In this document: in pieces, positions 1 through 64,000 of the stretch
Position numbering within the stretch: the stretch's first letter is position 1
Layout of the letters: each line of letters begins with the position of its first letter
NCBI RefSeq assembly: GCF_963678975.1
Contig: NC_089272.1
Coordinates: 23,997,471 to 24,061,470, forward strand
Source of the DNA: Dysidea avara
Taxonomy: Eukaryota; Porifera; Demospongiae; Dictyoceratida; Dysideidae
Reading direction: 5' to 3'
DNA: 64,000 nucleotides
The notes under the pieces: model-generated
Database searches by the model: none
What the model was told of the DNA's origin: nothing
The model's input: only the letters and a program-made list of their open reading frames with translations
Translations under genes and position numbers: made by a program

Positions 1-2712
1 GAACTCTCTACATGGTGATTTGTTTGTAGCTGAATTCTCTACATGGTAGTTTCTTTGTAGCTGAACTCTCTACAATGTAACTTCTTCTAGCTGAACTCTC
101 TACAGGATGACTTGTTTCTAGCTGATCTCTCTACAGGGTGACTTGTTTGTAGCTGAACTCTCTACAGGGTGATTTTTTTGTAGCTGAACTCTCTACAAGG
201 TAACTTCTTCTAGCTGACCTTTCTACAGGGTAATTTGTTTGTAGCTGAATTCTCTACAGGGTGATGTGTTTACAGCTGAACTCTCTATATGGTAGTTTCT
301 TTGTAGCTGAACTCTCTACAGGGTGATTTGTTTGTAGCTGAACTCTCTACAAGGTAACTTCTTCTAGCTGATCTTTTTACAGGGTAATTTATTTGTAGCT
401 GAATTCTCTACAGGGCGATTTGTTTGCAGCTGAACTCTCTACATGGTAGTTTCTTTGTAGCTGAACTCTCTACAATGTAACTTCTTCTAGCTGAACTCTC
501 TACATGGTGATTTGTTTGTAGCTGAACTCTCTACAAGGTAACTTCTTCTAGCTGATCTACTTTTCTACAGGGTGATTTGTTTGTAGCTGAATTCTCTACA
601 GGGCGATTTGTTTGCAGCTGAACTCTCTATATGGTAGTTTCTTTGTAGCTGAACTCTCTACAGGGTGATTTGTTTGTAGCTGAACTCTCTACAAGGTAAC
701 TTCTTCTAGCTGATCTTTCTACAGGGTGATTTGTTTGTAGCTGAATTCTCTACAGGGCGATTTATTTGCAGCTGAACTCTCTACATGGTAGTTTCTTTGT
801 AGCTGAACTCTGTGCAACGTAACTTCTTCTAGCTGAACTCTCTACAGGATGACTTGTTTCTAGCTGATCTCTCTACAGGGTGACTTGTTTGTAGCTGAAT
901 TCTCTACAGGGCGATTTGTTTGCAGCTGAACTCTCTACATGGTAGTTTCTTTGTAGCTGAATTCTCTACAATGTAACTTCTTCTAGCTGAACTCTCTACA
1001 GGATGACTTGTTTCTAGCTTATCTCTCTACAGGGTGACTTGTTTGTAGCTGAACTCTCTACAGGGTGATTTGTTTGTAGCTGAACTCTCTACAAGGTAAC
1101 TTCTTCTAGCTGATCTTTCTACAGGGTGATTTGTTTGTAGCTGAATTCTTTACAGGGCGATTTGCTTGCAGCTGAACTCTCTACAAGGTAGTTTCTTTGT
1201 AGCTGAACTCTCTATAATGTAACTTCTTCTAGCTGAACTCTCTACAGGATGACTTGTTTCTAGCTGATCTCTCTACAGGGTGATTTGTTTGTAGCTGAAC
1301 TCTCTACAAGGTAACTTCTTCTAGCTGATCTTTCTACAGGGTGATTTGTTTGTAGCTGAATTCTCTACAGGCGATTTGTTTGCAGCTGAACTCTCTACAT
1401 GGTAGTTTCTTTGTAGCCGAACTCTCTACAGTGTAACTTATTCTAGCTGAACTCTCTACGGGTGGCTTGTTTCTAGCTGAACTCTCTACAGGGTGATTTG
1501 TTTGTAGCTGAACTCTCTACAAGGTAACTTCTTCTAGCTGATCTTTTTACAGGGTAATTTGTTTGTAGCTGAATTCTCTACAGGGCGATTTGTTTGCAGC
1601 TGAACTCTCTACATGGTAGTTTCTTTGTAGCTGAACTCTCTACAATGTAACTTCTTCTAGCTGAACTCTCTACATGGTGATTTGTTTGTAGCTGAACTCT
1701 CTACAAGGTAACTTCTTCTAGCTGATCTACTTTTCTACAGGGTGATTTGTTTGTAGCTGAATTCTCTACAGGGCGATTTGTTTGCAGCTGAACTCTCTAT
1801 ATGGTAGTTTCTTTGTAGCTGAACTCTCTACAGGGTGATTTGTTTGTAGCTGAACTCTCTACATGGTAACTTCTTCTAGCTGATCTTTCTACAGGGTGAT
1901 TTGTTTGTAGCTGAATTCTCTACAGGGCGATTTATTTGCAGCTGAACTCTCTACATGGTAGTTTCTTTGTAGCTGAACTCTGTACAACGTAACTTCTTCT
2001 AGCTGAACTCTCTACAGGATGACTTGTTTGTAGCTGAACTTTCTACAGGGTGATTTGTTTGTAGCTGAACTCTCTACAAGGTAACTTCTTCTAGCTGATC
2101 TTTCTATAGGGTGATTTGTTTGTAGTTGAATTCTCTACAGGTGATTTGTTTGCAGCTGAACTCTTTTACATGGTGGTTTCTTTGTAGCTGAACTCTCTAC
2201 AAAGTGACTTCTTCTAGCTGATCTATCTACAGGATGACTTGTTTCTAACTGAACTCTCTACAGTGTGATCTGTTAATAGCGGAACTTTCTACTGGGTGAT
2301 TTGTTTGCAGCTAAACTCTTTGCATGATTGTTTCTTTGTAACTGAACTCTCTACAAGGTGATTTCTTCTAGCTGATCTCTCTACAGGATGACTTGTTTCT
2401 AACTGAACTCTCTACAGTGTGATCTGTTCATAGCGGAACTTTTTACTGGGTGATTTGTTTGTAGCTAAACTCTTTGCATGATTGTTTCTTTGTAACTGAA
2501 CTCTCTACAAGGTAACTTCTTCTAGCTGATCTCTCTACAGGGCAATTTGATTGTAGCTGAATTCTCTACAGGGTGATTTATTTGAGCTGAACTCTCTACA
2601 TTATGGCTTATTTGTAGCTGAACTCTCTATTAGGTACCTTCTTCTAGCTGATCTGACTACAGGGTGACTTGTTTGTAGCTGAATTCCCTACAGAATAATT
2701 TACAATGTAATA
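1..2712. repeat. 31-bp satellite array, copy 1 (cut by window start)
   Basis: About 88 tandem monomers of roughly 31 bp, each built on the core GTAGCTGAACTCTCTAC followed by a 14-bp variable part. Three variable parts alternate: GGGTGATTTGTTT, AAGGTAACTTCTT and ATGGTAGTTTCTTT. The core has short inverted ends (GTAG/CTAC). Higher-order structure is visible: about 560 bp starting near 310 recurs almost base for base near 1480, an offset of 1170 bp, including the rare variant GATCTACTTTTCTACAG at 554 and 1724. Monomers decay toward 2300-2700. No coding potential was recognised. Confidence 0.95.
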
Positions 2713-3612
2713 TAACTGAGTAAATTATAAATGCAGCTGAATGCTTTATTAGGGTGACTGTTCTATTAGAGTATCTCGATCTCGCATTTGCTGCACCTAG
2801 TTGACTTTCGAATCATAACTCAGTGATTTGTAATCTGATTCTTCTGTACTACTGCAAGGACTTTCTATGATGATTATTCCAGCTACATACTGATTTTCAG
2901 CTCGTTGCTCTAAGCGGTTTGCCTGGTAGACACGAAAACTAATAGTTTTCTTATTCATAAAAATCGACCGCGTAATTTTGACAAAGGTTGGGTTTCGTGT
3001 CATATCTCCGTGGTCTTTATCCCGATTCGTTTCAAACCACAAAAAGGCACTCCTACGATGGTTGCTCCATCTACATATCGATTTTCAACTGATTCCTTCA
3101 AGGCGTTTACCCTGTAGGCGTGACAGACTTTCGACCTTGTTTTACGCAAATAATCGGTCATAACTCCGTGAATGTTCATCGGATTCCTACCAAAGTTGGT
3201 ACGGAGATCCGCCTTAATGAGCCCTTTAAGTGTGCCAAATTTCAGCCAAATCCGAGCACGCATTCGTGTTTTATGGCGAATTTTGCGAAGTGTGCGAAAT
3301 GAAGAAGATGAAGAAGAAGAAGAAGAAGAAGAAGAAAAAAACGAAGAAATTAAAACGAAATTTTGTTCGCTCGTATCTCGGAAATGGCTGGAGCGATTTT
3401 CTTCAAATTTGGTATGTAGTCTACCCTAACTGGGCGGCACGTCTCCAGCAAATTTGGTTCCAATCGGATAAGGGATCACAGAGCTACATAGGTGTGAAAA
3501 TTGCGTTTTCTTTCTTCCTGTTAATATACTCACGGTGTGGCGCGCCGGCTTCTTGGGCCGCACGACACACTATCGTGTGTCTTGATATACAATGTACTAA
3601 GAAATAGCTAGC
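2713..3612. repeat. Unique tail of the satellite composite, copy 1
   Basis: Non-tandem sequence fused to the end of the array. It starts with the module TGACTGTTCTATTAGAGTAT, passes through a GAA-rich purine run near 3300-3350 and ends with a GC-rich segment (GGCTTCTTGGGCCGC) and a small ACACAC/GTGTGT hairpin. The same order of segments follows the second array at 58049-58885, so array and tail form one repeat family. Short ORFs across it do not look like protein and are not conserved as ORFs between the two copies. Its class (satellite-bearing DNA transposon, Helitron or other) cannot be decided here. Confidence 0.8.
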
Positions 3613-3745
3613 AAAAAAATATTGTCATGGTGGTGCATTATTAAGAAACCAAGAACCTGAGAGTTTGGTTGTAATTCTTCAATATGACTTGATGTCTGTG
3701 ACTCTATTGTATAGTCTTGGAAAACAGTTGAGGTAGTGTGACCAT

Positions 3746-5699
3746 TTGTGGATACTCTTAATGATGGAGCTATCAGAAGAGTGTGCTATTTGCAGCCAAC
3801 CCATAGGTACATTACCTAAAGCTACCCTAGAGGAAAAGGGAAGTGCAAGCATTAACAAGGCCAGTGAGGAAAGAAATGAGACAGTACACTGTGTTCCTGG
3901 GCAGCTGGTACATCACGAATGCCATCGTAAGTATTGCAAACCAAGTCAAACTTCTCAAACCATCAAGTTAAGAGAACAGCAAGATGCAAGAGCTCACTGG
4001 TGTATCCTATGATTCAGGTGAACAGAACAAGGAGGTTACACAGGCTAGGCTAGTTCGTGACTGGAAGGATACCCAAACACTTCTCAGTTCCCTCCAAGGA
4101 AGGATCCCTTTTCTACTTCTGACACCACCCTGTGCAATATATACTCTAGATTGCATGCAAAAGGCACTGTTAACATTGACAAAGCACAGGATGTTGGTAA
4201 TGCTATTTTGGATAGAATGGAAGGTGCAGCAGTTACCGAGTACATTTTCAAGAAGAATCACCAAGCAGTCACGTTAGACAAAAAATCCATTATAAAGATT
4301 GAAGGTGTTGCAGTCCAGATTGATCCTCAACTGCTTTTTCAGAGATTAACCCTAGCTGCGAAAGCAACTAGTAACACTGAAGATTTGTTCAAGTACGAAC
4401 TCTGCAGTTATCCACCAACTCTCTTTGATACCTCACTAATGCTTAGACAACCACAGAAGACTGCACTAGCTAGTGCAGTTTGGAACACACTGGAATTAGA
4501 TACTCCTGAAGTACCTGGAGAAATTCAATTTGTATTAGATGGTGGTTCCCTTCTACAGCGAATACCATGGACTCAAGGGAGTACTTATGGAGAAATATGC
4601 ACAGTATATGCAGATTATGTAACCAAGAAATATGGAGAAGCTGTTGTTGTTTTTGATGGCTATGAGAAGTCATCAACAAAAGATATGGTACATCTGAGGA
4701 GGGCTAAAGGATGTTCTGGAGTGGCTGTGTCATTCACCAAAGATACGAAGATGAACATGAAGAAGGAAACTTTTTTATCAAACAGCACCAACAAGCAGCA
4801 GTTCATTAATATGCTTAGCTTCTTCTTGGAAAGAAATTGTAAAGTATGCCATGCTTCAGGAGATGCTGATTTGATGATTGTACAAAAAGCAGTAGAATTA
4901 GCCAGAGTAGCAGACACTGTGCTAGTTGGTGATGACACCGATCTTCTTATATTGTTGTGCTATCATGCCTGCTTGGAATCACACAACATATTTTTCAAAC
5001 CAGAGCCAAAGAAAGCCACTATGAAACCCAGGGTGTGGAACATAACTGCTATCAAAGAGAAACTTGGCTTAGAAATATGCAACAACATTCTCTTCCTGCA
5101 TGCAATACTTGGATGTGACACAACATCACAGCTATATGGCATTGGGAAAGGTACTTCCCTTAAGAAGTTCAAGTCCAGTAAACACTTTCAAATGCAGGCC
5201 AAAGTGTTCAGTACAACAATTTCTACGCCACATGACATCATGGCTGCAGGAGAGCAAGCACTAGTGGATTTATACTCCAAAGGAAGGATTAAACTCTCTC
5301 CGCTACAAGCGTTTCTGTGAAAAGGTAGCTACAAATACTACATTTGTTCTTCCACAAACTTTGCCACCTACTTCAGCTGCTGCTAAATATCATAGTTTCC
5401 GTGTATATTTCCAAATACAAGAGTGGAAAGGTGTTGCCAGTGAAATGCAGCCAACTGCATGGGGATGGAAAGACTATGATGGAAAACTGATGCCTGTACT
5501 TACTGATTTACCACCTGCTCCAGATGAGCTATTAAAAAATGATTAGATGTAACTGCCACACTGACTGCAGCAGCATGAGATGCACTTGCAAGAAATACAA
5601 TGTGAAATGCTCTTCTGTTTGTGGTAACTGCAAGGGAACAGGCTGCACCAACTCAGATACTTCAATCCATGAAGATGATACTGATGCCAACACTGAATA
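3746..5699 (+). pseudogene. PIN/FEN1-like protein with C-terminal CXC module, frame-disrupted
   Basis: Pieces in changing frames give one long relic. An N-terminal cysteine/histidine segment (ECAICSQPI ... LVHHECHRKYCK, 3764-3950) is followed by a 389-codon open frame (4151-5320). This frame contains VLVGDDTDLLILL and GCDTTSQLYGIGKG, acidic motifs like those of PIN/FEN1-type nucleases. The match runs on out of frame from about 5290 (RYKRFCEKVA), then at 5361-5543, and finally in another frame from 5544 as a CXC-type run with cysteines spaced CNC..C..C.C..C..C (5547-5660). At least two single-base shifts are apparent, one in the A run near 5540, so this copy is probably dead. Such proteins occur in many copies in invertebrate genomes. 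Academ-type transposons carry an XPG/FEN-like nuclease and are one possible origin, but I saw no terminal repeats here. The family assignment is inferred from motifs only. Confidence 0.6.
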
Positions 5700-6532
5700 A
5701 AAGTGAATCTTAAACCATCTGTATACATACAGTAAGACAGTTTTATAGAATAGATTTTCCACTACCATAATACTAGCCATGGTTGAAGTATAAATTTTAT
5801 TATAATGAATATCATTGTGTATGTACAGGTGTACCTAACTGAATTTGTACAATGTCAGGTTTGGAATTGTAAAGAATTAGATCCATCTTCAATAGAGAAT
5901 GAAAACAACCGAATTGTATATAGAGCTATGCTATTTATTGGTTTCCATGGTAACACATGCACCTTATAGTCTTCACTATGACACTCTGTTATAAAAAGTG
6001 TCCCTTGCTATGGGAAAACTATCATTAGACAAGCAATAAATAGCTTAAACTAAAATTTAATTAAGTGCATGGGCGGGGCTTATAATGTCAGTTTTATCCA
6101 GTAAAATGATGATAACTTTAGAACAAATTAAGCTGTGGATACCAAACAAGTATCATCTTGTTGCTTATAGTGAGAGCAATCATTTGATACCAAATGTAAA
6201 TAGTTTGGATAATGTACAGCTGAAATAGAAGAATAAATACACATTTTTTGCTAAAAATGGCTAAAAAGGTCATGCAAAAGGGTACTTTCCCCCAATGGGA
6301 TTTTCCGGGACTTTTGATATGTTATAGAGCACATTTTTCAGTGCCAGAAACTGTTGAAACCATTTGTGTTGCAATTAGTTTAAGGTCAAACCATAAAATG
6401 ACTGGACTATTTAGAAGCTACTAAAACAGTGTGTGAACATTTGGTAGAATGGTGCAGATTACACTTCATTGAAAGGTGCAGGTTTGATTCAGACAGTTCA
6501 TTTTTTAGGTACACTTTTTTTAGAGGCTCTTA
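5700..6532. other. Spacer without recognised gene
   Basis: AT-rich sequence with no ORF of interest. It contains a GGGCGGGGCTTATAATG stretch near 6072 resembling one near 10721, which suggests another old dispersed repeat, but the boundaries cannot be set. Confidence 0.5.
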
Positions 6533-7049
6533 GACTGCTCTATTATAATAGCTGACCCTTCTATTAGAGTATATTGATCATTTTTGGTTATAAGATTTCA
6601 AGCTTTCAAGTCATTGTAACTCACCAAGGGTAGTGAGCTAACTATGAATTTAGTGTCGTGAGTGCTCATATAGGGGTGGTGGGACAGGCACCAGCTAGAT
6701 TTTAAAATGGACAGGACAATAGTTGAAGGCTAATGGTGAAATTACAGAGCTGGCCACATCACAGTAAAACCAACACAGGAAGTATTTGGTCAATAGATAG
6801 AATGATGGTTATGGAAGACAGATGTGATAATTGTATTGTATTGCATATTATATTGGGTAAGTAGAATTTAAGGAAAATGGAACGGAAAGCGGAAATGGAA
6901 ATGACCCACGTGATAAAGGTCATCATGCAATATGCAAGTTGGACAGGTTTGATTTTGCAACACAATGTTTCTTTGCAGTGTTGTTTGAATCCTTTCAATA
7001 AAACAATTGAAACACTCTAATAGAGTAGTCATATTCTAATAGAGCAGTC
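6533..7049. mobile_element. MITE-like element with GACTGCTCTATTAGAG inverted ends
   Basis: The left end begins GACTGCTCTATTATAATAG and contains a second, altered copy of the unit (TTCTATTAGAGTATATTGATC). The right end reads CTCTAATAGAGTAGTC then TCTAATAGAGCAGTC, the same unit inverted and also doubled. The right 190 bp is homologous, in reverse orientation, to 7932-8125. No clear target-site duplication was found, so the exact ends are approximate. Confidence 0.55.
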
Positions 7050-7084
7050 AAGAATTGACAAGCATACCAGTGCTGTATGTATAC

Positions 7085-7324
7085 CAGGGGTATAGAGAAA
7101 TGGGAGTTGGGGGGGGAGGTAGTGGAGAGGCAGTGCCCCCTCAATGCCCAGTTGCTAAAGTAAAACAACTGTTGTAGTCATTAGCCAACTTACTTTGCCT
7201 TGATGTGCTAGAGTTTGTGCTAAAAGTTATGCAATAATTTTTAAAAAAGTTTATTTTATTCCAGTTATGCAAAAATGGAATAGTGCCCCCTTCCCTCACT
7301 TTTGAGTACTATTCTCCGCCCCTG
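7085..7324. mobile_element. hAT-type MITE, 240 bp
   Basis: The ends are CAGGGGTATAGAG and, inverted, CAGGGGCGGAGAA. They are flanked by 8-bp near-duplications ATGTATAC (7077-7084) and ATGTATAT (7325-7332). CAGGGG ends with 8-bp duplications are typical of hAT elements. The inside is G-rich on one side and C-rich on the other and has no ORF. Confidence 0.75.
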
Positions 7325-7509
7325 ATGTATATTCCCATCATATGACTTCTAAATTACCTGGAAGCTTTAAGTGACCCTATAATAGGCACTGTCAGTTAAC
7401 TAGAGTACTTTTGGGATTTGAGAATCTCAGTATTAATTTCAAGTTATAATAATGTTTAATGTTATGGTTTCAGAGAAGTAGAGAACTTTCAATATTGATG
7501 ACTCAGTTA

Positions 7510-7832
7510 CAGGTGTGGATCCAGACTTACAGAAGGGGGGGTCAAAATGAACTGAAGCACTACATTGTCTGGTTTTTGGTAAGGTGAGACCAAAATAAAA
7601 ATAAAAAGGTCACAGCCAACTGACAATAGCTGCCCACCTCACCAACTACGCATTTATAGCTGATAAAGTACATAAAAATCCTTACATAGCTCACTACACA
7701 CTGCTCTAACACTGTGACTGCTTTATTAGAGTGACTGCTCTATTACAGTATCTCGATCTTGGTATGCAAAAATTTTGGAGGGGGGTCAGAGCCCCCTATG
7801 CCCCCCTCCCCCCCCTCTTGTATCCACCCCTG
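7510..7832. mobile_element. hAT-like MITE, 323 bp, degraded
   Basis: The inverted ends CAGGTGTGGATCC and CAGGGGTGGATAC enclose G-runs (left) and C-runs (right). The 8-bp flanks CTCAGTTA and CTTACCTA match at only 5 of 8 positions, so this is an old copy or a weak call. A doubled GACTGCTCTATTAGAGT unit lies inside near 7725-7760. Confidence 0.5.
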
Positions 7833-7931
7833 CTTACCTAGTCTATAATACCTACAGTATGACAGCTATAGTCCATTAATTCACAAGCCATCTATGTGGG
7901 TCCTTGGTGGGATAGGTAACAATACATTCTT

Positions 7932-8125
7932 GACTGCTCTATTAGAGTGTTTTGATCGTTTTAGCAAAAGGATCCAAACAATGACATTGTGCTGCAAAAT
8001 CAAACCTGTCCAACCTGTATGATGACCTTTATCAGGTATTTTCCGTGGGTTGTTCCCATTTCCACTCCCATCCCGTTCCCATTTTCCTTGAATTCTACTT
8101 ACCCTGTTATATTTATGTGCCATTG
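7932..8125. repeat. Inverted second copy of the 6533-7049 element (partial)
   Basis: Starts with GACTGCTCTATTAGAGTG and is the reverse complement of about 6850-7049, including matching stretches around AATCAAACCTGTCCAAC. Only one end is present. Confidence 0.65.
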
Positions 8126-9260
8126 TCTGGACAGCCCAAATTGGTCATGTGGCTTGTAATGGAGTAGTTTGTAATGGAGTTTGGTTTAGATGAAAGCACA
8201 AGGAGGGAGCCTAAAAGTTGCTGTTTACCTGTTTGATGGCTTGTTTATTCTACTATAGTAATAACTACCACTTGGTTGCTAGGTGATAATGGGTTTTACA
8301 GCCCAGGGGAGTGACCATGAATGTTCTGTAATGACTTCCCCCTCTGCCCACTAAACTGCATAGCACCAACTGATAGCAATAATAACTTGAATTTAAGCTA
8401 GTCATTTAGCAAAATAGCATGTTATTCTTAGTTATGGACATTTCTGAGATATCTACCAGACCGCCCGGATAAGAGAGGTTCCACGTACTTACTTACTAAT
8501 GCCTTCAGACTGGCGTAAGGCTACAGGCTTGATTTTTTCACTGTTTGACATCACTTCAGCCTGACAGGTGTCTTTTGGCATACCACAGTATGTAAAACGC
8601 ATGTATCATGGACTTACCTTGTGCTCCTTTGTGTCCTATTTCTTTTTGCTGACAGCCCAAGGTGTTGATTCATGGTAGCATAAGATGGCTTCCCTACATT
8701 TGTAGGAATTGTCCATATTTTCTGTGGTGACTGGATTGATTGCAGAAGCACTTCTCCATTACAATGCTGTGTAATAGTCTGAACAAAGCTGAAAGTAAAG
8801 TGTTATGGCCACTTCACTTCGAGGCAGTAATTGATAGCTGGGACACACATTCAGATGAAAAGATTAACTCTGGCACTGTTCTTTCTTTCATACGGGATGA
8901 GCAGGTTTATTAGTCATTACAAAAAAGTAAACAAATGGAATTTTAAGGAACATAGAAAAAAAAGTAGAGAAACAAGGGAGATACACCTGCAGATATGCTA
9001 GTTGACATTTAATTTTATATGACTTGCTTGTTTACCATTTATTTCAGGCTTATTCTCAGCTGGAGGACCATCTGCCTTTCTGTAGCTGTAATCAGTCCAT
9101 ATCCAAATTCCTCCATTGTACACTGAGACTGCAAACTCAGATTTTTACACCAACACATTGTCTAGTATACCAAGTCACTAAATCATGTGGAACACAGTGA
9201 TCAGACCCTACAAGAACGTACATTTAATAAACTTTGTTTTCCACAATGACATCTTTGAAT
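8126..9260. other. Spacer, nothing recognised
   Basis: No ORF, RNA gene or repeat with clear ends was seen on either strand. Confidence 0.4.
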
Positions 9261-9817
9261 TAGGGCTGGGACGAATATTGAAATTTACCTTCGAATATTC
9301 GCTAATGAAATGTTCGAACATTTGAAGCTTTGGTGTTAACTTTCAAGTTACAGGTTTTCTTGTATTTATGCACATCCTTCTTAAGTTTTATCTTTCTAAA
9401 CCTATTTAATAAGTTTGTAAGAATTTGGAAAGTGCATAGCAGCAGTACTGAATGACACGATCAATCGATTGCAAATGGGCGTGTCCGCTATACTACAATC
9501 ATGCACAGGTAGAAATGGCTAAAAGTATACCTTCCATGCATTATCTATCACTTTATAAGATGTTCTAAGGCTGCAACTATGGTAGTAAGTTGAACTTTGA
9601 TGGTTTAAAAGTGGGCGTGGCACACAAAGATCGATCACGAACAGATGAACGTTGATCACACAAGAGGAATAAGCAGCTGCAATAACGATAACGATGTTTA
9701 TTTGTAATTCTTTTGTAGACTATGAGTGCATTACAAAGCTTCGAAGGATACTTTTATAATTTGAAGTTTACTTAACCTTCGAACCCACGAAGCATTCAAA
9801 GCTTCGTCCCAGCCCTA
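9261..9817. mobile_element. hAT-type MITE, 557 bp
   Basis: The ends TAGGGCTGGGACGAA and its inverse (TTCGTCCCAGCCCTA) are flanked by a perfect 8-bp duplication CTTTGAAT (9253-9260 and 9818-9825). Sub-terminal TTCGAA-containing inverted motifs (TTCGAATATTCG left; CTTCGAA right) repeat inside. Non-coding, so it would need a transposase in trans. Confidence 0.85.
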
Positions 9818-9825
9818 CTTTGAAT

Positions 9826-11775
9826 ACATGTTGATTACTTTGATTTGCCAGTTCAGACAGTGGCTTTCTTTTCTTGTAGACTTAAACATTTACTGTTCTG
9901 TGTTTCATTGTCCATAGTTACACCTTTTTCCTGCTTCTTCACGTGTATTACTTTATGCTGTACAAGTCATCAAACAGTCAAACACCGACATATCAATAAG
10001 GTCTGCTTCAAACCTGAGGAATAGCTAGACATGTTGGTACCTTTGTCAACACCTGAGCCTGTACCCATCCATTCTCCAATTGAACTTTGGATAGTATTTA
10101 TACTCTTGCATGAATCAAGCTAGAAGAAATCACTGTATCGCTTTCTCATTTCTAATCCTGTTTTAAAAAATGCTAAGCTAGCTAATTTCATTAAACCAAT
10201 TGAAAAAGACTCATGCCACATGTGAAATATAGTACTCAGCTTTGCCTTGTGCTACTGCTATAGTGGTCTCAACCCCTCATACTATATTTCACTCCCTACA
10301 GTGCTAATACAATTGCATGTCCTCTAAACATGACTGCTAACGGTGATTGATGACAACTAATTAAGGGAAATGGTTCACTAAAGTTGACAAATTGATGCAA
10401 TTGACAATTTTATGTCTCGGTAATAATTATTTATATCTGTTCTGACCATATGCTAGTAATGTACAAGGAAATCTCCAAACATTAGTATCACCATTATCTG
10501 GTGCTGCCCACCCTTAAAAGTAAGAATCTGGTAAAATTGTGCTTGACAGTGTATGTATGTCAGATGATTGCCCTGCAAGGCATTGTGTTGCCAAGGCGAC
10601 TTGTGTTTGACATATGGCTGAACTTCATTGGCACACATTAATTGGCTAGTGTGGAATTTCTGTGCTAGAACTGATATGGGATCTGTATTTTACCAGACCC
10701 TTACTTTTAGCAAAGATGCGGGCGGGGCTCCTTATATTGTTCTGTGCTTGACTGGCTATAACTCTATTGTCAACTTATTAGGAACCAGCAATGTGGAACC
10801 AAATTAATGTTTGTACTCTTGGCAAAATATATTTCATGCATGGCTGCTGAATGTAATTATACGCTTTGGTCAAGTATGAGATAACATGTAATATTTTTAC
10901 TATACAGCACTCTACACTATAACTTATATACGATACATTTAGTTGAAATTTGTTCATGATATAAGCATGCAATTTGTATATATGTGTATAGCAGAATGAA
11001 GGTTGCCTATGTAATCATTTCCATTCTTTTTAATACTTTTAGACACTAACTTAACTATGGATGGCAAGTATATGGTTGTTAGTTGTGTTGGAAACACCAT
11101 AGCAATTATTAAATTGTCTAAATTCAAAATAATTTATAATTACAAGTCACTTTCAGCTAATGCAACTGTTTTGAGATTTTCGGAAAACAATCAGTAAGCT
11201 ATTATAAACTGCAAAAACTTTATGCTACTTTTCATGCAGGGTTCTTTTTGCTGGAACATCACTTGTATCTATTGTTGCTCTGAGCACACACATGTGGATT
11301 GATTGATTAATTGAATGTATTATATATAGCTTGAAGCAATTTTTTGTTTATGTTTTTATATTTGGTACAGGGGAGAACTATACATTATTGCAGTATTGTA
11401 TGCAGCAAATTATAGGCAGCATCAAATTATTAGCCAATAATATACAGCACAGTATCAACATCAACTAGACCCTTCATCAGTGGTGTAGCAATGGCACAGT
11501 GACGGGTGACACACTATAATTATGCATACACAACTTGCAGGAGATAGCTACACAATACTGTAGGAGTATGGAAACCAGATGAACCAGATAAAGGAAGACA
11601 ACTAAGCTAGCCAGAGCCTAGTAGCTAAGCCAGGTGAAGGCAAAAACGATTAAGCATGTGTTGAATTGCCTGACACCAACACAAAGGAAGTTTGCCATGC
11701 CAGCTGCTGAAGACAAGATTGTTTACTTGTATTTTATATGTAACTGTATTGTAAAGAGCTTGGCATGTGTTTTCT
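9826..11775. other. Spacer, nothing recognised
   Basis: AT-rich DNA. Small ORFs at 10453-10972 show no recognisable domain. A GGGCGGGGCTCCTTATATTG stretch near 10721 resembles one near 6072. Confidence 0.4.
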
Positions 11776-12295
11776 TGTATTATTTATTTATTTTTATTTA
11801 AACTGCTTTTTAATGCAGGCAAGGCCTGCATTAAAGGTCTGTGGGCAACTAGTGCCCACAGCCAGAAAAAGTATACATACAACTTACATTTATAATTGAA
11901 TGTATAAAATTACTATCAAATTTAAGTTAATTGGCTAAAGTTATTACATACATTTTACATTTGATATATAGTGAAGTTTGGTGGGCGGGGAGACTTGGAG
12001 CAGGTACTACAAGGGAAAAGAAAGTGCAGACTGCGAGGATTGTCAGAGTCAAAATCGTTTGTGAAATGCTGCCAGAAGATCTTGAGTAACTGTGATTTAA
12101 TGGTGGAAAAAGGTTGATTTAAGTCAAGTACTGGTAGACTGTTGTAGGTTCTTGGTAATCTGTTGAAGTAGAAGTTACTTTGTTTGTTGGATGATGTTAA
12201 GTTTGACAAGACGTGTTTTGTAATTGGTTACATAATCATTTAGAATAAATTTGGTTTCCCGGCATTGGATTCTTTCTGAAGTAGAGCATCCCGGC
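11776..12295 (-). mobile_element. LINE fragment, C-terminal end and 3' tail
   Basis: Read on the minus strand, this encodes the end of a LINE ORF2. A frame with CRETKFILNDYV followed by FNRLPRTYNSLPVLDL (11955-12209) parallels TKYILNDYTSCYKDRL in the LINE at 42297-43465, so the two are relatives. It is 5'-truncated, and a frame change separates its two parts. The 3' tail holds two adjacent perfect hairpins (CTGTGGGCA/TGCCCACAG and AATGCAGGC/GCCTGCATT) and ends in AAATAAATAA-type repeats near 11780. Confidence 0.75.
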
Positions 12296-12504
12296 AAAGC
12301 CGGGCCAACCCTAGCTCATCTCAAACTCACCCAAAAACTTACCTTTATACAGATAGTGAAAGTCATCATTATGCCAACAGGCAAATGTCAGGTTAGTGTT
12401 AGGGTCGGGTTCGGCTTTGGTTTCTTCTTCACTGGTATGGGTTAGACTATATTATAGTATTTTATATTTGTGACATTTAAATAGTGATAAAACAAGAGGA
12501 ATAG

Positions 12505-12580
12505 CCAGCAAGCACCGGTAGTACAGTGGTAGAGCGTGGGTACTCCAAACCTGGTTGTGTTGGTTCGAACCTAGGTCAGA
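12505..12580 (+). repeat. tRNA-like sequence (SINE head or tRNA pseudogene)
   Basis: GTAGTACAGTGGTAGAGCG resembles a D-arm/A box and GGTTCGAACC is a perfect B-box core, at tRNA-like spacing. The anticodon-arm and T-arm stems pair poorly and there is no matched acceptor stem, so a functional tRNA is unlikely. A T-rich run follows from 12583. A CCCGGC/GCCGGG hairpin lies just upstream at 12289-12303. Confidence 0.5.
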
Positions 12581-12599
12581 TCAGTTTTTTTCTTCATTT

Positions 12600-13289
12600 C
12601 TTATACCTTTGTGTCACATTTTTTATAAGTTTTTTTTAAATAGCAATGACCAGCTAAATAGCAATGACCGGCTAAAATTTTTCCTGTGGTAATTACTGTG
12701 TAAACCTCACAGAAAGTATATAACACAGATAATGGTACAAATGAATTCTATAATTACAGAGTGGTAGATGTTGAAACACAACATCAAGCTTGATTTCATT
12801 AATTTTGTTCATCACATCATCAACATGGTTTTACAGGTACATGTTGTTTGGAGCTGGCTGACTTTACTTGTTGCTTTGGAAAGTAGCTGCTTCCCTCAGA
12901 ATTATCTTACCATGCTTGATTCTAACATTTTCCTTCCTTATTAAGAGTAGCTAGTTCTGCACAAAGTTGTTTGCTATTTTGTTGTTCTATAGTGGAGTCA
13001 AGTCAGGTGTGATGAAAGTTTTGGTGACGTGTCTGCATACAAATCTAGTCAATAAATCTACGTAACATTTGGTAGCTAAGGGATTTAAATGGTAAACAAC
13101 AAAGTTCTCCCCGGCAAAATTGATCCCTATCTCTCATAACACATACCGGAAAGTTTCAATGGGCAAAATTTTTGCGGTATAAAGGGAAAACTTATTCACG
13201 GTTAAACTTTTGCAGTTGGCGGCACCCAAATGTAGCCGTTAGGCACATTCCCAATCAGATAAATGGGCATGACTCACAACGATTATGAC
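12600..13289. other. Spacer, nothing recognised
   Basis: No gene or bounded repeat was seen on either strand. Confidence 0.4.
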
Positions 13290-15405
13290 AGTACTATTTG
13301 TATTTTAAGGATAAAGGCTTATGCCTGTACATCCATAAACAAATTATGTACTTAGCTATTCTAATTACTATACAAAATCAAATAAGCAATTACTGTAGCG
13401 TCTGTCCAGCAGTGTTCTAAAATCATTGACAGAGAGAGAATCAATAATAGACTGGGGTAATGAAATCCAGTCATTGATTACTCTAAAAATTAAATCTTGT
13501 ATATGAATTAGTGTGATTTTTGAATAATTTCCTTGTGTGACCTCTTGTTACAGTAGAAGTGGGTGGGGTAAATAAATGATTTTCTATGTCATAACTGCCT
13601 TTGAGAATTTGGTAAAAATAGATCAAATCACCCCTTCATCTACGGTGTTGTGATGGTATGTATGTTTAGATGTCTTAATCTGTTGTAGTATGATGAATGG
13701 CTGATAGATGGAATCATTCTGATTGCTTTACGCTGTATTGTTTCAAGTTTTTGACTGTCAAGTGTGTAAGAAGGTCACCATATGAAATTGTTATATTCAA
13801 CAATTGGGCGAACAAGTGTTTTATATAGTTTCACCATGACATCAGAGTCTTTACACTCAAATGATTTACAGATGAGACCTAGAATCCGGTAGGCCTTTTT
13901 AATTACCATATCTGTGTGAATATGAAATTTTAATTTTGAGTCAATTTGTATGCCAAGATTTTGAATGTTATCCAATAGCTCCAGCTGGATTCCTGCTATA
14001 ATATAATTGCTGGTGTATGGAGGATTGCCAATATGTAAGATCATGTATTTTAAAATATTAAAAGATAATAACCAATGTTTTGACCAGTCAAGCAAGATAT
14101 TTATGTCATTTTGCAGTACAAGGCAGTCTTCAGAAGAATGGATGGTACGATAGAGCTTTATATCATCTGCAAACATCAGTAACTGACTGGAGACAAGTGA
14201 TGGCAGTTCATATAGAGTAAACAATAACGGACCAAGTATTGAACCTTGTGGGACACTGCTGGAAACCTGTACCCAAGATGACAAGACATCATTAATTTTA
14301 ACACATTGACGTCGACCCATAAGAAAACTTTTGAACCAGCTCAAAAGTTGAACATTAATTCCATATGCTTGAAGTTTCAATAAAAGTCTAGTATGTGGGA
14401 CGCTGTCAAATGCTTTTGAGAAATCAAAATAAACTACATCAGTAGAGAGATGTTCATTGAGTGATAAGGTCCAATCATTTAAAGCAGTAATAGTTGAGTA
14501 CAACATGATCTTGTAGGAACAAACCCATGCTGATTAGGTGAGAATAAGTTATTGTCAGAGAGGTAATTGGACAGAGTATCCTTTATAATAGATTCAAATA
14601 TTGTAATGACAGTAGATGTTAGACAAACGGGACGATAACCAATTTTCCAATCATCTGGTAGTACACTACTTTCTAAGGATTTGTTAAAAAGGATAGACAG
14701 AGGGACACATAACTGATCTGCACACTGTAAAACCTCCGCTGGCCATCCATCTGGTCCAGGTGCCTTACCAGTTTTAAGAGAAGCCAATTTTTCAAACACA
14801 ATAGATGGATCTATGGTAATACTGGATAATGAGATGTCATCACTTTTGTCTATGTTAAAGGTTGGTACTGTACTTGGGTCCTCATTTGTAAAAATGCTGG
14901 AAAAGAACTTGTTAAGTGCATTGGATTTATCTATATCTGAGGTATAAAGTTTGCCATCAAATTCCTTCAATATTTCCTAAAGCTGGTCGCGTTTTCATTC
15001 TATTTCTTGCATAATTCCAAAATGCTTTTGGATTTTCTTTAACATTGTTAGCTATCTGCTGTCTCTCAAACTGTTTACGCAAGTTGTGTGTATAAGTACG
15101 CAAGGAATTACGAGCTTGAGTGTAAGCAACATGATCAGCAGTAGATTGTGATCTGGCATATCTTTTCCACAAACAGTTTCTTTTGTTCTTTAAAGCTTTA
15201 GCTTCTCGAGTGATGTAAAGGTTGTTCTTTTTTTAGGGACTGACATAGGAATACATTCTTTTATGTAGTTATCAAACATACCAGAAAAGTGATCCCAAGC
15301 ACTATTGATGTCAAGGTCCTTCAGAACGTCTTCCCAATCAACTGAAGTGAGTAAACTATTCAGCTTGTTAAAATCAGCATGATATAAATTAAACCAGTGA
15401 TTATG
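13290..15405 (-). mobile_element. LINE (CR1/Jockey-like group), 5'-truncated and disrupted
   Basis: Minus-strand ORF2 remains. From the 5' side there is a linker with VPKKNNLYITREAKALKNKK (about 15180-15260), then a KAFWNYARNR segment (14957-15172), and reverse transcriptase motifs in 14479-14970 (TGKAPGPDGWPAEVL, NQHGFVPTRSC). The catalytic block at 13775-14506 has FDFSKAFDSVPHTRLL, SVPQGSILGPLLF and FADDIKLYR. A C-terminal stretch (LETIQRKAIRMIP) continues to about 13610. The endonuclease domain is missing. Frame changes near 14500 and 14960, further stops beyond 13775, and an apparent deletion near DDWKIGYRPVCLTS make it inactive. The tail ends in A-rich sequence near 13300. Clade assignment is by general resemblance only. 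Confidence 0.85.
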
Positions 15406-15637
15406 TTACCACTAATATTATATGATGTAGGAAACTTCCGGGTAAAGGATAAATGGCAACCCCAGTACCTGGGGTTAGTATATCTATGCTGAAACAGAAC
15501 CTACAGAACACAGAATAGAAAAAAAAATGGAAACGGCCCCAAGACGCCCCTCCCCCAGTGCAAGGTCAACTGATGCTGGAACATGACCCTTCCTACTGAT
15601 AAATGGGCACGTATGGACGGTATGACTACAGACAGTG

Positions 15638-15928
15638 CAGGCCCGTAGGGAAGGGGGGTTCTGAAGAGCCCCCCTCTTCAGTAAAAGGTCCACAGCTTTA
15701 GTAGAAAGGTCCATAATTTTAGTATAAAAGTCCAAAATTTTATCATTTTAGTGACTGAAAGTCTGAAATATCACCAAATTTAGCTTTTTTGGTACGTATT
15801 TTCAAAAAATTTCCCGGGGAGGACCATACTCTCAGATACTTCTTTACCACTCCGTGATGTAAACTGTACAAAAGGTCCACCTTTTTGTCTAAAGAACCTA
15901 CCCAGGTAAAAGTCTGGCTACGGCCCTG
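15638..15928. mobile_element. hAT-like MITE, 291 bp, 5-bp duplication
   Basis: The inverted ends are CAGGCCCGTAGGG and CAGGGCCGTAGCC. The flanks share the 5-bp direct repeat CAGTG (15633-15637 and 15929-15933) rather than 8 bp; a hAT5 group with 5-bp duplications is known. The inside repeats short AAAAGGTCCA/AAAAGTCCA units and has no ORF. Confidence 0.7.
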
Positions 15929-15933
15929 CAGTG

Positions 15934-16435
15934 ATATAGCCTCGAACCCGGGTCAGTTCGACTAACAGTGATACACAATCCCTATAAGTAGGCGTGGCTC
16001 GAAAGAAGCTGGGCTGCTGCAGGACCTTCTAATCATTCTACCTCGTATTTCTGAATTCACATATCAGGTCCAATCCGACAGAGGTAGCTAGCAATAGAAT
16101 TCGCAGCAGGAGGGAACTTTCGCGACAAAACCGCAAAAGTTTCCCCCTTTACGGTAGTCCCTTCATACCGGCATACTCTTGCATACTGGACTGGCTATTA
16201 TTTGGAGTGATTGATCGGTGGTATAGACTATGTTGGTTGGCTGCTTCTAGACCTCAGTAGGGCATGACAGACACCCTTGATGACAGAAAACAGCGGCATT
16301 TTGGCGGGCGCGACTAATTAGTTCTGTTCTAGACGAGCCGCCTTGAACTCAGTTTTGCTGACAGTGCGTGACAGCTAGCATTAGTGTGACAGTGGAGATG
16401 TTGACGCCGTATCTTGACCGGTGAAAACAGCAGTA
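15934..16435 (+). promoter_or_regulatory. Probable 5' flank of the CARD-like gene
   Basis: More GC-rich than its surroundings, with several CpGs (for example TTGGCGGGCGCGACTAAT near 16302). It directly precedes the proposed start codon at 16436. No TATA box was identified. Promoter function is inferred from position and composition only. Confidence 0.3.
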
Positions 16436-19400
16436 ATGGAATACAATCGCTCACTGGAGTATTTAACCCTACAAAGACACTACAAAATGTTTGAGGATCT
16501 CAGTGATTGCTCGCGTGTTGTAGAGAGATGTCACACGTGTGGTTTAGTGGATAAATACACACTGGAAAATATAGCGTCCACCTTAAGTACAATTGATAAA
16601 AATAGGTAAGCTCATACAATATCTAGGATAGCCCCTGGCTATCCCACCCAAAGCGAAGACCATGCCCGGACTCAGTGTTGGGCCTGGTCAGTATAGCTAA
16701 CTATATACCACTTTAGCGTGGGCGTTCAAAGGCGCCGCTCGGTGTTTAACTCGCATATTGCTCAGGCAATATCATGGGAAAGCGATTTGCCAATGACTTT
16801 GATGCCCAGCCAGTTCAAAGAAATGATACGCTTTGACTCGTTATATTGAGCGACATAGAGCTTTGCATTATGGGACTCGATTTTGTAGTGGTTGCTAAAC
16901 TGAGTATATACTCTAAGATGGACTAGTTGGTTGTTAGTAAAGGATAATGAAGGCACAAAATAACTGTTCAGTTGGGCGATCATGGATGCATATAGGGGAA
17001 TTTGTGAATTGCACATATTTATGGCGTCACGAAAAGTTACGACACTGGACGTATAAAATTTGGCAATCAGTAGACAAAATGTGAAAAAAGCAGCTCTATC
17101 AGGTACTCTTATATATTAAAGAAGGTTTAGAATTGGTTGCTAATGTTTTTAAAAGCTTTCTAGCAAGATATTTAGAGAGAAAATTCGCTAAGAGGGCGGT
17201 TTTGCTTGTACCCATGCCTGATACAGACATTGACATGACAGCCTTACTGTTAAAGCTTCGGAGCTCAAACTCCCGACACAACATTGCTGTAAACTGGCTA
17301 ACAACAAGACGTGTTCAATTACAAAATCGGGCTGCTTGTTCAGTAGAAACCTCGACTTCAAAATTGAACACGTCTTGTTGTTAGCCAGTTCACAGCAATG
17401 TTGTGTCGGGAGTTTGAGCTCCGAAGCTTTAACAGTAAGGCTGTCATGTCAGGCATGGGTACAAGCAAAATCGCCCTCTTAGCGAATTTTCTCTCTAAAT
17501 ATCTTGCTAGAAAGCTTTTAAAAACATTAGCAACTAATTCTAAACCTTTGTTAATACACAAGAATACCTCATAGGGCTGCTTTTTCACATTTTGTCCAGT
17601 CAACCCATAAATTTATACGTCCAGTTTTGGTCGGTTTTATTTATGTTCCGTATACTTCGAGTATGCGCAAATCACAAATTCCCTTATTTCTACCCACTGC
17701 ATATCAGCCTTTGAACAGACCAAAGAACGAAAAAACTACTACTGCTATGCTGAAATAGGTTAGTAACTTACAGTCCTAAGTACTTAACTTAATATAACAA
17801 CTTACTTACTGTCCCAATAGCGAAGTTAGTTGGCCTAACTTAGTACAAAAATGAGAAACAATATAAACTCAATCCCACAATCGCAAGTTTTCTAACATAG
17901 TGTGTGGAAGCACAGTAACATATTAATGATGTTTTAATGTAAGGACAACGTTTTGATGGCTATTAGCCCACGCTTTTAAAACCACGATCGATTTTCAGAT
18001 GCTACTGTATAAAACAAATGGGATGAGTTCTCGTTAGTTCTTTCACTTATTAGGTGAGTGCGCCCCAAGTGATATATATCACTCATACCATGGCTGCTTG
18101 GGATTTTGCTGACATACAGCCCTCGGGCCTGTGGCCCTCGAGCTTTGGGTGTATATATCAGCAAACTCCTTCACAGCCGTGGTATAACTATTAAATATAC
18201 TTGCTGTGGGATACATAATATTATCACTGTAAACAACTTGGCACTGCCCTATATAACTTCCGGCTGCTAATTAGACATTGGGCTGTTTCCAACTAGATTT
18301 GAATGTTTTGATTTTACATTCAATTTGTCTAGAACTGACTTAGTATTTAGAATACTATTACGTAATGTACTATAGTTAGAACACGTGTATATGGTGTGCG
18401 TTTATTGTGCTTGTAATCTAGCGTATGTCACGTGCTTTAATTCTATCAGTCGTCAACGTGGTGATCCCGACGTGTCGCTCCTATCTCTAGAACCTGGCCT
18501 ATCTAGTCTCACAGACATTGGTGCTGTGACCAGGATTTCGCCCGAGAACACATTAACACCAGCCAAAGAAGTCGTTGTACCGTGGCAAATCGTTGATAAC
18601 GGTACCCGTTAAGGCAAGCCACGAACCCATTTGATACCGTCGTTGTTTTTGTGTTAATAGCGGATCACGCTGGATAGATGGAGCAATTGTCTCGCCATCA
18701 AGCCTCTCGCAAAGGACTAAAGTCCCACGTGACGCGACTCTACAACAAGATCGATGACCTTGTTGACAAGGAAGTGGACGAGTACTCTATCGCACTACTC
18801 ACTAAAGCCATGGAACAACTCCAGGACAAGTGTGACAAGTTAAATAAAATTGATGAACAGATTATTACTCTAATTGATGAGCCTCAAGGGCTGGAAGACT
18901 ACATTATGGAATCTGAGGACCTTAAGGATGATATTGCAGACAAGTTAACAAGAGTTCAAACCTTCATAGATATACAGAAACAGCCAAAGAACACCAGTCC
19001 ACCAACAAACCAACCACAAGTGAGTCAGTCTGTAGATAGTACAAGTCCACCACAGTCAGTCACCACAGTATCACGCAGTAGTGAAGCACAAATAAGTGCA
19101 AACTTACCATCTGATACCAGCCCACCACAGTTGGATGGTGTAGCAGGGGCAAATAATATTGCAGTGTCATCAAATTCAGTAACTACAACATTGTTAACAC
19201 CTCCTGTTCAGGTTCAGCAAACCAGTAATGTGGTATCCTCTCTATCACTGCCAGAAACCCTTGTTATTAGCAATGTTGCACCACCACCTTTGATACCACT
19301 TGCCCCCACCACATCCATCACAAGTTTTGCCAATCATCAAAGTTCAGTGTTGCTGTCAGTACCTGATGCTAGAAGCTTGTACACGACATCAGTGGATCAC

Positions 19401-22400
19401 TTTACACATCATAGTCTGTTTCCCACTCCAGCAGCTGGATATCACGCCAGCACCCAACAGTTTGCCACTAGCCGTCTACCAAAGCTGTCCTTGCCTACTT
19501 TCTCAGGTGACCCCTTAACTTGGCAGACATTCTGGGATTCGTTCTATGCTGCAATTGATGCCAATCCCAACCTCAGTGGGATACAGAAGTTCAATTATCT
19601 TAAGGCACAATTGCAGGGTAATGCTGCCAGAGCAATTGGTGGATTGCCTCTTACAGATCGGAACTATGTACATGCTATAACACTTGTATATGGTGTGCGT
19701 TTATTGTGCTTGTAATCTAGCGTATGTCACGTGCTTTAATTCTATCAGTCGTCAACGTGGTGATCCCGACGTGTCGCTCCTATCTCTAGAACCTGGCCTA
19801 TCTAGTCTCACAGACACAATTGCTTTAAACGAGTGAACCTTCGAATTTCAGCACATTTGTTTGCACTAAATTAAGTTACTCTAAAGGGGATGCATTCAGG
19901 TAATTAAGGTCTTACCATAGTGTTAGTGAAACAATAGTTGGGTGTCACCTAATAAATTTATATTACGATGTCTGTCTTACTTGAACTATTTAAGGCCATT
20001 CACCGACTGCTTGTATATGGATGGATGTAGGGATCTCCACGAACCGGAAAAGGTAAGCCTACTCATTGGTTTCATGGATATCTGTGTCATTACACATCCT
20101 GGCTTGTACGTTATTGGCCTCACAAACAACCTTGTTTCAGTAAGTTGTCTTGTATTACAGTACCATCTGTAATCACGTAATAAAGCATTAAATTGTGAAA
20201 AAATGCTACTGAAATGTCTAAGGTAGGAAGTTGGTCATGCATCATCAAATATCAAGAAAAGTGTAATCCCAACACTACAGTATCAATACCTAGTAGCTAT
20301 TTTAATGCATAAATTAAACATTCATACATTCTCGTCTTACAGTTATGTTATGGAACATGACCATGCAGTCAGTCTCCTTTGATCAAAGGTTGACCTAAAA
20401 TAATGTCTTTACTCTTCATACGTAACAACAAAGCTATCATATTGGTTTCCGTTTTATTGAGGTAATTTTTGTTTTAATCGCATTGTGTTGTTTCTCTTAC
20501 AATATAAATCTAGCAATTAATGCCCTTATAAATCTGTCTTGTTTGTGGTAAACATTTTACCACATTTATCAGTATGGGCCTACCGTATAGTGGAAAATTT
20601 TTGAGGGATGAAACTTTTGTGAAACTGCAAAATACGATTTTCACGTTTTTAAATTCACGAAAGTCTAGAAAGCGAGTAATAGCTGTGTGTATAAACTCAA
20701 ACATTTTACGATTATATTTTCATGAAGCTATCATCACACACAAAATTTGCAAAAGTTTCATCCCTTGAAAATTCCGGCTATACAGTATTGTTATTGGTAA
20801 TTAATATTGCAGTTTATTTAGATATTTGCACTAACTTTCTATTCAAAGTGAATGTATTTTATTAATAACTAGTAGTATTTGTTGTATCATGAGGCCTTTG
20901 GGGTCCTGCTTTATACTGATATACCTATAAAATTATTTTATCCACATGCATGCACACATGTACGTAACTGTTATGTTAGTGGAGACTTCTTACTTTGTAT
21001 TGCTACTAAACTATCCCATACTTCCTACCTCTGTGTTACTCTACAATAAAACTCAGATTGTAAATATGAAAGAAACTTTCATTCAGGGAAAGTGCATTAT
21101 CTATTAAGGAGAGTAGCTGACATTTAGGGATGAGTCTATTTTGCTTTTTTTCTCACCTATTTTTCTTTCCAGCAATTCTTTTTTTACCTACCTATTTTGC
21201 TCAATATTTTGCTTGTCAACAATCTATTTTGCTCCATAGTTGGTGTACAATGTAATAATAATAATTACATGTAATAATCAATAAGCACTGTTTACATACA
21301 CTATGGTGTTTAGATATTAGTGATTGTATCTTAGCATGATTGATGCCTCCATATAATCCTTTAGTGAATTTCCTTGTAGGTCACCAAATCCTGAATTCAA
21401 TAGTGAGAACACCCTTTCTGCAGCAGCCGAGGAGGGCTGTATGGTCAAGACCTTCTTTACAGCATTTGACCATAAAGGCAAATCAGTTGCATTGAGCTTC
21501 CACCATTCCAGAGCAGCAAGTTCATCACTAATACCATCCGCCTTAGCTACATAAGAAGGAAGTTCAGCCTTCAAATTTTCAAGCTCGTCATCCTTAAAGA
21601 AGGGAACAACCTGCAATGCATTTCAATAATGCTCTTCAATAATGCTCTCTTCCTGCCAGCTGGTGGATTTTTGGCAATTTTTCTCTTACGAGAGAAGTCA
21701 GATGCACTTGGTGCCTTTAGCACACTAAGCAAGGACACTCCACTAGACGTTGGCGTCGTTGAGTTGCTGGCACTTCCGGTAGAACGAGTCCTCGAAGTTG
21801 TACTAGTCGAAGTTGTTGTAACATCTGACTCGCGAGACGATTCACGGTCATCATCATTACTAACAATGCTAAGACTGTCATCTACTTCACTAACATCGCT
21901 TTCAGCACTTGAACTGTAGTCAATGCGTTCTATCACATCCATTGTAGACACTATTTCACACGTGATTATTCGCTAACATGTATTGTGGGTTCGCCTTCGG
22001 GTCAAAGTTCAGCTAGAGCCATACTCATTTAACGTACGAGTGTTAAACGTAGCTATGGTAAGTTGTTACTTGTGTTAGTTATGCAGTTACATTCACACTG
22101 TCTGAAACAGATCTGAGATTAACAAATTTTGCTTATTTTGCGCCTATTTTGCTCGATTTTGCTCCTATTTTGCTCCTATTTTGCCAGCATTTTGCTTGTT
22201 GCTCTTGTATTCCTATTATTCCAATAATTTTGCTGGCGAAATCGACGCATCCCTACTGACATTCTAGCTGTCACATTGCAGACAAGCAGCTCGGAAGTTG
22301 ACATTCAGGGCTTGTTTCCTGCTCACAACAACTTTCTGGTATTCTCTTTAGTCACTGGCATCTGGTATTATAGCTACTGAGACATTCACAATGCTATATA

Positions 22401-24833
22401 TAGTACTTATGTACTCTGCAGATTGCCTTAGCTCAGTTGTGTGCATTTCTATTGTTTAACGTATTGTATACAGTAGTTAACATGCATGTGCTGTGATATT
22501 ACACTGTTTACCCCATGGCATGTGTAGATACACTAAGGTAGTTGGTGTGAAATAACATCCTATCCATATTAACCAAGCTTGTTATCAACTCATATTATTA
22601 AACTAGGGTTACTCTTGTTCATACAGTGATTGGCATGTTGAACAAAAATTCTGAATTGGACTCAAGTGAAAATCAACCAATGATAGGCAACCAAACTTTT
22701 TCAAATTCTTACGAAGTATCTGATTTGCTGTTTTTCATGTGGTATCACCAGCAAAAGGGATTGTACCTGACAACTGTCTTGCAATCTTACCATCTAACAT
22801 GAGCTTGGGATCATGTGCACTAGGGCTAGGAGATAGCTTAGATGAAAAATTATCGTGATACCTAAATGATTTATCATAAATATAGTAAATAAACCATAGT
22901 CAGATGAAAAACTTGTGGAAATGTGTCAAACTAGTTGGGGAAATACTGACTTAACAAATACTACAAGTCAACACATACTTACAAAACAGTCCTGTGATAT
23001 TACATCATAACCAAGAGTGGTTGTTTATTATTTTGATCGTACAGCCCTAACATGTACTAAATAGAACAAGTACAAAAATGCGTAAAACTCTTCATACAGT
23101 AATTTAGGCACAGTAGCAACTCTTTATATAGTATAGCTACTGAGTGACAAATGTGCTGAAATAAGTTGTATATTGCAAAATATAGTATAGCTACTGTGTG
23201 TTCACCAGTATTTGGTTTTGGTACTTAGGTAATACATCAGTGGAGTGAAATGGGTGGGAGTCAGTAAGAAGCATGGTGTGTATATTGTAGCTGTGGCTGA
23301 GTGTCCAACAAAAACAAATTCTTCTGAGTTGAGTATCCCAAAATAAAATTAATTTCACACTGCATCCTAGCCTGCTCATCTTGTTGTACCATCTAAAATA
23401 ATTAAATCCAGTGTAGCATGGCTCTATCAATTTACACTGTGAGACATGTACAGGTAACACCCATGGGGCAGTCTTGTGAGAGGACTATGTATGTTTACTT
23501 GTTAAGATCAATAATCTTTTATTTTGGTCATGTGTTGGTGTGGTCATTAACTATGATAAACATGTTTTGTACCTCAATTGTTGTGGTAGTAGTCAATAAC
23601 GAAGTTTTAGAGTTTGCAAGTAGTTTGGTGATACTATAATAATACTGTACATCACATGACTATAAATGGCATCAGTACTTCCTTGGAATTCTATTCAAAT
23701 ATCAAGAAGACATGTGATTGTCATGTTTACTGTTTAATGATCACATACAATGTGTACATAACCTTGCTACCTTCAGTTAACCATACACAAAGTGAAATGT
23801 TGTGGTAGAGTATAGATGCAGCTGCAGGCACTTCATGATAAACAGTAAACTCAATGTAAGGACCGTGTATATAAAGTTGTCTGTCCATCTGCATATCATT
23901 TGAACTTGCTATGTGTATCTAAAAGTGAAGTTGCTTTTAAAAGAAGCTTCAAACTCCCATTGTTTGTCATTTACAGTGTATTGAATGCAAGGGTGTAAAG
24001 CAAGCATTCTTCCATTAAAATTACGCATGCCTTTATAAACAAATTTTATAATAAAGCCCTTCCAAGTTATGGATCACATGGTTAAAAAGGTAAAGTGCGT
24101 GGCTTGTAAACATAAGTTGTCGGTTAAAATCTCTGGTGGTATTTTTTAATATTTTTAAATATACTTTTTTGGGCACTTTTGAAGGAAAGCGTACAGCATG
24201 TATTAGGTAGGGCAAACATGGGCAGGTACTGGCTCTATAACTGCTCTTGACAGCTACCTCTTCTTAATCAATTAGATCATGTCAAGTATGTCCCAAACAT
24301 AACTATAAGGTGTACTTTATGACCTCATTATTAAGACCACCTCAATATTAAAGGTCCCATAGGAGGTGGCCTTGATACTGAGGTTTCACTGTACAGTGTA
24401 TTAGCTAATGTGATGTATCTTGTCAGTGATTTTAATGAGTCAATATCTTTTTTTTGTTAGGGTCCTAATGAATGCTATAATTAAACACGTTCCTGCCAAT
24501 GGTTACCCCTCCTTCATAAAGTATTGCTCAGTGTTACAGACTGAAGCCGACTACAAAGACTATATACACAGAATGGTTGTGTTTTATGCTATACATCAAA
24601 ATGATGACTATATCAGGACACAAGTGAATGTTGAACTGTTAAGTCAGGCTCTTCAAAAACAAGGCCAGCTTAACTCTAGTGAAATGTTATTGTTATCTGT
24701 TGAAGTTGGTGATAAGTACACTAGTGGAATAAGTAGGGAAGAGTATTTTATTAAGTTGATGAAATCAAAGTGCCCACAATTTCACATTGAAACAGAAAGT
24801 GTTCATAGGGTCATAAATATGAATAACCTGTGA
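16436..24833 (+). CDS. CARD-like (death-fold) protein, two exons, 180 aa
   Basis: Exon 1 is 16436-16605 and ends at a GTAAGC donor. Exon 2 is 24461-24833, after a T-rich acceptor ending TTGTTAG. The splice phase fits exactly (AG|G completes Arg57) and the joined frame is 180 codons plus stop. Residues 12-90 (from LQRHYKMFEDLSDCSRVVER to the SFIKYCSVLQTE segment) follow the helix pattern of a caspase-recruitment domain, with a DLSD start, a middle GLVDKYTLENI helix and a late FIKYC helix. The last 90 residues (from DYIHRMVVFYAIHQ) are helical but unassigned. CARD proteins act as adaptors in death and innate-immune complexes. Start choice: ATG at 16436 is the only Met in the frame before the conserved part. 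The 7855-bp intron contains at least five transposons, unlike the very short introns elsewhere in the window. Death, DED or PYD folds are alternatives. Confidence 0.6.
16706..18184. mobile_element. TACCA-ended element, copy 1, with nested insertion
   Basis: Homologous to 44590-45377. The element begins TACCACTTTAGCGTGGGCG, ends GTGGTA and is flanked by TA on both sides. Its last 100 bp form a long imperfect hairpin around CCCTCGGGCCTGTGGCCCTCG. The middle is split by the fold-back element at 16995-17684. It lies within the intron of the CARD-like gene. Short ORFs in it do not resemble known proteins. Confidence 0.7.
16995..17684. mobile_element. Fold-back element, 690 bp, inside the TACCA element
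   Basis: Almost the whole element is one inverted repeat with arms of roughly 300 bp and a spacer of about 35 bp. The inner arms (about 17118-17330 and 17358-17560) are nearly identical. The ends GGGGAATTTGTGAATTGC and AGGGAATTTGTGATTTGC are inverted and flanked by TA. Absence of the insert from the homologous site in the 44590-45377 copy confirms the borders. Each arm carries the same short peptide frame (KSFLARYLERKFAKRA) in opposite orientation. Confidence 0.85.
18386..19816 (+). mobile_element. Short BEL/Pao LTR-retrotransposon relic
   Basis: Two direct LTRs of 132 bp, 18386-18517 and 19685-19816, start TGTATATGG, end CAGACA and are identical to each other base for base as far as I can read. 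After the left LTR comes a likely primer-binding region (TTGGTGCTGTGACC), closely like that of the BEL/Pao element near 61563. The interior contains only the beginning of a gag-like region. The element is broken and much shorter than a full BEL. Identical LTRs suggest recent formation. The outer flanks (ACACG and CAATT) do not match, so no target duplication is visible. Confidence 0.85.
18678..19715 (+). CDS. BEL/Pao gag-like region (partial, relic)
   Basis: The N-terminal half has coiled-coil character (MEQLSRHQASRKGLKSHVTR, residues 1-95), followed by a Pro/Ser/Thr-rich linker. It then shows the conserved gag core RLPKLSLPTFSGDPLTWQTF and FNYLKAQLQGNAARAI, closely matching the gag at 61789-63732. 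It belongs to the broken element above and is not a host gene. Confidence 0.8.
   Translation: MEQLSRHQASRKGLKSHVTRLYNKIDDLVDKEVDEYSIALLTKAMEQLQDKCDKLNKIDEQIITLIDEPQGLEDYIMESEDLKDDIADKLTRVQTFIDIQKQPKNTSPPTNQPQVSQSVDSTSPPQSVTTVSRSSEAQISANLPSDTSPPQLDGVAGANNIAVSSNSVTTTLLTPPVQVQQTSNVVSSLSLPETLVISNVAPPPLIPLAPTTSITSFANHQSSVLLSVPDARSLYTTSVDHFTHHSLFPTPAAGYHASTQQFATSRLPKLSLPTFSGDPLTWQTFWDSFYAAIDANPNLSGIQKFNYLKAQLQGNAARAIGGLPLTDRNYVHAITLVYGVRLLCL
20583..20785. mobile_element. Tc1/mariner-type MITE, 203 bp
   Basis: The inverted ends CCGTATAGTGGAAAATTTT and CTGTATAGCCGGAATTTTC run about 38 bp inward, through GGGATGAAACTTTTG. TA lies on both sides (20581-20582 and 20786-20787). Internal ORFs on both strands are by-products of the inverted repeat. 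It sits in the CARD-like gene intron. Confidence 0.8.
21125..22255 (-). mobile_element. Internally deleted hAT transposon, 1131 bp
   Basis: The inverted ends TAGGGATGAGTC and TAGGGATGCGTC are flanked by a perfect 8-bp duplication CTGACATT (21117-21124 and 22256-22263). Inside, on the minus strand, an N-terminal Ser/Thr-rich start (MSTMDVIERIDYSSSAESD, from 21951) is joined near 21600-21620 to the hAT C-terminal dimerisation domain (QPSSAAAERVFSLLNSGFGD, 21317-21616). The zinc-finger and catalytic middle is missing. Both flanking zones carry many short TATTTTGCTC repeats. Non-autonomous; the intact duplication implies moderate age. Confidence 0.85.
22264..24460. other. Remaining CARD-gene intron sequence
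   Basis: No further gene was recognised. It contains a degenerate tRNA-like stretch (24075-24141) and, at 24315-24395, a GAGGTTTCACTGTACAG end resembling transposon termini of the kind also seen near 29540. Confidence 0.4.
24075..24141 (+). repeat. tRNA-like SINE head, degenerate
   Basis: GGTTAAAAAGGTAAAGTGCGTGGC, then CTTGTAAA at the anticodon-loop position and CGGTTAAAATCTC at the B-box position, resemble a Thr-like tRNA layout with decayed boxes. No functional tRNA is claimed. Confidence 0.35.
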
Positions 24834-25818
24834 ATTTGAGTTCATAGGCAAACCATGGGTAAATGAGTTAGTAGTGTACTCTATGCAAGTCAGCTAAGAA
24901 CACTACGTATACAGTACATTAATTTTGACTGTAGAATTTCTGTAGCATAGTAGGGATATTCACTTCTTATTGTTTTACGGTATTTGGAAGTTACATACTA
25001 CTCCCATCCAGCTTGTTTCAGTATTTTTTATTACAGCAGTACTACATTGTCCCTTCTCTAGTTTAAAAATTCTTTTACATAAACCTAATAATAGTCTAGC
25101 GAGCTGATATAAATGGATAACATAATTTTAAAGAGTACCCAAGTACCAATTTTAATGAGTATCCAATTAGCTCCAGTATTTCGTTCAGCCCAAGTAATAC
25201 TAAATATACATTGTATGGTGGGTTTTTTGGAATTTTTTTAGATAGAAATTTTTAAGTGTAAAAATTTTTATTTGTTCACAATCTTGCTTGTTACTAATAC
25301 TCAAACAATGCCAATTTGATTGAGCTACAAACTTTGAGGAGGGAAGTTTCCATGCAAAGCTACCAATCCATGAAAATTATAATAACAATATTCCCCTTAG
25401 TGCTGCCACGATATAGAACAACTCTATATTGTACATCAGTCACTATATGAACATATACGTATCATGATATAGAACTAACTGTAACAATTGCAAGACCAAC
25501 CTAAATGCCAAATATCATCTGTTTGGCCTTTACCACATCATTATACTCAGCTGCTGTCATGCAACCATTGATATAACTGATTAGCTATAATATCATTTCA
25601 TACTACCACCTTGTTATATCGATACTATTGTTGTATTATTGATTTATCATGGTAGCACTAATTCCCTTCGAAACCTACTACAGCTGAATGATTATTGTAT
25701 ATGGTCTTCCTATAATAACAAGAGTGTGGAAATTTTAACAATACTAATAACAACTATCATTTTTTAAAACAAGTTACTCTATGTGAGTCAGCTTACAGTA
25801 TTTGATAGCTATAAATGT
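24834..25818. other. 3' flank of the CARD-like gene, nothing else recognised
   Basis: AT-rich. No strong ORF or bounded repeat was seen. Confidence 0.35.
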
Positions 25819-26119
25819 GACCGGATTTCATATAACCCGGCTTTCACACACACAAAATCAAACTTACGTTTTCGCCAGAAATGGATTGCTGGTCTAATAC
25901 ACTATTGTATTCCACTCTGAATTTCCTTCAGGACTGGCAAGTCTGGTTTCTGCAGTAGCTTTCTTCCAACCCTGTCAAAGCCATGAGTGGAAGATTGGCA
26001 CCATTAAATGGCCATGGCTTTGTTGTAATGGTGTGTAGTGAGCTGGGACTTCGCAGAGATGGTGTTCTCGATCAATTTGGAGTGATTTAAGGGTCATGGA
26101 GGGCCCAAACTTGGCCTCT
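25819..26119. repeat. Solitary GTGACCGG transposon end and flanking DNA
   Basis: GTGACCGGATTT after AAAT matches the left end of the MITE at 54403. I could not find a matching inverted right end nearby, so the copy is truncated or has been overrun by the element to its right. Confidence 0.4.
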
Positions 26120-26560
26120 GGATTCCATTCAACATATTCCAAATTAAATAAGAAATCATAATTTAGAGGTAAAGTGCTGGAAGGAATTTTACACTTGTGT
26201 AGGAAGCATGGTTCCTACATATGTAGAGCTTTATGGAGAATTGTTGCAGAATTTTGTAGAAAATATTCTCACACTGTTGAATTTTGTAGAAAGATTCCTA
26301 CACATGGCACAAAGTGTAAAACATCTTATTGCAGTTTAGGAATAATTCCTACAAGTGTAGGAATCTTTCTTACTAAATTCAACAGAGCGGGAATATTTCC
26401 TAAAAAATTTCTTAATGTTGCCCTACACGTGTAGGAACCATGCTTCCTACACAAGGGTAAATTTTGGTACATCACAGAAAATTTGCTCTGTTTTGAGAAA
26501 AAAACTTGCCACACCTTAAGGTTTTGACTTCTTATTTAGTTTGGAACATGTTATTTGTCT
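26120..26560. mobile_element. Nested inverted-repeat element
   Basis: Outer inverted ends contain CATATTCCAAATTAAATAAG (left) and CATGTTCCAAACTAAATAAG (right, reversed). Inside is a second inverted pair around TGTGTAGGAAGCATGGTTCC, and inside that a third around GAAAGATTCCTACAC. The whole could fold into one long branched hairpin. No ORF of interest. Exact ends are uncertain because no target duplication was identified. Confidence 0.65.
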
Positions 26561-27650
26561 TCTGGCTCCATTTTGTACCCTATATTAAGTGCACCCACCA
26601 CCCCCACCCACTGCCCCTATTACTACCACCTGGGATATTGTTACCCACTCAAAAAAGTTGCCAAAACAGTGCATAGTTTGGGTATCAGAATCTTATACAC
26701 CCACACAGTCATAGCTAGTAAATAGATGAATAATAGGTGCAAATTTTGTCTGCACAGTTGTAGACACTGGGAAGTTACTACACAATGATTACTTAAAATC
26801 GGCATATCTCCTAATGAAGCTTTGTGCATCAAAGCTGAGTTTTGTCAAATACAGTCACAAATACACTTTAATAGTTTTTGTATACAACACATAGTTACAG
26901 CAAACTGTCCAGTTTCATGGGTTTGAAATTAAAATATTATTCAAACCATATTTTATACATATCAAGCTTACATAGACAAAATCATTTATTACTGGTACTA
27001 ATCACAAATGTAAATGTTCCAGTCTTCTTGCCCAGATAACCAGTGGCCTTCAATACTCAAGACATGTCTCCGGATGGTAAATGTCACTTCTTACTTTTAC
27101 AGTGAACCCTCAGGGATGTCACATTTTGAAACATACCATGCTATAAATAATCAAACAATAAAGTTATAAATTAGGAACATATATCAATGCAGCCCACATG
27201 GCTAATTACTCTAACAGAACACATATACCGTATGTTACTATACATTATACAAATTACCCCCAAGAATCTTACACACGTGCATGCACATGCATAGCACACA
27301 TGTATGTATACATACAAAGCAAAAAAAAGTCCAAGGTCTCAACAGCTATGTGCATGTGCAACATAGCTCCAGTATTACTGTCCGACTAATCAGTACATTA
27401 ATATTGTTTACATGTACTGGAACATGGTCAATCTCTGGATGGTCTAGATCTCATGAAAAGATTCCACAGAACCTGATGCTCAGTGACAACTCCATAAAGC
27501 AGATAAAAAATTGACAGTTTGGGCGTTTGCTTCCCGTTTAATACCAGGTATCATAATTGATGTTACAACTTCATACCAGGCCACCACGCAGGTCCCATTA
27601 TAATGCTGGGTAGACTGGAGTAATGTGAGTAAAGTTTCTTACTCAAGGAA
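26561..27650. other. Spacer, nothing recognised
   Basis: No gene was seen. Contains short purine/pyrimidine-rich patches only. Confidence 0.35.
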
Positions 27651-27654
27651 GTAA

Positions 27655-27722
27655 CAACAACCTGGAGATCAAACTGGTACCTTTTAATTACTAAACTGAT
27701 ACTCTAGCTACTTGGCTATGCT
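27655..27722 (-). repeat. tRNA-derived SINE head, minus strand
   Basis: Read on the minus strand: a TAGCCAAGTAGCTAGAGTATC A-box-like segment, then an anticodon-arm-like region and AGTTTGATCTCC at the B-box position. The stems are imperfect. It abuts the CA microsatellite. Confidence 0.45.
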
Positions 27723-27729
27723 ACCTTAT

Positions 27730-27730
<1 letters not shown>

Positions 27731-27791
<61 letters not shown>

Positions 27792-27874
27792 ACGCACGCA
27801 CGCACGCACACACTCACCCACGCACACACTCACCCACGCACGCACGCACGCACACACACACACACACACACACA
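27731..27874. repeat. CA/CACG microsatellite
   Basis: Uninterrupted CA repeat for about 60 bp, then mixed CACG and CACC units, then CA again. Confidence 0.98.
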
Positions 27875-28434
27875 AACTAATACATCCTCTGAAGCTTCTT
27901 TTGAAAATGTTACCAAAGTTTCACAGCTTTCTTACAAATGTCATGTCAACAATCAATGAACATAATTGATAGTTATTAGGGTGTATACGTAGAAACTCCC
28001 ACACTTTGTTATACTGTAGCTCCAGTACAAGCTAACCAAAAATATGTAAATGGCAGCTTTCACAAGGAGTGACAACACTCAAACAACTGGTTAAACTTGT
28101 TAGTATCCATGGTAACAAAGCTTTGGTGGGGTAAAGCAGCATCCGATCCAAATGTTATGAAACCGAATGAAGCTTCATGGCTTTTGAACTATGGTATTAG
28201 TCTCAACCCTAACACACACACACACACATAATTATGACTTTAAAGGACCATAACTTAACGTAGAAATAAACTATTACTTTAAAAAATTTGACCTCTTATA
28301 CAATGCAATGATATAATTGTGTCAAAATTTTAAGTCAATAGCATACAAAGTAATCAAGTTACAAGCAGTTAATGTCAAAGAATCGAATGTGTGTAAAAGC
28401 CTGGTTTTGCCAAATCCAGTCACAGATACCCGGC

Positions 28435-28590
28435 ATATGCACACACACACTCACACGGGGACATGCACATGCGCACACATACACACGCACACGCATTCAT
28501 ACACACACACGCACATACACACACCTTCACACACACACACACACACAAACACATGCACATACACACACTCACGCACACACACACACGCAA
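28435..28590. repeat. Interrupted CA microsatellite
   Basis: CA repeats broken by GCACATG, CATTCA and TTCA variants. A shorter CA run lies at 28211-28228. Confidence 0.95.
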
Positions 28591-28698
28591 TGTCAAGACG
28601 GGTTATGGTACCATGTGAACCAGATACAGTATGATCAGTTTAATAGCAACAGATGTTATTGAGCATGGGTTTCCTACTGTACGGTGTGTGGTCTCTAC

Positions 28699-29064
28699 CA
28701 GGGCCGCCCACAGGGGGGGGGGGGGGGCAACTGGGGCATTTTGCCCCGGGCCCCAGCCTGAAAGGGGCCCCAGGAGGCCCCATGAAGGGCCCCTTGAATA
28801 CCTGTTTAAAAGATCGATATACTCTAATAGAGCAGTCAGATCTAAATACTCTAATAGAGCAGTCACAGTATTTTTCAGAGGAGCAGTATAGCAAGCTTAT
28901 AGATAAGGAGATATGGTTGGTGATGGGTAGTTATTGTCATTGCCAGCAGGTTGTGACCTTTTTTTTTTTTTTTTTTTTTTTTTTGGTCTTCACCTTACAA
29001 CTTGGGTCAAGGGCCCCACTTTAACTCTTTGCCCTGGGCCCCTTAATTTCTCTGGGTGGCCCTG
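28699..29064. mobile_element. hAT-type MITE, 366 bp
   Basis: The inverted ends CAGGGCCGCCCACAG and CAGGGCCACCCAGAG are flanked by a perfect 8-bp duplication GTCTCTAC (28691-28698 and 29065-29072). It contains a G14 run, a T25 run and a doubled CTCTAATAGAGCAGTC unit (28821-28866). Non-coding. Confidence 0.92.
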
Positions 29065-29072
29065 GTCTCTAC

Positions 29073-29911
29073 TACACTATCCAGACAATTAGGCACCACA
29101 AGAATTTTATACATGCTCCCATAATGATATGTAGAGCAGTTTATTCTTACAGTGCACCAGCTACTATTTTCAGAAGACACGGGTAACAATATTCTGATTA
29201 ACAGCAGCACTTGTATATGCATTCATATGGCTTCTCATAACTTTGATGCTTTGTAGAATAGGCAACACAGAGACAGTACTTTCTGATGTAGTTCGATTGA
29301 TTGTTGTAACTGGAAATGAACCTTTCCTACTTGTGTCCGTGATTAGTGATGTGTTGTACTGCAGTGCTTGCCATATCTGGGAATTGTGCACTGTCCACTT
29401 TATGGAATGGAGAGGTGTTCACTATTGAGGGAGCATTAATACACACGGGTATTGGAAGTTCATTTGGGACTTGATTAATTGTCCATTATAAAGAGGCTGT
29501 CCACCATTCAGGGGTGTCTGTTAAGAGGGGTTCCACTGTATAGTGAAGATGGTGAAGTCAGGAAGACTGAAATGCAAACAATTCAAGCAAGCACAACCAC
29601 AGAACCAGCAATGAAACATTTAAATCTGGTCGTGATTATGTTCCAGCTGAAGTTATTCCCACGAATGGGAGCTTACCTTCAACCTCTGCAATTTTTTGTT
29701 GATTCAAATAACCCAAAGGCGATGTCAATCTTTAACTCTCGAGTCAGCCCATAGAAAAACAGTTAGCTAATTACTAATTACTTAAGTGACCACGTGATGA
29801 CATGCCGGAGCAATAGCCTGTGAGAGTTGTGTCCGGCTGCCGGAACAATAGCAACTACCTATTCCAAAAAGGTTTGATCTTGTTTACTTGACCTAATAAC
29901 ACATCCCATAT
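29073..29911. other. Left flank of the Ginger-like element, no gene recognised
   Basis: Small ORFs only. A GGGGTTCCACTGTA transposon-like end lies at 29527-29540. Confidence 0.35.
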
Positions 29912-30105
29912 GTGACCGTCTCTGCAAAAACCCGACTTGTTCGCACAATTAAAAAAATCTTTTTTATTCACTCAGCAATATCAGCAGTGTCCAAGGAATG
30001 GACCACCAAAGTTTCAGCCTTCTGTGGTGTGTAGTTTTGGAATTATAGCGCTAGACAGTAGAAAGAGCAAGATAATCGATTTGTACAGTGACTATACTTG
30101 TTGCA

Positions 30106-30265
30106 TCCCGTACGCGTATTTTGTCCCATACGCGTATTTTGTCCCATACGCGTATGGGACAACCCATACGCGTATGGGATATCCCGTACGCGTATGGGCA
30201 TTTTCCCTGTCCCATACGCGTATGGGCATCCCGTACGCGTATAGGGCCCAGTACGCGTACGGGAC
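30106..30265. promoter_or_regulatory. Left sub-terminal TACGCGTA palindrome cluster
   Basis: Eight copies of the palindrome TACGCGTA in about 150 bp, most within the longer palindrome CCCATACGCGTATGGG, spaced roughly 15-30 bp apart. A smaller cluster lies near the other end of the same element. Sub-terminal repeats are commonly transposase-binding sites; that role is inferred here. Confidence 0.85.
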
Positions 30266-31477
30266 GATATAATTTAATTCTGAGGCGCTTAGCGTTGCTT
30301 GCATAGATTCAACTGGGTTTACAAATACGTAGCTTTTGCAGTTCAGTTTCATTAAATATACCTTAAATATACCTTTGTTTTGGCTGTACTACCTACTGGC
30401 ATTTTCTATGTAGAAATTACATAGCTAGCACACTGCTGTCGCGCTTATTTGTAGCTAGCTAGCTAGCTATTTGTTTGCCTCATAGTACTTCGCGCACGTT
30501 TCTTCTCCATGCTATAAGCTGCTATGTGCTGCATGTATCATATATCTGGCCTTCACCATTCAAATCATGTGGAGCATGCATATGTTGATTAAATCGGATG
30601 AACTTCTTGAGTAGTCTAGCAACCTTTTGGGCTAGCTAGTCACGAGTCCCTTGAACAAATCAGGCATCATTCTGCCTGTCCAGTAAAATATTTACTTATT
30701 TATTTATTTGCAATGTACAAACTCAATTTGAGTATTAATTCTATAATCTATAATTAATAATTGTTCTTAATGGAGTAGCGATGGGCATGTCAGTCTGCCT
30801 GTCCAGTATAATAGATAAATAGCAAATTATTTATATAGCACACCATAAATATCTAGCTATTCTATTATGTGACTGGACATATACCAGTGGTCAAATGCAT
30901 GCTGGGTAGAAATTAATGTGAATTATTGTGTAAGCAGAACTATGGTAAGTTAGTATAAATAGCTACATGCACTTCGTGCATATATAGCACAACATGCAGT
31001 ACCGGGTAAATCATTAAAATCGATTGAAAGCTGCAATTCCATGAATCAATATAATTATTATTAGCTATAACAAGCCAGGTCATAAATTAATGCATATAAA
31101 TTAGACATGGACTAAGACTACATACTTATAACATAATAGTGCTGTCAGACCTTCAGTGCAGCTGGTCACTGTAAAGCTTTACAAACAAAAGCAAACAGCA
31201 CAGCTAACATAATACCCATGCACTAACACAGAGTTCAGTCCAAGAGATTCGTTTCAACTAGTTAATGCAAGCGTAAGTGAGACTGAAGTTTACACATCCA
31301 CTTAACGGTATATAAAACTACTAAAAATCGACTGATTTTCTGACATAGGATCACATAATCATAATATCTACTCTGCACTAAGCAGTAGCAGTGCTAGCTC
31401 TACACCATGCATGTTCGCTGGGGGCCAAACACAATTTTATAAATTATAATATGCCATACATTAATATTTAACCATGA

Positions 31478-34400
31478 TTACATAAAGTCAATTACATAGG
31501 TTGCACCAGTAGAACAGCATGGTCCAATAAAGTTAACTATAGGTATATCCTCTGGATTCAACTTAATGCTAATGTGCCTGTTGACACAATTCAGGTGGTA
31601 CCACGATTCACATGTTCCACAGCCAATCTACGTATATATTCAGCTGATAGTCAATGAAACAAAGAGCAAACAACACTTACCCAATCCTGTGCTTTAGTAG
31701 CAGTGAATGAGCAGGTCCTGCAATGCTCTTCTATGGGTTCTGCAAACAAATAGATTGCTAACAACACTCATAAGTACCTTACAACTGCTTGTTTACCTGA
31801 ATTGTTAAGTATTTCTTTTGCCATCTCTATTCTTAAATCGTGAACTGTTCCAGCATGGATGTTCATTGGTAAATGTCTTAAATATTGTTCAGCAAACTAT
31901 TTTAGAAATTCTTTATGTTGTGTTGCAGAATATACTTAAGGCCATACCTTCATAACATAAACTCCACAAGACGAATTGTCTTCCTGTATACTGTGTGGAG
32001 GCGTAACGACTTCCCATACATACTTCTTTGGCCAATATCCACCACAATATTGATAGGTGCTGTAAGCGCTGCAAGAGAATTATATGCAAATAGCCAGGGA
32101 TTATATGCAAATAGCCAGGGAGTTCAAAGAATGTGTTCCTGTTGATATGCAAATTAATGTGTATACATACTTAACTAACTATGTGTGCAAAATATTAACT
32201 GTACTAACTTCCAGTTTTTTCTTATCCTTTATATTAGTCTATGATCTCTTTCTTCATACTTCTTTGGGTCAATGTAGAGAACCTTTCCATTCTTTGGTTC
32301 GACGATCTAAAGAAATAGTAGCTATAAAGATATAAATGTACAAATATGTCTGACCACCAATATCCAGTGCATCTTCTGGTAGCAGTAAGGTCCAATGAGG
32401 GCATTGTAATGAGACAAATCAACCTGCAGAAATATATGTATACAGGTGTCTGTAAGTCCTCGTAAAGTACCAACTCATACATTGCTTAAAACTTTCTTCT
32501 TAAGGATATACGTCCCATTACAAATGTCATTCACTGCAGACACGTTCATGATAAATATTTCTTCTTCCTGTGTTTGGAAGTGAGCATGCACATAATGCAT
32601 ACATTCATATGCACTAGACTTTTCTATGTATTATCTCTAACCTTTTTGTTGGCACGGATCATGTATAGTAGATAAGATGCTATCACCTATATACAACATA
32701 TATACATATATGCTTGCTTGCATAAAGTTTACAAGCACGTACTTCATCAGTAACCCATCCATTGGTGTCGATCAGTGACAGAATTCCCTCGTCGTAAACT
32801 TTGTAACTACCAAACTTCGCTTCAAAAAGCATCTGGGTTTTGTTTCTGATTCTCATTAATCGGCCTGCATGATAGCAATATTATGCAGACAGATGATATA
32901 CCGGGCACAAAACCTTCGGTTTGATAATCATTTTCATCAACTTCTTCATCTGATGAATTAGGACAATACTGATGAACTACCCCTCCTGCAAAATAAAGAT
33001 GAAAATGAATGAATGAAAAGTGTAGATAGAGAAAAGTAGTTACAGCCTACAAAATATCCTTACGGGATTTGTGCAAGTGGAAATAGTCAATAAGTACATT
33101 AGCCATTGTAGGCTCTTCTTGATTCAATAAGTCGGCTGTTTGTTTGTTTGTCTCTACATCATCCTTCAAATCATACATTTTGTTGGTAAACTTTTGCACA
33201 ATTGTGATTGGAACTGGTTCCTTGTGAGCATAGCAAAGATCCTTCAAACATTTCTGGTCTTCATAGTTATCCACAACATAGCTGTGCAGAAATGCAGCTG
33301 GTAAGTTGGTTTTGAGACTGTTAGATATGTATTCATGGGCAGGCCCACATGGCTTAAACAAAAACGATGGATGGTTCTGTATAATAGTTTTCATCTTCTT
33401 GCTAAGTTTCACGATTTTGTCAAACTGAAAGCTGTTCCCTGGTGGAATATCTTCATTGCTGAAAATTTCATGACCCCCTAAAATGTATAATCCATGCAGA
33501 TTAACACACACCTACATGATTGAATTTATTTCTTACCTTCAAGCTTAGGGCTGGTTTCTTCTACTGACATACTACTGGCTTCTTCTTCTACTCCCTGGAC
33601 CCCAGAACTACCTGTTGTACCAATTCATCTTATACCGATGATCTACCCGTGCATGTACATTTACTTAGACATATCCATGACAAATATGCTATGTATGGGG
33701 AGCATTAAAGATATTGTGTGTATGTCCATGCAGATGTTTCAATGCATCTCACTTCAACATAGTACATGCAGTGTACCCTCTACCATTTGGAACCAAGAGT
33801 TTGACCAATATGTGACCTGGGCTGACAAAATCAGTCTCTTATAGCCTGTCAAAATTTGACCTACTTTTAAATGCTTGAAGCTACATTACTTTGTCCATGA
33901 TTATAGCTAGCATCCACATAAACGTTTAACCACTTATGTAAAAATTGCTTACAATTTTAATGAAGTTTACAGAATTATTCTAGGTCAAATACAGTGATGG
34001 AGATAGACAAGATTCAGTAAACATGTGTATTTTCGGGATATACACTGATTTTGTCAGACTGGGTCACATATTAATTTTTATGTGGACCAGAACTCATGGG
34101 GCTAATATTTTTTGTCCTTATTACAAAGTTATTTTTAGAGACAGGTTCTATTGTAACTATATGTAGCTGTAATATCATGTCTGGCATGATAGTTATTGTA
34201 TGCATATGTGCTCACATCCATCCCGAGCATTGCTGTATGATGGCTCTAGGTCAACCTGTTCCCTCTTCACTGGAAAGCTATCACTGCCAATTTGTTTTGT
34301 CTTCACTGAGGTGCTTCCTGTACGATTCTCATTAGCTTGTTCACCGGTCTCAGTGTTCAATGGGCAACTATCATCAATGCTAGAATCATCTGCTGTCAAA

Positions 34401-36960
34401 GTGGAATATAATTATATTATACTACACAAAAATAATTACTATTCATACCGATGACTGAATTCTTGCATCTTGTCCCTTTGTGGCAATATGTTGTGCATTT
34501 TACTTTGCTTTTGAAACATACACATTTGCCATTTACACAACCAGATTTGCAATTGCAGTGTGAAACATCAGTTTTCCTTCGATTGAATTTTTTTGCAGCC
34601 GATCGCAGTGCTATTGTGGGATCATCTTCCCACCCAGTGGTTTGTACTGTTGCATGAAAGCACTTCTGAAGCTGGTCAGTTCGACATCTTCCTTTCAAAA
34701 GTCCATACTCGGTTTTTATTTTGTAAGACCCATGTTGTTTTGCAACCACAACTCCTGGTATTCTTCTCAAATCACCTACACCTCTGTCATGTCGTGGAAT
34801 CCTTACAGTCACACCATCCCCAATTTTAAATTTTACAGCCTTGATTCTTTTGCTGTTATCATAAAGTTTCTTCATTTTAGCAGCTGAATTTGCAATGTTT
34901 TTCTTTGCAAACTGTCTAACTTCATGGTGCCTGTCTTCATTTTCTGCATTAATAACAAACAAAGCAGCTGCAATGGCAATTTTAAATCATTCCCCTTATA
35001 CCTGCTGGAATGATAGGTGTCTGCTGTCTGAACTCTGTGTCACCAACACAGGTTCTGGCCTTGGCCACTTCAGGTTGCGTAGCCTTGGTCACCGGATCAG
35101 AGTAAGAATCTGTGTTACCTAGCTCTGTCAAATCATCAGTTTCTGTGGGAGGATCCATAATAATGGTCTCTTCTTCTGCCAAACACATTCCTTTCACGGG
35201 TTCAGAAGATGGATCTAGACCAAACACCACTTGGTATGGTGATGTTTTAATGGTCGCATGTGGTTGCTTATTGATTGTAACTGGAAAAACAAAATTATAT
35301 ACAATAATTGGCATCAATAGCACCTGTTTTAAATAAAACTTACATTGAACTCTGGGAAGAAACTGAACCCATTCTGTTGTCTTCATGTCAGCCATGAGTG
35401 AAGTGAGCATGTGTTTCACCACTCCGTTAGCTTTTTCAACACACCCATTTGATTGGGGGTGCCTTGGTCTACCTCGAATTAAAATTGTTTCTTGACTCCA
35501 CTCATGAACAATCGTCTCAAAAAGCTATAAAGGAATGCATAAAATACAGCATGCACCTAGACAGTTGTCTTTCCAACCTCATTGTTGAATTCTCGACCAT
35601 GATCAGATTGGAGTATCTTAGGTACCCCAAGGTATGCGAAAACATATCGTTGCAAGCACAAAACAGTTTCTGCAGCACACTTCCTAGATTGTGCCCATAG
35701 AATGGAAAACTTGCTAAAGTGATCTTTGTAATGACCAATCCATCTGTTGTTGCTGTCTGGGATGCTTGACATGTCAATCAAATCAATCTACAATATGAAG
35801 TATATATATATAATACACTTATTATGTTATTCCTGCATAAATGGAATATAAAAGCAATATTATTTACCTGTCCACGAACATGGAATCTCTTTGAAATGAT
35901 GGGTTTCAAAGGAGCTTTTGTTAATTGAGGCTTCTTACAAGAGCAAGTGAGGTACAGTCTGCAATATTCCTCTACACAAGTTCGTGTTATCCCTTCGTAG
36001 TTTGACGAAATCTTCAGGCGAAAGAATGAAAATTATTGTGTGGCAGTGCTTATACCGCTTACACATACAGTGAAAATGTGCATTTTTAATAATGCAATAA
36101 TGACAATAGCAGCTAGGGAGTGTACATAGTTAATGCATTAATGCTAGCTGATTTATTAATAACACTCATATAATTATATTATACTATTATGCATACCACT
36201 GAATAAGTCTTCCTAACACCCGAGTGTGCCGTGCCTTTCTCATGAACAGACTGGATGATATCAAATATATCATCTGTTGTTACTACTCTTCTATAGCCTT
36301 CAAACAGAGAATTGGCCGGAACCTATATATATTAATGAGACATGCATACATGTGAAAATAGCTATAGCTATATATCTCCAAATTTTATAGGCAGCTACAT
36401 AATATATATTAAAAAGATTTAGCCACTCACACATTGAAAGGGTCTGATATATTTTGCGTTAAAAACTTATTTCTCCAATTGCAACAGGGTATAATATTGA
36501 GACAGACTGTCAAGTACCCATGCATACTCCATAGTTAATGCCACCGACATGCGCGGTGTTGAAGGAGCGCGCGGCCGTGTTAAACTCACCATGCTCTTGC
36601 TCTTTGTAGGAATGATCACAGCATTATTTAATCCAATCTGCGGAAAATCTTTCAGTTCAAACTGCTTCTCCTTGACGTACTGCCTAAATCTTGGTTTAAT
36701 TTCGTAATCGTCCTTGGAATTACCACCATCTTCCGAGCCATCTTCAGCTCCGTGACCAGAGTGGTCTAATGTACGAACGAAAGAGGAACATTGAACTACA
36801 GCCTATACTACACAGCCGCTTAGCTACCTTCAAGCAAGGTGGCCTTGATTAAATCGAATTTCTCACGGTTAAACAAAGAATTAGAACGTTTCGCGGCCTG
36901 GCTAGCTAGGAACTCGTTAAATTCTCTCCAAACCCTTTCCACGGAAATTTTATCATCCAT
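31478..36960 (-). CDS. Integrase-CXC-ULP1-PHD protein, 21 exons, 1104 aa
   Basis: KRBA2-like integrase. Exons (minus): 36960-36828, 36765-36590, 36322-36197, 36011-35868, 35787-35578, 35524-35344, 35280-35002, 34967-34449, 34392-34216, 33611-33537, 33477-33064, 32985-32902, 32864-32743, 32686-32642, 32567-32481, 32423-32358, 32306-32260, 32068-31948, 31896-31797, 31739-31681 and 31627-31478. All have GT/AG borders and matching phases, total 3315 bp. Domains: H2C2 finger about 130-170 (VHEKGTAH ... CVEEYC). Integrase core about 194-320 with D195 (IDLIDM), D255 (LQSDHGREF) and E293 (NGCVEKANG). CXC module about 554-586. ULP1/C48 peptidase about 700-1035 with H943 (MHW), D959 (YIDP), Q990 and C996 (SSCGVYV). 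PHD finger about 1042-1092. Presumed to cut and join transposon ends in the nucleus; the protease may act on SUMO-like modifiers. The start is the only Met in exon 1. If the donor after exon 9 is not used, a stop at 34193-34195 gives a 655-aa integrase without protease. The exon 9-10 join is the least certain. Confidence 0.82.
33812..34067. mobile_element. GTGACC-ended MITE, 256 bp, inside the Ginger-like gene
   Basis: The inverted ends GTGACCTGGGCTGACAAAAT and GTGACCCAGTCTGACAAAAT are flanked by ATAT on both sides (33808-33811 and 34068-34071). It sits in the proposed intron between the integrase half and the protease half of the 21-exon gene. Confidence 0.85.
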
Positions 36961-38402
36961 CACGGCATTCAAGCGGGACTCGATACTCTCAGGTGATACT
37001 CTCAGGTCATAAACTATACTGCTAGCAAACACTATAGGATTGCATGCATCAGCACTTGTGGCGGCAAATAAGCTCAGTAAAGCGAGCAGCAAAGAGATCA
37101 AAAGAGAGGTGTTAAATTATAGAGAGAGCATGTATCAGGCACTGATACAGAAATATATATTATCAAGAGTTCATAATATTATGAAGGGAGGTGGCTGGTC
37201 CAAGTTCAAACTGAGAGAATAGAAGTGTAGAATCTACATAAAATATATAATCAACCCAGACTGCTTTTAATTCTGTATATAATATAACCTGTAACTTTAG
37301 TTTTGTAATTTAATTTTTTCCCTTGCCATGCCCACTGCTGTCCACTGTTGGTCAGACATGTGGTCGCATGTTGTCCGAGGACACATTCTCTTGTACACAA
37401 TATAATATAATTTGTTTGTAATCAGTAATTCGTGTTTTCTCAACAATTATTAATGATGGTTTCTTCTTCTATACATAATATATACATGGACAAAATGAAA
37501 GTGAGTTTTAGTAGGACTCGAGCATGATTAATGTATCAGATAATGAGGGTGGTGATAGCTACTGACCATATCCATGGCTGGTGTACGACTTACAGTCTAG
37601 ATAAACACATGATGAGTCACAGTGTACTCTTAGTACACTGTAGGCTAGCATACTGCACAGCATGCCCTGCTAGGAATAAAAGGGCATTCTTCCCAATTTT
37701 TGAATATCTATCTTCCTGAGATTAAAACCATAGAAGAAAATCTTTTAAGTCTAGGATTTGTTTAACTATTCTTACTACCAACTGCCTATGCTATATAGAC
37801 TCACTTCTCCTCTACATGCTGTCAATGGTATGAAACTAGTATGTAAATGCATAGCCACAGTATTTTATTATTTTTTGGCAGGAAGTAAAGGCATGCCTAT
37901 GCAATTCACAGGCCAAGCAAGGTGGGTGCCTAGCCACCCCATCCACTCCCTGGATCAGCCCTGGCCCTATGCATGTGTGGCAAAGGCCACATGGGTGAGT
38001 GGTTGCTAGGAGCATGTTCGATTGTTGACTGGATAGCCACTTCACTTCCTGCTTGGATGGCTCCTTGAGGTATTGTTGCTCAGCAGTTGCTATCGGTGAT
38101 GCTACATATTACTTAATTGCCCCATGCAATGAAGTAATTTTCTCTAGTTATAATGTTGTTTATGACCCACACTGTTAAAAAGGATGTTCCCAGTACACCT
38201 TTCGGGGTGTCCCCCACATGTTCCAGAATAGCTAGCTATATACATTAGCTATACACTCCTGCATTTGTTGCACCTTTGCAATTTTAACTCTTCTAAGTGC
38301 TGATAGTTCAAATCAGGATTCAGGATACCAGCTGCTTTATCTATAAGTTAGTTTTGCATTAAGAATAAATATTATATTAAACTTGATATCATGCTATAGC
38401 TA

Positions 38403-41400
38403 GTACGTTCGCGTTGAGCTGAACCCTCAAAAACGATTAATAACTTACGATTGCTACATCGCACGGGCCTCCTGTATTGCTCGATACGTAGCGCTTCTCA
38501 ATCCGCTAAAAATATATTAAAAGCGCTTCATTCGAATGTAAGACACTCTAGTTATGACACTGCAAAGTTTCTCCATACATTTTCAATGGGGAAGCCTCTA
38601 AAGCGCGGCCCTTTGATATTCATGTTGACACATGTTTGTGGCGAAGCCAGACGTCACACTCCCGCCCTCAACACGCATGATATCACCATCTGTTATGTAA
38701 GAGGCTGTAATACACTTTTGCAAGAAAAAATAAACAGTTTTTGTGTGTGTAAAACAGAGTTGCGTGAGTAGAAGAGCTGGGGCCACTGTTGCATTGTATT
38801 TAGAAGGTAAGTGGCCCACTTATCTTCAGGGGAAAAACCTCTTTCAGCCATTAAGAGTAAAAACCCAAATTATAACAGCTCAAGTACTTTTATCCAGCAT
38901 AGGTGAACCTGCAAGTGAGGCAAACAACATGTTTTTAACTTCACATTTACCACACAGCTGCTTATTCTCTCCTATTCCCATCTAGTCAATTTGTCATTTT
39001 AATCCTTTTCCCATCACTTTGTGCACATGCCATACAAGCCGTTTCAAATCAGCACCTGGTTCTCAAAGTCACATTCCCACAGAACTCTACAGAAAGTTTC
39101 ACTAAATGAAATACTGTTTGTATGCATTTGGACCTATAATACCTTTAGTGACTTTTAAACACTCCTGCACTGATCAATATACACAATGTCTGGTATGTTC
39201 ACCTTCTGCAAGCATAATAAAGTAACAATAACTTTGAAAGTGCATGCACTTACACTTCATCTGTTGTTTTTTTTCATGTACTTTGCAGAGTTCAATCCCA
39301 GCCATCCGATGACTCCTGGAGAACAACATACAAGTTGTAACACTAGTATTGTAAATATCAAACAATCTTACATCAGATGAAGTAGGCTCAGAAGAAGACT
39401 CGGACTCACTGTTGCTGGTGGTGGAGGAGTCATTAATACCACCATCACCACCATCACCATCTTCACTATCGCTACTATCACTGCTGACGTGAATGAGGAA
39501 TCGTTCTAGAAGTTCCTCATGAAGTCCATCCTGTTCCCAGTAATGATCTTCGACTTCTTCTTGAACGTGCTTTATCAAAGATTGCCACCTCTCAGATGTA
39601 ACAGCCTCAAATCCTTGATAAACCAGTTCCTTAACTTCAGTCAAAGTAAACCTAAATAGATGCCAAACTATAACAATGTCCATAACAATGTTGATATACC
39701 TCTTATTGTTCCGCTTTACGTGTCCCTTCACTTGACTCCAGGCCATCTCAATAGGATTCAGTTCACAGTGTGCAACTGGTAGTCTGACTACTTCATGGCC
39801 TATTATTATGTTAGCCGAAAGAACTGGGATCACAACAGTATACCAGAAAAAAGCCATACCAGAAAAATGTCAGAGCCACAATGTATACACTTAACATACC
39901 TTTACTTCCAGCTATCTCATCTATAGCATATCTTGCAGGAGTTTTTGCTCGTTTGATGATTTCCCACAGATCTCTTTTCAGTAAACTTTCTGGATATGCT
40001 ATACCTGTGAATCATCATACAGTCACATACTGAAACAGTGACAGTATATACACACTGCCTTATGTTTCTTATTTAACCACTCTTTCAGCTGTGCTTTTCG
40101 CCACTTTTGCTTTGGTTGCTCCTCCAAGTGGCGACTGCAGTTAACACAGTAATGTTTACAGTTGACAAATCTAATACCTACCTATGGTAACTGGCATTGT
40201 CCATTACAATCAGACAATTGGCTGGTAATGCTGGAAGTAACTTTTCTTTAAACCACCTTTCAAAATTCTCTGCATTCATTTCTTGATGGTAATCAGCTGC
40301 AGATCCTTTCTTGGCTTTAAAAACCCAATCACAACCTGAAAGAACAACTGTGTTTACTGGATACTTCACATCATAGAAAATTACCGGGAACCCATCCATC
40401 TTTGCCTCCAGCATGTAAGATAATAAGGCGCTCTCCTTTACCTGATGGCTTGCTATGTATAAATTAGGTTAAACAAGCATACTTTTGAAAGCTATTTAAC
40501 CAACCTGACTCCTCCTATAGTCCCCCCAGTAGTCTTATCAGCCTCTACCCAGGCTCTGGACTTTCCATCATGCGCATTGGCCCAAGTCTCATCCAAGTAC
40601 ACCACTGGTTTCCCTTCAGTTCTGTTGCGCCTCATTCGTCTCAAATATTTATGACGCTGATGGACTATACGGGGCTGCTCATAGTATACCCTGCATGTAT
40701 GTGTAGTAAAATTAAAACACACAAACTGGTACAATACTAACCTCTTGTCATTAATCGTTCTATGCTTGAATCCCATATCCTTCAATACCCTTCTAAGTGA
40801 TGTTCTTCCCCCCGGAGAAAACACCATCATTCTGGAGTTTTGACTGTAGACGGAGTAACAAAACCAAAGGCTCGAGCGTTCAAATTCACCCACCAAAATC
40901 TTCGACAGTGATAGATTTTCTTTCTTGTCGTATAACGAATGTATTTTCCGTCTGATTGCATCCCGGTCGAAACTGTCTGCATCGACACGGATTCGTGAAC
41001 GTTTGTACCTGCAGTGACGATTAGATGAATAGAGTAGCCTCCTGCAAACTACTTTTGTACCTTTTTCTTGGCGTAGAAAACCCGCCTTTCTTGCGGTACT
41101 CCATCCTCACTCTTACAATAGATGACTCTGAAATCCCTACGTGGCGAAATCAATACCAAACCCAGCTGCAAAGATATTTAATACCAGTGGCCTTAGAGAT
41201 TCTCTGCTTCACATTGACGGAAACTTTAGACTTGTTCGCTTCTTGCTCGAAGTAGGTCCATAGCTTCATGAGTAGAAACTTTGTTTGGCTGTTTAACCTC
41301 TTTCCAAGAGGGTTTCGTTCCGCACTCACTAACGCTGCACTGGACGCCATATTTTCGACAATTAAGTGCGCGCCCGTAACATGAGCTTACGAATAAATGC

Positions 41401-41482
41401 GTCATGAACATCATGTTTAAAGCCTTTGATCTTGTATGGCTTCTTAATCACCAACCCAGGGTTCAGCTCAACGCGAACGTAC
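38403..41482 (-). mobile_element. Tc1/mariner-type transposon, 3080 bp, nested
   Basis: The inverted ends GTACGTTCGCGTTGAGCTGA (about 25 bp, near perfect) are flanked by TA on both sides (38401-38402 and 41483-41484). It carries one minus-strand multi-exon DDE transposase gene. Insertion into the larger transposon makes it the younger of the two. The left third (38430-39170) is non-coding. Confidence 0.9.
39360..41350 (-). CDS. IS630/Tc1/mariner DDE transposase, multi-exon
   Basis: Starts at 41350 (MASSAALVSAERNPLGKR). The first three exons are 41350-41185, 41136-41061 and 41008-40894, with consistent phases, and give a helix-turn-helix-like N-terminus and a basic linker. Catalytic motifs lie in separate exons: VVYLDETWAN (first Asp, about 40595), LIVMDNASYHR (second Asp, about 40205) and ELNPIEMAWSQVKG (Glu, about 39755). 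Extra exons between the second Asp and the Glu (SRHLEEQPKQKWRKAQLKEW; GIAYPESLLKRDLWEI) give roughly 85 residues between them, far more than the 34-41 of classic Tc1/mariner. The DD82E Sailor-type group is a possible home. The C-terminus is acidic and Ser-rich (SSDSSDSEDGDGGDGG). One frame break is apparent in a run of six C at 40808-40813 (plus strand); otherwise the gene reads well, so this copy may be recently dead or the run may be miscounted. Confidence 0.8.
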
Positions 41483-41746
41483 TATAGCTTTACTGTTTTA
41501 TTCACATACAATAGACTGTGTACTACACCTTCATGCAAGTTCCAGTAAAACTATAAAAGTCATTTTTCTCTCCACGCCATGTCAACCCATTGAAGCTGTC
41601 GATAGCGAATTAAGCGCCTCTAAAATCATTTATCGTCTAGCCAATTCATTCAGTTACAGCTAGATAACAGTGATTTTGTAGTGCAACAAAGCTATTTGGA
41701 CAAGATCTAGGCGTGCATAGTAAGATGGAACCTATTTCAAAACATC

Positions 41747-41789
41747 GTCCCATACGCGTATGGGCATCCCATACGCATGAGGGACACAA
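41747..41789. promoter_or_regulatory. Right sub-terminal TACGCGTA palindrome pair
   Basis: One full CCCATACGCGTATGGG and one degenerate copy (CCCATACGCATGAGGG), about 470 bp from the right end of the 12.3-kb element, in the same style as the left cluster. Confidence 0.8.
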
Positions 41790-42296
41790 CATACTGAAAA
41801 TAAACTACAGGCGCTTACATTCGCAGCCATAACGTCTGTTTGGATTGGTCTACAACATTGCAATTTGCCTTAAAACGTTCACCATGGATCAGCACATCAG
41901 CCAAGGTATAGTATTAGCCTTGTAGATACTTGCGCAAATGGATATGAAGGCGGTTTCGTAGAAGAAACGATGACAATCTTGTTTACGTTTACCGCATCGT
42001 AAACAAACGCACGTGACACGCATACCGTTGGAGCTAGGGAAACGAAACAACGATTTTCGAACTCTTCATGAACAGGCGAATAAGATGGTATATAGTTTTA
42101 ATCGATTTGAGTCTTCCTTCTTCAAGTACTGGCTCGATAAAAACTTGCGTAATTTTTTTTGTAGCATGCGTAATTTTACGAATTATTTTTAAATTTCAAT
42201 TTTCTCAATACGCATGCTTGTGCGAACAAGTCGGGTTTTTGCTGAGACGGTCACATATGGTTTAGAGTTGTATACACAATACAGTGTGGCCTTAAT

Positions 42297-43465
42297 TAGT
42301 AGATCGCTATCAAAGGGTTTCTATCAACAATTGCTATTCTGATTTATTTCCAGTAGTTTCTGATGTTCCACAGGGCAGTATTCCTGGTCCTTTGCTGTTT
42401 TTAGTTTACATCAATGACATGTCTTCATACATTCATGAAAGCCAACTACTCAAATTTGCTTATGATGCCAAGTGCTTTATCCATGTTAGTACACTCTCTG
42501 ATCATAAGGCTCTTCAAGATGATATCACTGCTCTTTTAACTTGGTCAAGGGATGTTGATCTGGATTTTAGTTTAAAGAAATTTATTCATTTATCATTCAA
42601 ATGTAAACTCGACACCTCTTATTCTATGTCCAATTCAATTATACCTCATGTCGATTCTCATAAAGACCTTGGATTAACATTATCTGAAGACCTAAGTTGG
42701 GATAAACATTACAAAGACATCACTGCTCGTGCATACAAAATGCTTGGACTAATTTGCCGTACCTTTTCCCCCACTCATTCACCTTCTACATTGGTTAGAC
42801 TGTATGTATCATTGGTAAGATCACAGTTACTCTACTGTATGCAAGTTTGGTGTCCTCACTTAATGAAAGACATTTTAAACCTTGAAAGAATACAACGTTG
42901 TGCCACTAAATACATCTTGAATGATTACACTAGTTGTTACAAAGACCGTTTGATAAATCTGAGGCTCTTTCCTTTAGTATACATATTTGAACTTCAAGAC
43001 ATACTGTTTGCTATTAAATCTATCAAATCACCAACTAATCAGTTCAACATCAATAACTTCATCACTTTCAACTCTACCAATACTAGATCAGGCTCCAGCA
43101 ACAAACTCTTGTTACCTCAACATCTTAACAACATATCGCGACATTCATATTTTCATCATTCTAGACCTAAACATGTCAGTTTGTTTGCTGAAATCTAAAC
43201 TGAAATCATATCTGTGGGACCATTTCCTGACTAACTTTGATGAAAACAACAACTGCACTCTACATTACTTATGTCCATGCTCCAGAAGTCACTAAACTAA
43301 ACCTCCAACTACCAATTTTAATCACTTATAATCTTAACTATGTAACTATGTAATTACTTAAGTAGTTAGTATTAATTGTACGTATTTTATGGCTGTTGGT
43401 TGCTACCAACAGACCTTTGGTGTTTTTTTTACACCATAAAGCCTAAAATAAATAAATAAATCTGT
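42297..43465 (+). mobile_element. LINE fragment (RT C-terminal half and 3' tail)
   Basis: A plus-strand frame from about 42297 to 43198 covers the last part of a LINE reverse transcriptase: QGSIPGPLLFLVYINDM, then the catalytic box as FAYDAKCF where FADD is expected, so it is inactive. The thumb and C-terminal part (LVRSQLLYCMQVWCPHL, LERIQRCATKYILNDYTSCY) follow, and a frame change near 43150 leads to KSKLKSYLWDHFLTNFD. The 3' tail has two consecutive hairpins (CTGTTGGT/ACCAACAG at 43391-43410; GGTGT/ACACC after it) and ends in AAATAAATAAATAAA. It is 5'-truncated just 40 bp right of the Ginger-like element. Confidence 0.85.
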
Positions 43466-43705
43466 CACGTACCAGTAGAACAGACTCACATGCAAGGCCG
43501 TCTCAGCCTTTGGCACACGCCTGAACTTTATTATAGCATTTCTCCGGTCCGCGGTTGTCGGATCCAGCTTGCTAATAAACCGCTTGTTCTGGGTCGCCAC
43601 TTGGAGCGCTTGTTTGTCATGGCAGGCGTAACGCATGCCACAATCGATCCTTTCACCGTAATCATAGATCCTTTTACTCTTCCCACTAGCATCACGTGGT
43701 TAAAA

Positions 43706-43777
43706 ATGGCGCAGCAGGATATCAATCTAACGGATGATTCTCGACCATCACGAGCTCGCTTGAAGAGAATCGATGTT
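43706..43777 (+). CDS. Possible first exon, unknown gene
   Basis: A 24-codon frame starting MAQQDINLTDDSRPSRARLK ends exactly at a GTAAGT donor. It is in a relatively CpG-rich stretch (43490-43800). The next exon was not identified; it could belong to the THAP/DDE relic that follows. Weak evidence. Confidence 0.25.
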
Positions 43778-43787
43778 GTAAGTGCAT

Positions 43788-43840
43788 TGTAAACACACGT
43801 GACACGTGGTGTTGAAACACACGTGACACGTGGTGTTCAA
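43788..43840. repeat. Two tandem 25-bp units with CACGTG boxes
   Basis: AAACACACGTGACACGTGG is repeated twice in direct order, giving four CACGTG/ACGTGG-type sites in about 50 bp. Possible E-box cluster; function unknown. Confidence 0.6.
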
Positions 43841-44125
43841 ACACATTCCACATTAAATTTTTGTGTTTTAAAGGGGAATCGAAGTGGAAATTAAAATGTA
43901 TTAGTTTATAATATATCTATAATCCATATGTAATACTTAAAATCGCAGAAACTTTCTTCTTCGTAAGTTATTACACGTGAAAGTTGGTTGACACACCCCA
44001 TTTTTGTCGCCATAATATTTGTGGTTTTGACGTCACTGGATCCAAATACGAAGAATTTCCCATCGGATCGCACTGGATAGATTACTACATTGACGTTTCA
44101 AGCAGAAGGTTCTCTACTCTATTGC

Positions 44126-47100
44126 CAAAGACCAGCATTGTGGTACTAGCTTTCATCGTTTGCCATTCAAAGAGCCTGCCTTGCTGAAACACAGTAAGAT
44201 TTTTTATGAATGTCATTTTAATGTGCGTGTCCTGGCCAAACTGAAATTGGTGAATCCACTTATTTGAAGATCCGAATGCTCGTGTTTGTAGCCACCATTT
44301 CAAAGAGGATGGCTTCATTAAGAAGCCTAAACTGGACGGTTTTACACACAGGTTAGAGTCGCTGTGCCAACAATGTTTTCATTTTGTACACCTGCCAAGC
44401 GTAGGAAGCCAGAAAAAGTAAGGCTGTGCGTCGTGCCATAATATATATGTATGAGCTGTTACCTGGTCTTAGCGGCTTGAGCAGTCCAAAGCCCTCTACA
44501 AAGAATGCGGAAGTTAAGTGTGGTGAGAACTAAATCTGACACTTAAGATATGCCAGTTTTATCGGACAAAACCAGTGTGTCAATATATATACCACTTTAG
44601 CGTGGGCGTTCAAAGGTGCCGCTCGGTGTTTAACTCGCATATTGCCCGGGCAATATCATGGGAAAGCGGTTTGCCAATGACTTTGATACCCAGCCAGTTC
44701 AAAGAATCGATGCGCTTTGACTCGTTATATTGAGCGACATAGAGCTTTGTATTGTGGGACTTGGTTTTGTAGAGGTTGCTAAGCTTAGTACATAGGCTAA
44801 GATAGAGTAGTTGGTTGTTACTAAAGGATAATGAAGGCACAAAATAATTGTTTGGGCGATTGTGGATGCGTATTTCTACCCACAGCGTATCAGCCTTTGA
44901 ACAGACCACGGAACAGCAAAGCTACTACTGCTACGTTGAAATAGGTTAGTAACTTACAGTTCTAAGTACTTAACTTAATATAATAACTTACTTACTGTCC
45001 CAATAGCGAAGTTAGTTGGCTTAACTTAGTACAAAAATGATAACAATATAAACTCCATCCCACAATCGCAAGTTTTCTAACATTGCGTGTTGAAGCATAG
45101 TAACGTATTAATGATGTTTTAACGTATGGACAACGTTTTGATGGCTATTAGCCCAAACTATTAAAACCACAATTGATCTTCAGATGCTACTGTATAAAAC
45201 AAATGGGATGAGTTCTCGTTAGTTCTTTCACCTATTAGGTGAGTGTGCCCCAAGTGATATATATCACTTGTACCATGGCTGCTTGGGATTTTGCTGACAT
45301 ATACACCCGCAGCCCTCGGGCCTGTGGCCCTCGTGCTTTGGGTGTATATATCAGCAAAATCCCTTGCAGCCATGGTATAACTATTACATAAATGGAGTCG
45401 ATACCAGAAATGGATGTTGGCATGCAAACTGACATATTCTTGAGTGCTTCTTCCCCCATCCCACCAGGCATAGGAAACTTTTAGTTTTGATGATGATGAT
45501 TATGATGCAATGAAAGACTCCTTGTATTATTACGTGTATGCCAGCTATTGACTTTTTAGGACACAAGAGCAAGATAAGTCATGTCATCTGGATGACAATG
45601 TAAGAGAGACCATTCAGGACAATGACAATACAGAAAATTCATAGTTTTCAAGTCCTGACTGCTAACTTTGTTTCAACAGTGTCATGGTTGTGGTCTAGAG
45701 GTAGAGTTGAAGACTTCCACTGTAGGTACAATGCTGGTAGTTGAAGATACATGCCCTGATGGATACGTATTACACTGGCAGTCATAGCCATCAGTAAATT
45801 ATACCCCAGCTGGTAATCTGCTATTGGCTGCAGCTCAACTTCTCTGTGGTCTGACCTTCACGATTCACAAGCATTGCTAATTTGGCAGATGTGTTAAATT
45901 TATCAATGTTTTGTGAAAAGCACCATTATTACTTTCAGAAATAGTAGGTATATCCTGTTGTGCACACCACCTACACAAGGCAACGGGAGGCCATAATTGA
46001 ATACTTTAGAGGGAGCCATCTACACTTGTCTGATGATGGTTGTTATGACAATCCTGGTTATAGTGCTAAATATTGCAAGTATACCCTCACGGACACTTCC
46101 ATGGATCTAATCCTTGACTACAGTCTACTACATTGCACTGACACTGGTAGTTTAATAGCTATAGAAAAAGAAGGATTGTGACAGTGCCCTGACAAGTTGA
46201 TGGTACAGCACAGTGCCAGAAATAAGTTGGCCATCGGCCATTTCCGAACAAAATCACGTTTTTACCAATTATTTGGAGGCTTGTTCAGTCAAATGTCCGA
46301 CATGCAGCAAGACACAGTTGGTAAAAGCTCAAATTACACGCAAGCTATAGCGGATGTCACTGGGGAATGTCACATCAAGTTGATAGCGTACCTCACAGCT
46401 GCTCAATGTCCCAACGATGATGCGACTCATGGGATGTTATCACGTGATCCCCATACAGACAACTAATCTGGCACTGCCGACCTTATTTAGGCACTTATAA
46501 GCACCCCGAAAAATAGGATCTGGTCTGTCTAGCATTCAGGACTTGTGCTTAGGAATGTGCAATTACACTGCGGCTCACATTGACAACCATACTAAGAGAT
46601 CGCAAATAGTGAAGAATCCAATCACGACAGGGATGCTTTAGGGATTTCAATCAGTTATTTTCTATGGGCGAGTGATGTTTAGGCTGTGGAGGTGATATTT
46701 CTACTTTTCGAGGGAGGGCGTCTATTACACACGAATGGTAAATGGATATTGTCTCTGGTTTATTCACTCTGACACAAAAACAACTCACGCAACTTTTGTT
46801 TAGTGATTTTTGTCCAACTTTTGTATCGGGGCACTTATAGGCATCTAAAATAGGGTCAGCTGCTCCAGGCTAACAGATGACAGGAGATTCGTTCTAATAT
46901 TTAGAAGCACACATTAGTGGATTTAAACTTAAGTTGTTTTGTGAAGACTTTGAAGAGTGGAAGCGTTTAGACTATCTACATTTGAGGATATTCAAGTCTA
47001 CTGAGCAAAGGGATTTAATGCAACTTGTGCCTAGTTTTTGGTGGCATCCAGTTGAGCCGCATTGGCTGGCAGTGATTCGCCCCTCATTTGACATGGATAT

Positions 47101-48300
47101 ACTTAGCGATTAATCTTGAAGTAAAACAGTGGAAACCAGCAATATTAGACAATAACTCATGGCCAAGGGTAAGCTGGCTTGACATGGATAACTTAAAGGA
47201 TGGTAGTGGTTGTTTCTGTAGCCGAATCATCATTAGTATGTTTAATCTATGTACTGGAGCATATTTCTTAGATGAGGTGTGGCTATTACCAAAGCTGTGG
47301 TGTTTAACCTGGTAAATATTCGTAGTTCATGTGCTTTATCCTAGTTGTCATGCTGTAAGGTAGTCAGCCATACACATTAGAATAGTTGGTTAATGCACAC
47401 ATTTTTCATTAACAAATTTAACAGGAGCCCATATGAAAATGGGTTTCTAAAATGTATGTGGTGGAATCAGAATTAGCTGTTCCACTGAAGGATTGCTCAT
47501 GGTGTCCAATAGTATCCTGTAATCCTGTCATCTGAAGCGTATATATTACTTGCCTTTCCCAGGAGATGAGATGGCCAATCGAATCTGGAAATGGCCTAGT
47601 AAATTTAATCTTGCTGGGCCATTTGACCAGTCAATGGTGAATTCGTATTTCTGGCACTGGTACAGCATGTCAATATCTCTACTATAGCTACAGACAGGCA
47701 CAGTTGTATAGCATCACTGATGAAAACATATTATCCCCATATTGGCATCAATATGATATGTGGCACTTTGCTAAAAGTATCAGAAAGAAATTAGGTAAGA
47801 AGATGACAAAGCATTATGGTCAGCTATTCCCATATATCCAGCGTATATCTAACTACCTGTGGGGGTCTGTGCAAACATGTAATGATGATGCACAATTACT
47901 CGTGGACAAATGGAAATCTATTGTACGCCATATATCCAATCTCTACTAGTGGGACAATGACCCTAATGCATTCCTTGCTGCTGAAATACTGTCTAAGTGG
48001 CAGCATTTTGGTATAATGGAATGTGAGCTTGTGTCGAACTTGCTATTCTAGATCATAACTATACCACATGCTGTAAACAAGCAATTACAAAATCAGATAT
48101 TTTGATAGTTGTTAGACATCATTGTAATTTGTGTATTTGTCTTACAGGCAAAGCCAGATATAAAGTTGTACATCCGAAGGGGAGGAATGCATGGGTAGCT
48201 AAGCCAATATTAGAAGCAAAGACTACACACATCTCGCTCAAGGTATATTGTACTTACGGACTCATGGAAAACAGGGAATGTAGAATTATGACAAGCCAGA
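44126..48300 (+). pseudogene. THAP/DDE transposon gene remains (Kolobok-like?)
   Basis: Scattered, decayed exons. A split THAP-like zinc finger: TSFHRLPFKEPALLK (44140-44187), then NARVCSHHFKEDGF (about 44275-44320). A C-x2-C segment CHGCGLEVELKTSTVGTML (about 45680-45740) and NYTPAGNLLLAAAQLL (about 45795-45845) follow. A core segment LSDDGCYDNPGYSAKYCKYT (about 46030-46090) has a candidate catalytic Asp. WHQYDMWHFAKSIRKKL (47740-47795) and RYKVVHPKGRNAWVAKP (48155-48210) come after. The order matches a widespread transposon-derived protein family that I associate with THAP/Kolobok-type elements; this assignment is from memory of motifs. Stops and a 1.5-kb stretch without matches (46180-47690, unknown ORFs at 46197-46466 and 47088-47315) show that it is dead. 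The TACCA element at 44590-45377 is inserted in it. Confidence 0.5.
44590..45377. mobile_element. TACCA-ended element, copy 2, uninterrupted
   Basis: Same element as 16706-18184 without the fold-back insert. It has TACCAC and inverted TACCAT ends with TA on both sides. Its last 105 bp (45273-45377) fold into a long hairpin: TACCATGGCTGC and GGGATTTTGCTGA pair with their inverses at the end, around the loop CCCTCGGGCCTGTGGCCCTCG. Confidence 0.75.
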
Positions 48301-48445
48301 CACAACACCAAAGAATATTGCAGCGACTGAGCGACCACCAAAGGATGAAGTTATTGCAAAACACTTACCTAGATTTCCCACCCAGACATTAGACCAACAA
48401 ATGTCACAGTAATTAACACACCATACTTTTTAAAAACAAACTTTT

Positions 48446-48830
48446 TTATAAATCAGCTATTTTAAATCCAGTGTAAGTATAGCTTGCTTCAGGAAAAGTT
48501 TCTCTTATATCCACAACAACACAGGAGGGTATAACTCTGCGTGTTCCTTTACCCAGGTAGTTGTAGGTCCAGTGGATGAATTGGCGATAATCTGCCAACC
48601 AGTATGACCTATAAACACGTTTAATTACTTGTGTTAAAAGCTGCCCCATACCTGTTAGATAATGGAAGAAGTAATGAATCTCCTCATACCATCTTCATTG
48701 TGACCAGTGCTATGTACAGTAAAGCTTGCCTGTTCTCTTATAACCTGTAGTGTGTACTGGTTCAAACTGGTAAGGCTTAGTTTCATTGCTGCTGCCAATG
48801 TTACTGCTGCTCTCAGCCATTTCAATACAT
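48446..48830 (-). pseudogene. P2X7-receptor-type domain fragment
   Basis: The minus-strand frame YRQFIHWTYNYLGKGTRRVI PSCVVVDIRETFPEASYT resembles the cytoplasmic zinc-binding domain of P2X7 that is found as a free-standing module in many invertebrate proteins. An upstream stretch (ESSSNIGSSNETKPYQFEP, about 48775-48830) looks like the usual N-terminus, but the cysteine-rich middle is absent and stops intervene. Confidence 0.5.
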
Positions 48831-49031
48831 CAATAAAAGCTTTCTGGATCCAGTGACGTAAAACCGCAAGTTATCATGGTGTCTGGAATGCACTCTGCAA
48901 TATTGATTATGTAACTTGCACATTTGAGGACGTGATCTACACCTGCACCTGATGAGCAAGTTTTTTCCATGACGGTTAATAATCGTAAGAGGCCAAAATG
49001 TTGAATGACAATCACTGGTGGTCTAACAAAT

Positions 49032-49280
49032 GTGACCGCGCCTGCGAAAATAGGGCATATGGGCATATAATTTTTGCCTACTTTTTCACATTTTCATCAG
49101 TCATAACTTTTTGTACCAGCATACTATGGCAATGCAATTTTGAGCATCTAGTAAGAATTTAATTGGCTTTATGATGCAAGCAACAAAATATGAGTATTCT
49201 GTTCCAGTACTGAGATATGACCTGTAGAGTGATGTTGTGTAGTTTGTGCCCACATGCCCTGTTTTTGCAGGCCCGGTCAC
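49032..49280. mobile_element. GTGACC-ended MITE, 249 bp
   Basis: The inverted ends GTGACCGCGCCTGCGAAAAT and GTGACCGGGCCTGCAAAAAC are flanked by AAAT (49028-49031 and 49281-49284). The first 19 positions follow the same pattern as the 12.3-kb element. No coding potential. Confidence 0.88.
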
Positions 49281-49734
49281 AAATGTAGTAGTGTATAATC
49301 GTTGTTCTGTGGGTCAGCGTTGTAGTTATATAGCCATTTTTAGCACCATTAGCATAACTTCTGTGGGTATCTTAGCACCTATGATGGCCATTATACACAG
49401 TTACATGAAGACTGATAAGAAGCATAGTTTCCCCAAGGATGGAGAGACTAGAGGTACGTGTTAGTAAATATACTTGACTGAAAGAATGTTTTACAAATAT
49501 CTTATAATATTGCTATTAATAGAAATTAGGTCTTCTTTATGATAGGGCATAGGGTTGTGTCTTCTTAATCTTCCCTCAAGTTGTGTTCCTTAAAACCTGC
49601 ATGGAGACAAAGATACAGTAGTTTAAAAAAATGATTACAATTGTAGGTGCCCGCTCATGACTGCTTGACTGCCGCCCTAATAATCTGGCCAGATTGAGAA
49701 TCATTACAAAAGTCTGTGCCTGGATGTTTTCGAG

Positions 49735-50266
49735 AGTCACCAAAGTTGTAATCATAATAGACTGTTTTTAATTGTTCAATGAAAGGCTATCAAATTTGAA
49801 GGAAAGATGTAGCTAGTTATATGCACCATAATACTGCAAAGGTGTTACTTGGAATCACACCACGAGGTGCAATATCATTTGTTTCAGAATGTTGGGAAGG
49901 CCGTGTAAGTGATGTATACCTCACTGACCACTGTGGTATCCGAATCTTCTCCCAGGTGATGTTGTGTTGGCAGATTGTGGGTTTACTATAGCTAAATCAG
50001 TTGCAGCCATGCATGCTAAGGTACACATCCCTGCTTTTACTATGGGAAAGTTCCAACTTTCTGTCCTTGAAGTTGAATACACAACGAAAATTGCTAATGT
50101 AAGGATGTATGTAAAAGAGTGTCAGACAGCGGTTTTCCATACTTCACTGCACCTTACCCATACACTTTGTACAAAACAAAATGAAGAGATTCCTCTCATA
50201 GATCGTATTGTATGTGTGTGCTGTGCACTAAATAATGTGTGTGACTCTGTGGTATCTTTTGACTAA
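49735..50266 (+). pseudogene. ISL2EU-type (PIF/Harbinger-related) transposase relic
   Basis: DDE_4-type domain in broken frames: TKVVIIIDC (first Asp, about 49745), [20 protein letters not shown] (49830-49890), [10 protein letters not shown] and [12 protein letters not shown] (second Asp, about 49970). KVHIPAFTMGKFQLSVLEVE and EEIPLIDRIVCVCCALNN (to 50266) complete it. The Glu region (VRMYVKECQTA) is altered. ISL2EU proteins normally start with a THAP domain, so the THAP pieces at 44.1-44.3 kb could alternatively belong here. Confidence 0.7.
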
Positions 50267-50279
50267 ATACAGCTGTACA

Positions 50280-53200
50280 GTTACTGTATTGTACACTGTA
50301 CAGTTAAACAGCAGCATGTTAGCAAATTATATGCTATATTATATATGTACATAATATTATGATTTTTAAAATTGCACTCTGTCAGTTTGTGTAAATATAA
50401 CATCGCAATTTGTAATAGATATAGTCTGTATACTATACTAAGTGTACATGTTTATTATTTGTATGAATAAATTTTGTACATGGTTGGTTATTTACACTTG
50501 AATTTGACACTTTGGCATTTGAGTTCATCGTGTTAGTAATTAAATTTTTTGTGGTGGCAAAAGTAGTCATCATAATTGAAATTATTACACTCAAGAAACC
50601 AACTACTCATCATCAGAAGTGTCATTTCATCATGAGGGTTATGCTAGAAGGTAAATTCAATACTATTAGCAAAAGGGTACAAGTTGCTAAATAGCTGTAA
50701 TAGAAGAATATCGCCACATAAGGAGTTGTTTGGGGCGAGCCTGAGTGAGCCCCACATACATAAGCAGGTTGCCAACGCAAAATGTGTAGTCAACCATGCA
50801 TGAACAAGTACAAACAAATACGAAGCACTGATTTACTAATTTCTCGACTAATTTATATTACCACTTTTACTAATTCGTTTGCTGATAATTTATATTACTT
50901 GCTTGTTTACTGATATAGTCATGGTTGTTTTTACCTCAAGCGTGACTTCGGTTATCATGAATATAGAGACAAATGGCTAAGACGAAGAAGAGAACTATCT
51001 ATACAGACTTCGAAGAAACCATGAAAAGACTGAAGGAGCGCAATAAAGGTGACAGACAAACAGAAAATACAAGAAGACTGTAATAAGGCTGGTATGTACG
51101 TTATGACACAAATGCCTAATATGTACGTATTCCTTGTTTTTTCATGCATCATCCATATGGACGACACAGATAATAGAGCTGAATCATTCTGTATGCATCG
51201 CAGAGAACTTGATAGAATTGCGAAACGAAAGTGGAATTGAGGAGTGCATGCTAGAAGAGGGAAATGCGAAAGACTTAACTGACAAATGGAGCACTAGAAC
51301 AAGAAGAGCTACGAGACAACAGCATGACAGGCACAGGAGAGATCACTTATCTACAGAACAACAGGAATTCATCTTATAACAGTGAAAAACCTGGTTATTG
51401 AATGCTTTGCTGATCCAATGATTGTTGAATTGTGTCAGTCTCTCAGTTTTATTTACTGACTTTCGGGATGCACCAATTATTTGTTTTTGATGCAGTTTCT
51501 GCTGCTATGGCATCAGTTTCTAACATCATTCTGTTCATGTACTTTTAAAAGTAAAGCTTGTAGCAGTTTATGTCCTCTCACGTTGATTATTGGAATTCTA
51601 ATCTTAAATCGTTGACTGTAGAAGTGTACTGATATGGGTTTTTGTGTCGATATCCGATATTGATGCCACCAAAAGAAACCAATAATTGATGACATTTGCA
51701 TAATAGTTTTAAGAAAACAACAGTGTATATTTACCTACAACATGCGCTTGTATTCATTGCTATACTCTGCTTGTGGTGTTATATATACTTTGGATTTCTA
51801 TTGTGCAATCCAGACAATTAGGTGCCCACAAACATTATACTCCCATGAAGCATTAAATGGATATTTCTACATTTTAATGGCTTGTGAGAAAGCTGGTACA
51901 CTGAGTTTCCTTGGTTATCCTGTGACCCTTCTTTTTATTACAAAGATACTCCATATATCTGTGCAATTTGTATAGACTGTGATAAGCTATCCAACAAAAC
52001 CCTAGAATTATATGGCTTCTCACAGTGTAGCATTTGTTGTAGAGTGAATAGTAGCCACTGGCTCTAAAGAACAACATGGATATTGTATAAAACCAATACA
52101 TAATCTGTTTATGTACAAACTATTGCTACTGTACAAATATTGCTAGCAGTATCAGTCCTCCTGTTATTCTGTACCGATACCAATATTGGTAAAAATTACC
52201 ATATCAGTGGCCAATATTTTAGCCAATCTGATTATTGGTGCACATCTAGAGAATAAATTTCTGGATATAGTTACTGTACATGTAGAACAAGAATGTCACA
52301 TGTGGTAAAAAATTGATGTATGGTTTACCTGAAAAGAAACTTTTTAATAGTGAGCTGGTTGTGACACCTTACCAACACCATTGAATTTAGCTCACTGGAA
52401 TATAATTGTTAGTCCAGCTTGTCCCTCTACTCAGCCTACAACCACCCATTTAACTGGTTGTTCCATTGCACTTGATTAAGGGAGATACATTTGGCATCAC
52501 AACTCCATTTTGCAGGTTTTTGTTCAAAACTTTAACACTTTGTTATAAATTTTATGCTGGTCTTCCTGGCTGCCAGACAAGTGTTAGTCCCCCAAGTACT
52601 ATTCCAACTCATATCATATCTACTCTAAGCAGACCTAATCTTGTGCTTGGTTTCCACAGATTTCATCGTGCTATTAGAACTCTCTGTGGTCACTAATACC
52701 CAACATCACCTTTTGGCTACAAGGAATCATAAAGAAGATCGCTATGATGCATTACAGCTAGATCTTTAACATGCTGGACTTTTGGTTGATCTTGTGACAA
52801 TTGAAGTTGGCTCTCTGGGCCATTTCATGCCAGTGACTGTTACAAGACTTAGCAATGTATGCTATCTACCGAAGAGTACAATACATTGCATACTTCAGCA
52901 CGCAGCTCGTGTTGCCATCTCCTGTTTGTACAGGATATTTAATGCTCAGGTTTCAGCATCATGGGATGTACGTAGTTGATCTGTTGAACTGTTGATATAA
53001 TTATTTAGTCTTATTAGTAGCTAAAATATTTTTTTTATTTTGTCTCCTGGACCAGTTATTATTAATTTTAATAATTTGGTAACCCAGAGACTAGACTCTT
53101 GACCCCTTGTAATTGTATTGTATATGTAATTGTCAAATTATGATGTTGAGGTTTAATGGTAACCACAATTCCTGCCAAGTCTACTCTGTAGGTTTTCGAG

Positions 53201-53929
53201 TTACTATGTAGTACCATAGATACTCTTGGAAATGGTGTCACATGCTATTGTGGTTTCTGTGATTTGCATGGCATACTAAGTTTTATTGGCCACTGATGGT
53301 GTTCTAGAGATTCTGCAAGAGAATTAAAACCTGTGAGCAAAGCTTGTCACCATCTTATGCTTTGTTTAACTGCCTGAGCATTGGATTAAGGCTTGAAAGA
53401 CAAATAGTTTCACTAGACAACAACTGTGCTGAGTTACGAGAACAGAAACACAATGGTAACAAACACTGAATAAAGTTGCAACAAAAGAAATACAACTAGA
53501 GGTGTGCATTACAGAATTCCAATGACTAAAGGGATTCTAAAGTCATGTGTATCATTAATACCAGAAGGTGTGTACAGAGGCTACAGAAACAGGAGCATAC
53601 CTTAGTGTAGAAGTGGCACTACTGTATATAACAAGTTTTTTTCCCTTTTTTTTCCTGTCAGTTACTCTAATAGAGTGCAGTAAGAAGTATTATGCTCTTA
53701 AAAGTGGTAGGAAGTGACACCAAGCTTGTATCCAACCAGTGACATCAATTGTGCAGGAAGTATGCTGGGCGTGTGACACCATTTCCAATCCAATAAATAT
53801 TTTATAGGTGGTTGATAAATTAGCACATACAAACGAAAGCGGTGAGGAGACAATTTTATGAGAAAATAAATTTAAATCACTAAAATTCTTTGAATTAAGC
53901 ATTCTACTATTGTTGTTAAAGATAAGTTA
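50280..53929. other. Long stretch without recognised gene
   Basis: Only short ORFs. The best candidate is a frame starting MAKTKKRTIYTDFEETMKRL at 50973 that ends at a GGTGACAG donor-like site, followed by a charged frame at 51134-51379 (TRTRRATRQQHDRHRRD). They may be exons of a small basic protein, but no consistent join or family was found. A TACTCTAATAGAGTGCAGT motif lies at 53662. Confidence 0.3.
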
Positions 53930-54247
53930 ATCTAATCCAAAACAGCCAAGCTGTAAAAAAAGTGTGCGGCCCTCAGAAAGGCTATGGTGAAAAAAGATGT
54001 GAAATCCAAGGTGGCGGCCAAGAAATGGCTGTGATGGTAGGTTAATGGTAAAAATTTTAATAATGACAATTTAGGTAAATTTTGTGCGGCACAAAAATTC
54101 ACCTGAATTGTCGTTATTAAAAGTTTTACCATTAACCTACCATCACAGCCATTTCTTGGCAGCCACCTTGGATTTCACATCTTTTGTCACCATAGCCTTT
54201 CTGAGGGTCGCACACTTTTTTTACAGCTTGGCTGTTTTGGATTAGAT
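53930..54247. mobile_element. Near-perfect 318-bp palindrome (fold-back MITE)
   Basis: Starts ATCTAATCCAAAACAGCC and ends with its inverse. The two arms of about 145 bp differ at only a handful of positions; the centre is the segment near GTGCGGCACAAAAATTC. No clear target duplication. A separate 13-bp-stem hairpin (CCCAAAGCCGGCC/GGCCAGCTTTGGG) follows at 54274-54302. Confidence 0.85.
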
Positions 54248-54402
54248 TTCATTTCTTTTTGTATTTGTATACCCCAAAGCCGGCCTATGGCCAGCTTTGG
54301 GACTTTTTTAACCTATGTTTTTTTTCTTTACTACAGGAAGAAGAAAAGATGAAGTAGATGTACTTTAAATATTTTATCATTAAATGTACAAATTATATAT
54401 AT

Positions 54403-54639
54403 GTGACCGGATTTGCGAAAAGGGGTCTTCCACACACATCCAATTTACGAACTTTGGCAGTTCATAATGTCAGATAGGAAAATAGTATTGCCTTGCAATT
54501 TGGACAGTGATGAGTAACAACATAGGTTAATACATGAACAAAATTTCAGGTTAGTATCTTCTTTGAGCACAAAGGTATCGTCATTCAAGTTCATAGAATT
54601 GGATGTGTGTGGAAGACCCTTTTCCGTAAATCCGGTCAC
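54403..54639. mobile_element. GTGACC-ended MITE, 237 bp
   Basis: The inverted ends GTGACCGGATTTGCGAAAAG and GTGACCGGATTTACGGAAAA are flanked by ATAT (54399-54402 and 54640-54643). The whole sequence is largely palindromic (ACACATCCAATT near both ends). Confidence 0.9.
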
Positions 54640-54652
54640 ATATAATACATAT

Positions 54653-54756
54653 GTGATCGGATTTGCGAAAAGGGGCCTTCCACACATCCAATTTGCCAAC
54701 TTTGACAATTGATAACTTCAGATTGGAAAGAGTTATTGCCTTGAAATTTGGGCAGT
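54653..54756. mobile_element. Truncated second copy of the 54403 MITE
   Basis: GTGATCGGATTTGCGAAAAG starts 14 bp after the previous copy and follows it through TTGCCTTGAAATTTGGGCAG, then turns directly into the satellite array. The right half is missing. Confidence 0.8.
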
Positions 54757-57700
54757 GGTGATTTCTTTGCAGCTGAACTCTCTACATGATGGTTTCTTTG
54801 TAGCTGAACTCTCTACAAGGTAATTTCTTCTAGCTGATCTCTCTACAGGGAGATTTATTTGTAGCTGAACTATCTACAGGTAACTTCTTCTAGCTGATCT
54901 CTCTACAGGGTGATTTGTTTGTAGCTGAACTCTCTACAGATGATTTGTTTGTAGCTGAATTCTGTACAGGTGATTTGTTTGCAGCTGAGCTCTTTACAGA
55001 ATGGGTTCTTTGTAGCTGAACTCTCTAAAAGGTAACTTCTTCTAACTGATCTTTCTACAGGGTGATTTGTTTGTAGCTGAACTATCTACAAGGTAACTTC
55101 TTCTAGCTGATCTCTCTACAGGGTGATTTGTTTGAAGCTGAATTCTGTACAGGTGATTTGTTTGCAGCTGAGCTCTTTACAGAATGGTTTCTTTGTAGCT
55201 GAACTCTCTACAAGGTAATTTCTTCTAGCTGATCTCTCTACAGGGAGATTTGTTTGTAGCTGAACTCTCTACAAGGTAACTTTTCTAGCTGATGTCTCTA
55301 CAAGGTGGCTAGTTTGTAGCTGAACTCTCTACATGGTGGTTTCTTTGTAACTAAACTTTCTACAAGGTGACTTCTTCTAGCTGATCTTTCAATAGGATGA
55401 TTTGTTTGTAGCTTCACTCTCTACAAGGTAACTTCTTCTAGCTGATCTCTCTACAGGGAGATTTGTTTGAAGCTGAACTTTCTAAATGATGGTTTCTTTG
55501 TAGCTGAACTCTCTACAAGGTAATTTCTTCTAGCTGATCTCTCTACAGGGAGATTTGTTTGTAGCTGAACTATCTACAAGGTAACTTCTTCTAGCTGATC
55601 TCTCTACAGGATGATTTTTTCGTAACTGAATTCTGTACAGGTGATTTGTTTGCAGCTGAGCTCTTTACAGAATGGTTTCTTTGTAGCTGAACTCTCTAAA
55701 AGGTAACTTCTTATAACTGATCTTTCTACAGGGCAATTTGTTTCTGGCAGAATTTTCTACAGGGTGATTTCTTTGCAGCTGAACTCTCTACTTGGTGGTT
55801 TCTTTGTAGCTGAACTATCTACAAAGTAACTTCTTCTAGCTGATCTCTCTACAGGGTGATTTGTTCGTAGCTGAATTCTGTACAGGTGATTTGTTTGCAG
55901 CTGAGCTCTTTACAAAATGGTTTCTTTGTAGCTGAACTATCTACAAGGTAACTTCTTCTAGCTGATCTCTCTACAGGGAGATTTGTTTGTAGCTGAACGA
56001 TCTACAAGGTAACTTCTTCTAGCTGATCTCTCTACAGGGTGGTTTCTTTGTAGCTGAACTCTCTACAAGGTAACTTCTTCTAGCTGAACTCTCTACAGGG
56101 TGATTTGTTTGTAGCTGAACGATCTACAAGGTAACTTCTTCTAGCTGATCTCTCTACAGGGTGGTTTCTTTGTAGCTAAACTCTCTAAAAGGTAACTTAT
56201 TCTAACTGATCTTTCTACAGGGCAATTAGTTTGTGGCTGCATTTTCTACAGGGTGATTTCTTTGCAGCTGAACTCTCTACATGGTGGTTTCTTTGTAGCT
56301 GAACTCTCTACAAGGTAACTTCTTCTAACTGATCTTTCTACAGGGCAATTTGTTTGTGGCAGAATTTTATACAGGGTGATTTCTTTGCAGCTGAACTCTC
56401 TACATGGTGGTTTCTTTGTAGCTGAACTCTCTACAAGGTAATTTCTTCTAGCTGATCTCTCTACAGGGAGATCTGTTTGTAGCTGAACTATCTACAAGGT
56501 AACTTCTTCTAACTGATCTTTCTACAGGGCAATTTGTTTGTGGCAGAATTTTATACAGGGTGATTTGTTTGCAGCTGAACTCTCTACATGGTAGTTTCTT
56601 TGTAGCTGAACTCTCTACAAAGTAACTTCTTCTAGCTGATCTCTCTACAGGGTGATTTGTTTGTAGCTGAACGATTTACAAGGTAACTTCTTCTAGCTGA
56701 TCTCTCTACAGAGTGATTTGTTTGTAGCTGAATTCTGTACAGGTGATTTGTTTGCAGCTGAGCTCTTTACAGAATGGTTTCTTTGTAGCTGAACTCTCTA
56801 AAAGGTAACTTCTTCTAACTGATCTTTCTACAGGGCAATTTGTTTGTGGCAGAATTTTATACAGGGTAATTTCTTTGCAGCTGAACTCTCTACTTGGTGG
56901 TTTCTTTGTAGCTGAACTATGTGCAAGGTAATTTCTTCTAGCTGACCTCTCTACAGGGTGATTTGTTTGTAGCTGAATTTTGTACAGGTGATTTGTTTGC
57001 AGCTGAGCTCTAAACAGAATGGTTTCTTTGTAGCTGAACTCTCTACAGGGCAACTTCTTCTAGCTGATGTCTCTACAAGGTGACTAGTTTGTAGCTGAAC
57101 TCTCTACATGGTGGTTTCTTTGTAACTGAACTTTCTACAAGGTCACTTCTTCTAGCTGATCTTTCTACAGGGTGATTTGTTTGTAGCTGAACTCTATACA
57201 AGGTAACTTCTTCTAGCTGATCTCTCTACAGGGAGATTTGTTTGTAGATGAACTCTCTACAGGTGATTTGTTTGAAGCTGAACTCTCTAAATGATGGTTT
57301 CTTTGTAGCTGAACTCTCTACAAGTAAACTTCTTCTAGCTGATCTCTCTACAGGGTGATTTGCTTGTAGCTGAACTATCTACAAGATAACTTCTTCTAGC
57401 TGATCTCTCTACATGGTGATTTGTTTGTAGCTGAATTCTGTATAGGTTATTTGTTTGCAGCTGAGCTCTTTAAATAATGGTTTCTTTGTAGCTGAACTCT
57501 CTCAAGGTAACTTCTTCTAGCTGATGTCTTTACAGGTCACTAGTTTGTAGCTGAATTCTCTACATGGTGGTTTCTTTGTAACTGAACTCTCTACAAGGTA
57601 ACTTTTTCTAGCTCATCTTTCTACAGGGTGATTTATTTGTAGCTGAATTCTGTACAGGTGATTTGTTTGTAGCTGAGCTCTTTAAAGAATGGTTTCTTTG

Positions 57701-58048
57701 TAGCTGAACTCTCTACAAGGTAACTTCTTCTAGCTAATCTCTCTACAGGGAGATTTGTTTGTAGTTGAACTCTCTACATGATGGTTTCTTTGTAGCTGAA
57801 CTCTCTGCAAGGTAACTTCTTCTATTGATCTCTCCACTGGGTGATTTGTTTGTAGCTGAACTCTCTACATGGTGGTGTCTTTGTAGCTGAACTTTACAAG
57901 GTGATTTTTTCTAGCTGAACTATCCCTTTCCATAGTTGCATGAACTCCCTACAAGGTAACTTCTTCTAGCTGATCTCTCTACAGGGTGACTTGTGTGTAG
58001 CTGATCTCTATACAGGTTTCTTGTTTCTAGCTGATCTCTTGAATTCTC
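54757..58048. repeat. 31-bp satellite array, copy 2
   Basis: About 105 monomers of the same family as 1-2712, but with array-specific variants: AGCTCTTTACAGAATGG (near 54989, 55167, 55660, 56761), TTCTGTACAGGTGATTTG, and GTGGCAGAATTTTATACAGG. The left border lies inside a MITE and the right border runs into the shared tail. An open minus-strand frame of 115 codons (56706-57053) simply reflects the 31-bp periodicity and is not a gene. Confidence 0.95.
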
Positions 58049-58885
58049 TTCAGGGTGACTGCTCTATTAGAGTATCTCGATCTCGCACTTGCTGCACCAA
58101 GTTGGATTTCGTGTTATAACTCCGTGGCTTTAAGTCTGATTCTTCTACACCATTGATGAGCCTTTCTAAGATGATTACTCCATCTATACAACGATTTTCA
58201 AAGCATTACCCCAAGCGGTTTATCTGGTAGGCGTGGCAAGCAGTCGTTTTTTTTATTAGCTAATCTCGATTGCGTAATTGTTACACACTGTTGGTTTTTT
58301 CGTTGTATCTTCCTGTTTTTTAGCTCGATTTCTTTCAAACCACAAAAGGTTTGAGGTTCAATAGTTAACCTATTCACTCACCGATTTTCAGCTTCTTCCC
58401 ATACGCGGTTTACCCTGTAGGCGTGACAACATATTGGTGTTATTTTTCGTGAATAATCGCTCATAACTCTTTGCCTGTTTATCGTATTCCAGCCAAAGTT
58501 GGTACCGAGATGCGCCTTTATATCCCCCTTCTGTGTGCCAAATTTCAAGGCAATCGGATATGGCGTTCGAGTTTTATAGCAGTTTTTGTAAGTGTGCGAC
58601 AAGAAAAAGAAAAATAAGAAGAAAAAAAACGAAGAAACTGAGCCAATTTTTGAAGTCGCATATCTCGGGAATGCGCGAAGCGATTTTGCTCAAATTTGGA
58701 ATGTGGAGTGCTGCAGTTGGAGGGCATGTCCACAGCAAAAATCGTCTTGTTTCATCAAGGAAGCACAGAGCTACGGAGGTGCGAAAATTGTGATTTCTTT
58801 CTTCCTGTCAATATACTCACGGGTGTTACGCGCCGGCTTCTTGGGCCGCACGACACACTACCGTGTGTCTTGATATTGATTTTTA
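58049..58885. repeat. Unique tail of the satellite composite, copy 2
   Basis: Collinear with 2753-3600: TGACTGCTCTATTAGAGTAT, then the CACTTGCTGCACC segment, a purine-rich run near 58600-58640, and the ending GGCTTCTTGGGCCGC with ACACAC/GTGTGT hairpin. Divergence from copy 1 is considerable, so this is an old duplication or a family with several sources. Confidence 0.8.
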
Positions 58886-59249
58886 ATACTTTAAAAAATC
58901 ACTTGGGGAGGTTGTTTTTGGAGTCCTCTAGATCAGCAAAATAATGCTACAATAGTGCTGGGTGGTATGTCAATTTTTGGTATTAAGAAAATGTCATGGT
59001 ATCCATTATGGTGTTATAACTTGTTATGCCTTTAAAAGCATTTCAACTGTCAATATATAACTACTTTTTAGCTTAAGGATATACGTACCACAAGTTAAAA
59101 TTACTAAAATGAGAACAGGTTATTTGCTAACTGCAATACAGGAAGGATGACACAACTTTTGTATGTGTATGCTCTTCAATCTTTATACTTTCATTCTAGT
59201 ACTCCATTATAGTACATATGTGCTTAGTTGTAATGATCACTATTCTAAA

Positions 59250-59251
<2 letters not shown>

Positions 59252-59345
<94 letters not shown>
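59252..59345. repeat. GT microsatellite
   Basis: GT repeat with two single-base interruptions. Confidence 0.98.
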
Positions 59346-59346
<1 letters not shown>

Positions 59347-59370
59347 TTATTACTATTATTGTTTGATAAG

Positions 59371-59463
59371 GGGTATGGTGTGATAAGTGCAGCTCTGGAT
59401 GGAGACTTAGAGGAACTTAAAAGATTGAAGCAAACAGGATGTGATTTTAATGTTGTTACATGG
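59371..59463 (+). CDS. Ankyrin-repeat-like exon (partial gene)
   Basis: A 31-codon phase-0 exon between an AG acceptor (GTTTGATAAG) and a perfect GTAAGT donor. It encodes GYGVISAALDGDLEELKRLK followed by QTGCDFNVVTW. The pattern AALDGDLEELKRL fits the helical pair of an ankyrin repeat, and ankyrin genes often have about one repeat per exon. No second exon was found in the remaining 2 kb to the next element, so the rest would lie beyond long introns, or this is a solitary fragment. Confidence 0.4.
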
Positions 59464-61400
59464 GTAAGTGTTACCAGGAGTGCATCGAATCCTATGGACA
59501 AGGGAGTGTGTAATGTATACTACCAACTAGTGCTGCACACTGGTGTGCAAATAACCGGTTATTAACCAGTGTTGTCTAGGTCAGCCAATAACTGGTAAAG
59601 AAACCTTTATTGCCCACCCCCTTAGTAAACCATAAAGTACCAATGCTGACAAGTGTACTGCTGACAATTGTTAACATAACATAACCTCAAAGCATGTGTA
59701 AATATTTGATTGTAAAATCTGTTATTGCAAGACAGGATGTTGATGGTCACTTTGGTACCACCCTAAACCTTCCAGCAGGCTTGTTGAGTACATATTATGT
59801 CTGCCAATATACACGCAAACTGATTAATCAGTTATTGCCAATTATTGGTAGGCAATTAACTGGTGACAAAAATTTTGTAAGTGTACAGCACTACTACCAC
59901 TATGGGCGAAATTCAAACATGGTGCCCAGTGTTACTATGTATATGATTGGTTACATCATTCTTACGTACAACAGGGATACACTGAATAGGCTGCTACTCC
60001 ATCATCTAGTGTGAAGGTAGTAAAGCTGCTTTGATAGGAAGATCGTCGAGTCAAAGATAAAGCTTGGAATAGTCAAATGGAGCAATTTTGCATGATTATC
60101 AACTGTAGAAAGACTGTCCTGCTAAGCCTGTACTACTATTCCTCTGTCAAGCAATTGAACTTTGTTTCCAAAGCTTTGCTTCATCACAGTGGAAACATGT
60201 ATTCGAGCATGCACCTCAGCATAATATCCTAATTAGAAAATTTTAAAAGTTACTTAATATAGGACACAGCAGCCATGTTTGAATTTTGCCCTTTACAAAG
60301 TTACATGCTCCCTTGTCCAAAGGATTTGATGTGCTCCTGCTATTACACATGTTATGTTAAACTGCACAATGACCTCACTTATACAACTCTTAAAATTAGT
60401 ACACTAGTATCTGTACATGATGTAATGTTACATTGATATTATTACAAGAAACATTTAGTGCATTTTGTAGTTGCATTATTCAGGTCATCCTGCTGATATT
60501 AATGATGCAAAGTACCAAATTGTTTGATTATGGTTTTACAAAAATGTAGTTCAATTATTCACTGAATGTTCCCTACCAGTGACTTCAACATGCTGTAAAA
60601 AACAAACAAAAGCATTGATACCTACTTTACATTCAGGACAACTAATGCGACATAATACTACATTGGAAACCAAGCATAAATATTGGTGTCCTATGTGTAT
60701 TGCTGTGTAGCATGCATGTTGATAGCACATGATCCTTATGCCATCTTTTAATACATATAGTAAAATAATGAGCATGCAGGGCTAAATAGTTAAACTACAT
60801 GCGAGCCAAGGCAATTGTACATCTATACAGTATACGTATATTACAGGTGGTGTACATATGCCGTTTCAGTTTCTACATGATCTTTACCTTACTGTAAACA
60901 AAGAGAAATGAACTTGTGCATAATCTAAAGCCAACATAATTTTTCAATTATAGTTACTGCATGTCAAGCAAAAGTTTGGAACTTGCCCTATGCTATGCAC
61001 TTTCAGTTTTAATGTTGTAGTGATACATATACCTCTTGCCTTACAAAACCCAGTTTTAAAAGTCCTAAACTGTAATTAACCATTAACCCTTCAACAACTG
61101 TATGACTATAATTAGGCTTTAATGCATGTCTCTATACAAACTCAAATAACTTCTCAGGTATTAACAACAGAAAGATCCCACACCCACCATAGTTGCTATA
61201 TTCATCCAAATTCAGCCACTAAACCAAGTGAAAAGATGATAGCGTTAAAGGTAAATGGCTAATGGTAAAGTTCTGGTACTGCTAAGTGGATCCCTGAAGG
61301 TGTGGCAACATGCTTGTTTGTGAAACTGTTGTTTTAGCGAGCTGGAGTTATCTTGGGTCCTTGTCGAGAACTAGACATTATAGCATAATTGTATTTAGGA
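59464..61400. other. Spacer, nothing recognised
   Basis: AT-rich. A few ORFs (for example 59694-60014) lack any recognisable domain. The segment near 59530-59590 repeats AACCGGTTATTAACC-like motifs. Confidence 0.35.
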
Positions 61401-61429
61401 TATTATTTAGGCTACTTTGTGTGTATTGT

Positions 61430-64000
61430 TTTTGTCATGCGCATACGTGTAGGTTGATGCAATAATTCAATATGGCGTGTATGTGGTGCCACGAGGCGAG
61501 TCTCTAGTCCGGTGCTCCGACGTCGCAGACCCTTCGAACCCCGCTACAACCCCAGACATTATTGGTGCTGTGACTTGACAAGCATTCCGCGACCAGCAGA
61601 TTACGTGTGTACGACCTGTCTACCGATCTGAGATAGCCCCTCTACTCCTAAACGCAAAGTCGTGGTACCGTGGCATTCCCAATAACGGTACCCGATAAGG
61701 CAAGCATTCTTACCATATAGAACTGTTGTTGCTGTCTTCCTTTCATACACAGTGCGCGTCAATTGAAATCACCGGAACCACTCAGTCAATGGAGCAAATC
61801 ACTCGTCTACAAAAGTCCAGAAACGCCTACAAGAGCCATGTAACTCGCCAACTTAAGAAAGTGGAGGAATTAATGGCCAGTGAAACTGTTGATGAGTTTC
61901 TGCTCTCCTCCTTAAAGACCACTCAAGAACTTCTAATCAAAAAACGAGAGACCATTCACCAGCTAGACACACAAATCACTGAACTTATACAAGATGCAGA
62001 TGCTCTTGAAGAGGCAATCCTAGAGACAGAAGACTTACAAGACAGAATTTTAGAAAAGGTGAACCTTATAGACACATTTATAAACATACATTCAAGACCT
62101 CACCCCCAAAGCTCAGTAGCAGCTTCCTCATCGGCACCTCCTTCCACAATTCAATCTAGTGGAGTAGTCTCCTCACCCCCACCAGTTGACCCACGACCTC
62201 CTACATCAGCTAGTAAGGAATCCACAACTGCGGTTGAACCTCTATCACATGACACTACAACGATTTCTAGTGTGACAGAATCTACGACAGTCACCACACA
62301 TACTACCACACCAATAGTGAGTCCTCAACTATACAACTCCAGTCGTCTCCCCAAGCTAGAGTTACCAACATTTTCAGGAGACCCTCTTAACTGGCAGTCA
62401 TTTTGGGACTCCTTTGAGGCTGCAGTTAACTCCAATCCAACCTTGAGCCCCATACACAAGTTCAATTACCTCAAAGCTCAGCTACAAGGTGATGCAGCAC
62501 GAGCGATATCTGGCCTTCCTTTGACCGAGCTGAATTATACACAGTCAATAACTCTCCTGAAACAGCGTTTTGGTCAGCTGGAGAAACTTATTAATGCTCA
62601 CACCCATTCACTTATAGAATTACCTGGACCAACTAATGACCTGTCGAGTTTACAACTGTTCCACGACATCACAGAAAACCACATCAGAGGTCTTGCAACG
62701 CTTGGGGTATCCAAGGTATCATACAGCACATTACTGGTTCCAATAATCCTTGGAAAGCTTCCTGTACCTGTACGGAAAAATTTAGCTAGGGACCATGATC
62801 AAACTAGATGGACACTTGATGATTTACAGGCTGCCATGCTGAAGGAGATCAGAGTATTAGAGTGTGGATTATATTCCACTGACACCCCACCCAGTCTATC
62901 GACAGCTAGAACACATGCTACAGCATCTTTCCATGCTGCTATTAAGGGAGGACGCCAACCAATTGGTGCTGCCAAGAAGAAGGCACAATGTGTGTATTGC
63001 AAAGGTGAACATTCACCTACTATCTGCTCAGAAGTTACTGACCACCAGAAACGACTAGAAATAGTTCGTAAGTCTAACCTATGCTTCAACTGTTTGGGGA
63101 ATCACAAAATATCACAGTGTAACTCCAAGTTTCGATGCAAACATTGCAGACACAAACACCATACCAGCTTGTGTAAACCAATTGACAGTGACTCCCCCCA
63201 ACCTAGTACTCAAGGCACTCTTACACAAGTACAACCAGCTAGTCAATCTTCACAGATTGCACCAACTACTCAGTCTTCACAAGTAGCTGCTAATGCCGCT
63301 TCAATTCTTCATGACGCTCACAGTAACAAGAGCAATTCTTCCTCTTCCCTTGTGACTGTTAGTCTGCTGAAGACGGCTATTGCCCCTGTTGTTGGCAAAG
63401 GAATACGGATACATGGTAACATTCTCTTTGATGAGGGCTCACAACGCTCCTTTATCACTGAGAAGACAGCAGCCCAACTCAAATTAACACGAGTTAAGAC
63501 TGAGAATATTGCCATAGCACCCTTTGGTGCTGAATACTCCCCACCCCAACCAATATCAGTGGTACAAGTCCTTATTGAAACCAACACAGGAGACAGAGTG
63601 CCGGTATCTGTGCTAATAGTGCCATTTATCGCTGCACCATTGAAGAACTCTCTACGGCAATCTGTTGAGAACTTTCCTCACTTGCGTGGATTAAGGCTGG
63701 CACATCCCATCACTAATGAGCACAACTTTTAGATATCGATTTTGATAGGAGTGGACTACTATTGGACATTTGTGGAAGATAAGATCATTCGAGGTAATGG
63801 CCCTACCGCCCAACAGTCCAAACTGGGATACCTCCTTTCTGGTCCCATGTCTTCCCCAACCTTACAATTAAATGTTGCCACCCTGCACGTAGCCACCTGT
63901 GAAGAACCTAACCTTGAAAGATTCTGGTCTATAGAAGAAGCTGGCACTACTCCAACTAAATCTGAACAGATAGACACCACCTTTATTCACCGTTATCAGA
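61430..64000 (+). mobile_element. BEL/Pao LTR retrotransposon, 5' part (runs off window)
   Basis: An LTR-like end (CCCAGACATT) is followed by TTGGTGCTGTGACTTGAC near 61563, the same arrangement as in the short relic at 18386-19816. A long gag region (61789-63732) follows, and weak similarity to downstream BEL polyprotein sequence continues to the window edge (for example AQQSKLGYLLSGPMSS near 63830). The left boundary is uncertain because the second LTR lies outside the window. The gag part is long and open, so the copy is not ancient, but there seems to be about one break in what can be seen. Confidence 0.8.
61789..63732 (+). CDS. BEL/Pao gag/protease-like region (fossil element)
   Basis: A coiled-coil start (MEQITRLQKSRNAYKSHVTR) parallels the relic at 18678. 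A Ser/Thr/Pro-rich linker follows, then the gag core (DUF1759 type): RLPKLELPTFSGDPLNWQSF and FNYLKAQLQGDAARAISGLP. Cysteine/histidine knuckles lie near residues 400-460 (CVYCKGEH, CFNCLGNH, CKHCRHKH). A retropepsin-like DUF1758 region begins at IRIHGNILFDEGSQRSFIT. The upstream in-frame Met at 61726 lacks a counterpart in the related copy, so 61789 is preferred. Confidence 0.8.
   Translation: MEQITRLQKSRNAYKSHVTRQLKKVEELMASETVDEFLLSSLKTTQELLIKKRETIHQLDTQITELIQDADALEEAILETEDLQDRILEKVNLIDTFINIHSRPHPQSSVAASSSAPPSTIQSSGVVSSPPPVDPRPPTSASKESTTAVEPLSHDTTTISSVTESTTVTTHTTTPIVSPQLYNSSRLPKLELPTFSGDPLNWQSFWDSFEAAVNSNPTLSPIHKFNYLKAQLQGDAARAISGLPLTELNYTQSITLLKQRFGQLEKLINAHTHSLIELPGPTNDLSSLQLFHDITENHIRGLATLGVSKVSYSTLLVPIILGKLPVPVRKNLARDHDQTRWTLDDLQAAMLKEIRVLECGLYSTDTPPSLSTARTHATASFHAAIKGGRQPIGAAKKKAQCVYCKGEHSPTICSEVTDHQKRLEIVRKSNLCFNCLGNHKISQCNSKFRCKHCRHKHHTSLCKPIDSDSPQPSTQGTLTQVQPASQSSQIAPTTQSSQVAANAASILHDAHSNKSNSSSSLVTVSLLKTAIAPVVGKGIRIHGNILFDEGSQRSFITEKTAAQLKLTRVKTENIAIAPFGAEYSPPQPISVVQVLIETNTGDRVPVSVLIVPFIAAPLKNSLRQSVENFPHLRGLRLAHPITNEHNF

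Follow-up and report, generated by a model that had tools for sequence, protein, structure and literature searches.

A Ginger-like transposon inserted into a MITE in the sponge Dysidea avara carries a nested DD85E transposon and a damaged transposase gene

Overall organization of the locus

The window analyzed here is a 64,000-nt stretch of the genome of the sponge Dysidea avara (GCF_963678975.1, NC_089272.1, positions 23,997,471-24,061,470, forward strand). The span from 29912 to 42254 was found to be a stack of four layers, namely a host MITE, a Ginger-like element, a small MITE in one of its introns and a nested transposon of 3.1 kb, and not the single full-length 12.3-kb element that the original prediction had proposed. 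The layers are arranged as follows (coordinates within the window):

29908-29911, no strand: ATAT, left target duplication of the host MITE
29912-30098, plus strand: left half of the host MITE (first 187 bp) with the 37-bp terminal inverted repeat (TIR)
30095-30098, no strand: TACT, left target duplication of the Ginger-like element
30099-41791, minus strand: Ginger-like transposon, 11,693 bp including the nested insert, with ends TGTTG...CAACA
30103-30267, no strand: left subterminal array of CCCATACGCGTATGGG-type palindromes
38401-41484, minus strand: nested 3,084-bp transposon with 27-bp perfect TIRs and a DD85E DDE_3 transposase
41749-41787, no strand: right subterminal ACGCGT palindromes
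41792-41795, no strand: TACT, right target duplication of the Ginger-like element
41792-42254, plus strand: right half of the host MITE, with the TIR at its end
42255-42258, no strand: ATAT, right target duplication of the host MITE

An Rfam search gave no hits at the gathering threshold, and ARAGORN found no genes.

The transposase gene and its damage in the window copy

The transposase gene of the Ginger-like element, a relative of retrovirus integrases, was modeled with 21 exons, and GT/AG borders and consistent phases were maintained throughout, in agreement with the original prediction. Two proteins of the same species, P0096 and P0122, start at the same residue as the modeled transposase. 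The gene contains the following parts, all but the intron MITE on the minus strand:

31478-36960, minus strand: transposase gene model, 21 exons, start codon in exon 1 (36960), last stop at 31478-31480
35868-36322, minus strand: H2C2 zinc finger, exons 3-4; residue 165 (codon 35952-35954) is Tyr and not the ligand Cys
35344-35787, minus strand: integrase core, exons 5-6, with D195, D255 and E293
34449-34943, minus strand: integrase C-terminal region and CXC-like cysteine motif, exon 8
33807-34072, no strand: 266-bp MITE within intron 9
32229-32231, minus strand: in-frame stop in exon 17
31797-32864, minus strand: Ulp1/SENP-like protease, exons 13-19, with His 935, Asp 952 and Cys 1006
31478-31739, minus strand: PHD finger, exons 20-21

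The H2C2, DDE, CXC-like, Ulp1 and PHD modules named in the original prediction were all observed, in this order, in this Ginger-type, integrase-bearing DNA transposon, and the element has both of its own ends. The three acidic residues of the core were invariant in all 16 aligned sequences; the rve and H2C2 profile matches were below the Pfam cut-offs. The protease part matched Peptidase_C48 (2.8e-10) and SENP2 (8.2e-8), and a PDB search with the CXC alignment returned no hits. We also considered the intron-9 MITE as private to the window copy and rejected this, as it was present, and identical where read, in four of four other copies and is a fixed part of the family.

The statement that the gene needs no repair did not hold. 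With the exon 17 donor that preserves the normal Ulp1 fold, the exon contains an in-frame TAA codon at 32229-32231, which cuts the protease. This stop was found only in the window copy among the 20 read (0/19 others), and the NCBI model of the window gene (P0001) ends at the same codon. The change of the H2C2 ligand from Cys to Tyr at residue 165 was likewise confined to the window copy among the copies read. Alternative splice choices open the frame, the best being donor 32259 at the cost of a stretch after the Ulp1 Asp, and the earlier reader may have used this donor. We consider it improbable that the window copy is still functional by this route: joined to the exon 18 acceptor, donor 32259 gives an open frame, but it deletes residues that align with SENP2 beyond the catalytic Asp and is unused in the NCBI model, and in addition the zinc-finger Cys ligand is missing. 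Because of the Ulp1 stop, the zinc-finger substitution and the nested transposon, the window copy is not intact, although it had been described as looking whole, and judging from these lesions it is most likely no longer autonomous.

The nested DD85E transposon

The site of the nested 3,084-bp transposon was empty in four of four other copies. The insert reads TAGTACG...CGTACTA, compared with GCTATAGC followed by TAGCTTT at the empty site, a comparison that shows no clear-cut target duplication. Its transposase model is open:

39292-41350, minus strand: nested transposase model, 11 exons, 502 aa

In this protein, 85 residues separate D300 and E386. Compared by description, the nested element resembles Sailor (DD82E), having a DDE domain of the IS630-Tc1-mariner type with a spacing inside the DD78E-DD111E range; the part of PMC8533490 available to us reports these spacings and a target duplication of TATA or TA.

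The outer ends belong to a host MITE

The 37-bp end match with one mismatch and the ATAT flanks given in the original prediction were reproduced: the outer ends at 29912 and 42254 were identical at 36 of 37 bp, with ATAT on both sides. In addition, GTGACCGTCTC occurred twice in the window, at 29912 on the plus strand and at 42244-42254 on the minus strand, where 0.22 occurrences were expected (up to one mismatch). These inverted ends and their duplication are genuine, but they are a property of a MITE of about 646 bp. The first look gave 1055 candidates for the MITE left end, and 30 of 40 scored matches were fetched, the window being one of the 30. The DNA read in 29 of 29 other fetched copies was devoid of the coding part. 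Perfect 4-bp duplications were present in 21 of 22 two-ended copies, and the ATTT, AATT and AAAT flanks, at 4 bp each, led us to reject a duplication of just TA (2 bp) at the outer ends. An origin of the ends from two unrelated MITEs, named beforehand as a refuting case, was nearly what we found, except that the GTGACCG end pair comes from one MITE and not two. A search of viral contigs for the exact outer-TIR pattern gave no hits.

Own boundaries and copies of the Ginger-like family

The Ginger-like element has its own ends at 30099 and 41791, and we observed the duplicated TACT directly beside them. Its first 21 bp agree between the two ends at 16 positions, after which the similarity fades. 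The insertion point in the MITE was uninterrupted, without the element, in 20 of 22 two-ended MITE copies, which continue directly from the left half into window position 41791 onward; without the insertion, the MITE sequence at the locus would be expected to read GACTATACTGAAAATAA.

The span could instead be one 12.3-kb transposon with GTGACCG ends, of which the 646-bp MITEs would be internal-deletion derivatives, as the two share both terminal regions (87-99% identity) and have ends with 4-bp duplications. We regard this as very unlikely and rejected it: other long copies lose similarity to the window at 30099 and at 41776-41791, where they have their own ends and duplications and flanks that differ from the MITE, and the MITE copies read GACTATACTGAAAATAAA without interruption where the window carries TACT on each side of the element. 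The search for the outer right end in the long copies covered those whose stretches reached the needed distance, which was some and not all of them.

The family is multi-copy, with 22 full-length Ulp1 matches on ten contigs that were 93-100% identical, mostly 99%, intron included; this identity suggests that the family is young. Among the 20 of 21 other matches whose ends were surveyed, the left end TGTTGCATCCC (up to one mismatch) was found in 14 and the right end in 15. Both ends were located in 12 copies, and nine of these showed perfect 4-bp duplications at different sites (GTTC, AAAT, CCTG, TGAG, ATCA, TCAA, TTAG, TCAA and ATTA, in addition to TACT in the window). The other three (L048, L060 and L054, the left match of the last having four mismatches) were without matching flanks, and in 8 of 20 copies at least one end was missing from the fetched stretches, which were short. 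The flanks of L052 and L053 are alike, as are those of L055 and L061, so the copies are not all independent insertions. Six other copies measured 8,611-9,187 bp, consistent with the 8,609 bp of the window element minus the nested insert.

A domesticated host gene of the KRBA2 type is hardly credible, for although NCBI names the relatives KRAB-A domain-containing protein 2-like and KRBA2 is tabulated among the integrase-derived domesticated genes of mammals (PMC3257199, in the part available), the near-identical matches are spread over ten contigs, and the copies have defined ends flanked by 4-bp duplications at various sites.

Comparison with Ginger1, Ginger2/Tdd and KRBA2-like integrases

The element is of the Ginger type, and its targets match neither published group, being neither CCGG nor RTATAY. 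Comparisons with Ginger1 and Ginger2/Tdd refer to the accessible part of PMC2836005. Like Ginger1, which carries a C-terminal OTU or Ulp1 and, in one family, a PHD finger, the element has TGTNR ends, 4-bp duplications, a C-terminal Ulp1 and a PHD finger. In contrast to the CCGG or CCGT/ACGG duplications of Ginger1, none of the ten element duplications has these sequences. Ginger1 is about 2.6-7 kb long with 0-4 introns and a TIR of about 40-270 bp, whereas the element is about 8.6 kb long with 20 introns and a short TIR (16 of the first 21 bp). The core was also not close to Gypsy integrases in the tree, which we list as a further difference. Ginger1 has a GPY/F motif and a YPYY motif upstream of the zinc finger; literal GP[YF] was absent from our protein and from 15 of 15 KRBA2-like proteins, but this search is weak because no more than 3 of the 7 Gypsy controls yielded the motif (and 0 of 2 OTU proteins).

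With Ginger2/Tdd the element shares an integrase-type DDE transposase, an H2C2 finger, TGTNR ends (TGTTG/CAACA) and 4-bp duplications. Ginger2/Tdd prefers RTATAY targets with a 4- or 5-bp duplication and has a TIR of about 50-180 bp, whereas the targets of the element are not RTATAY, none of its ten duplications is TATA, and the TIR it has is short, with mismatches. The element also carries Ulp1 and PHD, which receive no mention for Ginger2 in the accessible text, Ginger2 being compared by description and not in the tree.

The closest resemblance examined in sequence was to KRBA2-like animal integrases, such as P0003 of Littorina saxatilis and P0010 of Branchiostoma lanceolatum, with 594 aligned residues and 25-34% identity. 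The alignment runs from the H2C2 finger through the DDE core and the C-terminal region to the CXC-like motif. Of the 15 relatives aligned, most end soon after this motif, whereas the sponge protein extends into Ulp1 and PHD. In the tree, 28 rows formed a KRBA2-like clade that was separate from the 8 Gypsy and the 2 OTU rows.

Proposed history and meaning of the locus

We hold with high confidence that the locus is best explained by a Ginger-like family member that inserted into a MITE, followed by a nested insertion and gene lesions. In this account, one copy of a Ginger-type cut-and-paste family of Dysidea avara entered an older 646-bp MITE and duplicated TACT. Movement was most likely performed by the integrase-like DDE transposase (H2C2 finger and DDE core), which may recognize the TGTTG/CAACA ends, with the subterminal ACGCGT palindromes as a conceivable point of contact, and would join the ends across a 4-bp stagger at targets that show no obvious sequence bias. 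For the CXC-like, Ulp1 and PHD parts, the probable roles are contact with DNA or chromatin and removal of SUMO. Afterwards, the DD85E transposon entered the 5' region of the element, and the gene acquired the Ulp1 stop and lost a zinc ligand, most likely leaving the window copy non-autonomous.

More tentatively, and with somewhat more doubt than conviction, we propose that sponges have a third kind of Ginger-type transposon, recently active and represented by this family. Such a kind would be marked by a single gene of 21 exons that unites a KRBA2-like core with CXC, SUMO-protease and PHD modules, by TGTTG...CAACA at the ends, by subterminal arrays of ACGCGT palindromes, and by 4-bp targets chosen without sequence preference. 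If this is true, the genome of an early-branching animal holds about twenty near-identical copies from the recent multiplication of a DNA transposon whose integrase is joined to a SUMO-protease arm. The participation of Ulp1/OTU proteases in transposition, suggested in the Discussion of PMC2836005 (available in part), would then become testable by comparison and assay. The locus also illustrates how a transposon that sits inside another can be credited with ends that are not its own.

Boundaries of the element and its host MITE

The Dysidea avara genome (550.8 Mb in 108 contigs, with the window at C1:23997471-24061470) was searched with the leftmost 100 bp of the span 29912-42254, which the original prediction had taken to be a single 12.3-kb element bounded by GTGACCG ends. 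These outer ends and their ATAT flanks are present in the window as described. The 1055 candidates gave 40 scored matches, of which 30 loci, including the window itself, were fetched. Both ends lay within the locus in 22 of the 29 non-window copies, and 21 of these 22 showed a perfect 4-bp duplication (ATAT in 15, ATTT in three, AATT in two and AAAT in one; L030 was the exception). Further copies of the outer end pair with 4-bp flanks do exist, yet the coding part was seen in none of the 29 copies. In all but one of the 22 two-ended copies, the initial 177-188 bp of the span were joined directly to its last ~464 bp; L013, the exception, had different join points, and L029 carried an additional insert. 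For the seven copies that lacked one of the ends within the locus, 14 kb was read per copy, which revealed the same plain join in L004, L020, L023 and L025 and an insert beyond the join in L008, while no right end was found in the 14 kb of L017. In L015 the join was interrupted by 485 bp of unrelated sequence, within a few bases of the entry point of the Ginger-like element in the window, and there was a second insert further on.

A 359-bp Ulp1 stretch was used as a second query and gave 23 genome matches, namely the window, 21 whole-query matches (17 at 99% identity, one at 98%, two at 94% and one at 93%) and one partial match. The end regions of 20 of the 21 were obtained as short pieces, in which GTGACCG ends were not found, the right-hand pieces being of insufficient reach in some copies. 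The long copies lost similarity to the window at 30099 and 41776-41791, where the MITE halves meet, and at these points had ends of their own, TGTTGCATCCC and GGGACACAACA, with flanks differing from the MITE. These two observations decided the inner boundaries, and the GTGACCG ends are those of the MITE. The features are as follows.

Layers within the span
29912-42254: host MITE of about 646 bp, GTGACCG ends, split in two
30099-41791, minus strand: Ginger-like element, TGTTG...CAACA ends, TACT on both sides
Inside the Ginger-like element: nested transposon, 3,084 bp, 27-bp perfect TIRs

The left end was present in 14 of the 20 long copies and the right end in 15 (at most one mismatch). Both could be located in 12 (at most four mismatches), and one or both were not found in the short pieces of the other eight. 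Perfect 4-bp duplications flanked nine of the 12 (GTTC, AAAT, CCTG, TGAG, ATCA, TCAA, TTAG, TCAA and ATTA); matching flanks were missing in L048, L060 and L054, the last with a poor left match. L052 and L053 have common flanking sequence, as do L055 and L061, so that each pair looks like a duplicated segment. The insertion point was uninterrupted in 20 of the 22 two-ended MITE copies, with single-base variants in some. Because TACT is duplicated in the window and most two-ended MITE copies are uninterrupted at that point, the coding element is an insertion into the MITE. The alternative view, that the MITEs are deletion products of the long element, is contradicted by the inner boundaries and the long copies' own ends.

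The nested transposon's site was empty in all four long copies covering it. Its transposase model is open (11 exons, 502 residues; Pfam DDE_3, 3.2e-12), and 85 residues separate its second Asp from the Glu. Without this insert, the Ginger-like element in the window measures 8,609 bp, and six other two-ended copies, including L048 and L060, measure 8,611, 8,613, 8,620, 9,071, 9,163 and 9,187 bp. A 266-bp MITE in intron 9 predates the spread of the family, its read part being identical in four of four other copies (a fifth piece lay outside it).

Gene model and state of the window copy

The 21-exon gene model has the predicted GT/AG borders and consistent phases, but an in-frame TAA at 32229-32231 in exon 17 contradicts the claim that no repair was needed. 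All 762 aligned residues agree with the NCBI model P0001, which starts inside exon 5, ends at this TAA and uses an intron-12 donor omitting four residues of the 21-exon model. The H2C2, DDE integrase, CXC-like, ULP1 and PHD modules were all recovered together, although only Peptidase_C48 (2.8e-10) exceeded the Pfam cut-offs; rve (7.8e-6), PHD (5.8e-5) and Integrase_H2C2 (3.6e-4) fell under the curated values. Pfam reported no CXC motif on the whole-protein search, and the CXC-like segment alone matched TCR at 0.0012, under the cut-off, with ten positions invariant across ten segments. D195, D255 and E293 were conserved without exception among the 16 proteins aligned. The Ulp1 part matched SENP2 (8.2e-8), and in the alignment its His, Asp and Cys line up with the SENP catalytic triad.

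None of the 19 other copies read had the exon 17 stop, although the reading frame of one, L063, was lost further on. Splicing from an alternative donor at 32259 would give the window copy an open frame but would delete residues aligned with SENP2 beyond the catalytic Asp. The window has Tyr at the zinc-ligand position 165, where Cys is found in all 15 aligned relatives, in the same-species proteins P0096 and P0094, and in four of four other genomic copies read. One of these copies, L138, has its own stop nearby, and thus decay also affects other copies.

Relatives and comparison with Ginger elements

The homology search with the transposase gave 35 matches, and a profile search gave 167, the best 120 of which were considered. 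Among the matches listed were KRBA2-like proteins of molluscs, lancelet, rotifers, arthropods, Trichinella and other sponges, together with three further D. avara proteins. P0096 and P0122 were nearly identical to the window protein and lie on contigs taken as C5 and C2, respectively; a second relative, P0094, on the contig taken as C1, has diverged, with identity at 225 of 373 aligned positions. The tree of 44 integrase cores, which omits P0122, P0117 and P0103 as covering too little of the core, placed a KRBA2-like clade of 28 rows (100/97) apart from eight Gypsy integrases (100/99) and two OTU proteins. With the Ulp1-PHD half as query against 2641 candidates of similar length, the only match was the Dysidea protein itself.

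According to PMC2836005, Ginger1 inserts at CCGG/CCGT targets and carries OTU or Ulp1 domains as well as the GPY/F motif, whereas Ginger2 has RTATAY targets and lacks GPY/F. TGTNR ends and 4-bp duplications are common to the Dysidea element and both groups, and Ulp1 and PHD are shared with Ginger1, but its targets differ from those of either. They also differ from the (AT/TA)n sites that accompany the Ginger2-like integrase of endogenous nimaviruses (PMC10871703). A literal search for the GPY/F motif gave no match in the Dysidea protein or in any of 15 KRBA2-like relatives, but among the controls it picked up only three of seven Gypsy proteins and neither of two OTU proteins. We call the element Ginger-type and place it in neither Ginger1 nor Ginger2. 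Movement would most likely proceed by cut-and-paste, with the DDE integrase acting on the TGTTG/CAACA ends with a 4-bp stagger. Judging from domain identity alone, the transposase may bind the palindromic arrays, and the Ulp1, PHD and CXC parts may contact SUMO or chromatin.

No literature pairing 'Ginger transposon' with 'sponge' was found, although wording with 'Ginger', 'Porifera' and 'DNA transposon' does return papers. A chromosome-level D. avara genome has been published (PMC12909245), and the words 'transposable' and 'DNA transposon' are absent from its main text.

Other features of the window

1-2693 and 54757-58039: two long, mutually similar satellite arrays, 31-bp unit
54398-54644: MITE with ATATGTGACC ends, close to the second array; the beginning of this MITE recurs at about 54638
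17685-18197 and 44871-45390: repeated segment of about 520 bp, 91% identical
42296-43198: open frame directly beside the host MITE, resembling by eye part of a non-LTR reverse transcriptase
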